A stretch of DNA of 64,000 bases, taken from assembly GCA_002270565.1 (NCBI GenBank), contig NQMI01000001.1, forward strand, positions 339,575 to 403,574, in the 5' to 3' direction. The position numbers and the translations under genes are program-made. Positions 1 through 64,000 of the stretch are shown in pieces. Under the pieces are notes generated by a model. It had not been told where the DNA came from. It saw only the letters and a program-made list of their open reading frames with translations, and did not search any database. How positions within the stretch are numbered: the first letter of the stretch is position 1; the number at the start of each line of letters is the position of its first letter. This DNA comes from Stenocarpella maydis (lineage: Eukaryota > Ascomycota > Sordariomycetes > Diaporthales > Diaporthaceae).

Positions 1-1000
1 CTGCTACATTAATGCAAAAGTAGTAGTATTCTATATTATTAAATATACTTATTATCTGCTATCTCTATTAAATTATTGCTTGAGTTTAGTATATACTGTA
101 GTAAAGGTATTCTTATTTATAATTAACTATATATAAAAATCCTTAGCTTTACCCTTTAATATTATGGGTAATGCTGCCTAGAAGTAAGTTAGGTATAGGT
201 AGTTGTTTTTATAGATATTATAAAAGAGGTGGATTTTATCATTAAGCACTTTATTTGTTACTCTAGTGAATTTCTTATTATCCGAGTAGTATTTGGCTAT
301 ATTAGCAAATATGCCCTTCTCTAGTGATATAGCATATAGCTATTGCAGAGGGATCATAGCATGCTTCTTATAGGCAGCTTAAAATTCCTCCTACTTAAGT
401 AGTAATCCATAGCCATCAGAAGTCTCATAGTTATATATGCCCTATAGCTGACGGGATGGGGACTGAGATCTGGGTATAGCTGGGGCAGTAGGTTGTGATA
501 TAGGTTCGTAGGTACTTGGGCCTATCCCTCTATTGCTGCTTGGTGCTAGTTAGCGTTCCTCAAATGATAGACTATTATTAAAAGGGATATAATTATAATA
601 TCTCTTCAACTATATTATCTATTAATACTAATATTATGTGAATGCTAGGGCTTTTAGTAGGGAATCTATCTCTAATAGTTCCATAAAGGCCTTTATATTA
701 TCATTAACCTATAGGTATATTCCCTTACTTTATAATATCTTCTTAAGGGCAGTAAGGATATTATAATAAATTGCTCTAAATGTTTGCTCTCTCCAGTCCC
801 TAAAGTTATCCTTGAAGTTAATATAGACTTCCTGGCCAGTATTCCTTGTATATACTTGGTAGTATGCTTATATATAGGTATTAAGATGGATTGCATGTGG
901 TCTTGGGTTACTTAGAGCATCTGGATCCAGGTCTACCCCCTATAAACTAGGGTTAAGACTTATCTTAGCGGTAGCTTCCCTAAGTAATATATCCTTAATT
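1..1000 (-). pseudogene. AT-rich degenerate retroelement gag-like relic
   Basis: No intact gene is present. On the minus strand two stretches still read as protein. About 830-715 reads as a helical, charged stretch (YINFKDNFRDWREQTF), and about 330-120 reads as a stretch ending LPIILKGKAKDFY, separated from its upstream part by a single TAG. These look like the gag-like N-terminal region of fungal LTR retrotransposons, where an [F/M]L.G.A..[F/Y] motif is common; that family call is inference. The stops found are of the kind C-to-T change produces (CAG to TAG). Base composition is very AT-rich compared with the cluster further right. Sequence continues beyond the left edge. Confidence 0.4.
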
Positions 1001-1548
1001 ATATCTTAAACAAGTTAATAGAATCAAGACTAGTAGTGATTATTAATGCAGCTGTTAATACTAATAGCATAAGGGTATTATCCTTATTACAGGGGTTTGC
1101 TATTATAATATACAGATTATATAGTTAATATATGGTATTACTATAGTATAGCAAAGAATAGGGGTGTGCTGGGGCAAAGTAGGGGTAAAAAAGATAGTAA
1201 CAAGGGGTAGTGAGTATATAGGGGTAAGCTGTTAGCAGGGGTAGTAAAGATGTGCCAGCTGGTAAGGTTAACCTCGGCTGGTATAGCTAATTGCTGAGGG
1301 GATTGCCGGGGTAGTTGCCAATGGGTGCCGAAGTAGTGATATCTCTAGCATTATCTTCAAGAGTAGCCATAGGTTGGCAATATTATATAGCCTTATGTAT
1401 TCTATAGTTGCTTTCCAATAATACTCAGGGCATAATAAACACGCGTGGGATAAAGGTAGAGTATAGCATCATACATATAGAGCCCTCTTCTTCTCATGAT
1501 AGGTAGTAACGATATTGCTAAAGACTACTAGAGTGTCTTTAAGGAGTA

Positions 1549-3473
1549 AGTCAGACTACCGTTTCACGCACCACCCCCTTCACGCACATCCGGTTTCAGA
1601 CGCCGATTTCTTAACCACCCCTACTACACTCGACGATTCTGACTTCTATTTCAATGCTGTATTCTCGTCAATTATACCATTCGAATCCTCATCCTCTTCT
1701 CTATCCTCCAGTATGGCTTATATCTCTGTTTCATGATACGTGGCTGCCGCTACCGACCTCCTCGATGGGACGTCCCAACGATAAGCGTCTAGAGACCACT
1801 ATGTTTCCAGGTATAGCCTACACCGTCGCCTTCAAGGGTTACCCACTCATGAGGAGTATAATTCGACTTATCAGAAGCTATTATATACTTAGGAGTTAAT
1901 TCTGGCCGACTGGGCCCTTCTGCAGGGCCGTCTAAGCCGTCCCCCGTCACATACGGCTCTTTAGCGCCTTGCAAGCCGTATCGCCAATAATACTATTCCT
2001 AACGTTGCTAACCACCACCCACTGGGAAAGAATTGGATATCACGGTTCCTAATGAGGAATCCCTTAATAAAAACCCTTAAGGCTGTATATATTGAATATA
2101 GGCATATAAATGCAGCCACACATGAGAATATTGACTTCTTCAACCGCCTTAACGAGCCCGAGCTCCTTAATATTCCTCTTAAATTCTGGTATAACTCTGA
2201 TGAGATAGGCTTTTAGGAAGGCAATGGGGAGAATCACCTTGTAATAGGCTCTTTAGCGGTTAAATTGATTATTAAAAAAACAGCCCTCAATTGCATGTGG
2301 TGTACCTCAATTGAGTGCATTAATGGGGCTGGCTATACTATCAACCCTCTCGTTATCTTTAGGGGCAAATTAGTATAATAACAATGGTTTCCTTTAGCTA
2401 AACTTAAGGAATTCAGAAATTGGTTATTTACAACCTTAGAAACAGGCTGGATGAATAATTAGATAGGTTTTCTATAGCTTATGATGATATTCGAGCTAAA
2501 TACCCATCCCTCTAATCCCTTACAATAGAGGGTCCTCCTTCTTGATGGCTATGCCTCATATACTACTAAAGAGTTTATGTAGTATTGCTTTAAATTAAAG
2601 ATTTAGGCTGTATTTCCTCCTGCCTATACTTCCTATATGCTTTAGCCCCTTAATATTAATATATTCTCTCTTTTAAAGAGGTGATATTATTAGAATTTAG
2701 CCCTCTTAGTGATGTAGTATAGCACTAAGGAATCTAGTAAGGAATTCTTCCTTTACGCCTATTAAAAGTTTTGGAATAGCGTTATGAAGACCACTATTAT
2801 CAAGAAGGCATGGGTTATAATAGGAATTTGGCCTAAGGACTAAATGAAGGCGAAAAACTCTTGACTGGTAGCCCAAAATAATAATACTACTATCGCTAAT
2901 AATGCTAGCGGGCCAGGGAAGGGTCTAATTAACTCGCAATTAACTGCAATTAATTTAAAAACACTATATTCCTTTAGGCACGTTGTGGTAACTGAATCGG
3001 AATTGTGTAGCGTTGGTGATATTTATAAATTGCCCACCATTCGCCTCTTCTTTTGCAAGGTCCGTAAGGGGCTTGATAAGTTAGCTACTCGTGCTATTGC
3101 TGCAGAGGCTGAAAACAAGGTCCTTATAGCTGCCCTGGAGCAGCAGAAGCTGAAGAAGAAGAGGAGGGTAGTCCCGGACCCAAATGAAGCCTTTGTTGGT
3201 ATCATGGCTATTATAAAGGAGAGGGCTGTAATGGGACTCATGAAGGAGGAGCCCCCTAAAATACTTGAAGACCACGAGTTAGAGGATGATGATGAGGTTG
3301 AGGAAATGGAGTGTATTGTAGTGCACGCTTCAGAGAGCGAGGGGTTGTTGTCCGATTGTGAATAGCTTTATTGGTTGTTGAGAAATCGAGTGTTGAAATG
3401 GGAGGTGGCTCTTGAGGAGGTCGAAAAATCGAGTGTGCGTGAAGGGGGTGGTGCGTGAAACGGTGCTCTGACT
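1549..3473 (+). mobile_element. Fot1/pogo-type DNA transposon, degenerate
   Basis: The element is 1,925 bp, the usual Fot1 size of about 1.9 kb. It has near-perfect terminal inverted repeats of about 43 bp (1549-1591 and 3431-3473) that start AGTCAGA and contain CGTTTCACGCACCACCCCC. It is flanked by the dinucleotide TA on both sides (1547-1548 and 3474-3475), the target site of Tc1/mariner-pogo elements. The interior encodes a broken transposase in the same orientation. It sits within the AT-rich repeat block at the left end of the window. Confidence 0.85.
1840..3365 (+). pseudogene. Fot1/pogo transposase pseudogene (CENP-B HTH + DDE)
   Basis: Read across frameshifts, the region follows a fungal pogo transposase in order. 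An N-terminal helix-turn-helix part contains RPPSH and GKNWISRFL (about 1840-2050). The DDE catalytic part follows with ENIDFFNRL, LNIPLKFWYNSDEIGF, LVIGS, PLVIFRGK, LLLDGYASYTTKEF and PAYTSYMLQPLN-like stretches (about 2120-2660). The C-terminal tail is still open as a 126-codon frame at 2985-3365 (RAIAAEAENKVLIAALEQQK). Several TAG/TAA stops and frameshifts interrupt it, so it cannot make an active enzyme. The stops sit mostly where C-to-T change would create them, in keeping with RIP in an ascomycete, which is inference. Confidence 0.8.
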
Positions 3474-3475
3474 TA

Positions 3476-4722
3476 ATGCCGTTAGTACCGTTAGCACAGC
3501 CACTATCAAAGCAGTAATGATCTATCTCTTCAATTCTTACTAATCTATAGTCGCCCTTATAACCACTGATTAGTATTAGATGGGTCACATATTGCAATAC
3601 GAGTAAGGTGTTGTTGTTATATTTCTCTCTGTCTTCAGTAGTGGGTGTAGTGGGCATAGCCCACCAGCTATTTCGGGTGTTATATAGTGGGTGGTAGTTG
3701 CTTAGTAAGCAACTACGCCCTCTGGCTACAGTATGGTGGCTGTAGCGATAGCCCACCAGTGTGCTGTTGTACACTACTATTGCCACAAATATTCCTTTTT
3801 ATATTATTGGGATATCGCACCTAGTACGTACTGCTAGGCAACGTGCTATGATTGATCAGTCGCTTAATAACCAGTTTAGCCAAAAGACCAGGACTTCCGC
3901 CAACAGTTGGAATTCCCAAGCAGGACATAGGAGCCGTAGCGCCACAATATATTTTTAAAGTAAAAGTTAGTAATTTAATTGTTATAACACGTAATTTAAG
4001 TTTAGGGTTTTATTACGCGTTTTATACGTTATATTTATATAAATTAATACCTACAAATATATTATATGAGATCTTCTTATACTAAATATGATTTAAAGGT
4101 ATCGGGCGTGAACTAGATTTAGCTATACTTGACCATCCTGACTCGACGAAAGAGAGACAAAAAAAACTTCCAACTCTCGATTCGAAAGTGATCAATATGC
4201 ACCTCCTCGTACCACGAGAAGAACACCGAATCCGAGCTTATGAAACTTGCCTAGCCTCTTTGCCATTTGCAGTAAGCGAAGGTGCTAGATACAGAGGTTG
4301 AGCACGAGGAGGGTGAGATGACCAATGTACTGCAACCGGAAAGGTCGTACAAAGGATGCAGCTTCATTTCAGCTTCTTACTCATGAAAATGAGCTAGCTG
4401 CATTTATAAGCAGTCAGACTGATCATTTTCGTCCGTCTTACCGGTGGAATGCTACTCAAATGATTTCATTATTAAGCCTCCACGCACCAACTCGGGCAAA
4501 GTGCGGCTGAAGCTTCAGTTCGGCACTGTCTATATGAGCCCACTGGGGTCTGGAGAATATAGACGCTTGTATTTTCCTCTACTCATCATCTCTAACGTTC
4601 CCATCTGGTCCATCATAGCAATATAACATTCAGGCAGACCCCTCCGCCTCTAAATCCGCACGGTCTGCTCTAGCGTCCCACAGGATCACTTTCCCGCATA
4701 CCCTCTTGAGAAGGCAACAAAG
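3476..4722. other. AT-rich repeat flank and NmrA promoter region
   Basis: No supportable gene. The first ~500 bases look repeat-derived on the minus strand, with LTR- or retroelement-like sequence, and short open frames there are not convincing. Composition becomes less AT-rich from about 4130. The last few hundred bases are the upstream region of the NmrA-like gene that starts at 4723. Confidence 0.4.
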
Positions 4723-5463
4723 ATGCAGATCCTCATTCTCGGAGCAACCGGCCGTACAGGCACCCAGGTCGTACTGCAATCCCTGCAGCGCGGCCACAAC
4801 GTCACCGCGCTTGTCCGTAATCCCTCCGCGTTGGACGAGCTCACTTCCAAGCTGCCCGCCGCCCAGAAGGCCAATCTCACCGCTGTCAAGGGGTCTCCAC
4901 TCAACGCTGCGGACGTCGTCAATGCCATAACCACCGCCTCTTCCCCGGCGGGCGCAAACACCAAGCTGGCAGTGATCACGGCCCTCAACTCCCGCCGCAC
5001 GTCCGAGAACCCCTGGGCTGCCCCGCACCCCACGGACTCACCGCCGCGGATGATGGCCGACAGCATCGCCAACGTGCTGGCGGGCCTGTCCAAGATAACG
5101 GCCGGTTGGGCCGAGAAGCCCAAGGTGGTCTATGTGTCCGCCATCGGCGTGGGCAAGTCATCGCCCAATGCTCACTGGGTCCTGCGCACCCTCATCGGGC
5201 ACAGCAACGTCAAGCTCACGTACGACGACCACGACGCCGCTGAGGCCGAGCTCAGGGGCGCCGGAGAGGGTTCCAAGTGGGTCGTTCTGCGTCCTGGGCG
5301 TCTCACCGAGGGTGACCACAAGAAGCAAGCCAAGGTGTGGCCTGCGGAGAAGGGCATGGTGGGATTGACGGCGAGTATCTCCAGGGGTGATGTGGCAAGG
5401 TTCTCACTTGATGCTGCCGAGGGCAGCGAATGGGATGGGAAAGATCCAATTATCCTTTCCTAA
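4723..5463 (+). CDS. NAD(P)-binding NmrA-like/atypical SDR oxidoreductase
   Basis: The gene is a single exon of 246 codons, starting at an ATG directly before the Rossmann fold. The N-terminus reads QILILGATGRTG, the GxxGxxG dinucleotide-binding motif of the NmrA/atypical SDR group. It is followed by an ALVRNPS stretch typical of enzymes that bind NADP. Further on come VVYVSAIGVGKS and VVLRPGRLTEG, which correspond to the mid and C-terminal elements of the family. Members are NAD(P)H-dependent reductases or redox sensors in the cytosol, and the substrate cannot be read from sequence. It is the first intact gene right of the repeat block and faces the SDR at 7058-5992 convergently, so it may belong to the cluster edge. 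A housekeeping role is equally possible. Confidence 0.8.
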   Translation: MQILILGATGRTGTQVVLQSLQRGHNVTALVRNPSALDELTSKLPAAQKANLTAVKGSPLNAADVVNAITTASSPAGANTKLAVITALNSRRTSENPWAAPHPTDSPPRMMADSIANVLAGLSKITAGWAEKPKVVYVSAIGVGKSSPNAHWVLRTLIGHSNVKLTYDDHDAAEAELRGAGEGSKWVVLRPGRLTEGDHKKQAKVWPAEKGMVGLTASISRGDVARFSLDAAEGSEWDGKDPIILS

Positions 5464-5991
5464 GCTTTGGGCATCGGGGTGGCTGGTATTTGTGTGCAGG
5501 TTGTACTTGGGCTATTATTTCATGACTTCTGCTTTCTCCCTCCCCCCCCCCTCCTTTTTTTTTTATTTTGGTTAATTATTGTTTCGAGATGAAAAGTCAA
5601 CCCGCCGGGTAGGCCCTCGTGTATGATATTATCAAGCTTGATTTACTAGACAACGATACCTTGGTAGTATGATTATATACATTGTCTTCCATTAAATGCC
5701 TCGTAGGAAAATGCATCTCAAGTGCTCACTACGCGTGTTTTCAGGTGACGGAAATACGAATTTACTGAATATTTCTGTTGAATATCTACAATTGGGAGGC
5801 TACGCCGCGGGTAAGACGATCTTCTTGCGGACTATACTCCATGACAGTTATGGGAATAGCCCCGATCAAGAGAGGACCAAAGAAGACTTGACAAGTCTGG
5901 GACCGTGTGGTCAACGATGATGACCTATCACTATGTGCTGGAGTACGTGGTAATAAAATGTGGTCTATAGCAGTAAATAAAGGTATCACTT
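5464..5991. other. Intergenic, convergent 3' ends
   Basis: This is the space between two convergent reductase genes. It has a pyrimidine-rich tract at about 5535-5570 just after the NmrA gene. The open frames here are short and show no family features. Confidence 0.5.
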
Positions 5992-7058
5992 CTAATATCC
6001 CGATGGAATGATGCCCATTTTCCCGCCATCCGTAACGACAATGTTTCCAGAAAGCCAGGCGCCGGCCTTAGACGCGAGCCAAAGGATGCAGCCGGCCATG
6101 TCCTCGATGTTGCCAGCCCTTCCGAGCGGCGAGATACGAAGAGCATATTCCTCTGGCGAGAGCTGCTCGGAGGACTTTACGATATTCTCAGTCATTTCAG
6201 AAGGATACACTATGACCTGTCAGATCACAAGATGTGAGACGTATTGTCGTTTATGTCGATACTTACAGCCTGGAGCAATAACGTTGAACCTGATCCTGTG
6301 CCTAGTAAACGCCGTAGACATCTGCTTTGCCATATGCGTCACAGCAGCCTTGCTGGCTGAATACGCGAAGTGCGCCATGGGTACGCGGCCGTACGCGCCG
6401 ATGGAGCTGGTGATGACCACCTGACTGCTCTGGGAAACGTTGCCCTTCTCGTTACCCGCGGTCAGCAGCGGCAGCAACGCCGCGACGCTGAAGTAAACGG
6501 CTCCGACGTTGACGCTGAAGGTTTGGTCGAAGGCCGCCGACTCAATGTCCCAAAGCTCCCTCTGATACTCTGGAAGCGGGGTGGTGGTTGGAGGCTTCGT
6601 AATAGGGCCTGTCATTCCTGCATTGGCGACCAGTAGGTTGATGTAGCCGACCTCCTTGGTTATCTGAGCGACGATCCGTTCCAAGTCAGGCTTTGAGCTG
6701 GCATCTCCCTGTAAAGGTATGATGTTGCCGTGCTTCTGTTTCCGATATCAGTACTTGACTTCATGCCTATCCCGTAAGGTTTTGAACGATTTGGTGTGGC
6801 TGATTCGTACGGCTTCTTCTCTGGCCACCTTATCTAGCACCTCCCTACGGCGTCCGACGATGTAGACCTTGGCCCCATTTTCCTCAAGAGCCTTTACAAT
6901 CATCAATCCAATGCCTGCACGAATAAGTTAGCGTGGGTGACATTGGGCTGAATGATAACTAAACATTTACCAGTTGCACCGCCAGTAACAACAGCGACGA
7001 GGCCATTGACGTTGAATAAGTCTGCTGCAGCGAGCGACGGTGATGTGGACAACAACAT
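5992..7058 (-). CDS. Short-chain dehydrogenase/reductase
   Basis: Four exons can be read: 7058-6971, 6914-6811, 6735-6267 and 6209-5992. They join in frame to 292 aa with introns of 56, 75 and 57 bp. The classical SDR signatures are all present: the cofactor motif TGGATGIG (residues 25-32, split by intron 1), NAG (102-104), the catalytic Ser about 174, and YSASK with Tyr189 and Lys193. The tail has GRAGNIEDMAG and a GWLS/NIVVTDGG-type C-terminus, common in fungal NADP-dependent SDRs. It should reduce a ketone or oxidise an alcohol in the cytosol. Given its position among polyketide cluster genes it is a candidate tailoring reductase. The last intron uses an ATAG acceptor, chosen because it restores the usual APGLYPSEM sequence. 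Confidence 0.85.
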
Positions 7059-8355
7059 GTTGCTTTTCGAGCTGGTGGGTGCAGTTGACGTGAATCAGTC
7101 GTCCTATGCTATAGTAGCATTCATTATAAAGGTTCCACGATCCTGTTTCTTAAGACGGAAACGATTTACAGTACAATATTTGTAATGTGAAATTGAGATC
7201 ATTTGTAATGGTGGTTCTAAAATTGATATTTGTTGCTCCAGGCTTGTTTTGATGTGTCCCCGAGGACGGAGGGATTCCCGAAGTTCTGTCTTGAACATAC
7301 TGGGCACCCCGGGCACATCAGTCCATCAAGCAGCTAAGCCTTCCACCCGAGCTTACTTCGGAGGTGTCCCGGGTGAACTGATCCCACACGAAACAGAGTT
7401 CAAGAGCTCGATGGTGGTGTGCAGGAGTCGTAGGTCAAGCTCTTTCAACCCATGAATGTGAACCTGGGTCCCTAGGTTGTGGGAGTTTCTTGTCATGCCG
7501 CAAGGGAGCCTCATTATCCCTTCGCAGACGGCCATCAGCGGTCCCGGGGACCAGTGGTAAGGCTTGGGAGTTTGATAAAACTACGTTCTCACATACTGGC
7601 AGCATACTGTTGGCTTATTTCCACACAGGCTTAGGTACATATGTATACAGGCGACCAAGCGACCAGCCCACAGAGCCCAGCCTAGAGTCACTTCGCCGGA
7701 TCCTTTCCAGAATTACATTGCTTCTACTCACCGCTACTTACTTCAAGTGGACGATTTATTCTTTACCCGCGTTGGGCCTGGTTGGCAGATAACATGTGAA
7801 TATGCTGCCACCCATGATAGCGACAGACTGCTTGGCAGACCAAAAGCGCGAGCCGAGCTGCCTTAGCGCTGATTTCCAGGTTAAATGCGAACACATTTTG
7901 TTGCACTGGAGAGTCGGTCTTTTTGCTTGTGTCGCACTAACCATTGTCATCGATGAATCCCTTGTGCCCATTCGCCGATGCTACATCAATCCCCGTCCTC
8001 GCATCTGTCGTGATTCCTGCTTATTCAGACATCAGGAGGGGACGGCCTCCGGTCCAGTTCGTCCGAAACAATACTAGGCTCCGGACTTAGACCGTAAGTC
8101 CGGCATTCTCGCAAGTCCTGGACCTTTTCAATGTGCTTGCCAGCTTTTGCTCCATTGACTTCTCCGTAATTCCTGAACTCAGAACCCACGATCAATCTTC
8201 TTGTTATTCTGTTATTGTGTTCACTGAAAGGAAGAGAAAAGTAGTACAGACTCAACCTAACCACTACTTGTTAGAGCTTGTCGCCCAACCAGTGACCACA
8301 CATCTATCGCCTGCATCAAACAGCTCACTCATCCATCCACGAGCAAAAAGTTGCG
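7059..8355. other. Intergenic, divergent promoters of SDR and cupin genes
   Basis: About 1.3 kb lies between the starts of the divergent SDR and cupin genes. It would hold both promoters. Open frames of up to 100 codons at 7490-8264 have no recognisable family features and are not called. Confidence 0.5.
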
Positions 8356-8925
8356 ATGGTGAAGACTCAGGGTCAAGAGGCACCTGACCTCAGCACGCCC
8401 AACCGTTACATCACGGACCATGACGCCAATGGCCTTTCCGTCTTCAACAACAGTATTCCTGCCCTACTCCCTATGCAGATCGTCGGCGGCAGGGCCAAGT
8501 TCCACCTTGGCTACGCTACCGATAAGATCCCCGCGGACTTCGCAGGCCAGTCTGACATTGCCACTTACTCATCATTTCTGTCTAACCCACCTGGGATCTT
8601 CCTGCCTGGTGGCAGCGTCCTGCGCATTGTGGACATGAAGCCTGGCGGCGAGAGTCAGATGCACAGAACGCAGAGCCTCGATTATGGTATCGTGCTGGAC
8701 GGTGAGATCGAGCTGATCCTGGATTCTGGGGAGAGTAGAACCATGAAGAGGAGCGACGTAGCAATTCAGAGGGGAACAAACCATCAGTGGCGGAACAAAA
8801 GCCAGACTGAGTGGGGGAGAATGTTGTTTGTTACGCTGGAGGCGAAGCCGATCGAGATTGATGGCAAGGTAATCGGTGGGACTGAAGGTCACGGGGTAGA
8901 TATTGCTACCCCTTCAGGAAATTGA
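8356..8925 (+). CDS. Cupin-domain protein, possible cluster oxidoreductase/isomerase
   Basis: The gene is a single exon of 189 codons. The middle holds a single cupin barrel. Motif 1 is PGGESQMHRTQSLDYGIVLDG (about residues 96-116), and motif 2 is around IQRGTNHQWRN (about 137-147), followed by a GRMLFVTL strand. In motif 1 the usual H-x-H is H-R-T, and the Glu position appears replaced, so metal binding may differ from the textbook site. Small single-domain cupins of this length occur in several fungal polyketide clusters with salicylate-hydroxylase-like monooxygenases and SDRs. That context, repeated here, makes a tailoring role likely, but the reaction is unknown. Confidence 0.8.
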   Translation: MVKTQGQEAPDLSTPNRYITDHDANGLSVFNNSIPALLPMQIVGGRAKFHLGYATDKIPADFAGQSDIATYSSFLSNPPGIFLPGGSVLRIVDMKPGGESQMHRTQSLDYGIVLDGEIELILDSGESRTMKRSDVAIQRGTNHQWRNKSQTEWGRMLFVTLEAKPIEIDGKVIGGTEGHGVDIATPSGN

Positions 8926-11432
8926 TTACGCGCCTGGTGGCATTTCAGGTGGCTTAATTGGGACGTATCTGGGAGGAAAGACTGCACTACCACGAGGGCA
9001 TAGGTTTGAATTGCAGATACTATAAAGTTGCCTCTTGAATGCACGTGATGCAATGAGACTGGAACTGCTTTTCTAGGCTCTTCGAATCACTTCTTTCCCG
9101 GTGTCTTATTCGTGGCCAGAGGAAGCATGGATGCAGAGACCCAAATGCTTAGGTATGCTCACGTCGAAATACTACATCCTACCTCAAGATGCCCAAGGCC
9201 TAGACAGATATCGTGTGAACTTATAAATACCCAGCCAAGCAAAGGTTGCTGTCATCGAGAGAGAGAAATATTTAGGGACAGTTTTGTGACTGCCTATACT
9301 GAGATGCGCCGGCATTCAAGTGGTATGGTAAACTCCTTATCTACCCAAAGTAGGTCCCTGAGTGAGTCAGTGCCTCTCCGCTTCTCTAAGGCTCTAAACC
9401 CCATGCTGGGTGGTACACCCGTGATTCCACAGCACAGCTTTTGGGCTAATTTGATCTGCAAAGGCATAGGCCCGCAAGGCTGCATAGAGTACAGAGGAGC
9501 TTTGGAAGACGTAGTATTTCAGCGACGGCCGCCACGCGCAGGATCAATGGAACACGTGGCAGTGACGACCATGTTCGTATCCTGGCCACATGCCCAACGG
9601 CCTTATCAGCCCCATTGCGTGCATGGTCACGACAGCAAGCCTCCATGCTACCTACCCCTATCCATCATCCGAATCAAGAATGCGAAGGGGCTCCACACTC
9701 AGCCGCAGGTACCAAAACCTTTTGAGCAGCCCAGATTAGTGAGCAGCTGGAAGGAGATGACGGTCTGTGCCGTCACTGCCACCATAAAAATAATGCTTGA
9801 ACATGAAAACGAAATCGTAGTAGTGGCCGAGGATCCAGGATCCAGGATCGAACCTAGGTAGGTACGTAGGCGCGGGCTTCGCGATGCGGCCGCTATCGCG
9901 GTCGTGAGCTGACTGGCTTTGCATGTCGGGTACCGAAGCAGGGACCATGAATCTCTCTCTCGAACCAGATATGCACGCAATCAGAGGCGGCAGTCAGTCG
10001 AATCATTTTCGTGACAGCCAAGACCTCTTAGGGCAGTGGGTAGCGTGGGCGGCTGAGCCCCGCCAGACCGCAGTGGCTCCAAAGTGCCCTGGCCGAGACA
10101 GTCTCTGCTGGTGGTTGAGTGTAATTATTAACGACGTATATCAAATACCTAATCGGGACGGTGAAGCCTGGTGGCGTGGTACAACTTGGTAGTCTTCATT
10201 GTACAGGTGAGCACTGCATCCTGGGGTCGTCACCTGGCTTTTCAGCTCGCAACGTGCGATTTGTTCCACAGCATGGCGTTGAAGACTCGATGGTTGCCTC
10301 CGCGGTATCTATTAAACTAAACCGAAGTCTATGCGTGCCTCGCTGGGTGGTGTGAGTACGATCACTTATCTGGCGGGCATCTGTGATTATGTCTGCCGCT
10401 GACGTGGCTCGGAACATGTGCAGTACCGCCAGGCTCAGCCAAAGAGTTGCCCAGGATTTGGCGGCTTCCCGGGTGCCGTAGAGGGATGCGGGAAACAGCA
10501 TGTAAAGTGTGAAGAGGCACACATTCATTTTGCCTCAATAATGACGATGCCAAGTGTTGCAACAGTTGGTGGGGGATCGCACCGCCACGCGCCATGAGAT
10601 CAACAAGTGACAAGTGCTACCATGGATGAGTAATTCTTTTGACAGGTCACGCTAATACACTCGGATATTCTCACATATAGAACAGGCTCCAAGCCTTGCG
10701 AGGTCGGTGACCATGTGCGCAGGTGGGGATAAGTCGTGCCTCAGAGAAGATGGTGGGCTGTCAGACGGTGTGAGTGAGCGCCACCAAAATAAGATTCACG
10801 GTACTTAGGGCCGAGCTTCGAGATTAAAGACAACATTGCTACTAACTGAGGCAGACTCCGCTTGATGAGCCCTGCTTATCATGTACATGCGTGCGGGATG
10901 AAGCGGGCAGGGCGGAAGCTGCAGGACAGTGCCTTTTGTGGCTGACCGATCTGACTGTATCTACTGTGATTTCCAGGAGACAGAAATCAGGTGTACGCAT
11001 CCAATACATGCTAGAGGAAATGTGTCTCACAGAACCACCGCTTTGGGCTCGGGACATGTGGTTTTCAACCGGGTCTAATCCTGTCAGCAAAACAGCCCAT
11101 CCTGCTGGGAAAAGGCTATCACAGCAATTGTTATCTGTTGTCATCCCAGTCTACCATCAAGCAGAGTAGTCAGACGCTGTTCTGTATGGCTATGTCGGCC
11201 CCGAGCCGCTCGGTCGATGCCTTTGGAATGAGATTTCTTACAAGACGAGCCGAGAAGCATAAAGTGGATTTCCAGCACACCAAGACACTCAGAGAGTGTC
11301 AGTTACTCCCATCACCACTATTGTGATGCTTATGAGACGCTGACAGCCAAGAACAAAAAGACCCACGAGCAGACACTACCCTAGCACCAGACGTAGCTCA
11401 AACTTGGAAGCTCAAGCTTGAAGGCTCAATAT
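8926..11432. other. Gene-poor spacer between cupin and regulator
   Basis: The spacer is 2.5 kb. An open frame at 9112-9861 is not started by ATG and has no family features. The dispersed motif CCTAGGTA occurs at 9852-9865. The last part is the promoter of the regulator. No RNA gene or repeat array is visible. Confidence 0.5.
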
Positions 11433-12872
11433 ATGTCAATGGATGGAAAGACGATCAGGCTGCGGGCATCCTGTAATGCCTGCAACGAGTCCAAGGTTCG
11501 CTGCAGCCAACGCAAGCCGACCTGCGCCCGATGTGAACGCAACGGGGCCGAGTGCGTCTACGGGTTGTCACGGCGGACACACAAAGACGCGCCGCCTATA
11601 TCGATGCCGCCGTCGCAGCGATCAAGGGCTCCTCTACGAACACCTTCCAACACCGACATCAGCGGCAGCAACGGCGGCCACAAAGGCCATGCCAGTAACA
11701 ACAGCAACAGCAATAATAGTTGGAGCGGACTGTCCTTCTCAGAGAGCGCCACTGGCACCCCTTCCACGTCCACGCCTAACGGCGGTGCATCGCCGGATCG
11801 ATCGATGTCGACCGGGATGTCAACACATGATGCCAATACATCCCTCTTCGGAGATTACATGTCCCATCTCCAGCACTACACGCCACAAACCCCGACGACT
11901 GCCGACCCAGCACACCGTGCCAGGCTTCTCATGGACTTCAGCAGCCTCCCCGGAGCCGCTGGCGGTTCAAGCGGCGGTCCATGCATGGACCCTCTCAGTG
12001 CAGCAGTGACTCAGTTCTCAACTCCGGTGGCCGAGTATGCGAGCCCGTGGGCGATGGGATCACTCTTCGGCACGACCAACACCAACCCTAGCAACACCAC
12101 GGCCAACAGCGAGAGCGGTCCCTCCGCCGACATGTCTGCGTATCTAGCCACGCCGCCGTCGCCACCCTCGCTGGGAGACTACAGCTGTAACTGCCACTCG
12201 GGCGTGACGGAGCTCCTGACTTCGATGCGCGGCGGCGGGGACGACCGGCGGCTGCCCATCGACGCGCAGCTGGCCAAGCTGAAGCGTTGCATCGCGTCCT
12301 CCGAGTCCTCGATGGCCTGTAGCCACGGCCGCGACGACGGCGAGCCCATCCACATCATGGCCGTCGCCACGCTCATCGGGTACGTCATCGACGAGTTCGA
12401 GATGCTCGCGTGCGATATGGTCTCCCCGGTGCTGCGGAAGATGTCCCCCGCCTCGGGCGATATAGCAGCAGCCCTGGGAGGCGCTGGCGCAGAGAGGGTG
12501 GGCGGTGGGAGTCTCTCGTCTGGCACGGACGAAACCATGTCTATTGTCGGTGCCGGGCCAAACATATCGCTCGCGAGCCTCATGGAGCCGCGGCTGTCGT
12601 GGGGCATGCTCGAGCTGGAGGATGACGACGAGGTGGATCTGAGGCAGAGGCTGTACCTCTTATCGTTCCGCAAGCTGGAGAGGCTGCTGTCTCAGTTGAC
12701 ATTCTACCTGCGCAACCTGCGCGACGCGGGGGCCTGTCTCTCGGACCCGTCAAGGCACATGGCGTTTGTCATGGCATGCGACTACACGCGGCTGTGGTTG
12801 GAGAAGAAGGCCGAGGACGTCAAGAAGCTGCTGTCCGCGCCGGATGAGACCCTGGATCCCTCGCTTGTTTAG
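11433..12872 (+). CDS. Zn2Cys6 transcription factor, AflR-like cluster regulator
   Basis: The gene is a single exon of 479 aa from the ATG at 11433; another in-frame ATG follows at 11439. The N-terminus carries the zinc binuclear cluster C-x2-C-x6-C-x6-C-x2-C-x6-C, starting [11 protein letters not shown] and ending ECVY at about residues 14-43. A long Ser/Asn/Thr/Gly-rich linker follows. The C-terminal half (around [25 protein letters not shown] and the final [14 protein letters not shown]) resembles the AflR-type regulatory domain. Proteins of this layout act in the nucleus and switch on the polyketide cluster in which they lie. Its place between the tailoring genes and the exporter supports a pathway-specific role. 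No intron is needed. Confidence 0.88.
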
Positions 12873-13642
12873 GGGAGCCCTTTTAAGCATGATAAATATC
12901 TTTTTTGTGGGACGGTGGCAGTTCTCTTTTCGCTTACAACTTGCCGGGCGCATGTGCAACGCTGTGCAACGCCTTGTAACCATGGGCTTCTGTATACTAT
13001 GACTAGACTAGATACCTAGGTTTTGATATCACGGCACTACGGTCGGGAGTCTTCCTGCAGAAATCTCTTGTTGGGACGGACAACCTCTGAATCAACAGTG
13101 ATCTTCTACACCCGTCGAATTCAAACGCCTGCTGGTGGGATGTCGGTGTACAGGTCACATCCACTCCCAACCTCTTGCCCTTCCACGCAATCATGACACT
13201 CATCAGCCACCACTCGACCATCTCTGGCTGATCTATTGCCTGTCTGGGCCCGTTGGACTATTCCTCTGCCCGAGCTGCCCACGGGCGCGGCTCTTGCATT
13301 GGCAGCAGCAGGACGAAAATAAAGCGGGTGCGGTGAATGTGCCGTTCAAACCCCGGCAGTTGGGGCGCGTCACCGCTGACACCAAACCCCTCTTTATGTA
13401 CCTACTAAAGTGGTCCAGACGGGACAGGAACCAGTTGTCAGCTGACAGTCGGCGATCCAGCCATGGGTATTCGCTTTCTTCCGCTGCGCGCTTTCCCATC
13501 TCTGGACAAGATCCAACGACGAGCTAGTCTGTGTTGAGGCTCAGCGAGGGCAGACGCGCGTCAGGTTCCGGCCTATTCCGCTCTTCGCATGCTGTGGCCC
13601 ATTTATTAAGATTCCGGGAGCTCGGGCCTTGCCGGGGGAACG
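12873..13642. other. Intergenic
   Basis: No gene can be supported. A TACCTAGG copy of the dispersed motif lies at 13013-13020. The right end abuts the inverted-repeat element. Confidence 0.5.
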
Positions 13643-14576
13643 GCTCAACGGGAGTCACTAAGGGCTCGGCAGGAGTCAGCGAATCGGGCTTAGCGCCGCG
13701 CACGGGCCCTGACTCCCGTTCAACTCCCCGCTGGTCAAACTGAGTTTAAACCCCAATCAAGGTAGATAGAGTTGGCAGGTAAGTGAGACTGAGTTTACAC
13801 TTGGTATAGACCAACCGAGGTGATCTATACCAAGTGTAAACTTGGTAGCAGATGATAAATAGGGTAGGAGGGTAGCGAAGTGCAAACTGAGTGCATACTA
13901 GATATGATTATTAATGGGTTGCTGTGGTATGATTTGGATGTAATCTGTGTTTGATGTTAGTTTAAACCCGCAGTTAAAAAGCAGCAAGGTAGGGTGGTGC
14001 CTAGGTGTTGCTATATGATTTGCATATAGTTTCAACGCAGTGCGAGCTGCATCCGCACTACGTGCGCACCATTCTGACTATATAGAAAATGCTTCTGCTC
14101 TCTCAAGGTATCATCTGAATGCACACGCAGTGCAAACCAATAGGGCGCAGGGCAGTTTGGGGGGCGTTGACTCACAAGAAGATGCGACACAGAAGAGAGG
14201 AAACAGAGGCAAAATACGGTTTGCACTTGGTGCGAAGTCATTTGCAGGTTGGGTGGTCTGTACGCGAAACGCATCTGGACTCTAAATAAACTTAGTCTGC
14301 ACTCATTTGATATAAACACTACACTATCTGCTACTACCTTGCTATATATCCTTCTCCTTGCATTTAAACATGATATACATCTTGATTATACTGCGATATT
14401 GCTTTTTGCTGCTATATGGCGCGTGTTTTATGTGCGCGCCTCACATGGCCGCAGGAAGCTGAGCGGGGTCTACACTCAGTTTGAACAGCGGGGAGTTGAA
14501 CGGGAGTCAGGGCCCGTGCGCGGCGCTAAGCCCGATTCGCTGACTCCTGCCGAGGTCTTAGTGACTCCCGTTGAGC
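13643..14576. mobile_element. Non-autonomous DNA element with 103-bp terminal inverted repeats
   Basis: The left arm 13643-13745 and the right arm 14474-14576 are inverted copies, each 103 bp, differing at only about four positions. Both start GCTCAACGGGAGTCACTAAG and end CAAACTGAGT. The 730-bp interior has no transposase. It is full of short variants of GTTTAAAC, GTTTACAC and GTGCAAAC and a perfect 17-bp stem (see separate entry). Such subterminal repeats are usual in hAT-like and other TIR elements. No clear target-site duplication could be read, so the ends may lie slightly further out. Confidence 0.7.
13794..13840. repeat. Perfect 17-bp inverted repeat with 13-nt loop
   Basis: TTTACACTTGGTATAGA at 13794-13810 is exactly complementary to 13824-13840. 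It lies just inside the left terminal inverted repeat. It could be a transposase-binding site or simply a hairpin of the element. Confidence 0.75.
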
Positions 14577-15549
14577 TGTAAGCCCGCCTTGCCTGCCATT
14601 TGGCTCCCGAGCTAGACACAACCTTATTTGGACGTTGTCTTTGGCGCCCGTCCCTCAAATACACTACCAACCAGCCCAGCCACTCGCTCTGTCCAGCGCA
14701 CGGCCAATATCACTTGTTATTATAAACGCCATCGATGGAACCCGCCCCGAGTAAATGCCCACCCGGGCAGCCATTATGCACATAGCTGCATCTCGCACTC
14801 AGCCACGTCAAAATATTTGTGGGTTCCCTTTTTTCTTCTTCCTAGAAAGGCTGGAGGTATGTCGATCGTTTGGTCTGTCTTTCAGAGTGGCCAAGCACTC
14901 TTAGCGCTTATGGTATCCGTCGACTTTCCCTGCTTCCCGCCTGGCGTTTTTGGTTCCAGTCCACGAGTGCGAGCGCCCCCGTGCGAGCGGCGATCTCCGC
15001 CTCCGTACATCCGGTATCTTGCTTATTTTCGGATTCAGGAGCTAGCTATACAGCGGTAAACTCTCCTTGCCTAAAGATGAGAAGGGCGTGGCCATGCAAT
15101 AGCGGTACGCATCTCAACTAGGAGTCTAGACACATTATCATGTGTGCGAATACAAGTTTTGAGGTGTAAAAGCTGAGCCAAGAACACTTGTCTGAAGATT
15201 TCTGAAGCGCCTGAGCTTTCTGGGCAATCTTTCTGTTGGCAGAAGCTCGGCGGTTGGGAATACGAGCGAAGGCCTGCACCTGTCAGCTGGTACAATGCAC
15301 GTGTGCCCTGTCCACGAATTCAACAATTTGGTGAAACAAAATCTTGCAGAGGCGCGTAATTTGTATATCTTGATTTGAGCGGTAAAGTGTTGTGGATTTC
15401 GTGGCGCAGCCGTTTAGACTACCTGGAAATAGTTCATTATACGTTAGAAAGCCAATCTGGTCCCCAGCAATACATGCAAATCAGAGAGCCTAGCTATCCA
15501 AAAGCCCACAACGAGCGAGATGAGACAGTCCTTGCAGCCGAAGATCTGA
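14577..15549. other. Intergenic, downstream of MFS gene
   Basis: No supported gene. Open frames of up to 143 codons (14628-15059) have no ATG start or family features. Confidence 0.45.
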
Positions 15550-17328
15550 CTACGCAGGTACCATTTCGATCTTCTTGCCCTTAACACTCCTCCACTCAAC
15601 AAACACGGCACCGAGCGAACTCAAACACGTCATGATCAGAGCAATCCGGAATGTCCAAATGATGGCGTCATTATACTGCACCTTGATCTCCGCGAGAAGC
15701 GATGGGTGATCCTTGAACAGGGTATCAATAGAGGTAGCGCCAGCATCGACGACAGCCTGTGGCTCCATGCCAAGGTCTTCGATGGTTGCGAGGCCATTGA
15801 GGAGGCCGGAGATGAAGACGTTCTGGGCGACGCTGACGAATAGGCTGCCACCGAACATCTGCGAGAAGACCTGCAGCGACGTGCCGATGGCGATGTCGGC
15901 AAGGGGCAGCGACGCCTGCGCGGCCACCATGCCCTGCTGCATGCCGAGGCCTATCCCAAGCCCGAAGAGGATCTGATAGCCGATCCACATGCCCGTTGAT
16001 ACGTCAACGGTCCAGGTGGTCATCAGGCCTGCCCCGACAGATGCGATGGGTGGCAGCGCGTACATCATGGGCGTGTAGTAGCCGGTAATGGAGACGAACG
16101 CCCCGCCGACAATGTTTCCGACAGTGGTAGAAATCATCATAGGCAGCGTGTCGATTCCCGAATCAGTCGCCGAGGCACCTCTTATGGCCTGGAACCAGAT
16201 GGGGAGGTAGTAGACCATGGTGAAGAAGGCCGCGCCGACACAGCCCGTGAAGATGGCTGCGCTCCCGACGCTGCGCTGCCGCGCGATGCGCACAGGTACC
16301 GTGGCGTCCTCGCCCATCCAGAACTGGACGCCGATGAACGCGACGAGGAGCAGGCTGAAGAGCACGAGCAGCGCGATGATGCGCCCGTCGCTCCAGGGGT
16401 ATGCGGTACCGCCCCACTGCAGCGCGAGGAGGATGCACACCACACATGGTAAGAAGATGATGTTTCCAACGGGGTCAAAGCGAGTGATCCTCCGGAGCAA
16501 TGTCTCCTGAGTGGCGGGGCGTGGCTGGCGTGGCGGAGAGTCAAGGAAGAAAACGAGCGCCGGGGCGGTGATGGCACCGAGAGGGAGGTTCACGTAAAAA
16601 CACCACCGCCACGAGATCCTGTCCGTGAAGACGCCACCAAGCAAGGGACCCACGACACTGGCGATGCCGAAGACGGCGGATACGAGGGCTGTGTAGATGG
16701 CACGCTTTTCGAGCGGCGTCGAGAATGCGATGATGATCAGGGCGCCTGAAAAGATCCCCGCGGCCCCCATGCCGGCGACGGCTCGGCCGACTATGAGGGC
16801 AGTGGAACTCGGGGCGACGCCACAGATGAGGGAGCCGAGCTCGAAGAGGAACAGGCAAGACAGGAAGACCCACTTCACGCTGAAGCGCTGATACAGGCGG
16901 CCGAAGAAGAGCTGGAAGGCGCAGAGAGTGAGCAGGTAAGCAGACCCATACCACCCGACGTCATCCAGAGCGTGAAACTGGTTGGTGATTCTTGGTATAG
17001 CCGTGGCGACGATTGTGTTGTCGAGGGCGACGCACAGGACGGCGAGCTCGAGCGCCAACATGATAATGGTGAGCTTGAGGCCGCCGGGATAGCTCTGTTG
17101 TGCCCCGGCGACATCGTGCTCCTGAGCTGGGGGCTCCTCGTCGCGAGGCTGGGACGTCTTGTCGCCGTCAAAGGGCCCAAAGTGCTCAACCTCAAACGGC
17201 CCAAATGCACCGAGGTGGACGGGTTCAGCGCTCGGGGAGTAACGTAAGAGTTCGATCTGTGACTTCTCGCCCGCAGAGCCTGCCGTGGTCGGCACCTTTG
17301 TGCTGGTGCTAAAAGAGTCACTGTCCAT
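15550..17328 (-). CDS. MFS drug/metabolite exporter, DHA2-type (14 TM)
   Basis: The gene is a single exon of 592 aa. A charged N-terminal tail of about 85 residues precedes the first membrane helix (LTIIMLALELAVLCVALD). The motif LDNTIVATAIPRI and the loop GRLYQRFSVKW match the 14-helix drug:H+ antiporter group, followed by GRAVAGMGAAG and GPLLGGVF (motif C). Many hydrophobic segments follow to the end. The size fits that family (about 550-600 aa). It would sit in the plasma membrane and export the cluster product, which often also protects the producer. It lies between the AflR-like regulator and the FAD monooxygenase, as expected for a cluster transporter. Confidence 0.92.
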   Translation of the reverse strand: MDSDSFSTSTKVPTTAGSAGEKSQIELLRYSPSAEPVHLGAFGPFEVEHFGPFDGDKTSQPRDEEPPAQEHDVAGAQQSYPGGLKLTIIMLALELAVLCVALDNTIVATAIPRITNQFHALDDVGWYGSAYLLTLCAFQLFFGRLYQRFSVKWVFLSCLFLFELGSLICGVAPSSTALIVGRAVAGMGAAGIFSGALIIIAFSTPLEKRAIYTALVSAVFGIASVVGPLLGGVFTDRISWRWCFYVNLPLGAITAPALVFFLDSPPRQPRPATQETLLRRITRFDPVGNIIFLPCVVCILLALQWGGTAYPWSDGRIIALLVLFSLLLVAFIGVQFWMGEDATVPVRIARQRSVGSAAIFTGCVGAAFFTMVYYLPIWFQAIRGASATDSGIDTLPMMISTTVGNIVGGAFVSITGYYTPMMYALPPIASVGAGLMTTWTVDVSTGMWIGYQILFGLGIGLGMQQGMVAAQASLPLADIAIGTSLQVFSQMFGGSLFVSVAQNVFISGLLNGLATIEDLGMEPQAVVDAGATSIDTLFKDHPSLLAEIKVQYNDAIIWTFRIALIMTCLSSLGAVFVEWRSVKGKKIEMVPA

Positions 17329-19006
17329 GACCGCTGACTGACGGTCCCGAGTATGAAATGATGCTGATGGGTCTGTGATGCGCAGGAAGACGGTGGGTGG
17401 AGGCTTGCAGGGGAAGATCCAAGCTTTTGTCGACCTACGAACTTGGACACCTGATGAAAGTGGATTTACAAAGGTAATCCCGCTACAATAATGAGAGCCC
17501 GAAAGCCCGTCGGTCTTCTTGTCAAGTGCGATACGTTTCGATTGTACCCAGAAACGTCAATTACCAACATCGAAGTCCACATAATGGGGGATAGATGTCT
17601 AAGAAGCACTGCCAGTGTCACAGACGTACCGTCTGCTGCTCGCTAAGCGCATCACACGTGCGGATACAGATATCTAAGTGGTCATTCTGATGTTAAGGAA
17701 CGCGAGTCAATATCCTCAAAACTCGAATTTCAGCAACCAAGAAATATCATCAAGGGTGCCTATGTTTGGCAAAGCATCCCTTATCAGTTACCCGGTGTCT
17801 TTCCCGTGCTGGTCACGATTCCCGATCGCAGCCAGCCGCTGGTGTGACCACTTCCGGGTTCCAAGACACCATGTTTTGGAAATGAGTGATGCCAACGTAC
17901 CCTTCAGGTTAAGTCGGATTAAGACAGTGTGCGTGGGACAAGCTGAGCCCGCCACAGAGGTCATTGACCAAGAACATCCATGATTACCCGCCATATTAGC
18001 TTGGCATCACCCCCATGGACATTTTGATCTGACAATGTCGCGTTGTTAATCCGCCTCGGACTTGATGCCAGTCAGCTTGAAGGATTTTGACCGGGCTCGG
18101 ACGGAGCGAAAGGTCAAAGGCATGTTCCATTTTCGGACCTTTTCTCATAGCTGAAAGCGTCGCCCGAGATGACTGTACATGATGAAAGCAAAGGGAATTT
18201 TAGGATCATGCTAGCGGTTTTCTTTTAGCCGGGTATCAAGGGGTGGCACCTCGATGCTTACCTGAATTGGTCATCTCACTCACAGAATCTTCGTCCGCCG
18301 CTTGTCCGCCGCCCGTACACTGCTGCTCCGCCGGCTTTCTTCCGTCCGTCATCCGCAATCTGCAGTGCTTCGGCCGAGTTGGCCCGAAATACTCATAAGC
18401 CCTGAAACTTGCAGTTCGCAGATCTCGGTACATGTTATTTGGGTATTCTAGTTTGCTTTCCACTGTCGTGTGCCATTATATCGTGCCATGGTGAACTCGG
18501 TCCCATGTCACCTGGTGTCAGCCATGTTTTTAGACTGATGAAGTTGCTGCGCGTGACTTATACGAATGCCATTTTTCTTCTTCAGGGGCAGACTTTCTAA
18601 TTTTCAGGGATTGGTGTGCCAGGATGTAGATACCCCTCAATTGTTCAATAAGGCTCAGCCATCAACCACCTGGGCAAGAGCACAGAGTTCTTGAGATTTA
18701 GGCTTTAATCAGTTGCGTGCCATCGAAATTGGACAACGTGATTCGCAGAGTTAGCATGGTAATTATTGCTCGATCATAAAACCTAATGACAGTAATAAGA
18801 AGGCAGAAATACATTTGCTGTTCGTCCAAAATAGTCTATGAACGGAATTTTGACATACTATACGCCAGACGGTTTAAAAAATTAGACCAATTACAGACTA
18901 GTTAATGTTTGCATGCTAATTGGTTGGTATTAATGTTAAGAAAACCCCTGGTCTATGGAAGAACCCTAACCTGGAGGGATGAGTGGGCCTGCGAAGGGGG
19001 CCCTCC

Positions 19007-19130
19007 CTCTAGGCATACGGAGGGCCCTTCGTCTGAGTATACGGAGGTCCCTCTTCTGGGTATGCGGAGGCCCTCCTATGGGCACGTTAGGGCCCTCCTC
19101 TGGGCGTGTAAGGATCCTTCGTCTTGGCGC
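19007..19130. repeat. Degenerate ~23-bp tandem repeat, about five units
   Basis: Units follow the pattern G(T/C)(A/G)TACGGAGGGCCCTCCTCTGG with changes. They start near 19013 and repeat about every 22-25 bases. The unit core GAGGGCCCTC is itself palindromic. Just after it, an inverted pair AGGGGGTTCG / CGAACCCCCT spans about 19166-19216. No coding function is evident, and it may be part of a small mobile element. Confidence 0.6.
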
Positions 19131-19244
19131 CCAAACCCTTGGAAGGGCCCTATTGGGTGGCGTGGAGGGGGTTCGCCGGAAGAGCGAGCAGAGCGAGTGA
19201 TGGAGACGAACCCCCTCTATGCCTATCTAAGCTGTAATACTTGA

Positions 19245-19323
19245 ACATTAGATGAATAGCTCCCTGAACCCCGGGAGGGGCTTTCCACCTGGTTGTTTCC
19301 AAGGTTCCTACATTAGATGAATA
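19245..19323. repeat. 14-bp direct repeat ACATTAGATGAATA
   Basis: Exact copies lie at 19245-19258 and 19310-19323, 65 bp apart, at the right side of the tandem-repeat block. They could be the trace of an insertion or slippage. Confidence 0.6.
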
Positions 19324-19619
19324 TAAATAGCCAATGAGACATCATATGGTATACCCAGTCAAACTGCTCTGGCACAATCCGAAAATGCTAAGAAACCTCA
19401 ACTGCTCAAACTCTATCCCCGAAGAACAGAAACACAGGAGACTGTTATGGAGTTGGGAGCTGAAGATATTTTATTCGTCGTTTCCACACCACCATCCACT
19501 CGATACCTAGATATCTGTACAGCAATCTCAAATTCATTCCAATCCATAGCAATGAATTATCGTTGTCGAACTGCTCTACACAAATTCACGCATCCAAAAT
19601 TCAAAGTGCTATAATAATC

Positions 19620-21214
19620 TTATGAAGCGGTAAGGGCTGCCTTTGACTCTACAATCACATCGAACGAAAACACATACTCGTTGACGTCGTCCGTAGAGTC
19701 AAGCCTGTACCCAGGAGCATACTGAGCTGCGACGTCACGAACACTTTGCGGGACAGGAGGGTTGACGTTAGAGAGGATCTGCAGCGCAGAGCCTCTGTTC
19801 CGCCTGACCTTCTCAAAGAGCTGGAGCCGATTCTCGATAGCCCCTGTGTCCTTGACCTGATCGAGCAGGATGCCGAGCGCGGCGCCATCCTCGATAGCCT
19901 GTCCGCCGCCTTGGCCTTGGACTGTTTGCCGAGTCAGAATGGGCAGTGAATGACGACTTGCATTTAAATTAGGGTCCGCTTACACGTGAGCATAGGATGA
20001 GCAGCGTCACCGACCAGGACAAGTCGGTGCGTGTGCCACTTGGGAATCGGTCCTCTGGCAACTAGTTTCCAGAACTTCACGTCCCTTGCTTTCCTGAATG
20101 ACGGATGAGCATGTGTCAATCCAACTGGTGCTTATCACACTCACCTGATTGCTGTATGCAGAGCCGGGGCGAAATGCTTCTTGGCATATTCCAGCGGCAT
20201 GCTCGGCTCCACCATCGCGCGGAAATCTAGATATTGTCAGCAGGAGATCAGTCTTGCACTTCCACAATTGGCTAACGCATACCCTCTCCGACATGTGAGG
20301 TATCGAATTCACGTGAGAGGTACAAGAAGTTCTGCACCTCGTTGCTAGAATTGTAAGAGATCTAGTCAGCAGCATGCCAGCATGACATCCTTAACTGATC
20401 AACGAACTTTCGGCATGGATACCACACCAAGCCCGCAGCTCCCCCAGCCGCCGTGAAGTATCTTGTGGACGAGTCCTGGATCATGTGCGCGGTCTCCGGG
20501 TCCGAGAGCAAGTCCTCCCTCGGCACCAGCCACCGCATGCATGCCCAGCCTGTGTCTCCGGCCTGGACGACCTCGTCCCCGAGTACATGCTTCACGGCGG
20601 TCGAGTGCACACCATCCGCGGCGACGACGAGGTCAGCTTCAAAGACCTCACCGCTTTCTGTCATGACCTTTCCATTCTCGGCGTCCTGGAGGGCGTGCAT
20701 CAGAGTTTGTTTCTTTCAGCGAAGCTGGACCCCTGACTTACGTATTCGACAACCTTGGACCGCACCAGGACCTCACAGGGACGCCCAGGACCCTCCTTCT
20801 GGGTGGCAAGCTGCCTGAGCTGGCTGTGGAGGTCCACCCTGTGCACGGCGTACATGGGCAGGCCCCACGTGGTCTCGCAGTCCTTGTAGTAGTTGGGGAC
20901 CAAGACCTGCATGTTAGTGCCGTCGATCAGGCTGCCCTTGCGGATCGCCACCATGCCCGATGCCTCTGGCGAGAAGTCCCATGACTCGAGGACCCGAGAC
21001 GCATTGGGCTTGATAGTGATGGCAGCTCCAACCTCGTGCATCAGTGATGACTGCTCGAGGATCTTGACCAATACACATTTGTTAGACGTGTGCTTGACCG
21101 TATGGCTGAGGGCTTGGGGGGGGGTGTTCGAACTGTCACTTTGTGGCCTGCCCTGCGCAGGCCAATACTAGTGCTCAGGCCGGCGATTCCGGCGCCGACA
21201 ATGATTATTTCCAT
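19620..21214 (-). CDS. FAD-dependent monooxygenase, salicylate-hydroxylase type
   Basis: Seven exons read in frame: 21214-21134, 21062-20742, 20685-20408, 20344-20283, 20226-20145, 20093-19984 and 19921-19620. Together they give 411 aa with introns of 51-71 bp. All three flavin motifs of the group A (PHBH-fold) hydroxylases are present: GAGIAG (residues 7-12), the AADG motif (Asp158-Gly159) and VGDAAHP (Gly303-Asp304). Size and motifs match salicylate hydroxylase and fungal TropB/SorC-like enzymes, which hydroxylate, decarboxylate or dearomatise phenolic rings with NAD(P)H and O2. In this cluster the aromatic product of the non-reducing PKS is the natural substrate candidate; this is inference. 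Intron 6-7 placement (donor GTAAGC) was chosen because it gives the family sequence [14 protein letters not shown]. Confidence 0.88.
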
Positions 21215-23600
21215 GACTGATATCAATCAGGTACTGGCGATCCGGTTTTAGAGTAGTATAGCCAGAAAGGGTTCTTGATCAGTCAACATGCATCGGACAA
21301 TTCAGTGTCGTGTTTGTAAAGCCTGGTAATAGGACTTCCTCTATTGGGGGACTCTAAGGTAAATACTGTATTTTAATGGAGCAATCCCGTTCATCCCCGG
21401 CATGGCTTCACGTTTGGTCACGCCAGAACCCTACGATGGGCTCCCCGATCATGGTCAAAGTGGCTCGAGGCACAACTAGAATGGGGTTCGGGAACGTGCC
21501 TCAGGCGATGGACTAAAACGATGCGCACCCGGACGCCCCCTGACTCCCCTTGGGAACGTCCCGGTTCATCACTCTCCGTGGCAATGATATGAATCCTCAT
21601 CCGGGTTCGCCGCAAGTGCAGTTGTGATGGCGCAGCATCGACGGTTAAACAAAGCCATTCAGCCCATCGATCCGCCGAGTGAGACGGGTACAATCTGCCG
21701 ACTCGGGCACACCATCCGCCGGTTACTCTTTCGCCAATTAGATTCATGCTCAAGAGGAGAACCTAGGGCTGGAGAATCCGTTGTGGATGGCACATTTGGT
21801 AGTCCATGTTTTTCCGCCGGGAATCATTAAGATCCTATAGCCTGTACCTTTGTCAGATGTTTCGAGTGTTCCATCATACGACTGGAGGGTCCTCGCTACA
21901 TGGTGAGATTTTGGTTAGCTTTGGTGGTACATGTCACGTATATTCCATTGGACGATTGTCCGAGCGATCTGAGAAAGATCCTGTGGTATAAGAAGACGGG
22001 AATCGCAGTCCCGAAGGGTGATTTAGCACATATGATGCTGTACTTCGTCTCTCTAGAATCTGACATGGTAAGAGAAAAGAATGACTATACCAAATGCAGC
22101 CAGAATCTCGCTGGGAATAGCTCGTCAAAAACTAGCGGCTGAGATACTGATTATGGCGCAATAACTCACGGAGGACAAGCGGTTTCCGGCTGGACGAACG
22201 GACGGGCGTTGGGCGAGGAAAAAGGACGAAATCGCCGAACCTCGGGGAAGCGGTCCGGGTCAAGCAACCCTGCCATCATATTACCATGATCCCATCGGTG
22301 ATCAATATTGCGATAGTGCTGACGTTCCAAATCGTACGGCCATAAGCTGCAGGCTTGACCACTCGAGGCGGAGCGGCGGAGAAAGATATTCGGTTTTGAG
22401 GTTGTGGGGGAAAAAATGAGGGGGGGGGGCTGTTGAGTGAGAATGTAAGGCGCTGCGGGTAAGGGCCCCGATCTCCCCTCTCCTTGAGATAAGCATGACC
22501 ATCGGACGGCCTGGCCTGGCCTGGCCTATTCTCTACTTGTTACCTAGCGCTGACTTTGCTCTTTATGTAGGTAAGATGTGGGTCAGACAGAGCAAGGAGA
22601 GCTTATGTGACGCTCAAAAGAATCGGCCTGCAGCTCAGGTCTTATAATGTTCCTATTCGGAACCGAGATTTCTGATACTCTGGCATGGATTTGATGCAAG
22701 GTCCTTTCATGTAAGGTTTGTGGAATAAGCCTTCTGGCTCATCCAGGTGTCCCAACCCCCTCTTAAGTTGACAACGACTGACCATCCATGACTTGGTCCG
22801 AAGTGCCGCAGCCATGTGTATCAAGATCCTGGACCGGGCTGCATTTGGTGTAACGAGTCTGTTCCAAAACGCACAAACCTGTAGCCTGAAGTGATGAAGG
22901 CTTGACGGAATTGAATAGATAGTCAACATTTTATTGACGCATTGTTGAATGAATTATCTACCCAGGTAGCTGAGTGGGTACGCTCTAGTTGTCCAAAGAA
23001 CTGGTTACATCAATGCATTGTCATGCGAATGGTTTATAGTTGAAAGAGTTACAGAGAAGGCTATAACAAACGGATGGTACAAGGGTACACCCCCCCCCCC
23101 CCGAGCGCCAATTACTACTACAGTAATAATTACCGTTTAACGGCACCTATACCACCCATTTTTCATCACACCATATACCCACCATACCCTCTATCAAATA
23201 AGCGGACGAGGCTATGTAGCGCCCGAAGCGAAAACACTAAGGAAACATTATGAGATCCAAGGCGCCAGCTTCAACAGCACCTCCCCGGGTGCCCTCAGCG
23301 CCAGCGAGGAAGAGACAGCACACAGCGGCTACAGCTATAGCTATAGTCAATAGGCTTCTATCAATAGACTTAGATTATCATAGCTATTAAGTAAGGGGGC
23401 CGCAAAGGGGTTAACTTTATAGTACTTTGTTATAGTTAATCGAAGGTTGCTAACTTTATATTACTTGAAATGTATCATTACATAAAATACTATAGTTTTA
23501 AGTGGCAATAGTATTAATGTGGCCTTTGCTTCAGCGGCGAGGGTAATAAGGGTAGTAATGGCAATGAGGGTGGCGACGGCTTCAATGGCTGCAACGGGCC
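21215..23600. other. Gene-poor spacer
   Basis: No gene supported. Long G- and C-homopolymers lie at about 22418-22427 and 23090-23102. From about 23100 composition turns repeat-like. Confidence 0.5.
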
Positions 23601-23940
23601 CTGTATACCAGTACCTCGTCAATATATGCATTTGCACTGGGGGCCAGAGGTACCCTTGTACCATCCGTGTTTTGCTCCGTGCTCAAATAAGCAAACCCGT
23701 CCCGATGGATTATGTAATGCGTGTGGGGTAGAACAGACGTCAACGCGTCAACGAGCTGAGCCTGGAAAACGTACGAGGTTGCTGCCGACGAGGTTACTGC
23801 TGATGAGGAGGAAGACCCCTTTACCGACGAACCTACCTAGGTACCATTCCCAGTACATCCGAAGCAATAAAACCAGCCACCAATACTGATGATGGTGATA
23901 TTGAGGAGCTGGGAAGCCGTCAACTTAAAAGTATGCCGCT
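23600..23940 (+). pseudogene. Repeat-family gene relic with GATA-like zinc-finger signature
   Basis: One frame (from 23626) contains PLYHPCFAPCSNKQTRPDG followed by LCNACGV. The second stretch is the C-terminal half of a GATA-type zinc finger, but the first Cys pair is not clean in frame. Another frame continues into the acidic low-complexity stretch EVAADEVTADEEEDPFTDEP, then meets TAG. The last part (23774-23940) is an inverted copy of 23961-24119. It looks like the 3' end of a repeated fungal gene, decayed. Confidence 0.45.
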
Positions 23941-24119
23941 AGGGGGGGTGATACTCTTCCCAGCGGCGTACGTTTAAGCTGATGGCCTCCCTGCTCCTCA
24001 ATATCACCATCATCAGTGGTGGCTGGTTGTATTGCTTCGGATGTACTGGGAATGGCAGGTTCGTCGGTAAAAGGGTCTTCCTCCTCATCAGCAGTAACCT
24101 CGTCGGCAGCAACCTCGTC
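23774..24119. repeat. Tail-to-tail inverted duplication
   Basis: The left arm (about 23774-23940) and right arm (about 23961-24119) are inverted copies around a ~20-bp centre at 23941-23960. They differ by scattered substitutions, many of them C/T or G/A transitions, and small gaps. Each arm encodes the same acidic protein end (DEEEDPFTDEP), read on the plus strand at the left and on the minus strand at the right. Confidence 0.75.
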
Positions 24120-24465
24120 GGCAGCAACCTCGCCGGCAGCAACCTCGTCGGCAGCAACCTTGTCGGCAGCAACCTCCCCAGCACTCTCAACAGCACGCTG
24201 AGCAGCACGATCTGTAGCTGTTTGTTTATTTCGAGCAGCCCTTAAGCCTACTACTGGCTTACGCTTCCGCCTGCTACTGCCTGCTGCGGCTGCCTCAACA
24301 GCTTTAGCCGTCGGCTTCTTGGTCCGTCTTAAGGGTATCGCGGGATTGGTCAGCGGCTCATCGGCAAGGCGGACAACTCGGCGCTGGGAACGCGTATACG
24401 GTCGTGATGGTTGGTATTCAGCTTCAGATCCGACTTCTGCTCCTGCTTCTGTCTCGTTGAAACAA
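23945..24465 (-). pseudogene. Basic-then-acidic low-complexity gene fragment
   Basis: A minus-strand frame without an ATG runs from about 24465 to 23945. It starts with ETEAGAEVGSEAEYQPSRPY, continues with basic stretches (RRTKKPTAKAVE, SSRRKRKPVVGLRAARNK) and ends in EVAADEVAAGE repeats and DEEEDPFTDEPAIPSTS. The repeats arise from a 15-bp unit (GTCGGCAGCAACCTC on the plus strand, 24102-24178, five copies). It is probably the same gene family as the left copy. No function can be named. Confidence 0.4.
24102..24178. repeat. 15-bp tandem repeat, five copies
   Basis: The unit GTCGGCAGCAACCTC is repeated in direct orientation with one-base variants. On the minus strand it encodes EVAAD repeats. 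Confidence 0.8.
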
Positions 24466-24469
24466 GCTA

Positions 24470-24907
24470 ACGGTCACATAGGTGTGCCGGCATTACCTCG
24501 ACCCAGGGCCAGCAGCGCGTATGCAACCTCTCGAGAGGGGCTTAAATTAATAATACGACTTCTGACCTTTCGAGCGATATATAAAAAATGGAGTTAGCGA
24601 TGGCCTCGATTGCACTGGCGGCCCTGTTGTTGACAGCATTCCAGTGCAAATTGTTGGGGGTTCCGCGTTTTGATGCACATTAGAGGCGGAAGACTGATTG
24701 AGCGACAACCAACCAGGGGGGGGGGTATGTTTCGTTTTCCAGAAACAGCGTCTGAAAGGGAACAAAGACATTGGAAGCACGCGCAGTGACACTTGGAAGG
24801 ATGGCTCCAAATTCATCCAATCTCCCTCGTCTTGATCTTTCAGTCTACATGGAATCAGAACAACCATATGCGACAAGATAACGCCGTAAGAAACAAAATT
24901 AAATCTC
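24470..24907. other. Downstream region of NR-PKS
   Basis: A G-run lies at about 24716-24725. No gene is seen here, and the non-reducing PKS stop is at 24908. Confidence 0.5.
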
Positions 24908-27900
24908 CTAATTCGACGCGAAGTATGCAAGAGCCTTCTCCATCTGCGCCTGGAGGAGGTGGACATGTCCGGGCATGGGCAGCTCGAAGTGGTCCCCAGC
25001 CACAGACAAGGCCATGACGTCTCCTCCGGTGTACCTGTCCCAGCCATTGGGGCCGAGGTTGCCGCCCTTGTCGGGAACCAAGCAGGCGAACGTGCCCAGC
25101 TTCGGATCCTCCATGAAGCCCTCGTAGGGCTCCGCCGGCACGCCCTGGCTGGCGAGCCTCTGCATCAGCGCCGGGTCGTCCGAGACGCGGTTGACAAGCC
25201 CCCTCTCGGCCCAGATGACGGCTGTTCGCGCGGGCCTCTCGGCCGGCGTCGTCGGCGCCGGTGTGTACTCGTTCATGGCCACGAAGAAGGCGCGGAAGTG
25301 GTCCCGCTGCGAGCCGATCGACCCCCACAGCCCGTCGCGAGCCACCGCCGCCTCGAACACGGCGTAGCTGAACTCGTCCTCGGCCAGGAGTGTGCGCTGG
25401 TCCGCCCGTCTCGTCCGCGGGCAGCACATGTCCACCAGCAGGAGCCCGCCGACGGGCCTGCCTGCTGCCGCCAGCTGGCGCGAGACCTCGAATGCCACGA
25501 GGCAGCCGGCTGAGTATCCGCCAACCAGGAAGGGTCCCGTCGGGTGCGCCTTGATGAGCGCCTCGACTACCAGCCGCGCCACACCCTCGATGCCCACCTT
25601 GCTGGTCATGCGCGAAGGGCACCGGAAGAATGGCGAGTCAACGCCGTAGACCGCCTGCTTCGACTTGAAAGGCCGCAGGTGGATGAAGGACGCGACGGTC
25701 CCCGTGCCATCGGACATCATGTACAGGGGGGTCTTGGCAGCGTTCGGACGGCCCTGCAGCAGCGTGATCCTGACGCTGGGCGGTGGTGACGTGTCATTGT
25801 CGTCGTCACCCTCCGCCTCCGGTGCAGGAGTCGCCGGCTCTTTCTCCACGTGAACCACGCTTGAGGCTGACGAAGTCACGGATTCAGGTACGGAAATGAC
25901 GGGCGGGAAGTCCTCGTCTGCGTCTGGAGTCGGAGACACGGCATTTTCATCTTCGTCATCGGAGGAATCGTCGCTGAACCCGTTCGCTGGGGCGCCGGCG
26001 TCTTGTCCGCCAAATCCACGGCGTAGATCGCCGATGCTGGGGAAGTCAAAGACGAAGGCGGCAGGTAGTTCGACGCCCAGCTCCTTGACCGCGGCAACCA
26101 CCTCAATGGCCATGATCGAGTCGACGCCGATATCTGCTACCATTGTGTCATCTGTAAACTCTGAGGGGTCGCTCCCAGTCGCCGCCGCGAGGCTGTCCAC
26201 AATGATCTGGAATTCCCCCCCGCCACGAGACTTCTGGCCATCCTCTTGCACCTTGCTCGTCTGACTTGCAGCAGGGGCCGCAGCTGAGGCAGGAGGGCGG
26301 TCCGCAATGTAGTCCTTGGCCTCTTTTGCGGCCGGCTTGTGGGGTTGTGCTCGTGGTGCAGCAACACCATGCTGCGAGCCTGAAGCATGCGGCCCGTCCA
26401 GGATATGTCTCCAAGTAGCAGTCTTGAACTCCTGGTACCGCAGGTCGATGGCCTGCATGACAATCTTGGACGTCACTGGGTCGAAAACGTATCCGGCGCA
26501 GAAGGCAGTGTCCTTCTCCCACCGCGAGATACGTGTGTACGTCAGGTACTGCCTCCCGGGCTCAACAGGCGCCAACTGCTCCACGCTCTTATAGCCCATA
26601 ACTACAAAGGTCGATGAGGCCGGCTTGGCGGGGTTACCGTTGACCATGAAGCCTGCCAGGTGTAGCAGGGCTTCGCCCCAGTACGGCGAGGACGTGAACC
26701 GAGTACCCGCTGGATCGGGTTTCAGCACAATTGTCGCGGCAGCCTCCTGGAAGTCACTAGCCACGTATGCCTCCTGGACACCGCGGAAGTCGGGCGAGAA
26801 CTCAACCGCGTTGGCAAATAACGCGAAGAACACATCAGGCTGGATGCGGTGGCCTGAGCCCTCCTTGGACTGCCGGATTCGCTCATCCATCTTCGCCTTG
26901 ATGAAGAAGGAGACACGGTCCAGGTCGACGCGAGCCTTCTCGGGGTTGCGGTACCTGATCCTCATGGACCCAAGATCATGGGACTCACCACGCTTCGAAG
27001 TTGCCTTGAACGTGACGAGGACAGAGTCCGCGGATGTACTCTCCATGGTCGCCGTGGAGTGTAGCTCGCCATCGATGCCAACGAGATCCCTCGTCAGCGG
27101 GGCGAGAAGCTCAGGATCGTGGAATGTCAGGTGGGCAGCTGTCACATCCTTCTTGCCGCTGTACTCGAGTGCGTACTTGGCAACTGTTGCGGCGGCATCG
27201 CTGAATACACTGCCTGACGCAAGGCCTATCTGTTGCATCTTATGGCCATCAATAAGCCCCATGAAGCCATAATCGGAAATTCCGGCCCGGAAAGTGACCT
27301 GGACCTTGGGTGACTGGGACTTTTCGACGAGGTATTGGGCAGTTGTGGCAAGGAACGCCTCTGTTGGAGCTGCGACTTGAGCACTTGCAGGAAGCAAGGT
27401 GTTGTTTCTGTCGGTATGAGTGATCCAGTAGTCCTTGACGTCCCAAGCATACGTTGGCAGCGACAACAGCTGGAGGTTGCTCTCATACGGTGAGTGGAGG
27501 GCAAGCCAGTCCACATCCGCACCGCTTGTGTACGCCGCAGCCAGGGTCTTTGAGATGGACGCCCAGTTGCTCGTGTTTGCGTCGATGGTGTGGTTAATCT
27601 TGGCGGGCGGCGGTGACAGCGTCGCGCGCACGAATGACGTGCACACTGGCCCAGGGCCGATCTCGAGCCAGACTGGGTCCTTGAGCGTGGACCTGACTGC
27701 CTTGAGGGCTCCAGAGAAGTCGACAGCCTGACGTGTCTGCTGGATGAGATAGTCCTCTCCAAACACGCCCGATCCATCGACGAGAGATGCGAGCAATGTC
27801 GACGCCACGGGGACCTTGGGCGGCGAGTAGGTTACGCCGCTTGCGAGGGCCTTGTATTCGTGCAGGATGGCATCCATCTGGAACGAATGGAACGCGAAAG

Positions 27901-30900
27901 GAACAGACAGCATCTTGGTGCGAGCCTTTGCGTCCTCTGACGTTATGCTCTCCTGCACTAGTGTCAAGTCCTCAGTCGTTCCGCTGATGACAGTGGCGTT
28001 GGGGCTGTTGATACACGCAACACCACACGAAGACTCGCCAATCTTGGTGAGGTGCTCTTCCACTGTTGCCACCGGAGCAGACACGGAGAGCATGGCGCAA
28101 GAGTCAGGCTCACACCTCTGCAACAACAGGCGAGCACGCTGGCCGACAAGGTAAAGGGCGTCTGTCAACGACAGGACACCCGCAGCGTGGAGAGCCGCGT
28201 ACTCTCCCAGGCTGTGACCCATCACCATGGCGGGTACAATTCCGGCAGAGCGCCAGAAAGCAGTCAGAGCTATTTCGAGCGTAACGACTGCGAGTTGAAC
28301 CTGCGCAGCGTCCTTGGTCGACACGTCAACGGCGCCGTCGGTGATGATATCCAAGAAGGACGGGAATCCATTTGCGGCACAAAGGTCAACGCACAAATCC
28401 ACAGTCTTGCGGAAGACACCGCTAGTAGAGTACAGTTCGGCACCCATGCCCGCGTAGTGGGAGCCTTGGCCGGTGAAGATAAAGACAACATTGGCCGGCG
28501 TAGACTTGACAGAGCTGGCGCGCTCGATCTCGGCCTCGAGCTTGGAGACTGCCTCTTGCGGCGTGGAAGCAGCAACTGCAAACCTGAAGGGATGGTGCAC
28601 TCTCCGAGCCGTCGTTGAGTAAGCAATGTCTTGGATGCGGGCCTCAGAGTTCGCTCGGAGCCACTTAGCGAGCCTGCGCATGTTGGCGATGTGCGACGCC
28701 GGTGTCCTGCCCGAGCTTGCAATGACATGTGTTGACCGGACGTCGACTCCTCCCTTGGTGGTCGGGTCCTTCTGGTATTCCTCGAGGACCACACACGCGT
28801 TTCCGCCCTGGGCATTCGCACATGGTCAGCTTTACACCCACCAGAGTCCTGAGCGGTACGAAGAGAAGAGGACCTACGGCTGCGTCGAAGTTGTTGACAA
28901 GAATGCGTTTCGGCTTATTAGCCACGGATTTGAGCTCCGTCGGCTCCGTTGGAATCACAATACTGCTGTCATCTTGTAGAAATTTCAGCACATTGGGGTT
29001 CATGCTGTGTGGCATGCCCGCCTGAGGAGGCACAACGCCCTTCTGTAGCATGAGAATGCTCTTCAGCACCGAGGACATCCCAGCTGCCTGTATTGTGTAC
29101 GCCGTCAGCATGTGATACATCCATGAATACAGCAGCGAAGCAACGGGATAGCTTACCGCCTCACTGTGGCCGATGTTGGCCTTGATGGCTCCGACTTGCA
29201 GGGGCTGCCCCCTGGGTCTCGGGGCAAAGACCTTGGATACTGCACCCATTTCTGCCTTGTCACCGACCTGGGTACCCGTTCCGTGCATCTCGATGTACGA
29301 GACATCATCAGGAGTCAGTCTCGCGTTTCGAAGCACCTTGTTAAAAAGACGTTCTTGGGCATTTGCATCTGATGTTGTGATGGATGTTGAGTTGCCAGAA
29401 TGGTTCCTTGCGGAAGAAGCAATAACGGCCAAGATGTTGTCGTTGTGGGCGATGGCATCCTCGAGCCTCTTCAGAACGACTGCACCACTGAAGTCTGCCC
29501 TGCAGTAGCCGTCGGCATCATCGCGGTACGTCTTGCAGTTGCCCGTCTCAGACAGCACACCAGCCTTACTGAGGATGGTAAAAGAATGGGGGTCTGACAG
29601 CACATTCGTGGCACCAGCAACCGCCATGTCCACGTCTTTGGAGAGCAGGCTCATGCAAGCAAGGTGGACGCACGAGGTTGCACCCGCACAGGCCGAGTCC
29701 AGTGCGTAGGCTGGCCCCTCCCACTTCATATGGAAGGCGAGCCGACCGGGGCCAAAGGCGCGCTGGATGCATTGCATCGTGTATGCATCGCATCCAAGGG
29801 CGTGGTGGCTAACCTTGTGCCAGTCGTCGGCGCTCTGCCCGAAGAAGACAGCTATCTTGTCCGGGTCCGTCCTCCTGGTCTGGCCAGCTGAGTACCCCGC
29901 CGTCTCGAGCGCCTCGTAGGCGTTCATCAGGAACAGCCTGTGGTTTGGATCCATCAGGAGTGCCTCACGCGGCGAGATGTGGAAGAACTTCGGGTCAAAG
30001 TGGCCCGGGTTCTTGATGAAGCACCCGTGCCGGCAGGTCATGGTACACTTGCCTGGGCCACCGGGACCGTGTTTGACGCAATAGTACTCGCCGAGGTTGA
30101 AGCGGTCGGCTGGGATTTCTTCGTGGCAGTCCTGGCCAGTCGCGACCACATTCCAAAACTCCTCCATATCCTCGCTGCCGGGGCCTTTGCCAGACATGCC
30201 GATGACGGCGACGGCACCTTCGCGGGCAGCCTTGGTCGATAACGATGATTCCGACTGACTCTGGCTCTTAGCCTGGGCGTCGGCTGCCAAATCATCATCT
30301 ACTGAAACGTGCCTTGTCAACGCGCCGAGGCCAGTCTTGAGAACATTAACGAGGTACGGTCCGTGGCCGCTAGGTCCCATCATCTTGACATCGACGTGTT
30401 GGGCGGTTCCAAGCTGGGCGCTGAGCTTGCCCATGGTCTTCACCAGATCCAGTCGTTGCGATAGGGTCTGCAATGCCGCGACCCGCAGCAGATGGCCCCA
30501 GTTTGAGAAAGAGGCATTGGCGTCGTCCCCGGCCAGAGCCCACATTTTATATCCCGGACGAAGCGGAGTGGACAAGAGAGGCGAGTCTCCGACAACATAG
30601 TCAATATCAGCCTCCGTAACGTCGAGGGTGTGCTGCATGGCGCGGATGCCGGTCAGCTCGTTCTTGGGCACCTTCTTCAGCTCAGAGCACTGGCTAAAGA
30701 CAAGTTCCAAGACCGACGGAGGTCCAATTATGGTGCTCCATCGGTCTCCCGTGATTGCTATCTTAACTCTTTTCGAAGAAGGGACACCCTAGTCACGCAT
30801 CTCAGGTCAGTCTACTTGTCTGAGAAATTGTATACCAATCGGAAAGGCACTAAATTACCATGGCCTGTTGAAATTGCTCCAAGATCTTCTCCAGTTCATC

Positions 30901-31523
30901 GGCCGGAACGCCGACGACAGCCCAGCCCCATATTCCAGGAGCATCCTCCATGGCTCTTGAGCGGACGAGTGTAAGATTGCAAAGCCTAGCGTACACCCGG
31001 CCGGCTTCTATACAGGTATCGTACAAGGTGCTGAAGTTGGCAGAAGTCGGCACTGAAACGGCGTTCCAGAGACCGCCGGAAATGCCGATCAGGTGTGTCT
31101 CAGGTCTGCCGTCGCCTGGGTTGAGCAGCAACGGCTCGCGGTTTGCGGTCCTTCGCAATTTCAGTATCTGGATCCGACTGAAGTTGATTTCCCTTATCCG
31201 GGGGCAGCGTCAGCAGGATAAACTTACTCCAAGAGCAGTGCCGCTCTCACGGCATAGAGGAGCATGGCGTGGACCATGCCTACCTCATCACCCGAGTGAC
31301 GATATTTCTGGGCAAGCTCTTGAAAGTTTGAACAAACTCCAAAGCTTTCCCTCAGAAACCTGTCCATGCCTCTTACCTCGGCGGAGAAGGCAGAGAAAAG
31401 ATCCCCCAGGAATGACTGAAGCCATGGTGTTGTGGTAGCCTCGCCACAGACATAGTCCATGCCATCAGCCCATGCCTCAGTAACATCCCCAAAAAGGAGA
31501 ACAGCTGGGTGAGTTGAGCCCAT
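24908..31523 (-). CDS. Non-reducing polyketide synthase SAT-KS-MAT-PT-ACP-TE (benzenediol lactone type)
   Basis: Five exons (31523-31228, 31177-30859, 30788-29157, 29087-28878, 28807-24908) join to 2,118 aa with introns of 50-70 bp. Domains in order: SAT, residues 1 to about 375, with the nucleophile motif GISGG (Ser about 132, where many SATs have Cys); KS about 396-828, with DSACAGATS (Cys about 572) and HGTGTQ; MAT about 925-1240, GHSLG (Ser about 1018); product template about 1300-1620, IDGHKM (His about 1340); one ACP, GVDSI (Ser about 1714); thioesterase about 1845-2118, GYSAG (Ser about 1916). The SAT would take a reduced chain from the neighbouring HR-PKS, extend it with malonyl units, and PT would fold it to a dihydroxybenzene ring. 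TE would release it as lactone or acid. Overall sequence style is that of resorcylic/dihydroxyphenylacetic acid lactone synthases. There is no reductive release or methyltransferase domain. Confidence 0.93.
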
Positions 31524-32309
31524 GATGGTTGTTGTATGAATGCGATAAATCGCTGCAGATGTTGAGTACAACATCACATAGGATCAAGGGAGGTGCAACA
31601 TATGCTCCTTTTTGTTTATTTGCATATAACCCAGGCCTTCCCTTGCTTGTGCACTTTCAATACTCCTTGGGTCTTTCTGGGACAAGCATCTCACTCCCTT
31701 TCCAGCGCTTATCTGGTCTTATTCCCCTTTGTTTTGACATCTGTTCCCGACTCTTTGGGTTGCCGATGTCAGCTGAGCTTCCGACATTGCGGGATTCCCG
31801 ACGGGAACGCCGTGTCCTATTGCGTTGGATCCCCTATCACAAACATACGGCTAAGGCACGACTATAGCATGGGCGAGACATGCAGAACCTAACCTCGGAC
31901 CCTGCCTCGATTGCCATGTGGCGTTACGCATGTAGGTGTTCTAGAACGATAAACTGTTCGAGGCTCCTTACGGATGGCCGCTTTGTTCAGCCGCCAACCA
32001 CCAATTGGGACTTCCATGCCCGAATCCTGGTCGGGAACGTTACTGCTGATGCGGTCCGATTACTGAACCGGCGACACAGGTGTGGGATGGAATAATCATA
32101 CAGAACTCTCCGATCAGTCAAGGTCGACCGCCTTCGTGTCAGTGAGATTAACCGCCTGAAGTTGATGAATAGGAGTAAAAGGATCAGCCCATAATCTCTG
32201 ATTGACGCAGCTGCAAAGGTGTCATCTAGACATATAGTCCGTCGTTATCCTTCAGACTGGCTCTTGTCTCGACCAAATCACCACAAGTCCCAGGAGCATT
32301 GTTGTCAAG
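31524..32309. promoter_or_regulatory. Shared divergent promoter of the two PKS genes
   Basis: A 786-bp region separates the two PKS start codons, so both genes are probably switched on together. It contains an inverted pair TCGGACC (31895-31901) and GGTCCGA (32053-32059). The same heptamer occurs at 18133-18139, about 800 bp upstream of the exporter start. Binding by the AflR-like regulator is a guess, and no canonical AflR site (TCG-N5-CGA) was found by eye. Confidence 0.6.
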
Positions 32310-35300
32310 ATGCCTTCTGCAAAGATGGCCAACGACATACCCATCGCGGTCGTGGGCCTGGCATGCCGCTTTCCAGGCGACGCCAGCACTCCGTCCAAGT
32401 TCTGGGACATGCTCAGGGAGGGCAAAGGTTAGCCGCAACTTGATCTTGATTAGCAATCTTTAGTAACGATCTTTCTAACACCTCCCAGATGCCTACTCCC
32501 CAACCTCGAGCCGGTGGAATTCGGACGCCTTCTACCACCCCAATACGACACGCACCAATGTTATCCCCACAAAGGGTGGGCACTTCCTCAAGGAAGACCC
32601 GTACGTCTACGACGCGGCCTTCTTCAATATCACAGCGACCGAGGCAATTGCCCTGGACCCAAAGCAGCGGATAGCGATGGAGGTGACGTATGAGGCGCTC
32701 GAGAACGCCAACCTCAGCCTGCAGGACGTCTGGGGCACCCAGACCACGTGCTACATCGGGTCTGCGGTCAGCGACTACCGAGACTCTGTGATCCGCGACT
32801 TCATGCAGAACCCAAAGTACCATCTCCTCGGCACGGGCGAGGAGATGATCTCCAACCGTATCTCGCATTTTCTCAACATCCACGGGCCTAGTGCCACCGT
32901 GGCCACTGCCTGTTCGTCCAGTCTTATGGCTACGCATATGGCTGTGCAGAGCATCAAGTCGGGCGAGGCTGACATGGCCATTACGGGTGGTGTTGGCCTG
33001 ATGCTCACGCCTGACTTCACAACCGTAAGCGATGAATTCTAGACCTCGGAAATCTCCCTCCCAGTGTTACGCGACTCTTGGCGACGTGATAAATGAAACT
33101 ATGACTCACACAATTGTAACCCAGCATCTGGCGAACCTATCTTTCCTCAACCCAGCCGGCCAGTCAAGGGCCTTTGATGAGAGCGCAGGCGGCTACGGGC
33201 GTGGCGAGGGCTGTGGTATTATCATACTCAAGCGCCTCGACAAGGCACTTGCAGACGGTGATAACATCCGGTCCATCATCCGAGCTACTGGTGCTAACTC
33301 GGATGGTTACACCCAAGGAGGTGAGCACCTGTCTTTTTGATGTTGGAACAGTTGTAGGTGTTAACCATTTGTCCCCTGAAGTAACTATGCCGTCTCTTGA
33401 GGCCCAGGCCACCCTCATCAAACATGTGTATGAGTCTAATGGGCTCGACTTTGGCTCGACTCAATACGTTGAGGCACATGGGACAGGCACCAAGGCCGGA
33501 GATCCAATTGAGGCCGAGGCCATTTACACCACCATCGGAAAAGGAGCGTCCAGACGGGGAAAGCTGTGGATGGGTAGTCTCAAACCCAACGTAAGACAAC
33601 TTTCCCACGTGTTTTAAAAAACGATTCTCATTAACGGTCTCGATTTAGATTGGCCATCTCGAGCCCGCTGCTGGTGTCGCATCCATAATCAAAGGCGTTT
33701 TGGCCCTTGAGCACAGTCTCATCCCGCCGAATATCCGCTTCCACAACCCAAATCCAGCCATACCCTTTGACAAGTGGAATATGGCCGTCCCCACGGAACT
33801 CACCCCTTGGCCGGTAGCCCGAACGAAGCGTGTCAGCATCAATGGGTTTGGAATGGGTGGAACGAACGGTCACGTAGTGCTGGAGGCTTACAACCCCGCT
33901 ACTGCAACCAACGGCAGCGCAAAGCTCCTCAACAGTAGCGGGCCCCTGACCAAGCCACGGAGCAAGGCGCGTCTCTTTACGTTCAGCAGCTACGACCAGG
34001 CAGGCTTCAAGCGCAATGCCGCCGCGCTGGTCGAGCATCTCACGAACCTCGGCCCCGCCGGCTCAAGCCCAGAGTACCTTGCAAACCTGGCTCACAGCCT
34101 GTCCGGGGCACGATCGCGCCTCTCATGGAGGGCCACTACGGTGGCAGACAGTTCCACCGACCTTCGCGAGTACCTGACCTCCAGGCCGGGCGAGGGCGCC
34201 ACGCGCGACGGCAGCTCAAACACTGACCCAAAGCGTATTGGTTTCGTCTTCACTGGCCAGGGCGCCCAGTGGGCACGCATGGGTGTCGAGATGCTTGACC
34301 GCCCCGTCTTTGGTGCCTCGGTGGCCAAGTCAGCCCAGTTCCTGCGCGACATGGGCTGCACATGGGACCCTTCGGAGGAGCTCCTAAAGAGCCAGGAGGA
34401 CGGCTCCCGTCTTGGCCTGCCCGAGATCAGCCAGCCCATCTGCTCTGTGCTCCAGATTGCCCTGGTCGACGAGCTACGGGCGTGGGGCGTAACGCCGTCG
34501 CGAGTTGTTGGGCACTCGAGCGGTGAGATCGCTGCGGCTTACAGTATCGGCGCCCTGGGTCACCGGGACGCGATCGCCGCGGCCTACTTCAGGGGTGTGG
34601 CCGCAACCAAGCTCAAGGCCGAGTCACCTGGCCTGAAGCTCGGGATGATGGCTGTCGGATGCTCTCAAGAGGAGGCTGACACGCTGATCGCGCAGCAGGC
34701 AAAGCTCAACAGCGGCGGCGGTAAGGCCACTGTTGCTTGTGTCAACTCGCCTTCGAGTGTGACACTTTCGGGCGAAGTTGACTCGCTGGAGACACTGCGA
34801 GCGGTCCTCGATGGACGAAAGGTCTTCGCACGGCGGCTGAAGGTCGAGATGGCCTACCACAGCTCCCACATGAACAGGGTCATGGACCACTACCTTTCCA
34901 CCATTTCCGACGTTGAGCCTCTCCCGGCACGCGAGGATCAGGGCACCATGGTATCCAGCGTCGCGGGCTATGAGATCAGCCCCGAGGCTCTCGGCCCATA
35001 CTACTGGGTTCGCAACCTGGTTTCTCCCGTGCTGTTTTCTGACGCCGTGAAGGAGCTCGTCTCCCCGGATGATGAGGAGGAGGGCAACACGGTCGACCTC
35101 CTGATCGAGGTTGGCCCTCACAGCGCACTCGGCGGCCCTGTCGAGCAGATCTTGAGCCACCACGGAATCGAGAAGGTCGGATACGACTCCATTCTGACTC
35201 GCGGCAAGGACGCACTCAAGACAAGCCTGGAGCTTGCCTCCAATCTTTTCCTCGCCGGTGTGCCCCTGAACATCAGCCAAGTCAACGGCGACCTGCAGAC

Positions 35301-38300
35301 CCGCCAGCTGATTGACTTGCCTCCATACCAGTGGAACCACTCCAAGGCCTTCCGCCATGAAACGCGTATCCAGCGAGAGCTCATGACACGCCAGTTCCCC
35401 AAAAAGAGCCTGCTCGGCGCCAAGAACGCGATGATGGACGAGACGCAGCACACATGGCGCAACTTCATCCGGCTGGACGACGAGCCTTGGATCCGCGGCC
35501 ACACCATCGGCAGCACGGTGCTGCTGCCGGCCGCGGGCATGGTCAGCATGGCACTGGCCGCGGCTCAGCAGCTTGCCGAGCCTGAGAAGACATCACGGGC
35601 GCTGCGGCTGCGTGAGGTGTCTTTCTTTGCTGCCATGGCACTGCCGGAGGAGGCGGCCACCGAGGTCATCACCACACTGCGGCCACACCTCGTGGCCACG
35701 TCCGGGTCGTCGTCGTCCGCGTGGTGGGAATTCACGATCTCGTCGTGTGTCGGGGTTGACCAGCTGCGTGACAACTGCCGCGGCCTGATCGCCATCGAGT
35801 ATAAGGAATCGACCAGCGCGCAGATGGCCCACGAGAACGCTGAGCTTGAGGCGGCCCGCATCGCGGACTTCCACCGCATCGTAAAGGAGTGCCCAGACAT
35901 CCTCTCCAAGACGGAGTTCTACGAGGAGTGTGCCAAGATCTCGTGGAACTACGGCGAGCTCTTCCAGGGCGTGGAGAAGGTCCACCTCGGATACGGCCAG
36001 ACTGCGTACCATGTCAAGATCGCCGACATTGGTGAGACGTACAGCAGGGGGCTGGAGCGCCCATTCCTGATTCATGGTGCAGCCCTGGACGCCATCATCC
36101 ACGGCTCGCTTGGTGGCACGTACAGGGACAAAGTCTCCCAGCAGGACAAGCCGCTCCTGCCGACTTATATTGGTGAGATGGAGATCTCGCTCGAAATCCC
36201 CGATGATGTGGGATACGTGCTGCCCTCCTCGTGCGTGTCCAAGAAACTCGGCTTCAATGCGCTCTCCTCTAACATCGTATCGTTCAACGACACCGTGTCA
36301 AAGACGCTCTTGTCCATGACCGACTTCAGGCTTACCGAGATTGGCAACGACGACAAGCAGGATGATGGTAAGGTGGAGTTCGACCCGGCCGATATCACTT
36401 CGGAGGTGCGCTGGAACTATGCGCTCGGGGTGATGAAGCCTGAGGAGATCGCCAGTGTCATATCTGCGATTCCCCGAGGGAACAGGGCTGTCGAGCTGCT
36501 TCACATGCTCATCCACGACAACCCCTCCGCCACTGTCATCGAGCTTGTGTCAGACAGCGAGGCTCTGTCTGGCGCAACCGTCCCACAAATGCCCAAGAGT
36601 ACCATTCTGCCAAGCCAGGTGAGGTACGCTGTGGTCGCAGGCGTGAGCGCGGACCTGGACAAGGCGTCCCTGTTCGGAGACGCCTTCTCTCTGGGCGGTG
36701 TCGACGAGCCCTTACCCGCTGAGACCACGCAGGCCGACTTGCTGGTAGTTCCGCAGACAGTCAGCGTCGTTGAGGACTTGGAACAGGTCCTGGCCCGCTT
36801 TGCTGGCCTCGCCAAGCCCGAAGCGTCAATCATCCTCTCCGTCAACGGCAAGGCCGCGTCCGCATTCGAGGCTAAAGGATTCCAGCCCGTCTTCGCCGTG
36901 GACGGTGCTGGTCTGTACAAGCAGCAGCAGGCCAATGGTGTCAATGGCGCCAGCAGTCCAGCCACAAGCAAGAGCGACTTTGTCATCGTCGAGCCGTCTG
37001 CCCCCTCGAGTGTCGTCAAGTCCTTCTCCAGTGCTCTCCAAAAGGCCCTTGATTGGGAAAACCACCGCTCAGTGGCCACCGCATGGACAGACCTCAGCAT
37101 CCAAGGTGCCGAAGGCAAGACTTACATCTCCCTCGTTGAGCTTGAGACACCATTTCTGGACAACCTGTCCGAGGAGGATTTCAGCAAGGTGAAGCAGCTA
37201 GTCTCCAACACCGAGCGCCTCCTCTGGGTTACGGGAGGCGACAGCCCATCCATGGCTGTGATTGATGGCCTATCTCGGACGGCCAGGAACGAGAACGCCA
37301 GCCTCAAGTTCCAGGTCCTCCATCTGAGCAGCCTCGCCGCGGCGCAGCAATACGGGCCGTCTCTAGTCTCTCGGCTCGTGACTTCCGACACAAAGGACGA
37401 CGAGTTCCGCGAGCGTGACGGGTTTCTCACTGCCAGCCGGTTCTTCAACAGTGTTGCGGGTAATGAGGCGGTGCGTTATTGCCTCGAGGATTCTGTTCGG
37501 GTCCAGCTATTGAAGGAGAACCACGACAGCAACAAGCCTGAAGCTCTCAGGCTCACAATCGGGAAGCCTGGCCTGTTGGACTCTTTGGCCTTCATCCATG
37601 ACGAGCGGTTCGATGTCCCGCTTGGGGAGATGGAGATCGAGCTTGATGTCAAGGCCACGGGTGTCAAGTAAGTTCACTCATTGCCGAGAGGCCTATCCCA
37701 CCCACAGCAGTCGAGCAGATTCTTACAGTCTTTACAGCTTCAAGGATGTCATGGCCTCCATGGGCCTGGTCGAGGTGTCACTGATCGGCCACGAAGCTAG
37801 TGGCATCATCGTCGCTACAGGCAGCAAAGCCGCTGACAGGTTTAAGATTGGCGACCGCGTTGTCGTGTCTGGAGAGGGAATGCACGCAACCAGGCTCCGG
37901 AGCGACCACCGACTGGTAGTCAAGATCCCTGACACAATGTCCTTTGCGGAGGCCGCTGTTCTCCCGACTGTTCACGCAACCGCATACCATGCCCTTGTGA
38001 ACGTCGCTAAGCTACGACCAGGCCAGTCCGTTCTCATCCACGCGGCAGCTGGTGGTGTCGGCCAGGCGGCGCTGCAACTTGCCAAGTATCTGGGCCTTGT
38101 GGTGTATGTTACGGTCGGTAGCGAGGACAAGAGCGCGCTGGTAACGGAGAAATATGGTGTTCCTGTAGGACACATCTTCTACTCGCGAGACGCCAGCTTT
38201 GTCAAGGCCATAAGGAGAGTCACGGGCGGCCGTGGTGTCGACTGCGTGCTCAACTCGCTGTCGGGCGAGCTTCTGCGGGCGTCGTGGGAGTGCGTGGCCA

Positions 38301-39802
38301 TGTTTGGCACCTTCGTCGAGATTGGGCTGCGGGACATCACAAACAACATGCGGCTGGACATGCGGCCCTTCATCAAGTGCACTACCTTCGCCTTTATCAA
38401 CCTGACCAACTTCTTTGACGACCACAAGGACATTGCCGGCCAGATCCTGCAGGACACCTTCGACCTCGTCCACAAGGGCGTGCTTTACGCGCCGAGCCCT
38501 CTGACAGCCTACCCCGTTGGCGAGATCGAGTCCGCATTCCGTACCATGCAGCGCGGTAAGCACCGCGGCAAGCTGGCCCTGTCGTTCCCCGACGGAGTCC
38601 GCGCAAAGGTCTGCCGCCGCGCCAAGGACGCCCTCAAGCTCGACGCCGACGTAACCTACCTCATCGCCGGTGGTCTTGGGGGGCTCGGCCGCAGTCTCGC
38701 GCGTGAGCTCGTCGCGTGCGGCGCACGCAATATCGCCTTCCTATCTCGGTCCGGCGCCTCCACCGTCGAGGCCCGCGAGGTCATCGACGAGCTTTCATCC
38801 CGCGGCGCCCAGGCCAAGGCGTACCGCGCAGACGTGGCTGATGAGGCCTCGTTCCTCTCCGCAATGGACGCGTGCTCGCGCGAGCTGCCGCCCGTCCGCG
38901 GCGTGGTGCAGATGGCCATGGTGCTCCGCGACGGCGTGCTTGAGAACATGTCGCACGCGGACTGGTCCGTGCCGCTGCGACCCAAGGTGCAAGGAACGTG
39001 GAACCTGCACACCTACTTTGGCGCCGAGCGGCCCCTCGACTTCTTCATCGCCTGCTCGTCCGTGTCAGGCGTCTGCGGCAACGCAGGCCAGGCACAGTAC
39101 GCCGCAGGAAACACGTACCAGGACGCGCTGGCGCAGTACCGCCGCGACAGGGGCCTCAAGGCCGTCGCCGTCAACCTGGGCATCATGCGCGACGTCGGTG
39201 CCATCGCCGAATCCGCCGGCGTCGGCAACAACCTCTCGCAGTGGCAGGACGTCATTGGCATCCGCGAGCCGGCCTTCCACGCACTCATCAAGAGCCTGAT
39301 CGCCCGCCAGCGCGACGCCGCCGGCGACGAGGCCGAGCCCTGCCCCGCGCAGGTGTGCACCGGCCTCGGCTCCGCGGACCTGATCGCAGCCCACGGGCTG
39401 TCCCTCCCGTACTACTTTGCCGACCCACGGCTGGGGCCCCTCGCAGTCCGGACGAGCGTCTCGGCGCAGGCGGCGGGCGGCGAGCAGGGCAGGGCGGGGG
39501 CGTCGCTCGCGGGGCGGCTCGCCGAGGCCGGGGGCGACGCGGACCGGGCGGCCGAGGTGATCCTGGACGCGCTGGTGCACAAGATCGCAGACATGCTGCA
39601 GATCCCGGCGTCCGAGGTGGACCCGGGCAGGCCGATGTACCGGTACGGCGTGGACTCGCTGGTGGCGCTCGAGGTGCGCAACTGGATCACGAGGGAGCTC
39701 AAGGCCAACGTCGCGCTGCTGGAGATCCTGGCGGCCGTCCCGATGGCGGCGTTCGCGGGCAAGATTGCCGAGAAGAGCAAGCTGGTTGCCGGCACAGAGT
39801 AG
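32310..39802 (+). CDS. Highly reducing polyketide synthase KS-AT-DH-ER-KR-ACP
   Basis: Six exons (32310-32427, 32489-33024, 33125-33320, 33382-33590, 33649-37667, 37738-39802) join to 2,380 aa. KS is at about 8-435 with TACSSS (Cys181), EAHGTGT and [10 protein letters not shown] is at about 550-870 with GQGAQW and GHSSGE (Ser about 643). DH is at about 940-1230, [13 protein letters not shown] (His about 971). A region of ~430 residues without S-adenosylmethionine motifs follows; it is the structural part, not a methyltransferase. ER is at about 1670-1985, with GVNFKDVM and [12 protein letters not shown] is at about 2000-2190, with [10 protein letters not shown] and a Tyr in QAQYAAGN. The C-terminal ACP has GVDSL (Ser about 2333). 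No release domain is present, so the chain is handed on, most likely to the SAT of the adjacent NR-PKS. All reducing domains look complete. The first intron donor is GTTAGC, less usual but needed for frame. Confidence 0.94.
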
Positions 39803-40855
39803 GATGTAGAGAAGATGGGGTTGGACTGTTTGGCGTTTTTTGTTTTTCCTTTTTTCTTTTCTTTTTTTGTTGCTTGCATAGAGTTAGATCATATACACGG
39901 GAACAACACTTGGGTCTTGTTCTGGCAATGGATTTTAGAAGGCCCGATGCTTCTTCCATGGGACCAGACGATGACCGTGATGTTGCAGTCCAGGCCGTTT
40001 GGTTGCGCATTTCTTCGTCTACTTAGTACTAGATCACCATAACATGGGCCAGTTGAATCGGCAACCAGTGGTAAGGCTAGGCGGGAGTGGCAACGGTAAT
40101 GTCGAGGGCCATGGCGTGACTTTCCTGTAGGGAAGTGCGTACATACCAGGTGGAAAGCCCTGCCAGGGCCCTGGGAGCTATTCATCCAAGTTTACCCAGG
40201 TGCCACGGCTTAAATAGCCGGAGAGGGGGTTCGCTTCAGCACATCGTCAACAATCTTACACACAGTCAGATCGACGATGCCTTGTGTTACTTTGCAGCTG
40301 TCTCGAATTTCTGGAACAAGAGCATCACACCTGAGAGTTCAAGTCATTGCTGGTCAGATGATTTCAAAGAGGTCCAGTAACAGTCCCATAGGGCCACAAG
40401 AAATACGGACGGATATGCGGTTGACTGTATTATGGTCGGAATAAGGTTGAAGTCGGGCTGGTTTCCCCCGCTGGTGTGGAGAGCTGGAGAGGCAGAGAGG
40501 TGGGGTCGATTGCCGTTGGAGGGCCTCTTGAACGTTTCCGTCTGAGTGCTGTTGCTGGCCACCGTTTCACCGCTTCGCCGTTTCAACCGTTAGTAAAGTG
40601 CAAGGGTCCCGTCCTCGAAAGACGCGACTGCTGATGCAGCAACGCGACTTAGACCAACGCGTCGTGAACTCTAAAGGGTCCAATATTCCGGGGAGAAACC
40701 CTCTCCCACTCGATATGCCGCCCGTCTCCTAGAAATACAGACCACCCTCGTCTACGGGACCGCCACACTTTGGTCGTTCTTGATCTGCTGGCACTCGTCT
40801 TTATCCATTAGGGATTTCTATTTTATAATCCGTACCAATTGGCCTGCCCTCGAAA
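39803..40855. other. Intergenic, cluster border
   Basis: A T-rich tract follows the HR-PKS stop (39835-39870). The remainder is promoter region of MSH6. No gene is visible. Confidence 0.6.
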
Positions 40856-43800
40856 ATGGGAGAGAAACCAACCAGCACCCCGGCTCGCACGCCGGCAAAG
40901 ACGCCCTCGTCCACTGTGAAGCAGCAGAGCATCTTGGGCTTCTTCTCCAAGGCCGGCCAGCCCAAGCCCAAGCCCAAGCCCAAACCCAATGCCTCCGCCC
41001 AGGCTTCGTCCGCCTCTGCCTCTGCCACTCCATCCACCTCAAAGACAGACAAGGTCTCGTCGACGTGCCTCAAGGAGACCACAAAGGCCAACTCCCTGTC
41101 CTTTGCCAAACGCCCATCCAACATCACTCCGGTCCCTAGCAGTGATGCAGCAGAGCCACTAAGCTCCCAGGAGAATGTCGATGTCATGACTGTCGACTCC
41201 AAGGTACCCAGCGACTCCTTGCTGTCACCAAAGTCTCCTACTGAGCTCGACCACCAGCCAGCAACACTGCCCAATGCCACGGTGCTACCGAGCAGCAGCC
41301 CGTCCCGAAAGGTATGCTACTCCGATTGCAAACTGCTTTACGTCTGACTGAGCACTGACGGACAATCACCAGGCCAAGAAAGCAGTCAACTACGCTGAGT
41401 CGTCCGACGAGGAAGACGAAGACGTCATGTCGCACAACACGCGTCCCACGCGGAATAAGAGCCGCGCCCGCGCCGCTATCATAGACGAAGACGAGGAAGA
41501 AGATGAATACGAGGGTCACGATGCGTTTGATGATGACGACGGTATGTATTCGCGGCAGAGCACGTTGCACGACGGCGGTTGACTGATGCTGCTGGACAGA
41601 CGATATGGCCGACTTTGTCGTCTCGGACGAATCTGACGCACCCTCCAAGTCAAAGAAGAGGAAACGGCCGACCCCCAAGTCCGAGCCGGCCCCCAGGAAG
41701 CGACACCCCTCATCGAGCTCCCCCACCAGTGCCCAGAAGGGAGACGGCCTTGACGAAGACGAGCCGATGAACAACGCCTCCGGTACATCCTCGGCGCAGC
41801 AGTGGCTGTACGACCCCGATACCGTCGAAAGGCGGCAAGAGGGCAGTTCGGCCCCTGTCGCCAAGTCGAAAGCGGTGGTCACAAAAGCGAAGGAAAGGGC
41901 ATGCGACAAGGAGCCAGAGAAGAGGCATCGCTGGCTTGCGGAACCTCTCGATGCTGATCGGAACCCCCCTGGCCACCCAGATTTCAACCCTGGAACGCTC
42001 TACGTGCCGCCGAGCCAGAAGTTCTCCGCCTTTGAGCAGCAGTACTGGGACATCAAGAAAAACCTGTGGGACACCGTGGTCTTCTTCAAGAAGGGCAAGT
42101 TCTACGAGCTCTACGAGAATGACGCCACCCTGGGGCACCAGCTCTTCGACCTGAAAATGACGGATCGTGTCAACATGCGCATGGTTGGTGTACCCGAAGG
42201 CTCCCTCGACATGTGGGTCAACCAATTCATCGCAAAAGGCTACAAGGTCGCCCGGGTTGACCAGATGGAGTCGGCCCTCGGCAAGGAGATGCGTGAGCGT
42301 GACGGCCCCAAGGCCGCAAAGGGCAAGGAAGACAAGATTATTCGTCGAGAGCTGGCCTGCATCCTGACCGGAGGCACTCTGGTTGACGGCAGCATGCTCC
42401 AGGACGACATGGCCGTCTATTGCGCAGCCATCAAGGAGTGCGTCATCGACGGCCTGCCCGCCTTTGGCATCGCTTTTGTCGATGCCGCCACGGGGCAGTT
42501 CTTCGTGTCCGAGTTTGTTGACGACGTTGATCTCACCAAATTCGAGACCTTTGTGGCCCAGATCTCTCCCCGGGAGCTCCTGTTGGAGAAGTCTCACATT
42601 TCCGTCAAGGCGATGCGGGTCCTCAAAAACAACACCTCACCCACAACCATCTGGAACAACCTCAAGTCAAACGCCGAGTTCTGGGGCTCCGACCAGACAC
42701 GTCGCGAGCTTGATTGCAGCGGCTACTTTGTCCAGGAAGGAAACGGCGAAGAGGTCTGGCCAGAGGTACTCAAGGAGTCCAAGGACAAAAACCTGCTGAT
42801 GTCCGCACTCGGCGCTCTCATACACTACCTGCGAGTCCTCAAGATTGAGAGGAGTCTCCTGTCTCAGGGCAACGTCGAATGGTATACGCCCATTCACAAG
42901 AATGGCACTCTCATCCTTGACGGGCAGACCCTCATCAATCTCGAGGTCTTTTCCAACACGGTCAACGGCGGACCCGAGGGCACACTGTTCTCCTTGCTTA
43001 ACCGTTGTGTGACACCATTCGGCAAGCGGCTCTTCCGACAATGGATATGTCACCCTCTCTGCAATATCGACAAGATCAATGAGCGCCTGGATGCCGTGGA
43101 TCTGCTCAACGCCGACCCCACCATCCGCGGGCAGTTCTCTGCGGAAATGACCAAGATGCCAGATCTTGAGAGGCTGATCTCTCGCATCCATGCCGGCGTC
43201 TGCCGGCCAGATGATTTTGTCAGGGTCCTCGATGGGTTCGAGCAGATCGATTACACAATGACTCTGATGAGTGCTTTTGGGGGCGGCAACACGATGGTGG
43301 ACTGCTTGATCTCATCGATGCCGAGCCTGAAGGAGCCTCTGGACTTTTGGAAGAACGCCTTCGACAGGAGAAAGGCGCGCGAGGAAAAGCTCTTTATCCC
43401 TGAACGAGGTATCGAGGAAGAGTTTGACGAGAGCATGGACAACATCAAGCGGATCAAGAAGGACCTCGATGCGCTCCTCGCGGAGCAAAAGGGGAAACTG
43501 AAGTGCCCGAAACTCAAGTTCTGCGACGTCGGCAAGGAAATATACCAGATTGAGGCCCCTAAGGCAGTCAAGGTACCCAAGGACTGGCGCCAGATGTCAG
43601 CGACCGCAGCGGTCAAGCGCTACTACTTCCAGGGCCTTCTAAAACTCGTGCGTGAGCTGCAGGAAGCCGAGGAACTGCACTCCCAAGTTATCAAGGACGT
43701 GGCCGCCAGCTTCTTCAGGCGCTTCGACGCCGATAACGAGACCTGGCTGCGGGCCATCAGGGTGGTCGCCCAGCTTGACTGCCTCATCAGCCTGGCCAAG

Positions 43801-44755
43801 TCGTCGGCCGCGCTGGGCCAGCCGAGCTGCCGGCCTACGTTTGTCGACCAGGAGCGAAGCGTTGTGGAGTTTGAGGAACTGCGCCATCCGTGCATGTTGA
43901 ATAGTGTCGACGACTTCATCCCCAACGACGTCAAGCTCGGAGGTGATGGCGCCAAGATCAATCTCCTGACTGGTGCCAATGCAGCTGGAAAGTCTACAGT
44001 GCTTCGCATGGTAAGTTCTGCCTGGTATGGCGCCTCGGGAGGATTACGCTAACGCCATACAGTCTTGTGTCGCCGTCATCATGGCTCAGATCGGCTGCTA
44101 CGTACCGGCTGTTTCCGCGAGGCTGACACCAGTTGACCGGATCATGTCTCGCCTGGGGGCCAACGACAATATCTTCGCCGCACAGTCCACCTTCTTCGTG
44201 GAGCTATCCGAGACCAAGAAGATCCTGTCCGAGGCGACACCTCGGTCTCTTGTCATCTTGGATGAACTCGGCCGCGGCACGTCGTCATACGACGGCGTTG
44301 CCGTTGCACAGGCCGTGCTGCATCAAGTTGCAACACATGTGGGCTGCGTCGGCTTCTTCGCCACGCACTACCACAGTCTGGCAACCGAGTTCGAGAACCA
44401 CCCGGAGATTGCACCGCGGCGCATGCAGATCTACGTCGACGAGGCCAACCGCAGGGTGACGTTCCTGTACAAGCTGGAGGAGGGCGTGGCCGAGGGCTCG
44501 TTCGGCATGCACTGTGCGGCCATGTGCGGCATCCCCGACAAGGTGATTGAGAGGGCCGAGGTGGCCGCCAAGGAGTGGGAGCACACGTCCCGCCTCAAGG
44601 AGAGCCTCGAGCGGGCAAAGACGGGGTGCTACATCCCGCTGGGTGTTCTCAGTGACGTTGCGTCCCTGCTCAAGGGGCGGCAGGATGCAGAGGGGACCAG
44701 TGAGGTCCGCGCTGCGGGTATGGATGTACTCTTGAGGGCTATTGAGGCATTGTGA
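40856..44755 (+). CDS. MSH6: DNA mismatch repair protein MSH6
   Basis: Four exons (40856-41311, 41373-41541, 41600-44010, 44063-44755) give 1,242 aa. The N-terminus has a PCNA-binding box QQSILGFF (residues 23-30) and a long disordered acidic/basic tail, as in MSH6 orthologues. The mismatch-binding domain has the Phe-x-Glu motif in GKFYELYE (about 374-381). The C-terminal ABC-type ATPase has the Walker A stretch TGANAAGKST (about 1000; the fungal form of GPNMGGKST) and Walker B LVILDELGRGTSS (about 1075). MSH6 pairs with MSH2 in the nucleus as MutS-alpha and recognises base mismatches and small loops. It is a housekeeping gene and marks the right edge of the polyketide cluster. The third intron lies just after the Walker A region. 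Confidence 0.96.
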
Positions 44756-46975
44756 CGAGGTCATGTCATCGATGAGCAGAGACGGTGTGATTTCTTATAA
44801 CTGGCCGGCTAGGCGTTGGGCGATCGCTTCGGGATATAGGGACCTGCACCAAATACCGGTGAGAGCAGTGTGCTTGTTGTTCATACATGATTACTGGCTC
44901 GAAATACCTAACTAAAAGTGCTTAGAAAGAAGCCCGGCCCCGGGCCCAGGACAGGTATCAAATGCTTTGCAAAATTTCCCATGCCGTTCTATCAAGCAGG
45001 CTCTCGGATGACTGACCGTGACTTAGTCGATGCTCTCCGGATTCGTGACAAGCCATAGAGGCACTGCAAAATCAATTCTTCCTCGGCCAGTCGCAAAGAT
45101 CTGGCGAACCGGCCTACCCGTCCAATTGGTCACCAAGTCGTCATAGAGGTACCAGCACAACGGAATTCAGATGGCAGCCCAGCGTCATGCCCTTTCATTA
45201 TGAAGCCCCTCCTTCTTCAATGCTTCGCATCCTTTCTGACAGAAATAAAGGAAGAGAAAAAAAACACCCGCTCGAGAGGATATCTGTGCTGGCCAAGTTG
45301 GTACGGAGTCCGTGCTGCGCTGCCACCAGTAGGGCCGCCAGCACTTGTACGGCATGTAGTTCCTCGCTGTTTCGGGGCGGTCCAACTCGAGTCCAGTGTC
45401 GACGAAGACACTCAGATGCCACACCATGCTTGTCTCCCCCGCCCCCCTTCTTTCTGCTCTTTTTTTCTCATTTCCCCCTCTGGTCTTGTGCTCGTGTTGT
45501 GTCTCCCCATAGCCCCTCCGCTGCTGCGCGACGGAGAAACAGACGTCGTCCACTCCAATCGCGGCCAAGGTCAAAAAAGACTACCCGCCACCAAAAGGGC
45601 CTCCTCGTCACCCTCCGATCCGGGCGAGAACACCCAGGCCACCCTACCCTCCCCTCCCCGCGGCGTCGTCGTCGTCGTCCTCCGCGTGCCGGCGGGCGGG
45701 CTGGTCCTCGTCGCCCCCGACGGCTCCGGGGTGGCGGGCGGTGTCAGGCTCTCCTGGGGCCTGGGGTCCCGGGACCTCGAGGGATGCGGGATTGGTACGG
45801 CCATGTCGGGTGTTGCCGTTGTCCTGGTCAGTGACAGGACCAGGATCATCGTTTGCCTCACCCCGAGGGGGGATATATGGCGGGGGCATGTCCGACATGT
45901 TCTTTTTTTTTCTTCTTCTTTTTCCTCTTAGCTGCTGCGCAATGTTGTGGATCAGCTCGAGGCCCGCGAGGGACAAGGATTTGGTGGCAAGGGCTGATGG
46001 GGCAGGGCAGACGGGCAATGTTGCGTGTTGTTGCGTTGTGTTGTGCCGGCTGACGGAGCACGGCTGAGGGCGCACTGCTGAGATGGATCGCAAGGCGGAC
46101 TGTGCGAGGCGGGAGTGAAAAGACCAGACGGGTGGTGGCCAATGAAGCCTTTGCATGGGACGTCCAGGATCGTGAGCCGGGGGGATACACTAGCCAGGGC
46201 TCATGTTTGTGCACTGGAGTCTCCCTTCCAGCACCAAGTAGATCATGCCTATTTGAAGGCTGTATGCTTAGCATCATCATCCACCCCAGTCATTTCTACG
46301 ACTCGGCTATCAACTCCTCAATTTGACCACGCCTTCTCAAGTTGCCATACAACACCTCATGACTCACAGGACCCCCGAGTTTGGAGCTTTGGGAAGCCCG
46401 CTCTGTGCCCTCCATGAAGTCATGTGTCAAAACAATGAAACAGCACACAGGTTTTCAGCAGTTGCTGATGAGGTTCACTGGCCACTTTATCAAACAAAGG
46501 GCTGGTGCCCCTTAAGCACTTTAGTGCCCTCATCTGAGCTAGTTGTTCACAATTGAGACAATTCAGGGCTTGAAACCACAGGCTCGTAGTCTGGCATCCC
46601 AGCTCACAGTGTGAGCGAGACTTTTGGGTTGCCGAATGTGTTATCGCCAAGGAACAAGTCGTGTACTGCCTCTTCCGATTTAAAAACCTCTCCACGGCCC
46701 GGACTAAACGGCCAAACCCCATCCGACGGTTTCCTCGCCATCGTTTCACGCTGCTGGCATTCGCCAAGGCAGTCTATGTTAAGGAAGAGCACTGGGGGTG
46801 GCAAGGGCACGTGACCCCCTCAACGATAACTAAGTACCAAGTAGATAAGTAATTAAGTACTTTACTAATCATCCTGGCTTCCGAAGTAGGTAAACAACTT
46901 CCCAACCTCCATACTGCACCCATAGTTCTTACACCATTTACAATGTCAACATCAGGAAAGAAAAGCCATATACCT
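44756..46975. other. Intergenic with one doubtful small frame
   Basis: The stretch is 2.2 kb. Pyrimidine-rich tracts lie at 45425-45490 and 45900-45930. Overlapping frames on both strands (45187-46156) arise from biased composition. Only the minus-strand frame listed separately is worth keeping as a possibility. Confidence 0.4.
45644..45901 (-). CDS. Doubtful small Pro/Asp-rich protein
   Basis: From the ATG at 45901 an 85-codon frame begins MSDMPPPYIPPRGE, continues with Pro, Gly and acidic residues and ends in an Asp run. A longer upstream part of the same frame (to 46156) has a basic, hydrophobic stretch that could be a targeting sequence. There are no domains and no family is recognised. 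Composition bias alone could produce it. Confidence 0.22.
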   Translation of the reverse strand, partial: NMSDMPPPYIPPRGEANDDPGPVTDQDNGNTRHGRTNPASLEVPGPQAPGEPDTARHPGAVGGDEDQPARRHAEDDDDDAAGRGG

Positions 46976-48088
46976 TCACTTCTTCGTTATCCCGACTTTG
47001 GTTTGCTTCTGCTTGCGCTCATGTGACAACAATAGTGTCGCATAGGCAGTCTCAGAAGCATCTCCAACCTGCTGTATGCTTTTATTATGGGAGACCTGGC
47101 CTCGGAAGGTGTTCTGTCGCTCCATCGTGTTTCCGGCAGTGCCCACAATTTGAAGGGAATCATCCATAGATCCCTGCCCCGTGTAAGTGCTGCCCTTCAA
47201 GGGACCCTCCTGGCCGGGAGCCTTCTGACCAGGAACTACCTGATTCGTTTGATCGTGACCAGCCAAGCCCTTCCATTCATTATGACGGACGTTCATGTTT
47301 GTGGCGATGACCGAGTGCTGAGAGGGCGGCTTGTTGTGGTAATTTTGACCTTGTTCCGAGGCAGACCCAAGACGATGGCCTTGCTCAAACTCCGCGCCCC
47401 AGGGCCGTTGTTGAGTACCGCTACCAGGATCGAAGATGGTATGAGTGTTGCTCATGCTGTGTCCTGCTAGACCACGAGTGATAGATTAGCTTTCAGTGCC
47501 TCTCCACATGCTTTAAATGCATATATTACAACAAAGACCGGGGTGGGGGCTGGGGAAGGAGCCGAGCCTACCAGAGATGGAAAGATGACTGCCAACCTTT
47601 TCCAAGTTGGTAATGAAGAAGTCAAGATCGTGAATCAGGGTGTCAAATCGCTTCTTGTCGCGAACTGCCCAAACAACGTGTCTACGAAACGATAAGATAC
47701 CGGAGAATGAATTCGGTCTGGCCTTTGGAAGAGGTCGGAGGAGGAAGGGGAAGCACTTCCGTTTATCCAGCCCATATTTATGTTTCAGCTTGGACGCATC
47801 CCCTAGAATATCGCCGATGCCTATTAGGCATCTTTAGATAATACCACCTTCTAACTCATCGGTCAGGGCCATGTGCCACCCTCCATCTTCTCGACTAGTG
47901 TCAAGTGCATCGAGTTGACACCCCCAGCTCCGCAGTCTTGTCTCCAGGAGGTGCAGCTTGGTGCTGATAAGCTCTCCGTCCTCCAAGAGATTCCGAGCGA
48001 CCTCGACATACCCGAGAAATTCGACGCTTGTTTGGAATAGGCTGACAAGAGCAACAGCTCCAAGGGCCAATCCGGCGGCCTCGGCCAT
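46976..48088 (-). pseudogene. HET-s-like HeLo-domain protein with C-terminal repeats; in-frame stop
   Basis: Exon 1 (48088-47572) and exon 2 (47463-46976) join in frame across a 108-bp intron and would give 334 codons. Exon 1 is a full HeLo (prion-inhibition and propagation) domain: it starts MAEAAGLALGAVALVSLFQT, has RLRSWGCQL, then RCLIGIGDILGDASKLKHKYG, and ends with KKRFDTLIHDLDFFITNLEK. HeLo domains are membrane-attacking modules, as in HET-S. Exon 2 holds three imperfect repeats (residues about 234, 264 and 290) of the form N-T-F-x-G-Q-...-S-x-Q-x-V-G. They are placed where HET-s keeps its amyloid region. A TAA at 47836-47834 (codon 85) interrupts the HeLo domain; both sides keep the same frame. 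It could be a CAA-to-TAA (RIP-type) mutation, a sequencing error, or an atypical 24-27-nt intron. If the stop is real the gene is broken. Confidence 0.7.
47054..47281 (-). repeat. Three imperfect 26-30-residue protein repeats (possible amyloid motif)
   Basis: The repeats start NEWKGLAGHDQ, STYTGQGSMDD and NTFRGQVSHNK, each followed by a T/S-x-Q-x-V-G-type end. Spacing is 30 then 26 residues. Aromatic-x-Gly and Gln-x-Val-Gly positions are shared. Similar short repeated motifs form beta-solenoid amyloids downstream of HeLo domains in known fungal systems; here it is inference. Confidence 0.55.
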
Positions 48089-49023
48089 TGTGGAAAAAGT
48101 GAGAACCGAGATGTTTTCTGGGGGATCGAGCGGCTAGTTTGAGGAGCAGGAGGCTTTTTCAACATTGTCTCATGACAATACGGCTCGCTGATGCTTTCAG
48201 GGCATCAGCAAAGCATGCTTGGGGCGCAGCACCCCCTCCATCCAAACGTGTGCAATCCTCAAATGCGGTACAGCCTTCTTATTCTCTGTAACCTCATGCA
48301 GCGGTTACCAATCAATCGGTGACAGGTGTGCGCAATTTGTAGATCATGTAGAATGGCAAGCAAGGTTAGCTGACATGGTGAGTCAGAAAGGGGGTTGGCG
48401 TAACAAAGACTATTGAAAATTGTCTGACCTACGAATCATGCACTTCCAGGATAGCTATCGAGATGGGGCCATGAGAATCCCAGCTTGAAGTTAAGTTGAG
48501 AATTTAGGATACCCTTGGCCGTTCATATAGATATCGCCACCTTCTCAAAGGTCCAGGAAGGTCGGTCAGCGCGCCAATGCGTTCCACAAAGTGCGCCAAG
48601 ACGTCCCACAAGGTGCTGCGGACTGGCACGCCGGCCGGAAAGTGTACACATGGCTAATCAAAACCTAGAGTCTGCCTCGGATCAGCGAGTCTAGACCATG
48701 CGACAGGGGTTTTTGGGTGATGTGGTAGACCGGCACGACGCCCGACCATAGTACGAAAAGTGCAGCCCCTGAGTTCGCCTCGCGTGATCGAGCCTCATAC
48801 GTACCTAGGTACCAAGGTAGGTACTTGGCTAGACTATACCTGAGAGTATGAATTAGTGTAACATGCATTTAGGGCCTCAGCGCCAAATCATTGCCGCTGG
48901 AGCCATGGAAAAACAGACCGCCAGCTCTGGCATAAAAATTTAGACAACTTGCAATATCTACGGGTCGGACACCCGTCTAGGTATATAGCCTCGCCACAGG
49001 TTGAGCAACCTTGAGCGTGGCAA
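48089..49023. other. Intergenic, divergent promoters
   Basis: The region lies between the HeLo gene and the divergent frame at 49024. It carries a copy of the CCTAGGTA motif (48801-48824). No gene is visible. Confidence 0.5.
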
Positions 49024-50064
49024 TGGCAGAGCCTCAACGTGGGCCGCCGTCGCACACATTTAACTTCAATATCGATACCATAGGCGGGAGCAAATACAGC
49101 GAAAACACCACCGAAGGGTCATCTGTTGGAATTTTTGGAAGCATCGGTGAGCTTCTGCCTCAGAATCAGTTCAAGACAATCGGCCATCAATTTCTTGTTT
49201 ATTCCTTCACTCGCTAACTATATGCGCATAGAGAGACGCTGCAGCTTTGACGCTGGTAGTAGTCAAAGAGGCGAAAACATGGGGAACAACAGCAAGCCAG
49301 AAAACGAGGGAAACAAAATTCTGACCGAGTCACCATACGACGAACTTAATCCTAAAGAGGGAGCAAAGAATATTTCGGCAACCCATCTGACCCCGGAATA
49401 TACATGCAGCACCTCTATAAACCCGCCACATTCCTCTAGCCCGTCCTTTACGTCGTCAAGATTCTCCCAGCAGTCTGATGTATCTGCGGACAATCCTCGG
49501 GACGAAGAGTTCATCCGCAGAAACACGGCCTCGTAGTTCAAGCGGAGCAAAATGTTCAAGATTTCAAGATCCTACGAGAACACCGCTATCGCAGGATCCT
49601 TAATGATAGTTATCGGCAGGAGAAACTCGTCAATAATCTGTTTGCCGCTGGTCAGACACTTGGGGATCTCAGGCAATGAGAAGAGTTTCTTCGGAGGAAG
49701 GGTATCTGTTTATGCCAAGGGTAGTCAGGCACCCTCGCATCCTGCCGCCTGTGTGTGTCCCTGCGAGCCCCTGCCGGTGTCGCTAGAGAAGAGGCGTGGA
49801 CTCTACGACGACATGTGGATCAACATCGGGGAGCCCCAGACGATAAGGTTCCAGGACGTGGAGGTCGCCCTGCACGGAAACATGGGCGAGGATGATTTCA
49901 GGAAACTGCGGGGGGCATATTTGACTGCCCAGAACAGCATCACTGACAGTGACGAGAAGAAACGGCCGAATACTTTGGTGCTACACGTGGAGCTCTTCTG
50001 GGGCTTCGTTAGCAGGAGTGGTGTCTGGTTGGGCCGAAAGGTTGGCTTATGGATTGGGGGATGA
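49024..50064 (+). CDS. Unrecognised gene, N-terminal motif resembling the HeLo-gene repeats
   Basis: A first exon from the ATG at 49024 reads MAEPQRGPPSHTFNFNID and then SKYSENTTEGSSVGIFGSIG. It ends at a GTGAGC donor (49146). An acceptor near 49230 continues a Ser/Asn-rich frame (CSFDAGSSQ to NTAS, stop at 49536). Another frame (49552-50064) encodes MWINIGEPQTIRFQDVEVALHG and a charged stretch, and a third frame in between reads as charged helix (REHRYRRILNDSYRQEKLV). The true exon structure is not clear and the gene may be decayed. The stretch SKYS...SVGIFG aligns without gaps to the HeLo-gene repeats (shared S, Y, S, I, G positions). No NACHT or other known domain is seen. Confidence 0.35.
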
Positions 50065-50836
50065 CCTCTCCCTGTGGCAGTACGCTTACTTTTGTATGGC
50101 ATATTGAACAGGATACGAACCCCTGACACTTTTACAGCGTGTGTACTCAGACTTCAGGATCTTAGACTGTGCATTACTTGATATTTTGGTGTATAACGGA
50201 GCTGGTATGGCGGGCATAGCCGTTTCATGAACCAAAACGACCCCACCTGCTGGGCATGGAGTTACATGAGGGCACAAGGCTTTGCAGAGGGAGGAATTGA
50301 TTTTGTTTTCTCGAGCCTTCGTAATGGTGCCTATTATAAAAATGACAGTGTCAGAGCATCAGATAAAGTATCTAGGTACCTCTCTACTACTCCGATCACC
50401 AAGACCCCCATTGAAAGACAGTCGGATCTATGCCCTCCCACTTGCTCGTCAAATCTCCTTCCTCCAGCACACCCACCTGCCTATGCGGCCAAGATACATG
50501 GAACTGCCAAGGGCCCAAAGATTCCGCCGAGGGTGGACCTAAACACGAATCGGGGGCTTGTCTGGTCCGATCTGGGGCTCGCAGCCGTGACAGTACGACT
50601 GGCCGAAACATGCAGCGGCACAGCTACAGACAGGCACAGAAGTCAGTCAGCCAAGCCGGCCAGTGGGTAAAGATAAGAAGGAATGGCACCGTGGCAGGTC
50701 GTAGGTCTGGCAACTTGCCGTTTCCACTCTTCTTGCGGGGGTGAGAGAGCAGTAGCCGTGCGGGCCAAGTAGTGCAATCGCAAGAAGAGGGGGAAATGGT
50801 GGAGCGGTTGCAAATGGCAGACGGGGGAGGAAGGAC
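50065..50836. other. Intergenic
   Basis: No supported gene; overlapping frames on both strands have no family features. The dispersed CTAGGTAC motif is at 50371-50380. Confidence 0.4.
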
Positions 50837-51208
50837 TCACAAGGGGTACAACAGCAGCATCGGGATGCACGCCTTCAGGCAGAGGCTGCAGTGGGAGCAG
50901 TCAACTTTCACGGGGGGGCTCAGGCCGGTGCCGTTGTCGATGGTGAAGTAGACGAGGTCCTTGATCTCGATGTCCGAGTGGGCAAGACGCTCGCTCTGCA
51001 GGACAAAGTCGACGCCGGCGTCCTTGTTTGGCGTGCCCTGGGCAAAGGCCACGGGGTCCGGGGCCCAGATGCCGTGGGCGGCGAGGATTTCGGTCGCGTT
51101 GGGGCTCATGGACAGGGCGAGGGAGGGGAGCGTGTTGGGCGGCGGCGGCAACATCGCCATGGCGAGGAGGGCTGCCATGAGGGCAGAGAGGGCGAGCATG
51201 AACTGCAT
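50837..51208 (-). CDS. Small secreted or membrane-anchored protein, unrecognised
   Basis: From the ATG at 51208 the frame gives 123 aa; a longer in-frame ATG at 51346 is less likely because it would bury the signal sequence. It starts MQFMLALSALMAALLAMAM, a good secretion signal, followed by a Pro-rich stretch. Two possible N-glycosylation sites follow (NAT, NGT), with a Cys group CSHCSLCLKAC near the end. A GTGAGT at the 3' end (about 50842) could be an intron donor, so the true C-terminus may be longer. No family is recognised; a small secreted protein is a fair guess. Confidence 0.4.
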   Translation of the reverse strand: MQFMLALSALMAALLAMAMLPPPPNTLPSLALSMSPNATEILAAHGIWAPDPVAFAQGTPNKDAGVDFVLQSERLAHSDIEIKDLVYFTIDNGTGLSPPVKVDCSHCSLCLKACIPMLLLYPL

Positions 51209-53105
51209 GGTTTGTTTTGGATGGGTTGGTTGTGAGAAGGGATTGATGATGGACTGCGAGTCTTCTTCTTTGTGTGTTTGCACAAGAAGGCTTGCTGTGG
51301 TATGTGGGAGCTCTTGGATATTTGCGTTCTGGAGATGGTTGTTCAATGTTCTACAGGTTCGGGGGGCAGCAGTCCTGGGTTTAAATATGGGACTGGGCAG
51401 CCGAGGGCATCTTCACTTTCAACATTCAAGTTTAACGTATTCATTCATGCACAGGCTGGTCACCAAGGTCCTTCGTGGCAGCCTTTCAACATTGAACCCA
51501 CCGGTATCTATTCATCCAACAGCAACTCACTGGGGTCCTTCATGGCAGCTCAGCTGTGATTCATGTGACACTCGTAATTCACACAACTGCTCGACAAGCT
51601 TTTCTTTCAAGCCCAGGCAGTGAAAAGGGACTCTTGACATCAATGGACCACCGGCCTTTCTGCCTTTCTTTCCTTCTGCTCTCCACGAGGCGCATACTGG
51701 TAACTCGACTTCACACCACTGAGACTACACATATGTTACTGCCTATTCACAGTACTTTCCTAGCCATAACTACCATGGCATGCACCTGTCCTAATGCAAT
51801 GGAAACCAAAAAGACAGACATATGTCCCAGTATACTGATTTCCTCCCTCAGCCTCAGCCTCAGCCTTGCCTGGCGACAACAAGGCACACACACCACCACA
51901 TGTGCACCACCGCCGCCGCCACAGTACTGTGGGGCTGGGTCCTGCTGTCGCTCAATCATCAGCGCCTGCACCGCCGCGTCACTAGCCGAGATCTGCAGCA
52001 TCTTCCAGACCGCCGGGGGCGTCTATCACAGGGCCGCCCTGCTGTGGACGCTTGCCAGGCCTGGGTAGAATAGAGGAGACGATACCTGGGTCCCCATTAC
52101 ACCCACCGGCACTCCTTCGCGGACGCGGCTGAGTAGCTAGCTTGGTTCCGAGGTCATTTGAAGTGTCAGACCCCTCGAGGAGGGCAGCACATGTCTCCGT
52201 CGTCCGTCCTGGGGTTGCCATTAACCTAGTATATACCCAGGTATGTAGCTAACCCCTAGAAGCCTCGTATGAAGGAGCCCCATTATAGAGACGATGGACA
52301 TTTAGACACAAACTTGGCCCCAAAGCCTGACAGATCCTTCAATACTAGGTAAGCAACATTGAAGAGTGTTCTTTGGCGTCTAGATAGAGAGAGAAGTGTC
52401 ACAACTTAGAAGACCTCCTTCTTCTCCTAAACCGCAAAAGAAACAAAAAGAAACCAACCCGTGGAGTTCCGGGACGACCTGCTTAGCTACCTAGGTAGGT
52501 ATTTAGGTAGGTATTGCCCTTGAGACTGCTCGGTTGATGCCGTCCTTAATGCCAACCCCCCACACGTCTCCATTCGCAGCCCAACACCATCTGTCGGTCA
52601 GACCAATCCTTGCGACGGCCAGAGCTTGTGCTAAGCAACCGATGTCGACGGATCCAAGCTCCTTCCGAGGTTTCGTTCCCTTCGTGCAAAATATAAAATA
52701 AATAAAAATAAAAAATACCAGTAATTACTGGCGCTAGCGCCCAGAACACAGTAAACGGCTTCAGGGAGAGAAAAGACGAATTGTGTGCCTTAATAAAGTG
52801 CCTTATGCCTCAACCTCTAAATATTTGTGTGATGGGTATTTCCTCTAGACAAGCAAAGCCCGACTAAGATCGCCTCTAGGCTCCACTAATGCTGCTCGTC
52901 ATCGGAAGCAACAGAATAACCCGATTGTACATCGTACGGGCAATCAACCAGGCCCGAGCCGTTTCCCCATTCGCAATTTTTTTTAGCATCGAAGCGGGGG
53001 CCTGTATCTACCGATAACGCCATCAAGAAGTACCCGTCTCCTCAAGGGCATATTATATATAATATGGAATTAAACAAGTTGGACGCTCCCCTGTCCGTCC
53101 GGCCA
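51209..53105. other. Intergenic
   Basis: The stretch is 1.9 kb. A 170-codon plus-strand frame at 51556-52068 is Cys- and Thr-rich but lacks any family feature. CCTAGGTA copies lie at 52488-52513. No gene is called. Confidence 0.4.
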
Positions 53106-54933
53106 TCATTCTTTTTTCAGCTCGCCGGGAGGTGCTCCGTCGACGTCCTTGTTACTTGGGGCGCGGACACTAGACGCGGCCTCGTCGTCGGCGACCTTGG
53201 TCTCCTCGACCTCGAGCGGCAGGATCAGGTTGAGGAACATGGTCACGAATGCGGTGATGACAAAACCATTTCCCATCACGAGGTTTATCGCCTCCAGAAA
53301 CCCGAGGAGGCTGGGGCTAGGATGTGCCTTGTCAAAGACGATATCGAAATAGTTGGGGACCAGGGTGGCGCCGTATCCGAGAGCCAGGCCGGCGGTGAGG
53401 ATAAACCGGTTTCGGCGGTTGAAGGAGACGCCTTTTGCTATAATGGCCATGCCCGACACCGCAACACTGGTAAACAAGAAGGTGGTCATGCCGCCAATGA
53501 CAGGAGAGGGTATGGCGACCAGGGCGGCCGCGAACTTTGCAAAGATGCCCATGACAATCAGGAAGAAGCAGCAGCAGTAGCCGGCCTTGCGGTTGGCGCA
53601 GCGGGTCAGGGCGATGACGCCGTTGTTCTGGGCAAAGGTTGTCATTGGTGTGATGGTGCACAGTGCGGCGATGCAGCCATTGATGCCGTCGGCCAGCACG
53701 CCGCCCTGGATGCGGCTCTCGTACAGCTTGCCTTCGACCTCGAGGCGTGATACGTCGCATGTGGCCGTGACGTCGCCGATGGCCTCGCAGGCGCATATGA
53801 TGAAGACGGCCAGCATCGGGAGCACCAGCGGCCCGTACACCGTAAGCCTGAACGTGTGGACCCAGATGAAGCTCGCCACGGGGGCGGCGTCGATGCCAGA
53901 CCGGTCAAAATAGCCGGTGGCGGCGGCAATAATGCAGCCGACCAGCAGGCCGATGATGACCGAGGTTGACTTCATTATCGGGGCACCGAAGCGCTCACAG
54001 AGAATGATTGTTGCGAAGACGGACAGGCCGAGGCCGAGGAACTCGGGGCTGCCCCAGGGCAGCGCGTGCGGCGCCGAGTCCGAAGGGCAGAGCTTGAACC
54101 CATCCGTCTCGCCGCTCATGCAGGTGCCACTACCACCCGCCCAGCTCTGGAAGCCGGTCTCGATGAGTTCAATGCCGATCAACATGACTGTGGGGCCGGT
54201 CACGATGGGTGGGAAGATGCGGAGCATGACCTTTGGCGGGAGGAAGGAGATGAGGATCTCGAGCAGGGAGCAGACGGCGGCGGTGCCAATGACTGCGCCG
54301 TAGCCGTCCGGGCAGGGAAGTCTCGTGTCCCCGTCGCTAGGGCAGAAGCCGTTCTTGTACATCTGGTCCAGGGCGCCTCCTGCCACGGTGATTGTGGCGA
54401 ATGACACGCCGACGACCGAGATTACTCCAGTTCCGATGTAGTATCTGCGCGTCAAGGTCAGCTTATGCGGGGAAGACGCCGCCTGCTTCCAGCGAACTAG
54501 GGGGTTCGTGGCCGTACGGTGTCTTGAAGATGTGGAATCTTGTAATCTGGATGATGGAGAGCAGACCTGAGACGATCAGGGCAGTCGAGACAAGGTACTG
54601 GGACAACTCTGGTGTAAGGTTGGCCCCTCCAGAGCCGGCAAGGATGATCGGGGGCGTGATGAGGCCGGCAAGCATGGCCAGGGAGTGCTGTAAGCCGAGG
54701 AGCAGGGCGAGGACCACGGGGATCTTGTCGTTGAGGCCGAAGAACGGGGCTTCGTGTGGCCGTTTCTTGATGAAGGGGATGCCGGGGGTGAAGAGAAAGG
54801 CGTAGTCGTAGTCACCCAGCAGGCCATCCTTTGTGAAAAAGGCATGCTTGAAGCCACGCAGGCGGTCGCCCAGGGTCTTCTTGCCGTGGGTGTTGTCCGG
54901 GACGATCTGCGAAGGCCCCTGGTCCTCATCCAT
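53106..54933 (-). CDS. Uric acid/xanthine permease, UapA/UapC type (NAT family)
   Basis: Two exons (54933-54518 and 54444-53106) give 584 aa, close to UapA at 574. The 73-bp intron joins TP to YYIGTG. The start was chosen at MDEDQG, which precedes the family's N-terminal KDGLLGDYDYAFLF stretch. About 14 hydrophobic segments follow. The NAT signature QNNGVIALTR, which sets substrate binding in UapA, is intact, and the N-terminal QHSLAMLAG and ITPPIILAG segments are present. The protein sits in the plasma membrane and imports uric acid and xanthine with protons, feeding nitrogen use. The upstream region has a GATA-type site AGATAAG (complement at 55231-55237), in keeping with AreA-type nitrogen control. 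Confidence 0.93.
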
Positions 54934-55230
54934 GGCGCCGGCAGGGGAGAGCTGGTGACTCTGCTGTTGTTGTAGATGTTGCCGTCGTGTAGAAGCAGTG
55001 GTGAGTGGGTGAGTGAGTGACCCGTCGCAGCACCAGGGTATACTGTGAGACCAGAGAGGACGGAGCAGGACAGACAATATCAGGTCCGCGACGATGTCTG
55101 AGAAATGGGGGGTTCGAGGTCAGTGGCCTTATAAAAATCACAAGGGGAGAGAGGGGGGACTAATAAGAAGACCAGCCCTGGGCCAAAAGGTGTCGTCCGT
55201 GTGTCATTGAGCTGTGATAGGTAACTAGTG

Positions 55231-55237
55231 CTTATCT
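55231..55237 (-). promoter_or_regulatory. Candidate GATA-factor (AreA) site of purine permease
   Basis: AGATAAG on the minus strand, about 300 bp upstream of the permease ATG. It matches the HGATAR consensus used by nitrogen regulators. A second copy lies near 56085. Short motifs like this are common by chance. Confidence 0.4.
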
Positions 55238-55523
55238 GGGGTTGGGCTGGTCGGGAGGTATCTACATAGTACTCCGTATATAGAGTACGGGGTGCAGTAG
55301 GGATCCGTACCGATGGGAGGAGTTTTTTTTTTTCTTTTTTTCTTCTCTCTCCTACTTCCTTGGAGAGGGAGTGAATGGCATCCGGAGCGGACAAGCAGAC
55401 GGGCGACTGGCAGACGAGGTGTGTGCCGGTGTCATCCGGGATGCCTGTCGCCAGGTGCCGCAGCGGGATGTACCGTGTGAGAAGGTGTACTCCGGGCAGT
55501 AAAGAGAGGCCCACGGCTATAGT

Positions 55524-55559
55524 GACTGTGACAGTGACGGTGACGGTGACGGTGACGGT
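55524..55559. repeat. (GTGACG)n microsatellite
   Basis: Six-base units GTGAC(T/A/G) are repeated about six times, the last ones perfect. No function is implied. Confidence 0.8.
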
Positions 55560-58500
55560 GGTCTGAATCGCACAGAAGAAAGAGAGAGAGAAGGAGGGGG
55601 GGGTGGCCAATGAGTGAATTGTGGAATGCTGGACAAGAAAGTCGTGGCCTCGGCAGCAGATGTTGTGGATTGTCCAGATCGTGTGTGAGGTTGCGAGGGT
55701 GTCTTGTGTGAGTGTTCTCCACACGTTTCCTAGCGTGGCAGGGGATGTTGCCGGACGGTATCTTTCTCGATCTCTCGGAGGTAGCGACGTCTTGCGCCTC
55801 CAAGCTCGACCAGGCTGACCAATCAAAGAGTCTACCAGAAAAGGAATGGGGGTCCCGTTGGTTGAAAAATGGGAGAGAGGAAAGGCAAGGAAGGGGGGGG
55901 GAGGAAAAAAAAGATCTAGTAGACTACAGACTACATTCGATGGTCGAGTCGAGACCCCAGTCAGACCGTCACGGATTGCAGTGGCAGCGGCTAAGAGCAA
56001 GGGCCGATCGGGCTAACAGGGAAGTGGCATCCTATAGCATCCCGGGATATCTCTTGCCTGGCAGCTTGCCTGGGGTGAGTGATAGATAAGCACGAGTACG
56101 TCCCATGCATGGAGTTGATGCCACAGAGTACGAGATAGAGAGATGATAGTAATTGACCTCACTCAATTCTATCGAGTCACAACTTTCCCTCTCTCGTGTG
56201 CTCTCTCAATCTCTCCGCGATATCCGTCACCCGCACATGAAATCCCCTCCTCGGAAGCCGAGCTGCATGTACCTGCGCCTGCGCCTGCACCTCACCTGTA
56301 CCTGCACTCCGCCTACCTCCACTTGCTTTTCCTGTCTGCCTACTGCTGCCGCTGCTCCTCGTGGTGATGGTGTGGTGCCAACAAGTGACCGAGGTTGTCG
56401 AGGCTGTCGAGGCTGTGTCTCGGTCTCCCTGCATCCATCGTGTCTACGCCCGTAGTTTCCTGCTTCTTTGCCTACCTAGGTACATGGTATGTAGTAGGCT
56501 CTTTCCTCTTGGTATCTGCAGGAGAGTGGATCGCGCTCCGCGCTCAGAGAATGGTCTGCTGGCGCAGAAAGTATCCTGCACATGTATTGACGGTGGTACA
56601 CGTGGCGCCCAAGGTACATAGTAGCTAAGTACCAAGCTCACCCACCCAGCCCCAATATGGCGCTCCATACATGCGGTACGTACCGTTCATGGTGGTAGAC
56701 GCCGCTGGCCGTCCGACAGAATCCGCGACGGCCCTTTCCATCCTTGTTTCTTTCTCTCTCCCAAACAATGTCTATTGTCTAGACAGTCGCCAATCACCCT
56801 CTCACTCACTCTCTCTCTTTTTTGGCCGACAACGGCGCTTCCAACAACATCGAGACATGCAAGGTCGACATATCGCCGAAACGGGCGTCCTGCATCTCGC
56901 TTTTCATTCTAGTGGTGCACAAAATGAGAAGAAGAAAAAAAAAGACGCATCCAGCACAACACATCAGGACAGACAGCCATGCAACAGCAAACTCGCCAAC
57001 CCGGCATCACGCATCCTGACACCCCCTTCGATGGCCGTGTCTCACTGTCCCCGGGCCTCGCGTGTAACCTCACCCGGCTCCACCTGAGCACGCCCCCATG
57101 TGCTACATTCAGCCCATCAAGCCATCGTTCAGCCGAAATCAAGCCATTCTTGTCTCTCCCGCACCCGCCAGGCCCGCCATCGCACAACCGTCTTCTGCTA
57201 GTGCCGTCCTCGTCGTCGTACCACGAGCAGCCAGTGCCGCCGTGCGGGACGAGGCAGCATCCATCCCAGGCTCTCCACCCCAGCTGGTCCCACGTCGACG
57301 GGAACCTTGCAGCCAAGACCCGCTCGAACCATCCCAACGGTGTTGTCGGCTCGTCATGCTGGATATGAATGCCATTATAAAATCGTGCACCAAGGGCCCA
57401 TGCAGGATCGTCGGGTCGTCGCCTCGCCCTCCACAGATACGCGAAACGGCACCACGGCTCTCGTGTGTTACGGGGGTGGGAGGCAAACCCAACACAATAG
57501 TGGCCAGCTCGATGGGTATCTCAGATTGCTACCGTAGCTGGTGTTGGTTGTGTTGTCTTTCTGTCTCTCTCTCTCTGTGTGTGTATGTCGCCCGGTACAC
57601 ACACTGCACACCCTCGAGCCGGTGTGTGTGCGACATGATGGCTTTTCCGGGTCTCTCTCCCCCGCGCTGGCTGTGCCGCCTGTCACACAAGCCGGCTCCC
57701 CCAGCCCAGCGATGTACATGCATGTCACAGCTTTTGCAATTTCGTCCTCGGCTGCTAGTGGGTGCACCATATAACCCCTCGTACTTGTAAAACTTGATCG
57801 TGTTTGCTTCTGTGCACGGCTTCCTCGTGACGTCTGTGCTGCTTTTTATCTTGTCGCCTGCCGCATACGTTTGCCTTCTGCTGCCTTACCTGTCAGGGGC
57901 GAGGGTGGGTGGCCTCTAGACCTCAATCTATTATACATCCTTCTTTTTGCCAATCAGGACAGCCACACCGTAGGAGAGTCAGTGGCGGCCGCCCCAGCAG
58001 CATGATCTGGTCCCGTGCTCATGGAACATTCCCCACGGTCTTCCCTTTGATAGACAACGGTGTTTCTGTCTAGTCATGACGGAAAACGAAGACAACGATC
58101 TGGGTCTCACTTGGTGAGTCAACCACCACGACACAGGATCGACACCGCTTCCGCTCCCTGCCTGTCCGGCCGAGGCCAAGTCGGCCCGGAGCAACATACA
58201 CAAGTACCCCGAATGGACCCTTCTCGGCCCACGAGGTCTTCTTCTTCTCTTTTTTTTTACTTTGCGCAACAAGTAAGTGACATGGGGCTTTGTGAGACAG
58301 TTGGATGTTGTTTAGGGTGAAACCAAGATATACACACCAGGGAAAAGAACCAAGCATTGCAAAAGATGTTCTGGAAATGGTAAGTTGTGCGCTGAGACAG
58401 CCCACTGCTCGACAACAATCCGGCAAGGTGGTTTAACTAGACCGAATGTCTGTACGGGTGTTGTGGACGGAGGTCATGGACTTTGCAAATGGCCAGAGCA

Positions 58501-60461
58501 TGGTCCACGGTGGCTCTGGTAATGACTACCGCGTGTCTTTGGACATGGGGAGCGGGTCGCCTCGGCAAAGAGTTGTCGAGATGGTTCTGATATCGAGAAA
58601 GCCCATAAATTTCTGATAGGGCCGTCTCGGATTGCCCTCTAATGAGTTATGTACCTAGGTAGGTAGTCTATCACATATCGAGCTCATGAGGACTCGCTGG
58701 CTTACGGCATGGAACACGAGGTCCCTCTCACCATTCGACCTCCACCTACTATCTGTTTGCCCGTGTTTAGATCTGAACAACCGCATGATAGAAGCAACGC
58801 TAGCAATATTTGGGGGCATTGAAGTGGTAAGGCCGGGATGGACACGACGACGGGGGCCCCGCCCACAAAAATGAACCGGTCGTACGTACTCCCACCATGG
58901 TGTGTCTACCTGGCCCTTTCCCCATTCCCGACACTTCTTTTTTCCTTCTCCTTCTCCTTCTTCTTCTTTGTGAGCCCTTAACTAGTGGATTAATACAAAC
59001 GGGCTAGCCAACGGAATAGGGCAGCCAGCCCCGGTGGGCCTCCCCTGACGGAGCTACTAGTTGCGAGATGACAAGGCCAGCTACCCCGTGTGGTCGTGGG
59101 CCTGTCTCAGTGGTTTTCAAAGCCAGGCGCGAAAAATGGCACTGGCCATCGGCGGCCCACGGCTAAATGCCCTCCCCCCCCCCTCCCCCAATGAATATCG
59201 GGGCTGGTACCAGGCCCATCTCGTGGTGATTTGGCGTTTTGTTTTTGTTCCAGGGGTCGAGGGAGCGTTGGGTATCCGATTTTGAATGTTTTTGGTTTGT
59301 CTTGCCTGGAGAATTTGGTCGGTGACCCGGGTGGGTGCGAGGGAGGTTGCGATTGATACGGGCCCGCTTGGGAACGGGGCTGAGGAGGAAGGGATCAATC
59401 GGGAGACGGCTGGGCTGCTATTTTTTGCGGCCGGATTTTCGAAAGATCTCTTCGAAAATGGCTGGTAAGTTTCGGGTAGAACCTTCTCGTTATAGGCTCG
59501 GTGTACAGTCATGGCTTAGCTTTAGAGTGCGTACTGGCTCGGGGCGAGGCTGAGCTTTGTCGTTCCAGGACTGATATGTGGGTGAAGGATGTGGATGTAA
59601 ATCAAGGCAATCAGTGCACCGGGTCCAAGTAAGCCCCTGAGGAAGGCCTCACCGATGGCCTCGACGCCTCTGCTCGTGCTTCAGGTGCTACACATTGAGC
59701 AAACCCTGGGAGTACGTCAACTCCTCAAACATTGTTACTGAGGACTGCTGCGAGATGGTAATTAGCGAAGGTTCTGCATCAATATGGGGTGACTCAAATA
59801 TGGCACGCATTGTCTGGACCCATGTGTAAACCTCCCACGGCCGTGGAGCTAATGGGAGAGCAGAGTGAGGTGGTCGACCCTGGTGCATGTTGTTATGCCC
59901 AACGATTCAGGTGTGCACTGTTTCCTTTCACCGTCTTCAGACGAAATTAATGTGTATGGCTAGCCCGGGAGACTAAAGATGAGACGAGACATACCTGTGG
60001 CTTCGAGCAATTGATGATATCCGAGAACATCGCGTCAGATCTCTAGTTGAGCCTTCCTCTCCACACCTCTTGTTCCCGCATCAGCCACCCGAGCCTGGAT
60101 TGTAGTTAACCTCTTCTTGGAGAGGCAGCCTGGGTATTGCAAAGTGACATGGGAGTGATTTTTGGACACATCTCCAAGGCAAAAGCTCCTGTGACGATCC
60201 ACAGCAGATTGTTGTGCTCCTTTACCCCCTTCTGGCATAATTCTCGAGCACAAAGAGCTGGAGCCTTCTCATTGAACCCAGGTTTGCACTGGCAACTACA
60301 GAGAAGTATGAACAAGAATAAGATACAATACCTGGATGAATCAGAAGTATGTTGGCCTCGGGGCTGCGTGACGAAAAGGGACTCCATTTCCCTGCAACGG
60401 GACTGAACCCCCCGGTGGGCCCGCCTTGAAAGGTTTTGTTTTCGCCCAGTGAGCAACATCC

Positions 60462-60626
60462 GGGCGTGTGGTGTAACGGTAACACTTCCAGACTGAATTT
60501 CAGGGCACACGATGTGCAATCTTGGATACCCAGCTCGAACATTGTCCAGAGGGACGACTTGGTGGTGTATGATAGTGTGCCCTGCCGGTACTCTGGAAGA
60601 TCTGGGTTCAAGTCCCAGCATGCCTA
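60462..60626 (+). tRNA. tRNA-like gene with long intron (anticodon possibly GAA)
   Basis: The 5' end GGGCGTG can pair with CATGCCT at the 3' end (acceptor stem, with two G-U pairs). GTGT/ACAC form a D stem around a loop with AACGGTA; this is the Pol III A box. The T arm CTGGG-TTCAAGT-CCCAG contains a B box, GGTTCAAGTCC. Between them CCAGA (60488-60492) pairs with TCTGG (60592-60596) and the loop begins CT-GAA, suggesting anticodon GAA (Phe). About 92 nt (60499-60590) would be intron, and inside it a perfect 10-bp inverted repeat CAGGGCACAC/GTGTGCCCTG extends the helix. A T7 run (60634-60640) follows as a Pol III terminator. One extra base before the anticodon stem and the unusual D loop leave the isotype open; a tRNA pseudogene is possible. 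Confidence 0.6.
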
Positions 60627-61246
60627 CTTGTTCTTTTTTTCCCCCTTCGTTTTTTTCTTTCTAGTTTGCTCTTTTCTCCCGTGCTGAAGCACTCTCCCTC
60701 TACACCTTTGTCCACTGCTTGCCTTTAGGCCATACCCATTGCTTTTATTGATGATGCTCGTCTACCCGTTGGTCAAATTCCACCCTGTCATGACTTCCGG
60801 CGTCCTGGAGCTGGACACACGTTCAGCTTGAGAAGAATTTTGAGGACACCAGATCCTCCTAGATATCCTGTGTGGAAGAAATGCGTCTCTCCCAATTATA
60901 GCTGCCAGCCAAGTGTGTTTTCAAAGTGTAATACATTTGTTGGCTGCTGCTGTCAGCCTTTGTTGATGTGAGCCGGACAATGGTTGCCCCGGCTGACATG
61001 GCCCGCGAAGGTCCGGCCCATCAAACAGCTGGCCACCAACGACAAAGCACTTACAGACTCTCCTCATGAGGATGGGATATTGCTGACACACTCTCCAGGC
61101 AACCCTCTCCCCACCAACACTTATAGCCAGCATCGCACACACGCGGAGCCTGACCTCGACACTCTTGCATTCCGCATCACAGGCTGAGTTCCCGCACCCC
61201 AAACACGAAGACAACCCCGAAAGCCGCCTTCACCGAGCCGCAGACC
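60627..61246. other. Intergenic
   Basis: Between the tRNA-like gene and the small membrane protein gene. Nothing further is seen apart from the T-run. Confidence 0.5.
60634..60640 (+). terminator. Pol III terminator T-run
   Basis: Seven T directly downstream of the tRNA-like gene. Confidence 0.6.
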
Positions 61247-61627
61247 ATGTCCCCACCCACAAAATCGAACGCCGCAGCATCACTGACCACCCTTGTGTCC
61301 CTGCCACCGAGGCCATCACTTCCAAAGAACCCCCAGGCGAGCCAGCTACTAATACACCAACACCCGATCCTGCGGGCCAATCAGGTGGCAACACAGCTCC
61401 GCCACGCCGGAAGTGACCCAAAAGCACGGCCCCAAGCATCCGCCACGGCGTCAGAGAAGCCAGGTACTTCGAGGAAGGAGGGGCGGGCCTCGGTGCTGGA
61501 CCGCATGGGCGCGAACCGGACGACAAAGATTGTCGTTGTTGTCTTTCTGTCCATCTACGGGACGATGGAGACTGTCTTCTACGCCAATGCTGCGTACCGT
61601 TACTTTTCGAAGGAGAAGGGCGAATAA
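61247..61627 (+). CDS. Small single-TM protein, hypothetical
   Basis: A 126-aa frame from the ATG at 61247. The first 80 residues are Pro/Ser/Ala-rich and probably unstructured, with basic residues, and could act as a mitochondrial targeting region. The end is well defined: RTTKIVVVVFLSIYGTMETV, one hydrophobic helix, then YANAAYRYFSKEKGE. Small proteins with a C-terminal helix of this kind are often found in organelle membranes of fungi, but I do not recognise the family. The coherent C-terminus argues for a real gene. No intron is needed. Confidence 0.55.
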   Translation: MSPPTKSNAAASLTTLVSLPPRPSLPKNPQASQLLIHQHPILRANQVATQLRHAGSDPKARPQASATASEKPGTSRKEGRASVLDRMGANRTTKIVVVVFLSIYGTMETVFYANAAYRYFSKEKGE

Positions 61628-62179
61628 GGTCGTCAGGTGGCTTATATGAATCCGGTCTGGCTGCTGCGGAATGGGAGAGGGCGCAGGAACCGTACACCGA
61701 GCGTATTTAGTGTTTAAGCGCTCGGGGCCAAGGCTTCTTTTCAGAGGTGACTGCGGGCCTGATGGCGGATGTGGATTGCTAACGTAGAGGGGAAGAGCCA
61801 GGCAACGGTATATTTCCACTCATCTGCCAAGAATCTCTGCTTCTGGTCTTTTGCCTAGACTTCTCCAGTTTACAAATCCGCAAGAGGGAAAGTCCCTACT
61901 CGGACTCGGAAGAAGGAACTGAAGTCGGTTTATAGTGGTATCTCCGTAGTGGAGGCGTACACGGTTTGGAGTCCCAGCTTTGCACAGATGGATGCGTCCA
62001 CGTCGTCTTGTCACTCTGTGTTTATGAAACAACGCAACACGTGTAGTACCTGGTGATTACCAGTTATACAAGGTTCACTCACCCAAGAGTCTGTCGTCAT
62101 AGGGCGACGTTAGAGGATTCGGGCAACTTCTTGCAAGGAGCTGCAGTAGTCCAAGGTAAGAAAGGGGTTTTCCGTACCG
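61628..62179. other. Intergenic
   Basis: No gene seen between the small membrane protein and the rhodopsin-domain pseudogene. Confidence 0.5.
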
Positions 62180-62840
62180 CAGACCACAACCATGTTGACC
62201 TCGACGATGGTCCAGTTCATCTCTTGGCTTGCCAGTCAGATAGCCTATGGGTTTGAGAAGTCCAGCCTCATGGTGTAGAGGGATCTTACACAAGAGACTA
62301 CCTAAGTACCCTCAGGATGTTACCAAGAATATGCCTCTCAGATAACACTTCCCAATAATTCCAGCCCCTGGCGGCACTCACACCAGCCCCCCAGAAAAGT
62401 TACCCACGATAGCAAGCTTCTGCGATCTGAGGAGGTTGACATTCCAGATAAATGGTATTAGAACCTCCATTAACAACACATTGGCAAGGTTGTTTATAGT
62501 GGTGTTGGAAGGATGGACATCCCAAACGCAGCGGTGTTTCGGGGGATGGAGAGGGTCGATGGGATTGACCCTACGCCAGAACGCATAGAGTGGCTGGCGC
62601 TGGAGTAGTACAATCAAAAGCTGCCGAATCCCTGTTTCTCTGGGTTATGTTAGACAGACAGGACCGCCCGTAGATGCGTTCCATTATTGAGCTACAAGGA
62701 TTGTTGTCTGCATGAGGAGGAATACGAACAGGATCATCGACGGCCACCTGATTCTGTGATGAATGCTGAAGATGAGCCAGCGAAAGCCCAGTAATGCCGC
62801 TCTGGTAGTGAATATTTCAAGAGTGTAGGGATACGAGGTT
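62180..62840 (-). pseudogene. Fungal rhodopsin-domain integral membrane protein, decayed
   Basis: On the minus strand pieces follow the order of fungal rhodopsin-like (PTH11-related) membrane proteins. The first is a helix with TLEIFTTRAALLGFRWLIF (about 62825-62770), then RWPSMILFVFLLMQTTILVA before a TAA. Next comes QPLYAFWRRVNPIDP with CVWDVHPSNTTINNLANVLL and IPFIWNVNLLRSQKLAIVG (about 62600-62390). Last is NWTIVEVNMVVVCG (about 62217-62180). The spacing and the Q.P..AFW, C(V/I).., LPIPxIWxLxxxRxQKLA-like and WTxVExNxxVVCG elements are family hallmarks. At least two frames and several stops are involved, so it is called a pseudogene. Unrecognised introns could explain part of it. Confidence 0.55.
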
Positions 62841-64000
62841 GCGTTTAGGCTTAAAAGTACGATCTGCTCGCGTCAGGGGAACCAGCCCATACGTGTAGCC
62901 AGAGTCTTCTTGAAAGCAGTGCACAAGGAATTTACATTGCAGACAAACAAGGCCCGAAGCATTCTCCTTGGTCAGGTGCATACTGTAACTATAACATGTG
63001 CTAACGAGGACAACTAGCGAACTCCATATCTTCTCCGGTCAGGGTGCTCTTGGCCTGTCTCAACGGCTGAGACCGGCGTCGTACTGGTCGCGGTGAAGTC
63101 TGATTGGGTATTTTTGTGAGTGATGCTCAAGCAAAGTAATCCTTACAGGCCTCCGAGCCTGTACTATGGAAGAAACTCAATCTGGCCTGCGCCGACGGGG
63201 CGGGAAAACGTCCGCCTATATTTCACGGCCGAGTATCCACTGATAGGCCTACTTGCTCTTCCTGCCTCCCTTCGTAAGCTCATAGCCGGCCATCGTGGAC
63301 CACTGCTAACTTGGCGTACTCAGAACGTTTCGGAGAGTCCCTTCTAGCCCGTAGTGGAACACACAAGGCGTTACATATAAGCCTCCAAACCACTACCTCA
63401 CTCCATAGGTTGCAGTGTTTCTCAGGATATCACTGTACCTAAAGCCGCAGTCTCCTTTCGGGACGTCACAACATGACGCTTGCGTCAGCGCTGTAGCTTA
63501 AAGGCTGTTATACTTCGCCAGGGAGACTTTGATTGAGCAGACTCTACCTAAACGCGTATTTTGAGGCGCTTCCATAATCAATCGGGCAGCCCGCGTATAT
63601 AAGTGTTCCCTCACTGCCGGCGAGATATATCTGTAGGATGCCTAACATATATGCCTGGTTTCCAAAACCTGACTACAATACGCTGGCCCTGAAGAATCCA
63701 GTGATCTTCAGAGTTGCAGGAAGGCAGAGGACTGATGGAAAAGGATTGCCAGGGCATCTGTGTTTGCTACCGAGCTTTCTTATAGACCGTTTGCGATTAT
63801 CTCCTGTTCGGAGCTATGCCCTCGTGGTATGCCGCTTTAGTGGTAATGGCGGGTCTGCTGAAACTGTGGCGGCCAAGGTCTGGTTGGAAGGATTTTTAAC
63901 AGCATTGGATTGACAGAGAAACCCTATGTGTCGCTGGGTGTAGGTGTAGGTGTAGGTGTTGTGGTGAGGGTGTTGTGGGTATGGGTGCTGGGGGGTATCT
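62841..64000. other. Right end, no supported gene
   Basis: The upstream part of the rhodopsin-like relic may extend to about 63000. Frames at 63120-63347 and 63638-63913 (91 codons) have no family features. The end is a GTAGGT/GTTGTG-rich low-complexity stretch (63940-64000). Confidence 0.4.

What the first reader, a model, noticed from the sequence alone, without database searches (positions are those of the whole stretch)
46976..48088. HET-s-like HeLo gene with three candidate amyloid repeats and an in-frame stop
The HeLo domain is complete on both sides of a single TAA, the intron joins in frame, and the C-terminal exon holds three imperfect repeats instead of the two known in HET-s. The repeat consensus (N-T-F-x-G-Q, S-x-Q-x-V-G) is not one I can match with confidence to the HET-s, sigma or PP motifs. 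It may be a new prion-forming motif, in a cell-death gene that has been lost or is polymorphic in this strain.
Basis: partly seen in the sequence, partly recalled or inferred. Interest (0 to 1): 0.8.

Follow-up and report, generated by a model that had tools for sequence, protein, structure and literature searches.

The report
Broken two-gene fungal suicide switch
A fungus related to Diaporthe carries a HET-s-like cell-suicide gene next to a conserved gene of unknown function that may be its trigger instead of the usual immune receptor, and in this assembly each of the two genes is interrupted by a single stop codon.

Summary
The HeLo gene, its 105-nt intron and the in-frame TAA at 47834-47836 are in the sequence. 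The C-terminal exon holds two, not three, supported 21-residue repeats: the 13 of 34 relatives with profile matches have two each, and the best orthologue lacks the third. By position (Gly 19, Gln 16, aromatic 5) they fit the HET-s-related amyloid motif (HRAM) family, nearest to the HRAM5 description, so they are not a new motif class; no profile search links them to HET-s directly. A divergent gene at 49023-50064 is conserved in Diaporthe-like genomes; 4 of its 12 relatives sit on contigs of the same length as a HeLo relative, so probably linked. It is not an NLR and weakly resembles DUF6590. Its first exon carries an r0-like motif in HRAM register, with weak to moderate support. It too has one premature stop (TAG 49534-49536). 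Neither gene shows clear acceleration, so both lesions look recent. The nearest NLR-type match on the contig is 272 kb away. Best reading: a HET-S-like executioner paired with a non-NLR trigger, both recently inactivated. The executioner is well supported; the trigger role is inferred.

The parts
47572..48088 (-). HeLo gene exon 1: HeLo domain (PF14479), start ATG at 48088, interrupted by TAA
47834..47836 (-). premature in-frame TAA inside the HeLo domain (residue 85); sense residue in the 14 relatives aligned (of 34 found)
47467..47571 (-). predicted 105-nt GT..AG intron, joins the frames
   Evidence: exon 2 then aligns with orthologue P0001
46976..47466 (-). HeLo gene exon 2: linker and C-terminal amyloid-type repeats
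47135..47197 (-). repeat r1, 21-residue HRAM register: aromatic 5, Gln 16, Gly 19
47057..47119 (-). repeat r2, same register
48089..49022 (.). 934-bp intergenic region between the two divergent genes (possible shared promoter; inference)
49023..49146 (+). partner gene exon 1
49083..49145 (+). r0-like motif in the partner's first exon (residues 21-41), HRAM register
   Evidence: weak to moderate
49147..49231 (+). predicted 85-nt GT..AG intron of the partner gene
   Evidence: coordinates; frame; both exons align with relatives
49232..50064 (+). partner gene exon 2: conserved domain; relatives weakly match DUF6590 (PF20233)
49534..49536 (+). premature in-frame TAG in the partner gene; sense residue in 7 of 7 relatives and in the 10 of 12 relatives that cover the column

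Best explanation
The locus is a two-gene amyloid-controlled cell-death module, inactivated in this strain. Gene 1 (minus strand) encodes a HET-S-type executioner: an N-terminal HeLo membrane-attack domain plus a C-terminal two-repeat HRAM-type amyloid switch. Gene 2 (plus strand, divergent) encodes a non-NLR protein with an r0-like amyloid motif at its N-terminus and a DUF6590-like domain. On sensing an unknown cue, gene 2's product would cluster, fold its r0 motif, and template r1-r2 of the executioner, which would then permeabilise the membrane. Shown here: the HeLo domain, the two repeats, the conserved partner family, the two stop codons, and no NLR-type match within 270 kb. Inferred: amyloid folding, templating, the sensing role, and adjacency in other species. 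Each gene has a single nonsense codon in an otherwise open frame and no clear acceleration, so the module was probably lost recently.
For: HeLo profile match over its cut-off and similarity to the solved chains 2wvn and 2wvo, deposited as small s protein (E 0.0063 and 0.025). Orthologue P0001 of Diaporthe sp. PMI_573, 52% identity over 95% of the query. Repeats r1 and r2 found by a profile from 22 repeats of 11 relatives: best of 1856 window ORF segments, E 1.9e-4. Partner conserved: P0035 58% identity over 98%. Shared contig lengths for 4 of 12 partner relatives: 2194850 (P0001/P0035), 135694 (P0002/P0039), 8921 (P0003/P0038), 12770 (P0015/P0045). r0: the partner's first-exon ORF ranks 8 of 1856 with the repeat profile, P0038 matches it full length in register (2.8 bits), and window r0 against P0001 r1 is in register with 54 of 5000 shuffles as good. 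No NLR near: on contig C1 the matches to NACHT, NPHP3_N and NB-ARC are at 19, 660 (a weak fragment) and 1448 kb, the HeLo gene at 387 kb. No clear acceleration: identities to more distant relatives equal those of P0001 and P0035. Literature: P. anserina het-s and nwd2 are divergently transcribed neighbours with the motif at the receptor's N-terminus (PMC3321046, passages).
Against: The r0 match is weak. In the window's own pair 2068 of 5000 shuffles do as well, and a C-terminal block of the partner scores higher (27) than the r0 block (23); window HeLo against P0038 gives 4492 of 5000. P0035 scores only 1.6 bits with the repeat profile, and the r0 ORF's E is 11. Of 12 partner relatives only P0035 and P0038 show the motif; the other gene models start downstream or lack it. 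DUF6590 matches are all below the curated cut-off (best 21.6 of 27 bits), and the window protein gave none. Equal contig length suggests linkage, not adjacency or orientation. AlphaFold models of the partner were useless (mean pLDDT 34.3 and 35.2). No profile linked the repeats to HET-s in PDB or Pfam. On trees the window's terminal branches (HeLo 0.20, partner 0.15) are longer than those of P0001 (0.12) and P0035 (0.13), though shorter than P0003's (0.24).
Confidence: 0.5

Rival explanations
1. The HeLo-HRAM executioner is (or was) triggered by an NLR encoded elsewhere in the genome; the divergent DUF6590-like gene is a linked neighbour with another job, and its r0-like stretch is a chance resemblance.
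For: The genome has many NLR-type domains (23 NACHT, 59 NPHP3_N and 10 NB-ARC matches, partly overlapping). In the 2015 survey 98 of 155 HRAM HeLo genes had an adjacent NLR, so for 57 none was reported (PMC4518210, section 7). The window pair's r0/r1 similarity is not significant (2068 of 5000 shuffles).
Against: Both genes carry a nonsense codon in the same genome. The r0-like stretch keeps the register of r1.
Confidence: 0.3
2. The stops are not losses: they are assembly errors, or are bypassed by readthrough or A-to-I mRNA editing, or the truncated 84-residue HeLo fragment is itself the product.
For: No clear acceleration and no further frame damage in either gene. Filamentous ascomycetes correct premature UAG codons by A-to-I editing during sexual development (PMC11156358, abstract and passages); the partner's stop is UAG. 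A 7-bp hairpin is predicted to start two bases after the HeLo TAA (41 nt: z -3.12, 0 of 200 shuffles as stable), which could in principle favour recoding.
Against: [quoted passage not shown] The partner UAG is not in a hairpin loop of the predicted fold (z -1.25 and -0.93). The HeLo hairpin is unremarkable in a 61-nt fold (z -1.18, 21 of 200). Two independent assembly errors in two neighbouring genes are unlikely (inference).
Confidence: 0.12
3. One reading: a new prion motif repeated three times.
For: The upstream segment from residue 234 resembles r2 weakly (153 of 5000 shuffles).
Against: Two matches in each of the 13 relatives that have any, no third in P0001, and agreement of r1/r2 with the published HRAM description at several defining positions.
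Confidence: 0.04

Closest known systems
HET-S/NWD2 of Podospora anserina (HeLo executioner and NLR receptor)
   Same: HeLo N-terminus, two C-terminal 21-residue pseudo-repeats, divergently transcribed neighbour; in P. anserina the neighbour's N-terminus carries a single related motif, here a candidate one (PMC3321046 passages; PMC4518210 sections)
   Different: Neighbour has no NACHT, NPHP3_N or NB-ARC match; it is a short DUF6590-like protein; the repeat sequence is diverged; both genes interrupted
HRAM5 (and HRAM3) subfamilies of HET-s-related amyloid motifs
   Same: Gly 19 in both repeats in 10 of 10 aligned relatives; Gln 16 (HRAM5 mark) in 8 of 10 r1 and 9 of 10 r2; His 3 (HRAM3 mark) in many relatives (sequences; marks)
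   Different: Window and P0001 repeats have Ser/Asn at position 3; position 8 of the window repeats is Gln; published logos and motif files were not seen, so clustering was not tested
DUF6590 (PF20233)
   Same: Profile matches in 8 of 10 partner relatives scanned, three of them over nearly the whole profile
   Different: All below the curated cut-off; the window protein itself has no match; the term DUF6590 is in 0 papers of the library

Membership tests
HeLo domain (PF14479) | profile score over the curated cut-off | tested here: met
   77.5 bits across the stop, 47 and 31.8 bits for the two pieces, cut-off 23.2
HRAM amyloid motif | two 21-residue repeats with conserved Gly 19 | tested here: met
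   window repeats; both Gly columns invariant in 10 of 10 aligned relatives
HRAM amyloid motif | hydrophobic residues at 5, 8, 10, 16, 18 | tested here: inconclusive
   in the window 5 and 18 fit; 16 is Gln as described for HRAM5; 10 is Ser; 8 is Gln (sequences)
HRAM amyloid motif | beta-solenoid amyloid fold and prion behaviour | not testable with these tools
   needs fibrils; no PDB or Pfam link by sequence
HET-S/NLR two-component system | adjacent gene encodes an NLR | tested here: not met
   no NACHT, NPHP3_N or NB-ARC match on contig C1 between 20 and 659 kb; none in the 30 window ORFs scanned, 29 of the 74 of 150 aa or more plus one short one
HET-S/NLR two-component system | adjacent gene carries an N-terminal r0 copy of the motif | tested here: inconclusive
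   in register, weak score; own-pair shuffles not significant
DUF6590 (PF20233) | score over the curated cut-off | tested here: not met
   best relative 21.6 bits against 27; window protein none; window gene not listed by the genome search
Functional gene in this strain | uninterrupted reading frame | tested here: not met
   TAA in the HeLo gene, TAG in the partner

The most novel reading that the evidence does not exclude
HET-s-type amyloid signalling is not confined to NLR receptors: in Diaporthe and relatives a HeLo executioner is paired with a compact DUF6590-like protein carrying its own r0 motif, a new class of trigger, and such two-part suicide systems can be lost by near-simultaneous nonsense in both parts.
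Probability: 0.35. Interest if true: 0.75.

Novelty: new variant of a known kind. Interest (0 to 1): 0.55.

Why it matters
For 57 of 155 HRAM HeLo genes in the 2015 survey no adjacent NLR was reported, and what triggers those is open. A conserved non-NLR neighbour with an r0-like motif offers a testable answer and would give DUF6590-type proteins a first proposed role. Of the 13 relatives here with repeat matches, 10 are longer than 310 residues; the survey kept only proteins under 310, which may explain why this family was not noticed.

Tried and rejected
Third repeat: rejected. Intron over the HeLo TAA: one short in-frame GT..AG option was seen by eye (48 nt, sequence); it would remove residues that align with relatives; rejected, but options were not searched exhaustively. 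Intron over the partner TAG: a 57-nt in-frame option seen by eye would remove the conserved segment before the stop; rejected. Repeat-induced point mutation as cause: RIP indices of both genes are near the window median; no support. PDB and Pfam searches with the C-terminus or repeat alignment: nothing relevant. PDB search with the partner alignment: two virus VP3 chains at E 0.86 and 1.3, taken as chance. Structure prediction of partner P0035: too poor for a fold search, so none was run. dN/dS and allele comparison were not run: I had no DNA of relatives and no second strain. A partner relic on contig C36 has no HeLo neighbour in the 15 kb searched with P0001 and P0006 (best E 0.60). For the repeat alignment, 10 of the 13 relatives were used (P0007, P0025, P0033 left out). 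In the repeat count, P0026 and P0027 show two HRAM-like stretches by eye but score no match.

Full report
What was checked. The window lies on contig C1 of an unnamed 53.5-Mb assembly. The closest named relatives of both genes are Diaporthe proteins, so the organism is probably Diaporthe or a near relative in the Diaporthales (inference).

The HeLo gene. A search of the whole genome with the HeLo profile gave 7 matches; the window copy scores 77.5 bits with one TAA inside. The two sides of the stop match separately (47 and 31.8 bits). The N-terminal piece also finds the solved chains 2wvn and 2wvo (small s protein) at E 0.0063 and 0.025. The gene model is exon 1 48088-47572, a 105-nt intron, exon 2 47466-46976, 335 residues with the stop counted as X. 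A protein search found 34 relatives at E up to 0.001; the best, P0001 of Diaporthe sp. PMI_573, covers 95% of the query at 52% identity. In an alignment with 14 of them the stop falls in a column with a sense residue in all 14 and Gln in none. The stop is therefore a nonsense codon in this assembly, and the proposed CAA allele has no support.

The repeats. A profile from 22 repeats of 11 relatives (window excluded, P0001 included) finds two repeats in the window's C-terminal exon and ranks that ORF first among 1856 ORF segments (E 1.9e-4). r1 against r2: 0 of 20000 shuffles as good. Among the 34 relatives, 13 show repeat matches above zero bits and each of the 13 has two; 11 of the 13 were in the training set; the other 21 show none, in part because their gene models are short, and P0026 and P0027 have two HRAM-like stretches by eye. 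The third repeat is not detected, is weakly similar to r2 only (153 of 5000 shuffles as good; 1247 of 5000 for r1) and is absent from P0001. Published HRAM features are conserved Gly 19, hydrophobic 5, 8, 10, 16, 18, Gln 16 in HRAM5 and His 3 in HRAM3 (PMC4518210, Results part 1). In 10 aligned relatives Gly 19 is invariant in both repeats, and Gln 16 is present in 8 of 10 r1 and 9 of 10 r2, so the family sits with HRAM by position, nearest to HRAM5. I could not test this against the published motif sets, and no sequence search of PDB or Pfam connects the repeats to HET-s.

The neighbour. Divergent from the HeLo gene, 934 bp away, an ATG at 49023 opens a two-exon gene. Its product has 7 relatives at E up to 0.01 and 12 by profile, none with a precomputed Pfam domain. 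Profile scans find DUF6590 in 8 of 10 relatives, all below the curated cut-off (best 21.6 of 27 bits), and not in the window protein. The longest-contig lengths of four partner relatives equal those of four HeLo relatives: 2194850, 135694, 8921 and 12770. I take this as linkage; for the two short contigs it means within 9 and 13 kb. Adjacency and orientation in those genomes were not seen. In the window gene a TAG at 49534-49536 falls in a column with a sense residue in 7 of 7 relatives and in the 10 of 12 relatives that cover it. The whole-genome search reports one TAG inside the same match.

The r0-like motif. Exon 1 of the partner encodes a stretch that aligns without gaps to r1 with the glycine of position 19 in register. 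The repeat profile ranks this ORF 8 of 1856 (E 11), matches P0038 full length (2.8 bits) and P0035 poorly. Shuffles as good: window r0 against P0001 r1, 54 of 5000; the PMI_573 pair, 95 of 5000 (its best match was to r2 and shifted, not to r1); P0001 against P0038, 163 of 5000; window HeLo against P0038, 4492 of 5000; the window's own pair, 2068 of 5000. As a control, other 60-residue blocks of the partner were scored: in PMI_573 the r0 blocks are highest (32 against at most 24), in the window a C-terminal block is higher (27) than the first block (23). The tests are not independent. I rate the motif weak to moderate. Its Ser-rich make-up agrees with what was reported for r0 motifs of NLRs (PMC4518210 section 7).

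No NLR nearby. NACHT, NPHP3_N and NB-ARC give 23, 59 and 10 matches in the genome (lower bounds, overlapping); on C1 they lie at 19 kb, at 660 kb (an NB-ARC fragment of 23.6 bits with a stop, just over its cut-off) and at 1448 kb, against 387 kb for the HeLo gene. None of the 30 window ORFs scanned matches such a domain. By the criterion of an adjacent NLR this locus is not a HET-S/NWD2-type pair, though it may work like one.

Age and cause of the lesions. In HeLo-domain identity to eight more distant relatives the window copy (56, 57, 56, 57, 54, 52, 47, 44%) equals or exceeds P0001 (55, 55, 55, 53, 52, 47, 47, 42%); the partner against the distant clade does the same (37-39% against 34-37% for P0035). 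Against this, the window's terminal branches are longer (HeLo 0.20 against 0.12 for P0001 and 0.09 for P0002, but 0.24 for P0003; partner 0.15 against 0.13 for P0035). There is thus no clear acceleration, and both nonsense codons are probably recent. RIP indices of both genes are ordinary for the window. A-to-I editing, known to correct premature UAG codons in ascomycetes, could in principle apply to the partner but not to the HeLo UAA, since the review says UAA to UGA stays a stop (PMC11156358, abstract and passages); the partner UAG is not in a predicted hairpin loop. A 7-bp hairpin is predicted right after the HeLo TAA, notable in a 41-nt fold (z -3.12) but not in a 61-nt fold (z -1.18); I do not build on it.

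Mechanism. By analogy with HET-S/NWD2 (PMC3321046 passages; PMC12881547 passages) the partner would cluster on activation, its N-terminal motif would fold and template r1-r2, and the HeLo domain would attack the membrane. Only the anatomy is shown here; each functional step is inferred.

Novelty. The term DUF6590 occurs in 0 papers of the library searched, and searches combining HeLo or HET-s with not adjacent, adjacent gene, orphan, non-NLR or Diaporthe showed no described non-NLR partner of a HeLo protein in the listings and passages I saw. Only open-access PMC papers were searched.

Noticed in passing
G000 contig C36:38076-38294, locus L014 about 4622-5228: A decayed second copy of the partner gene (pieces in different frames, stops, r0-like region faintly recognisable at E 0.13, closest to P0038/P0040); no HeLo gene found beside it in 15 kb.
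   Followed up: partly
G000 contig C37:107594-107905, loci L006 and L017: A second HeLo gene whose C-terminal exon holds an HRAM-like stretch (7.0 bits with the repeat profile, E 0.47, weak); no NLR or DUF6590 match in 10 of the 28 nearby ORFs of 150 aa or more that were scanned, and no NACHT, NPHP3_N or NB-ARC match on C37.
   Followed up: partly
G000 contig C309:142283-143621, locus L005: A HeLo domain followed closely by an NPHP3_N/NACHT match, probably a HeLo-NLR fusion.
   Followed up: no
window 47816-47832 (-): A 7-bp hairpin predicted to start two bases after the HeLo TAA; stable in a 41-nt fold (z -3.12), not in a 61-nt fold (z -1.18).
   Followed up: no
window 24911-30788 (-) and 33649-39799 (+): Two divergent polyketide synthases, one with SAT, KS, AT, ACP and thioesterase, one of highly-reducing type, with an MFS/TRI12-like transporter (15553-17556) and a Zn2Cys6 regulator (11397-12869): looks like a polyketide cluster.
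   Followed up: no
window 41587-44752 (+): MutS-family gene with domains I-V beside the HeLo locus.
   Followed up: no
window 53109-55119 (-): Xanthine/uracil permease family gene.
   Followed up: no
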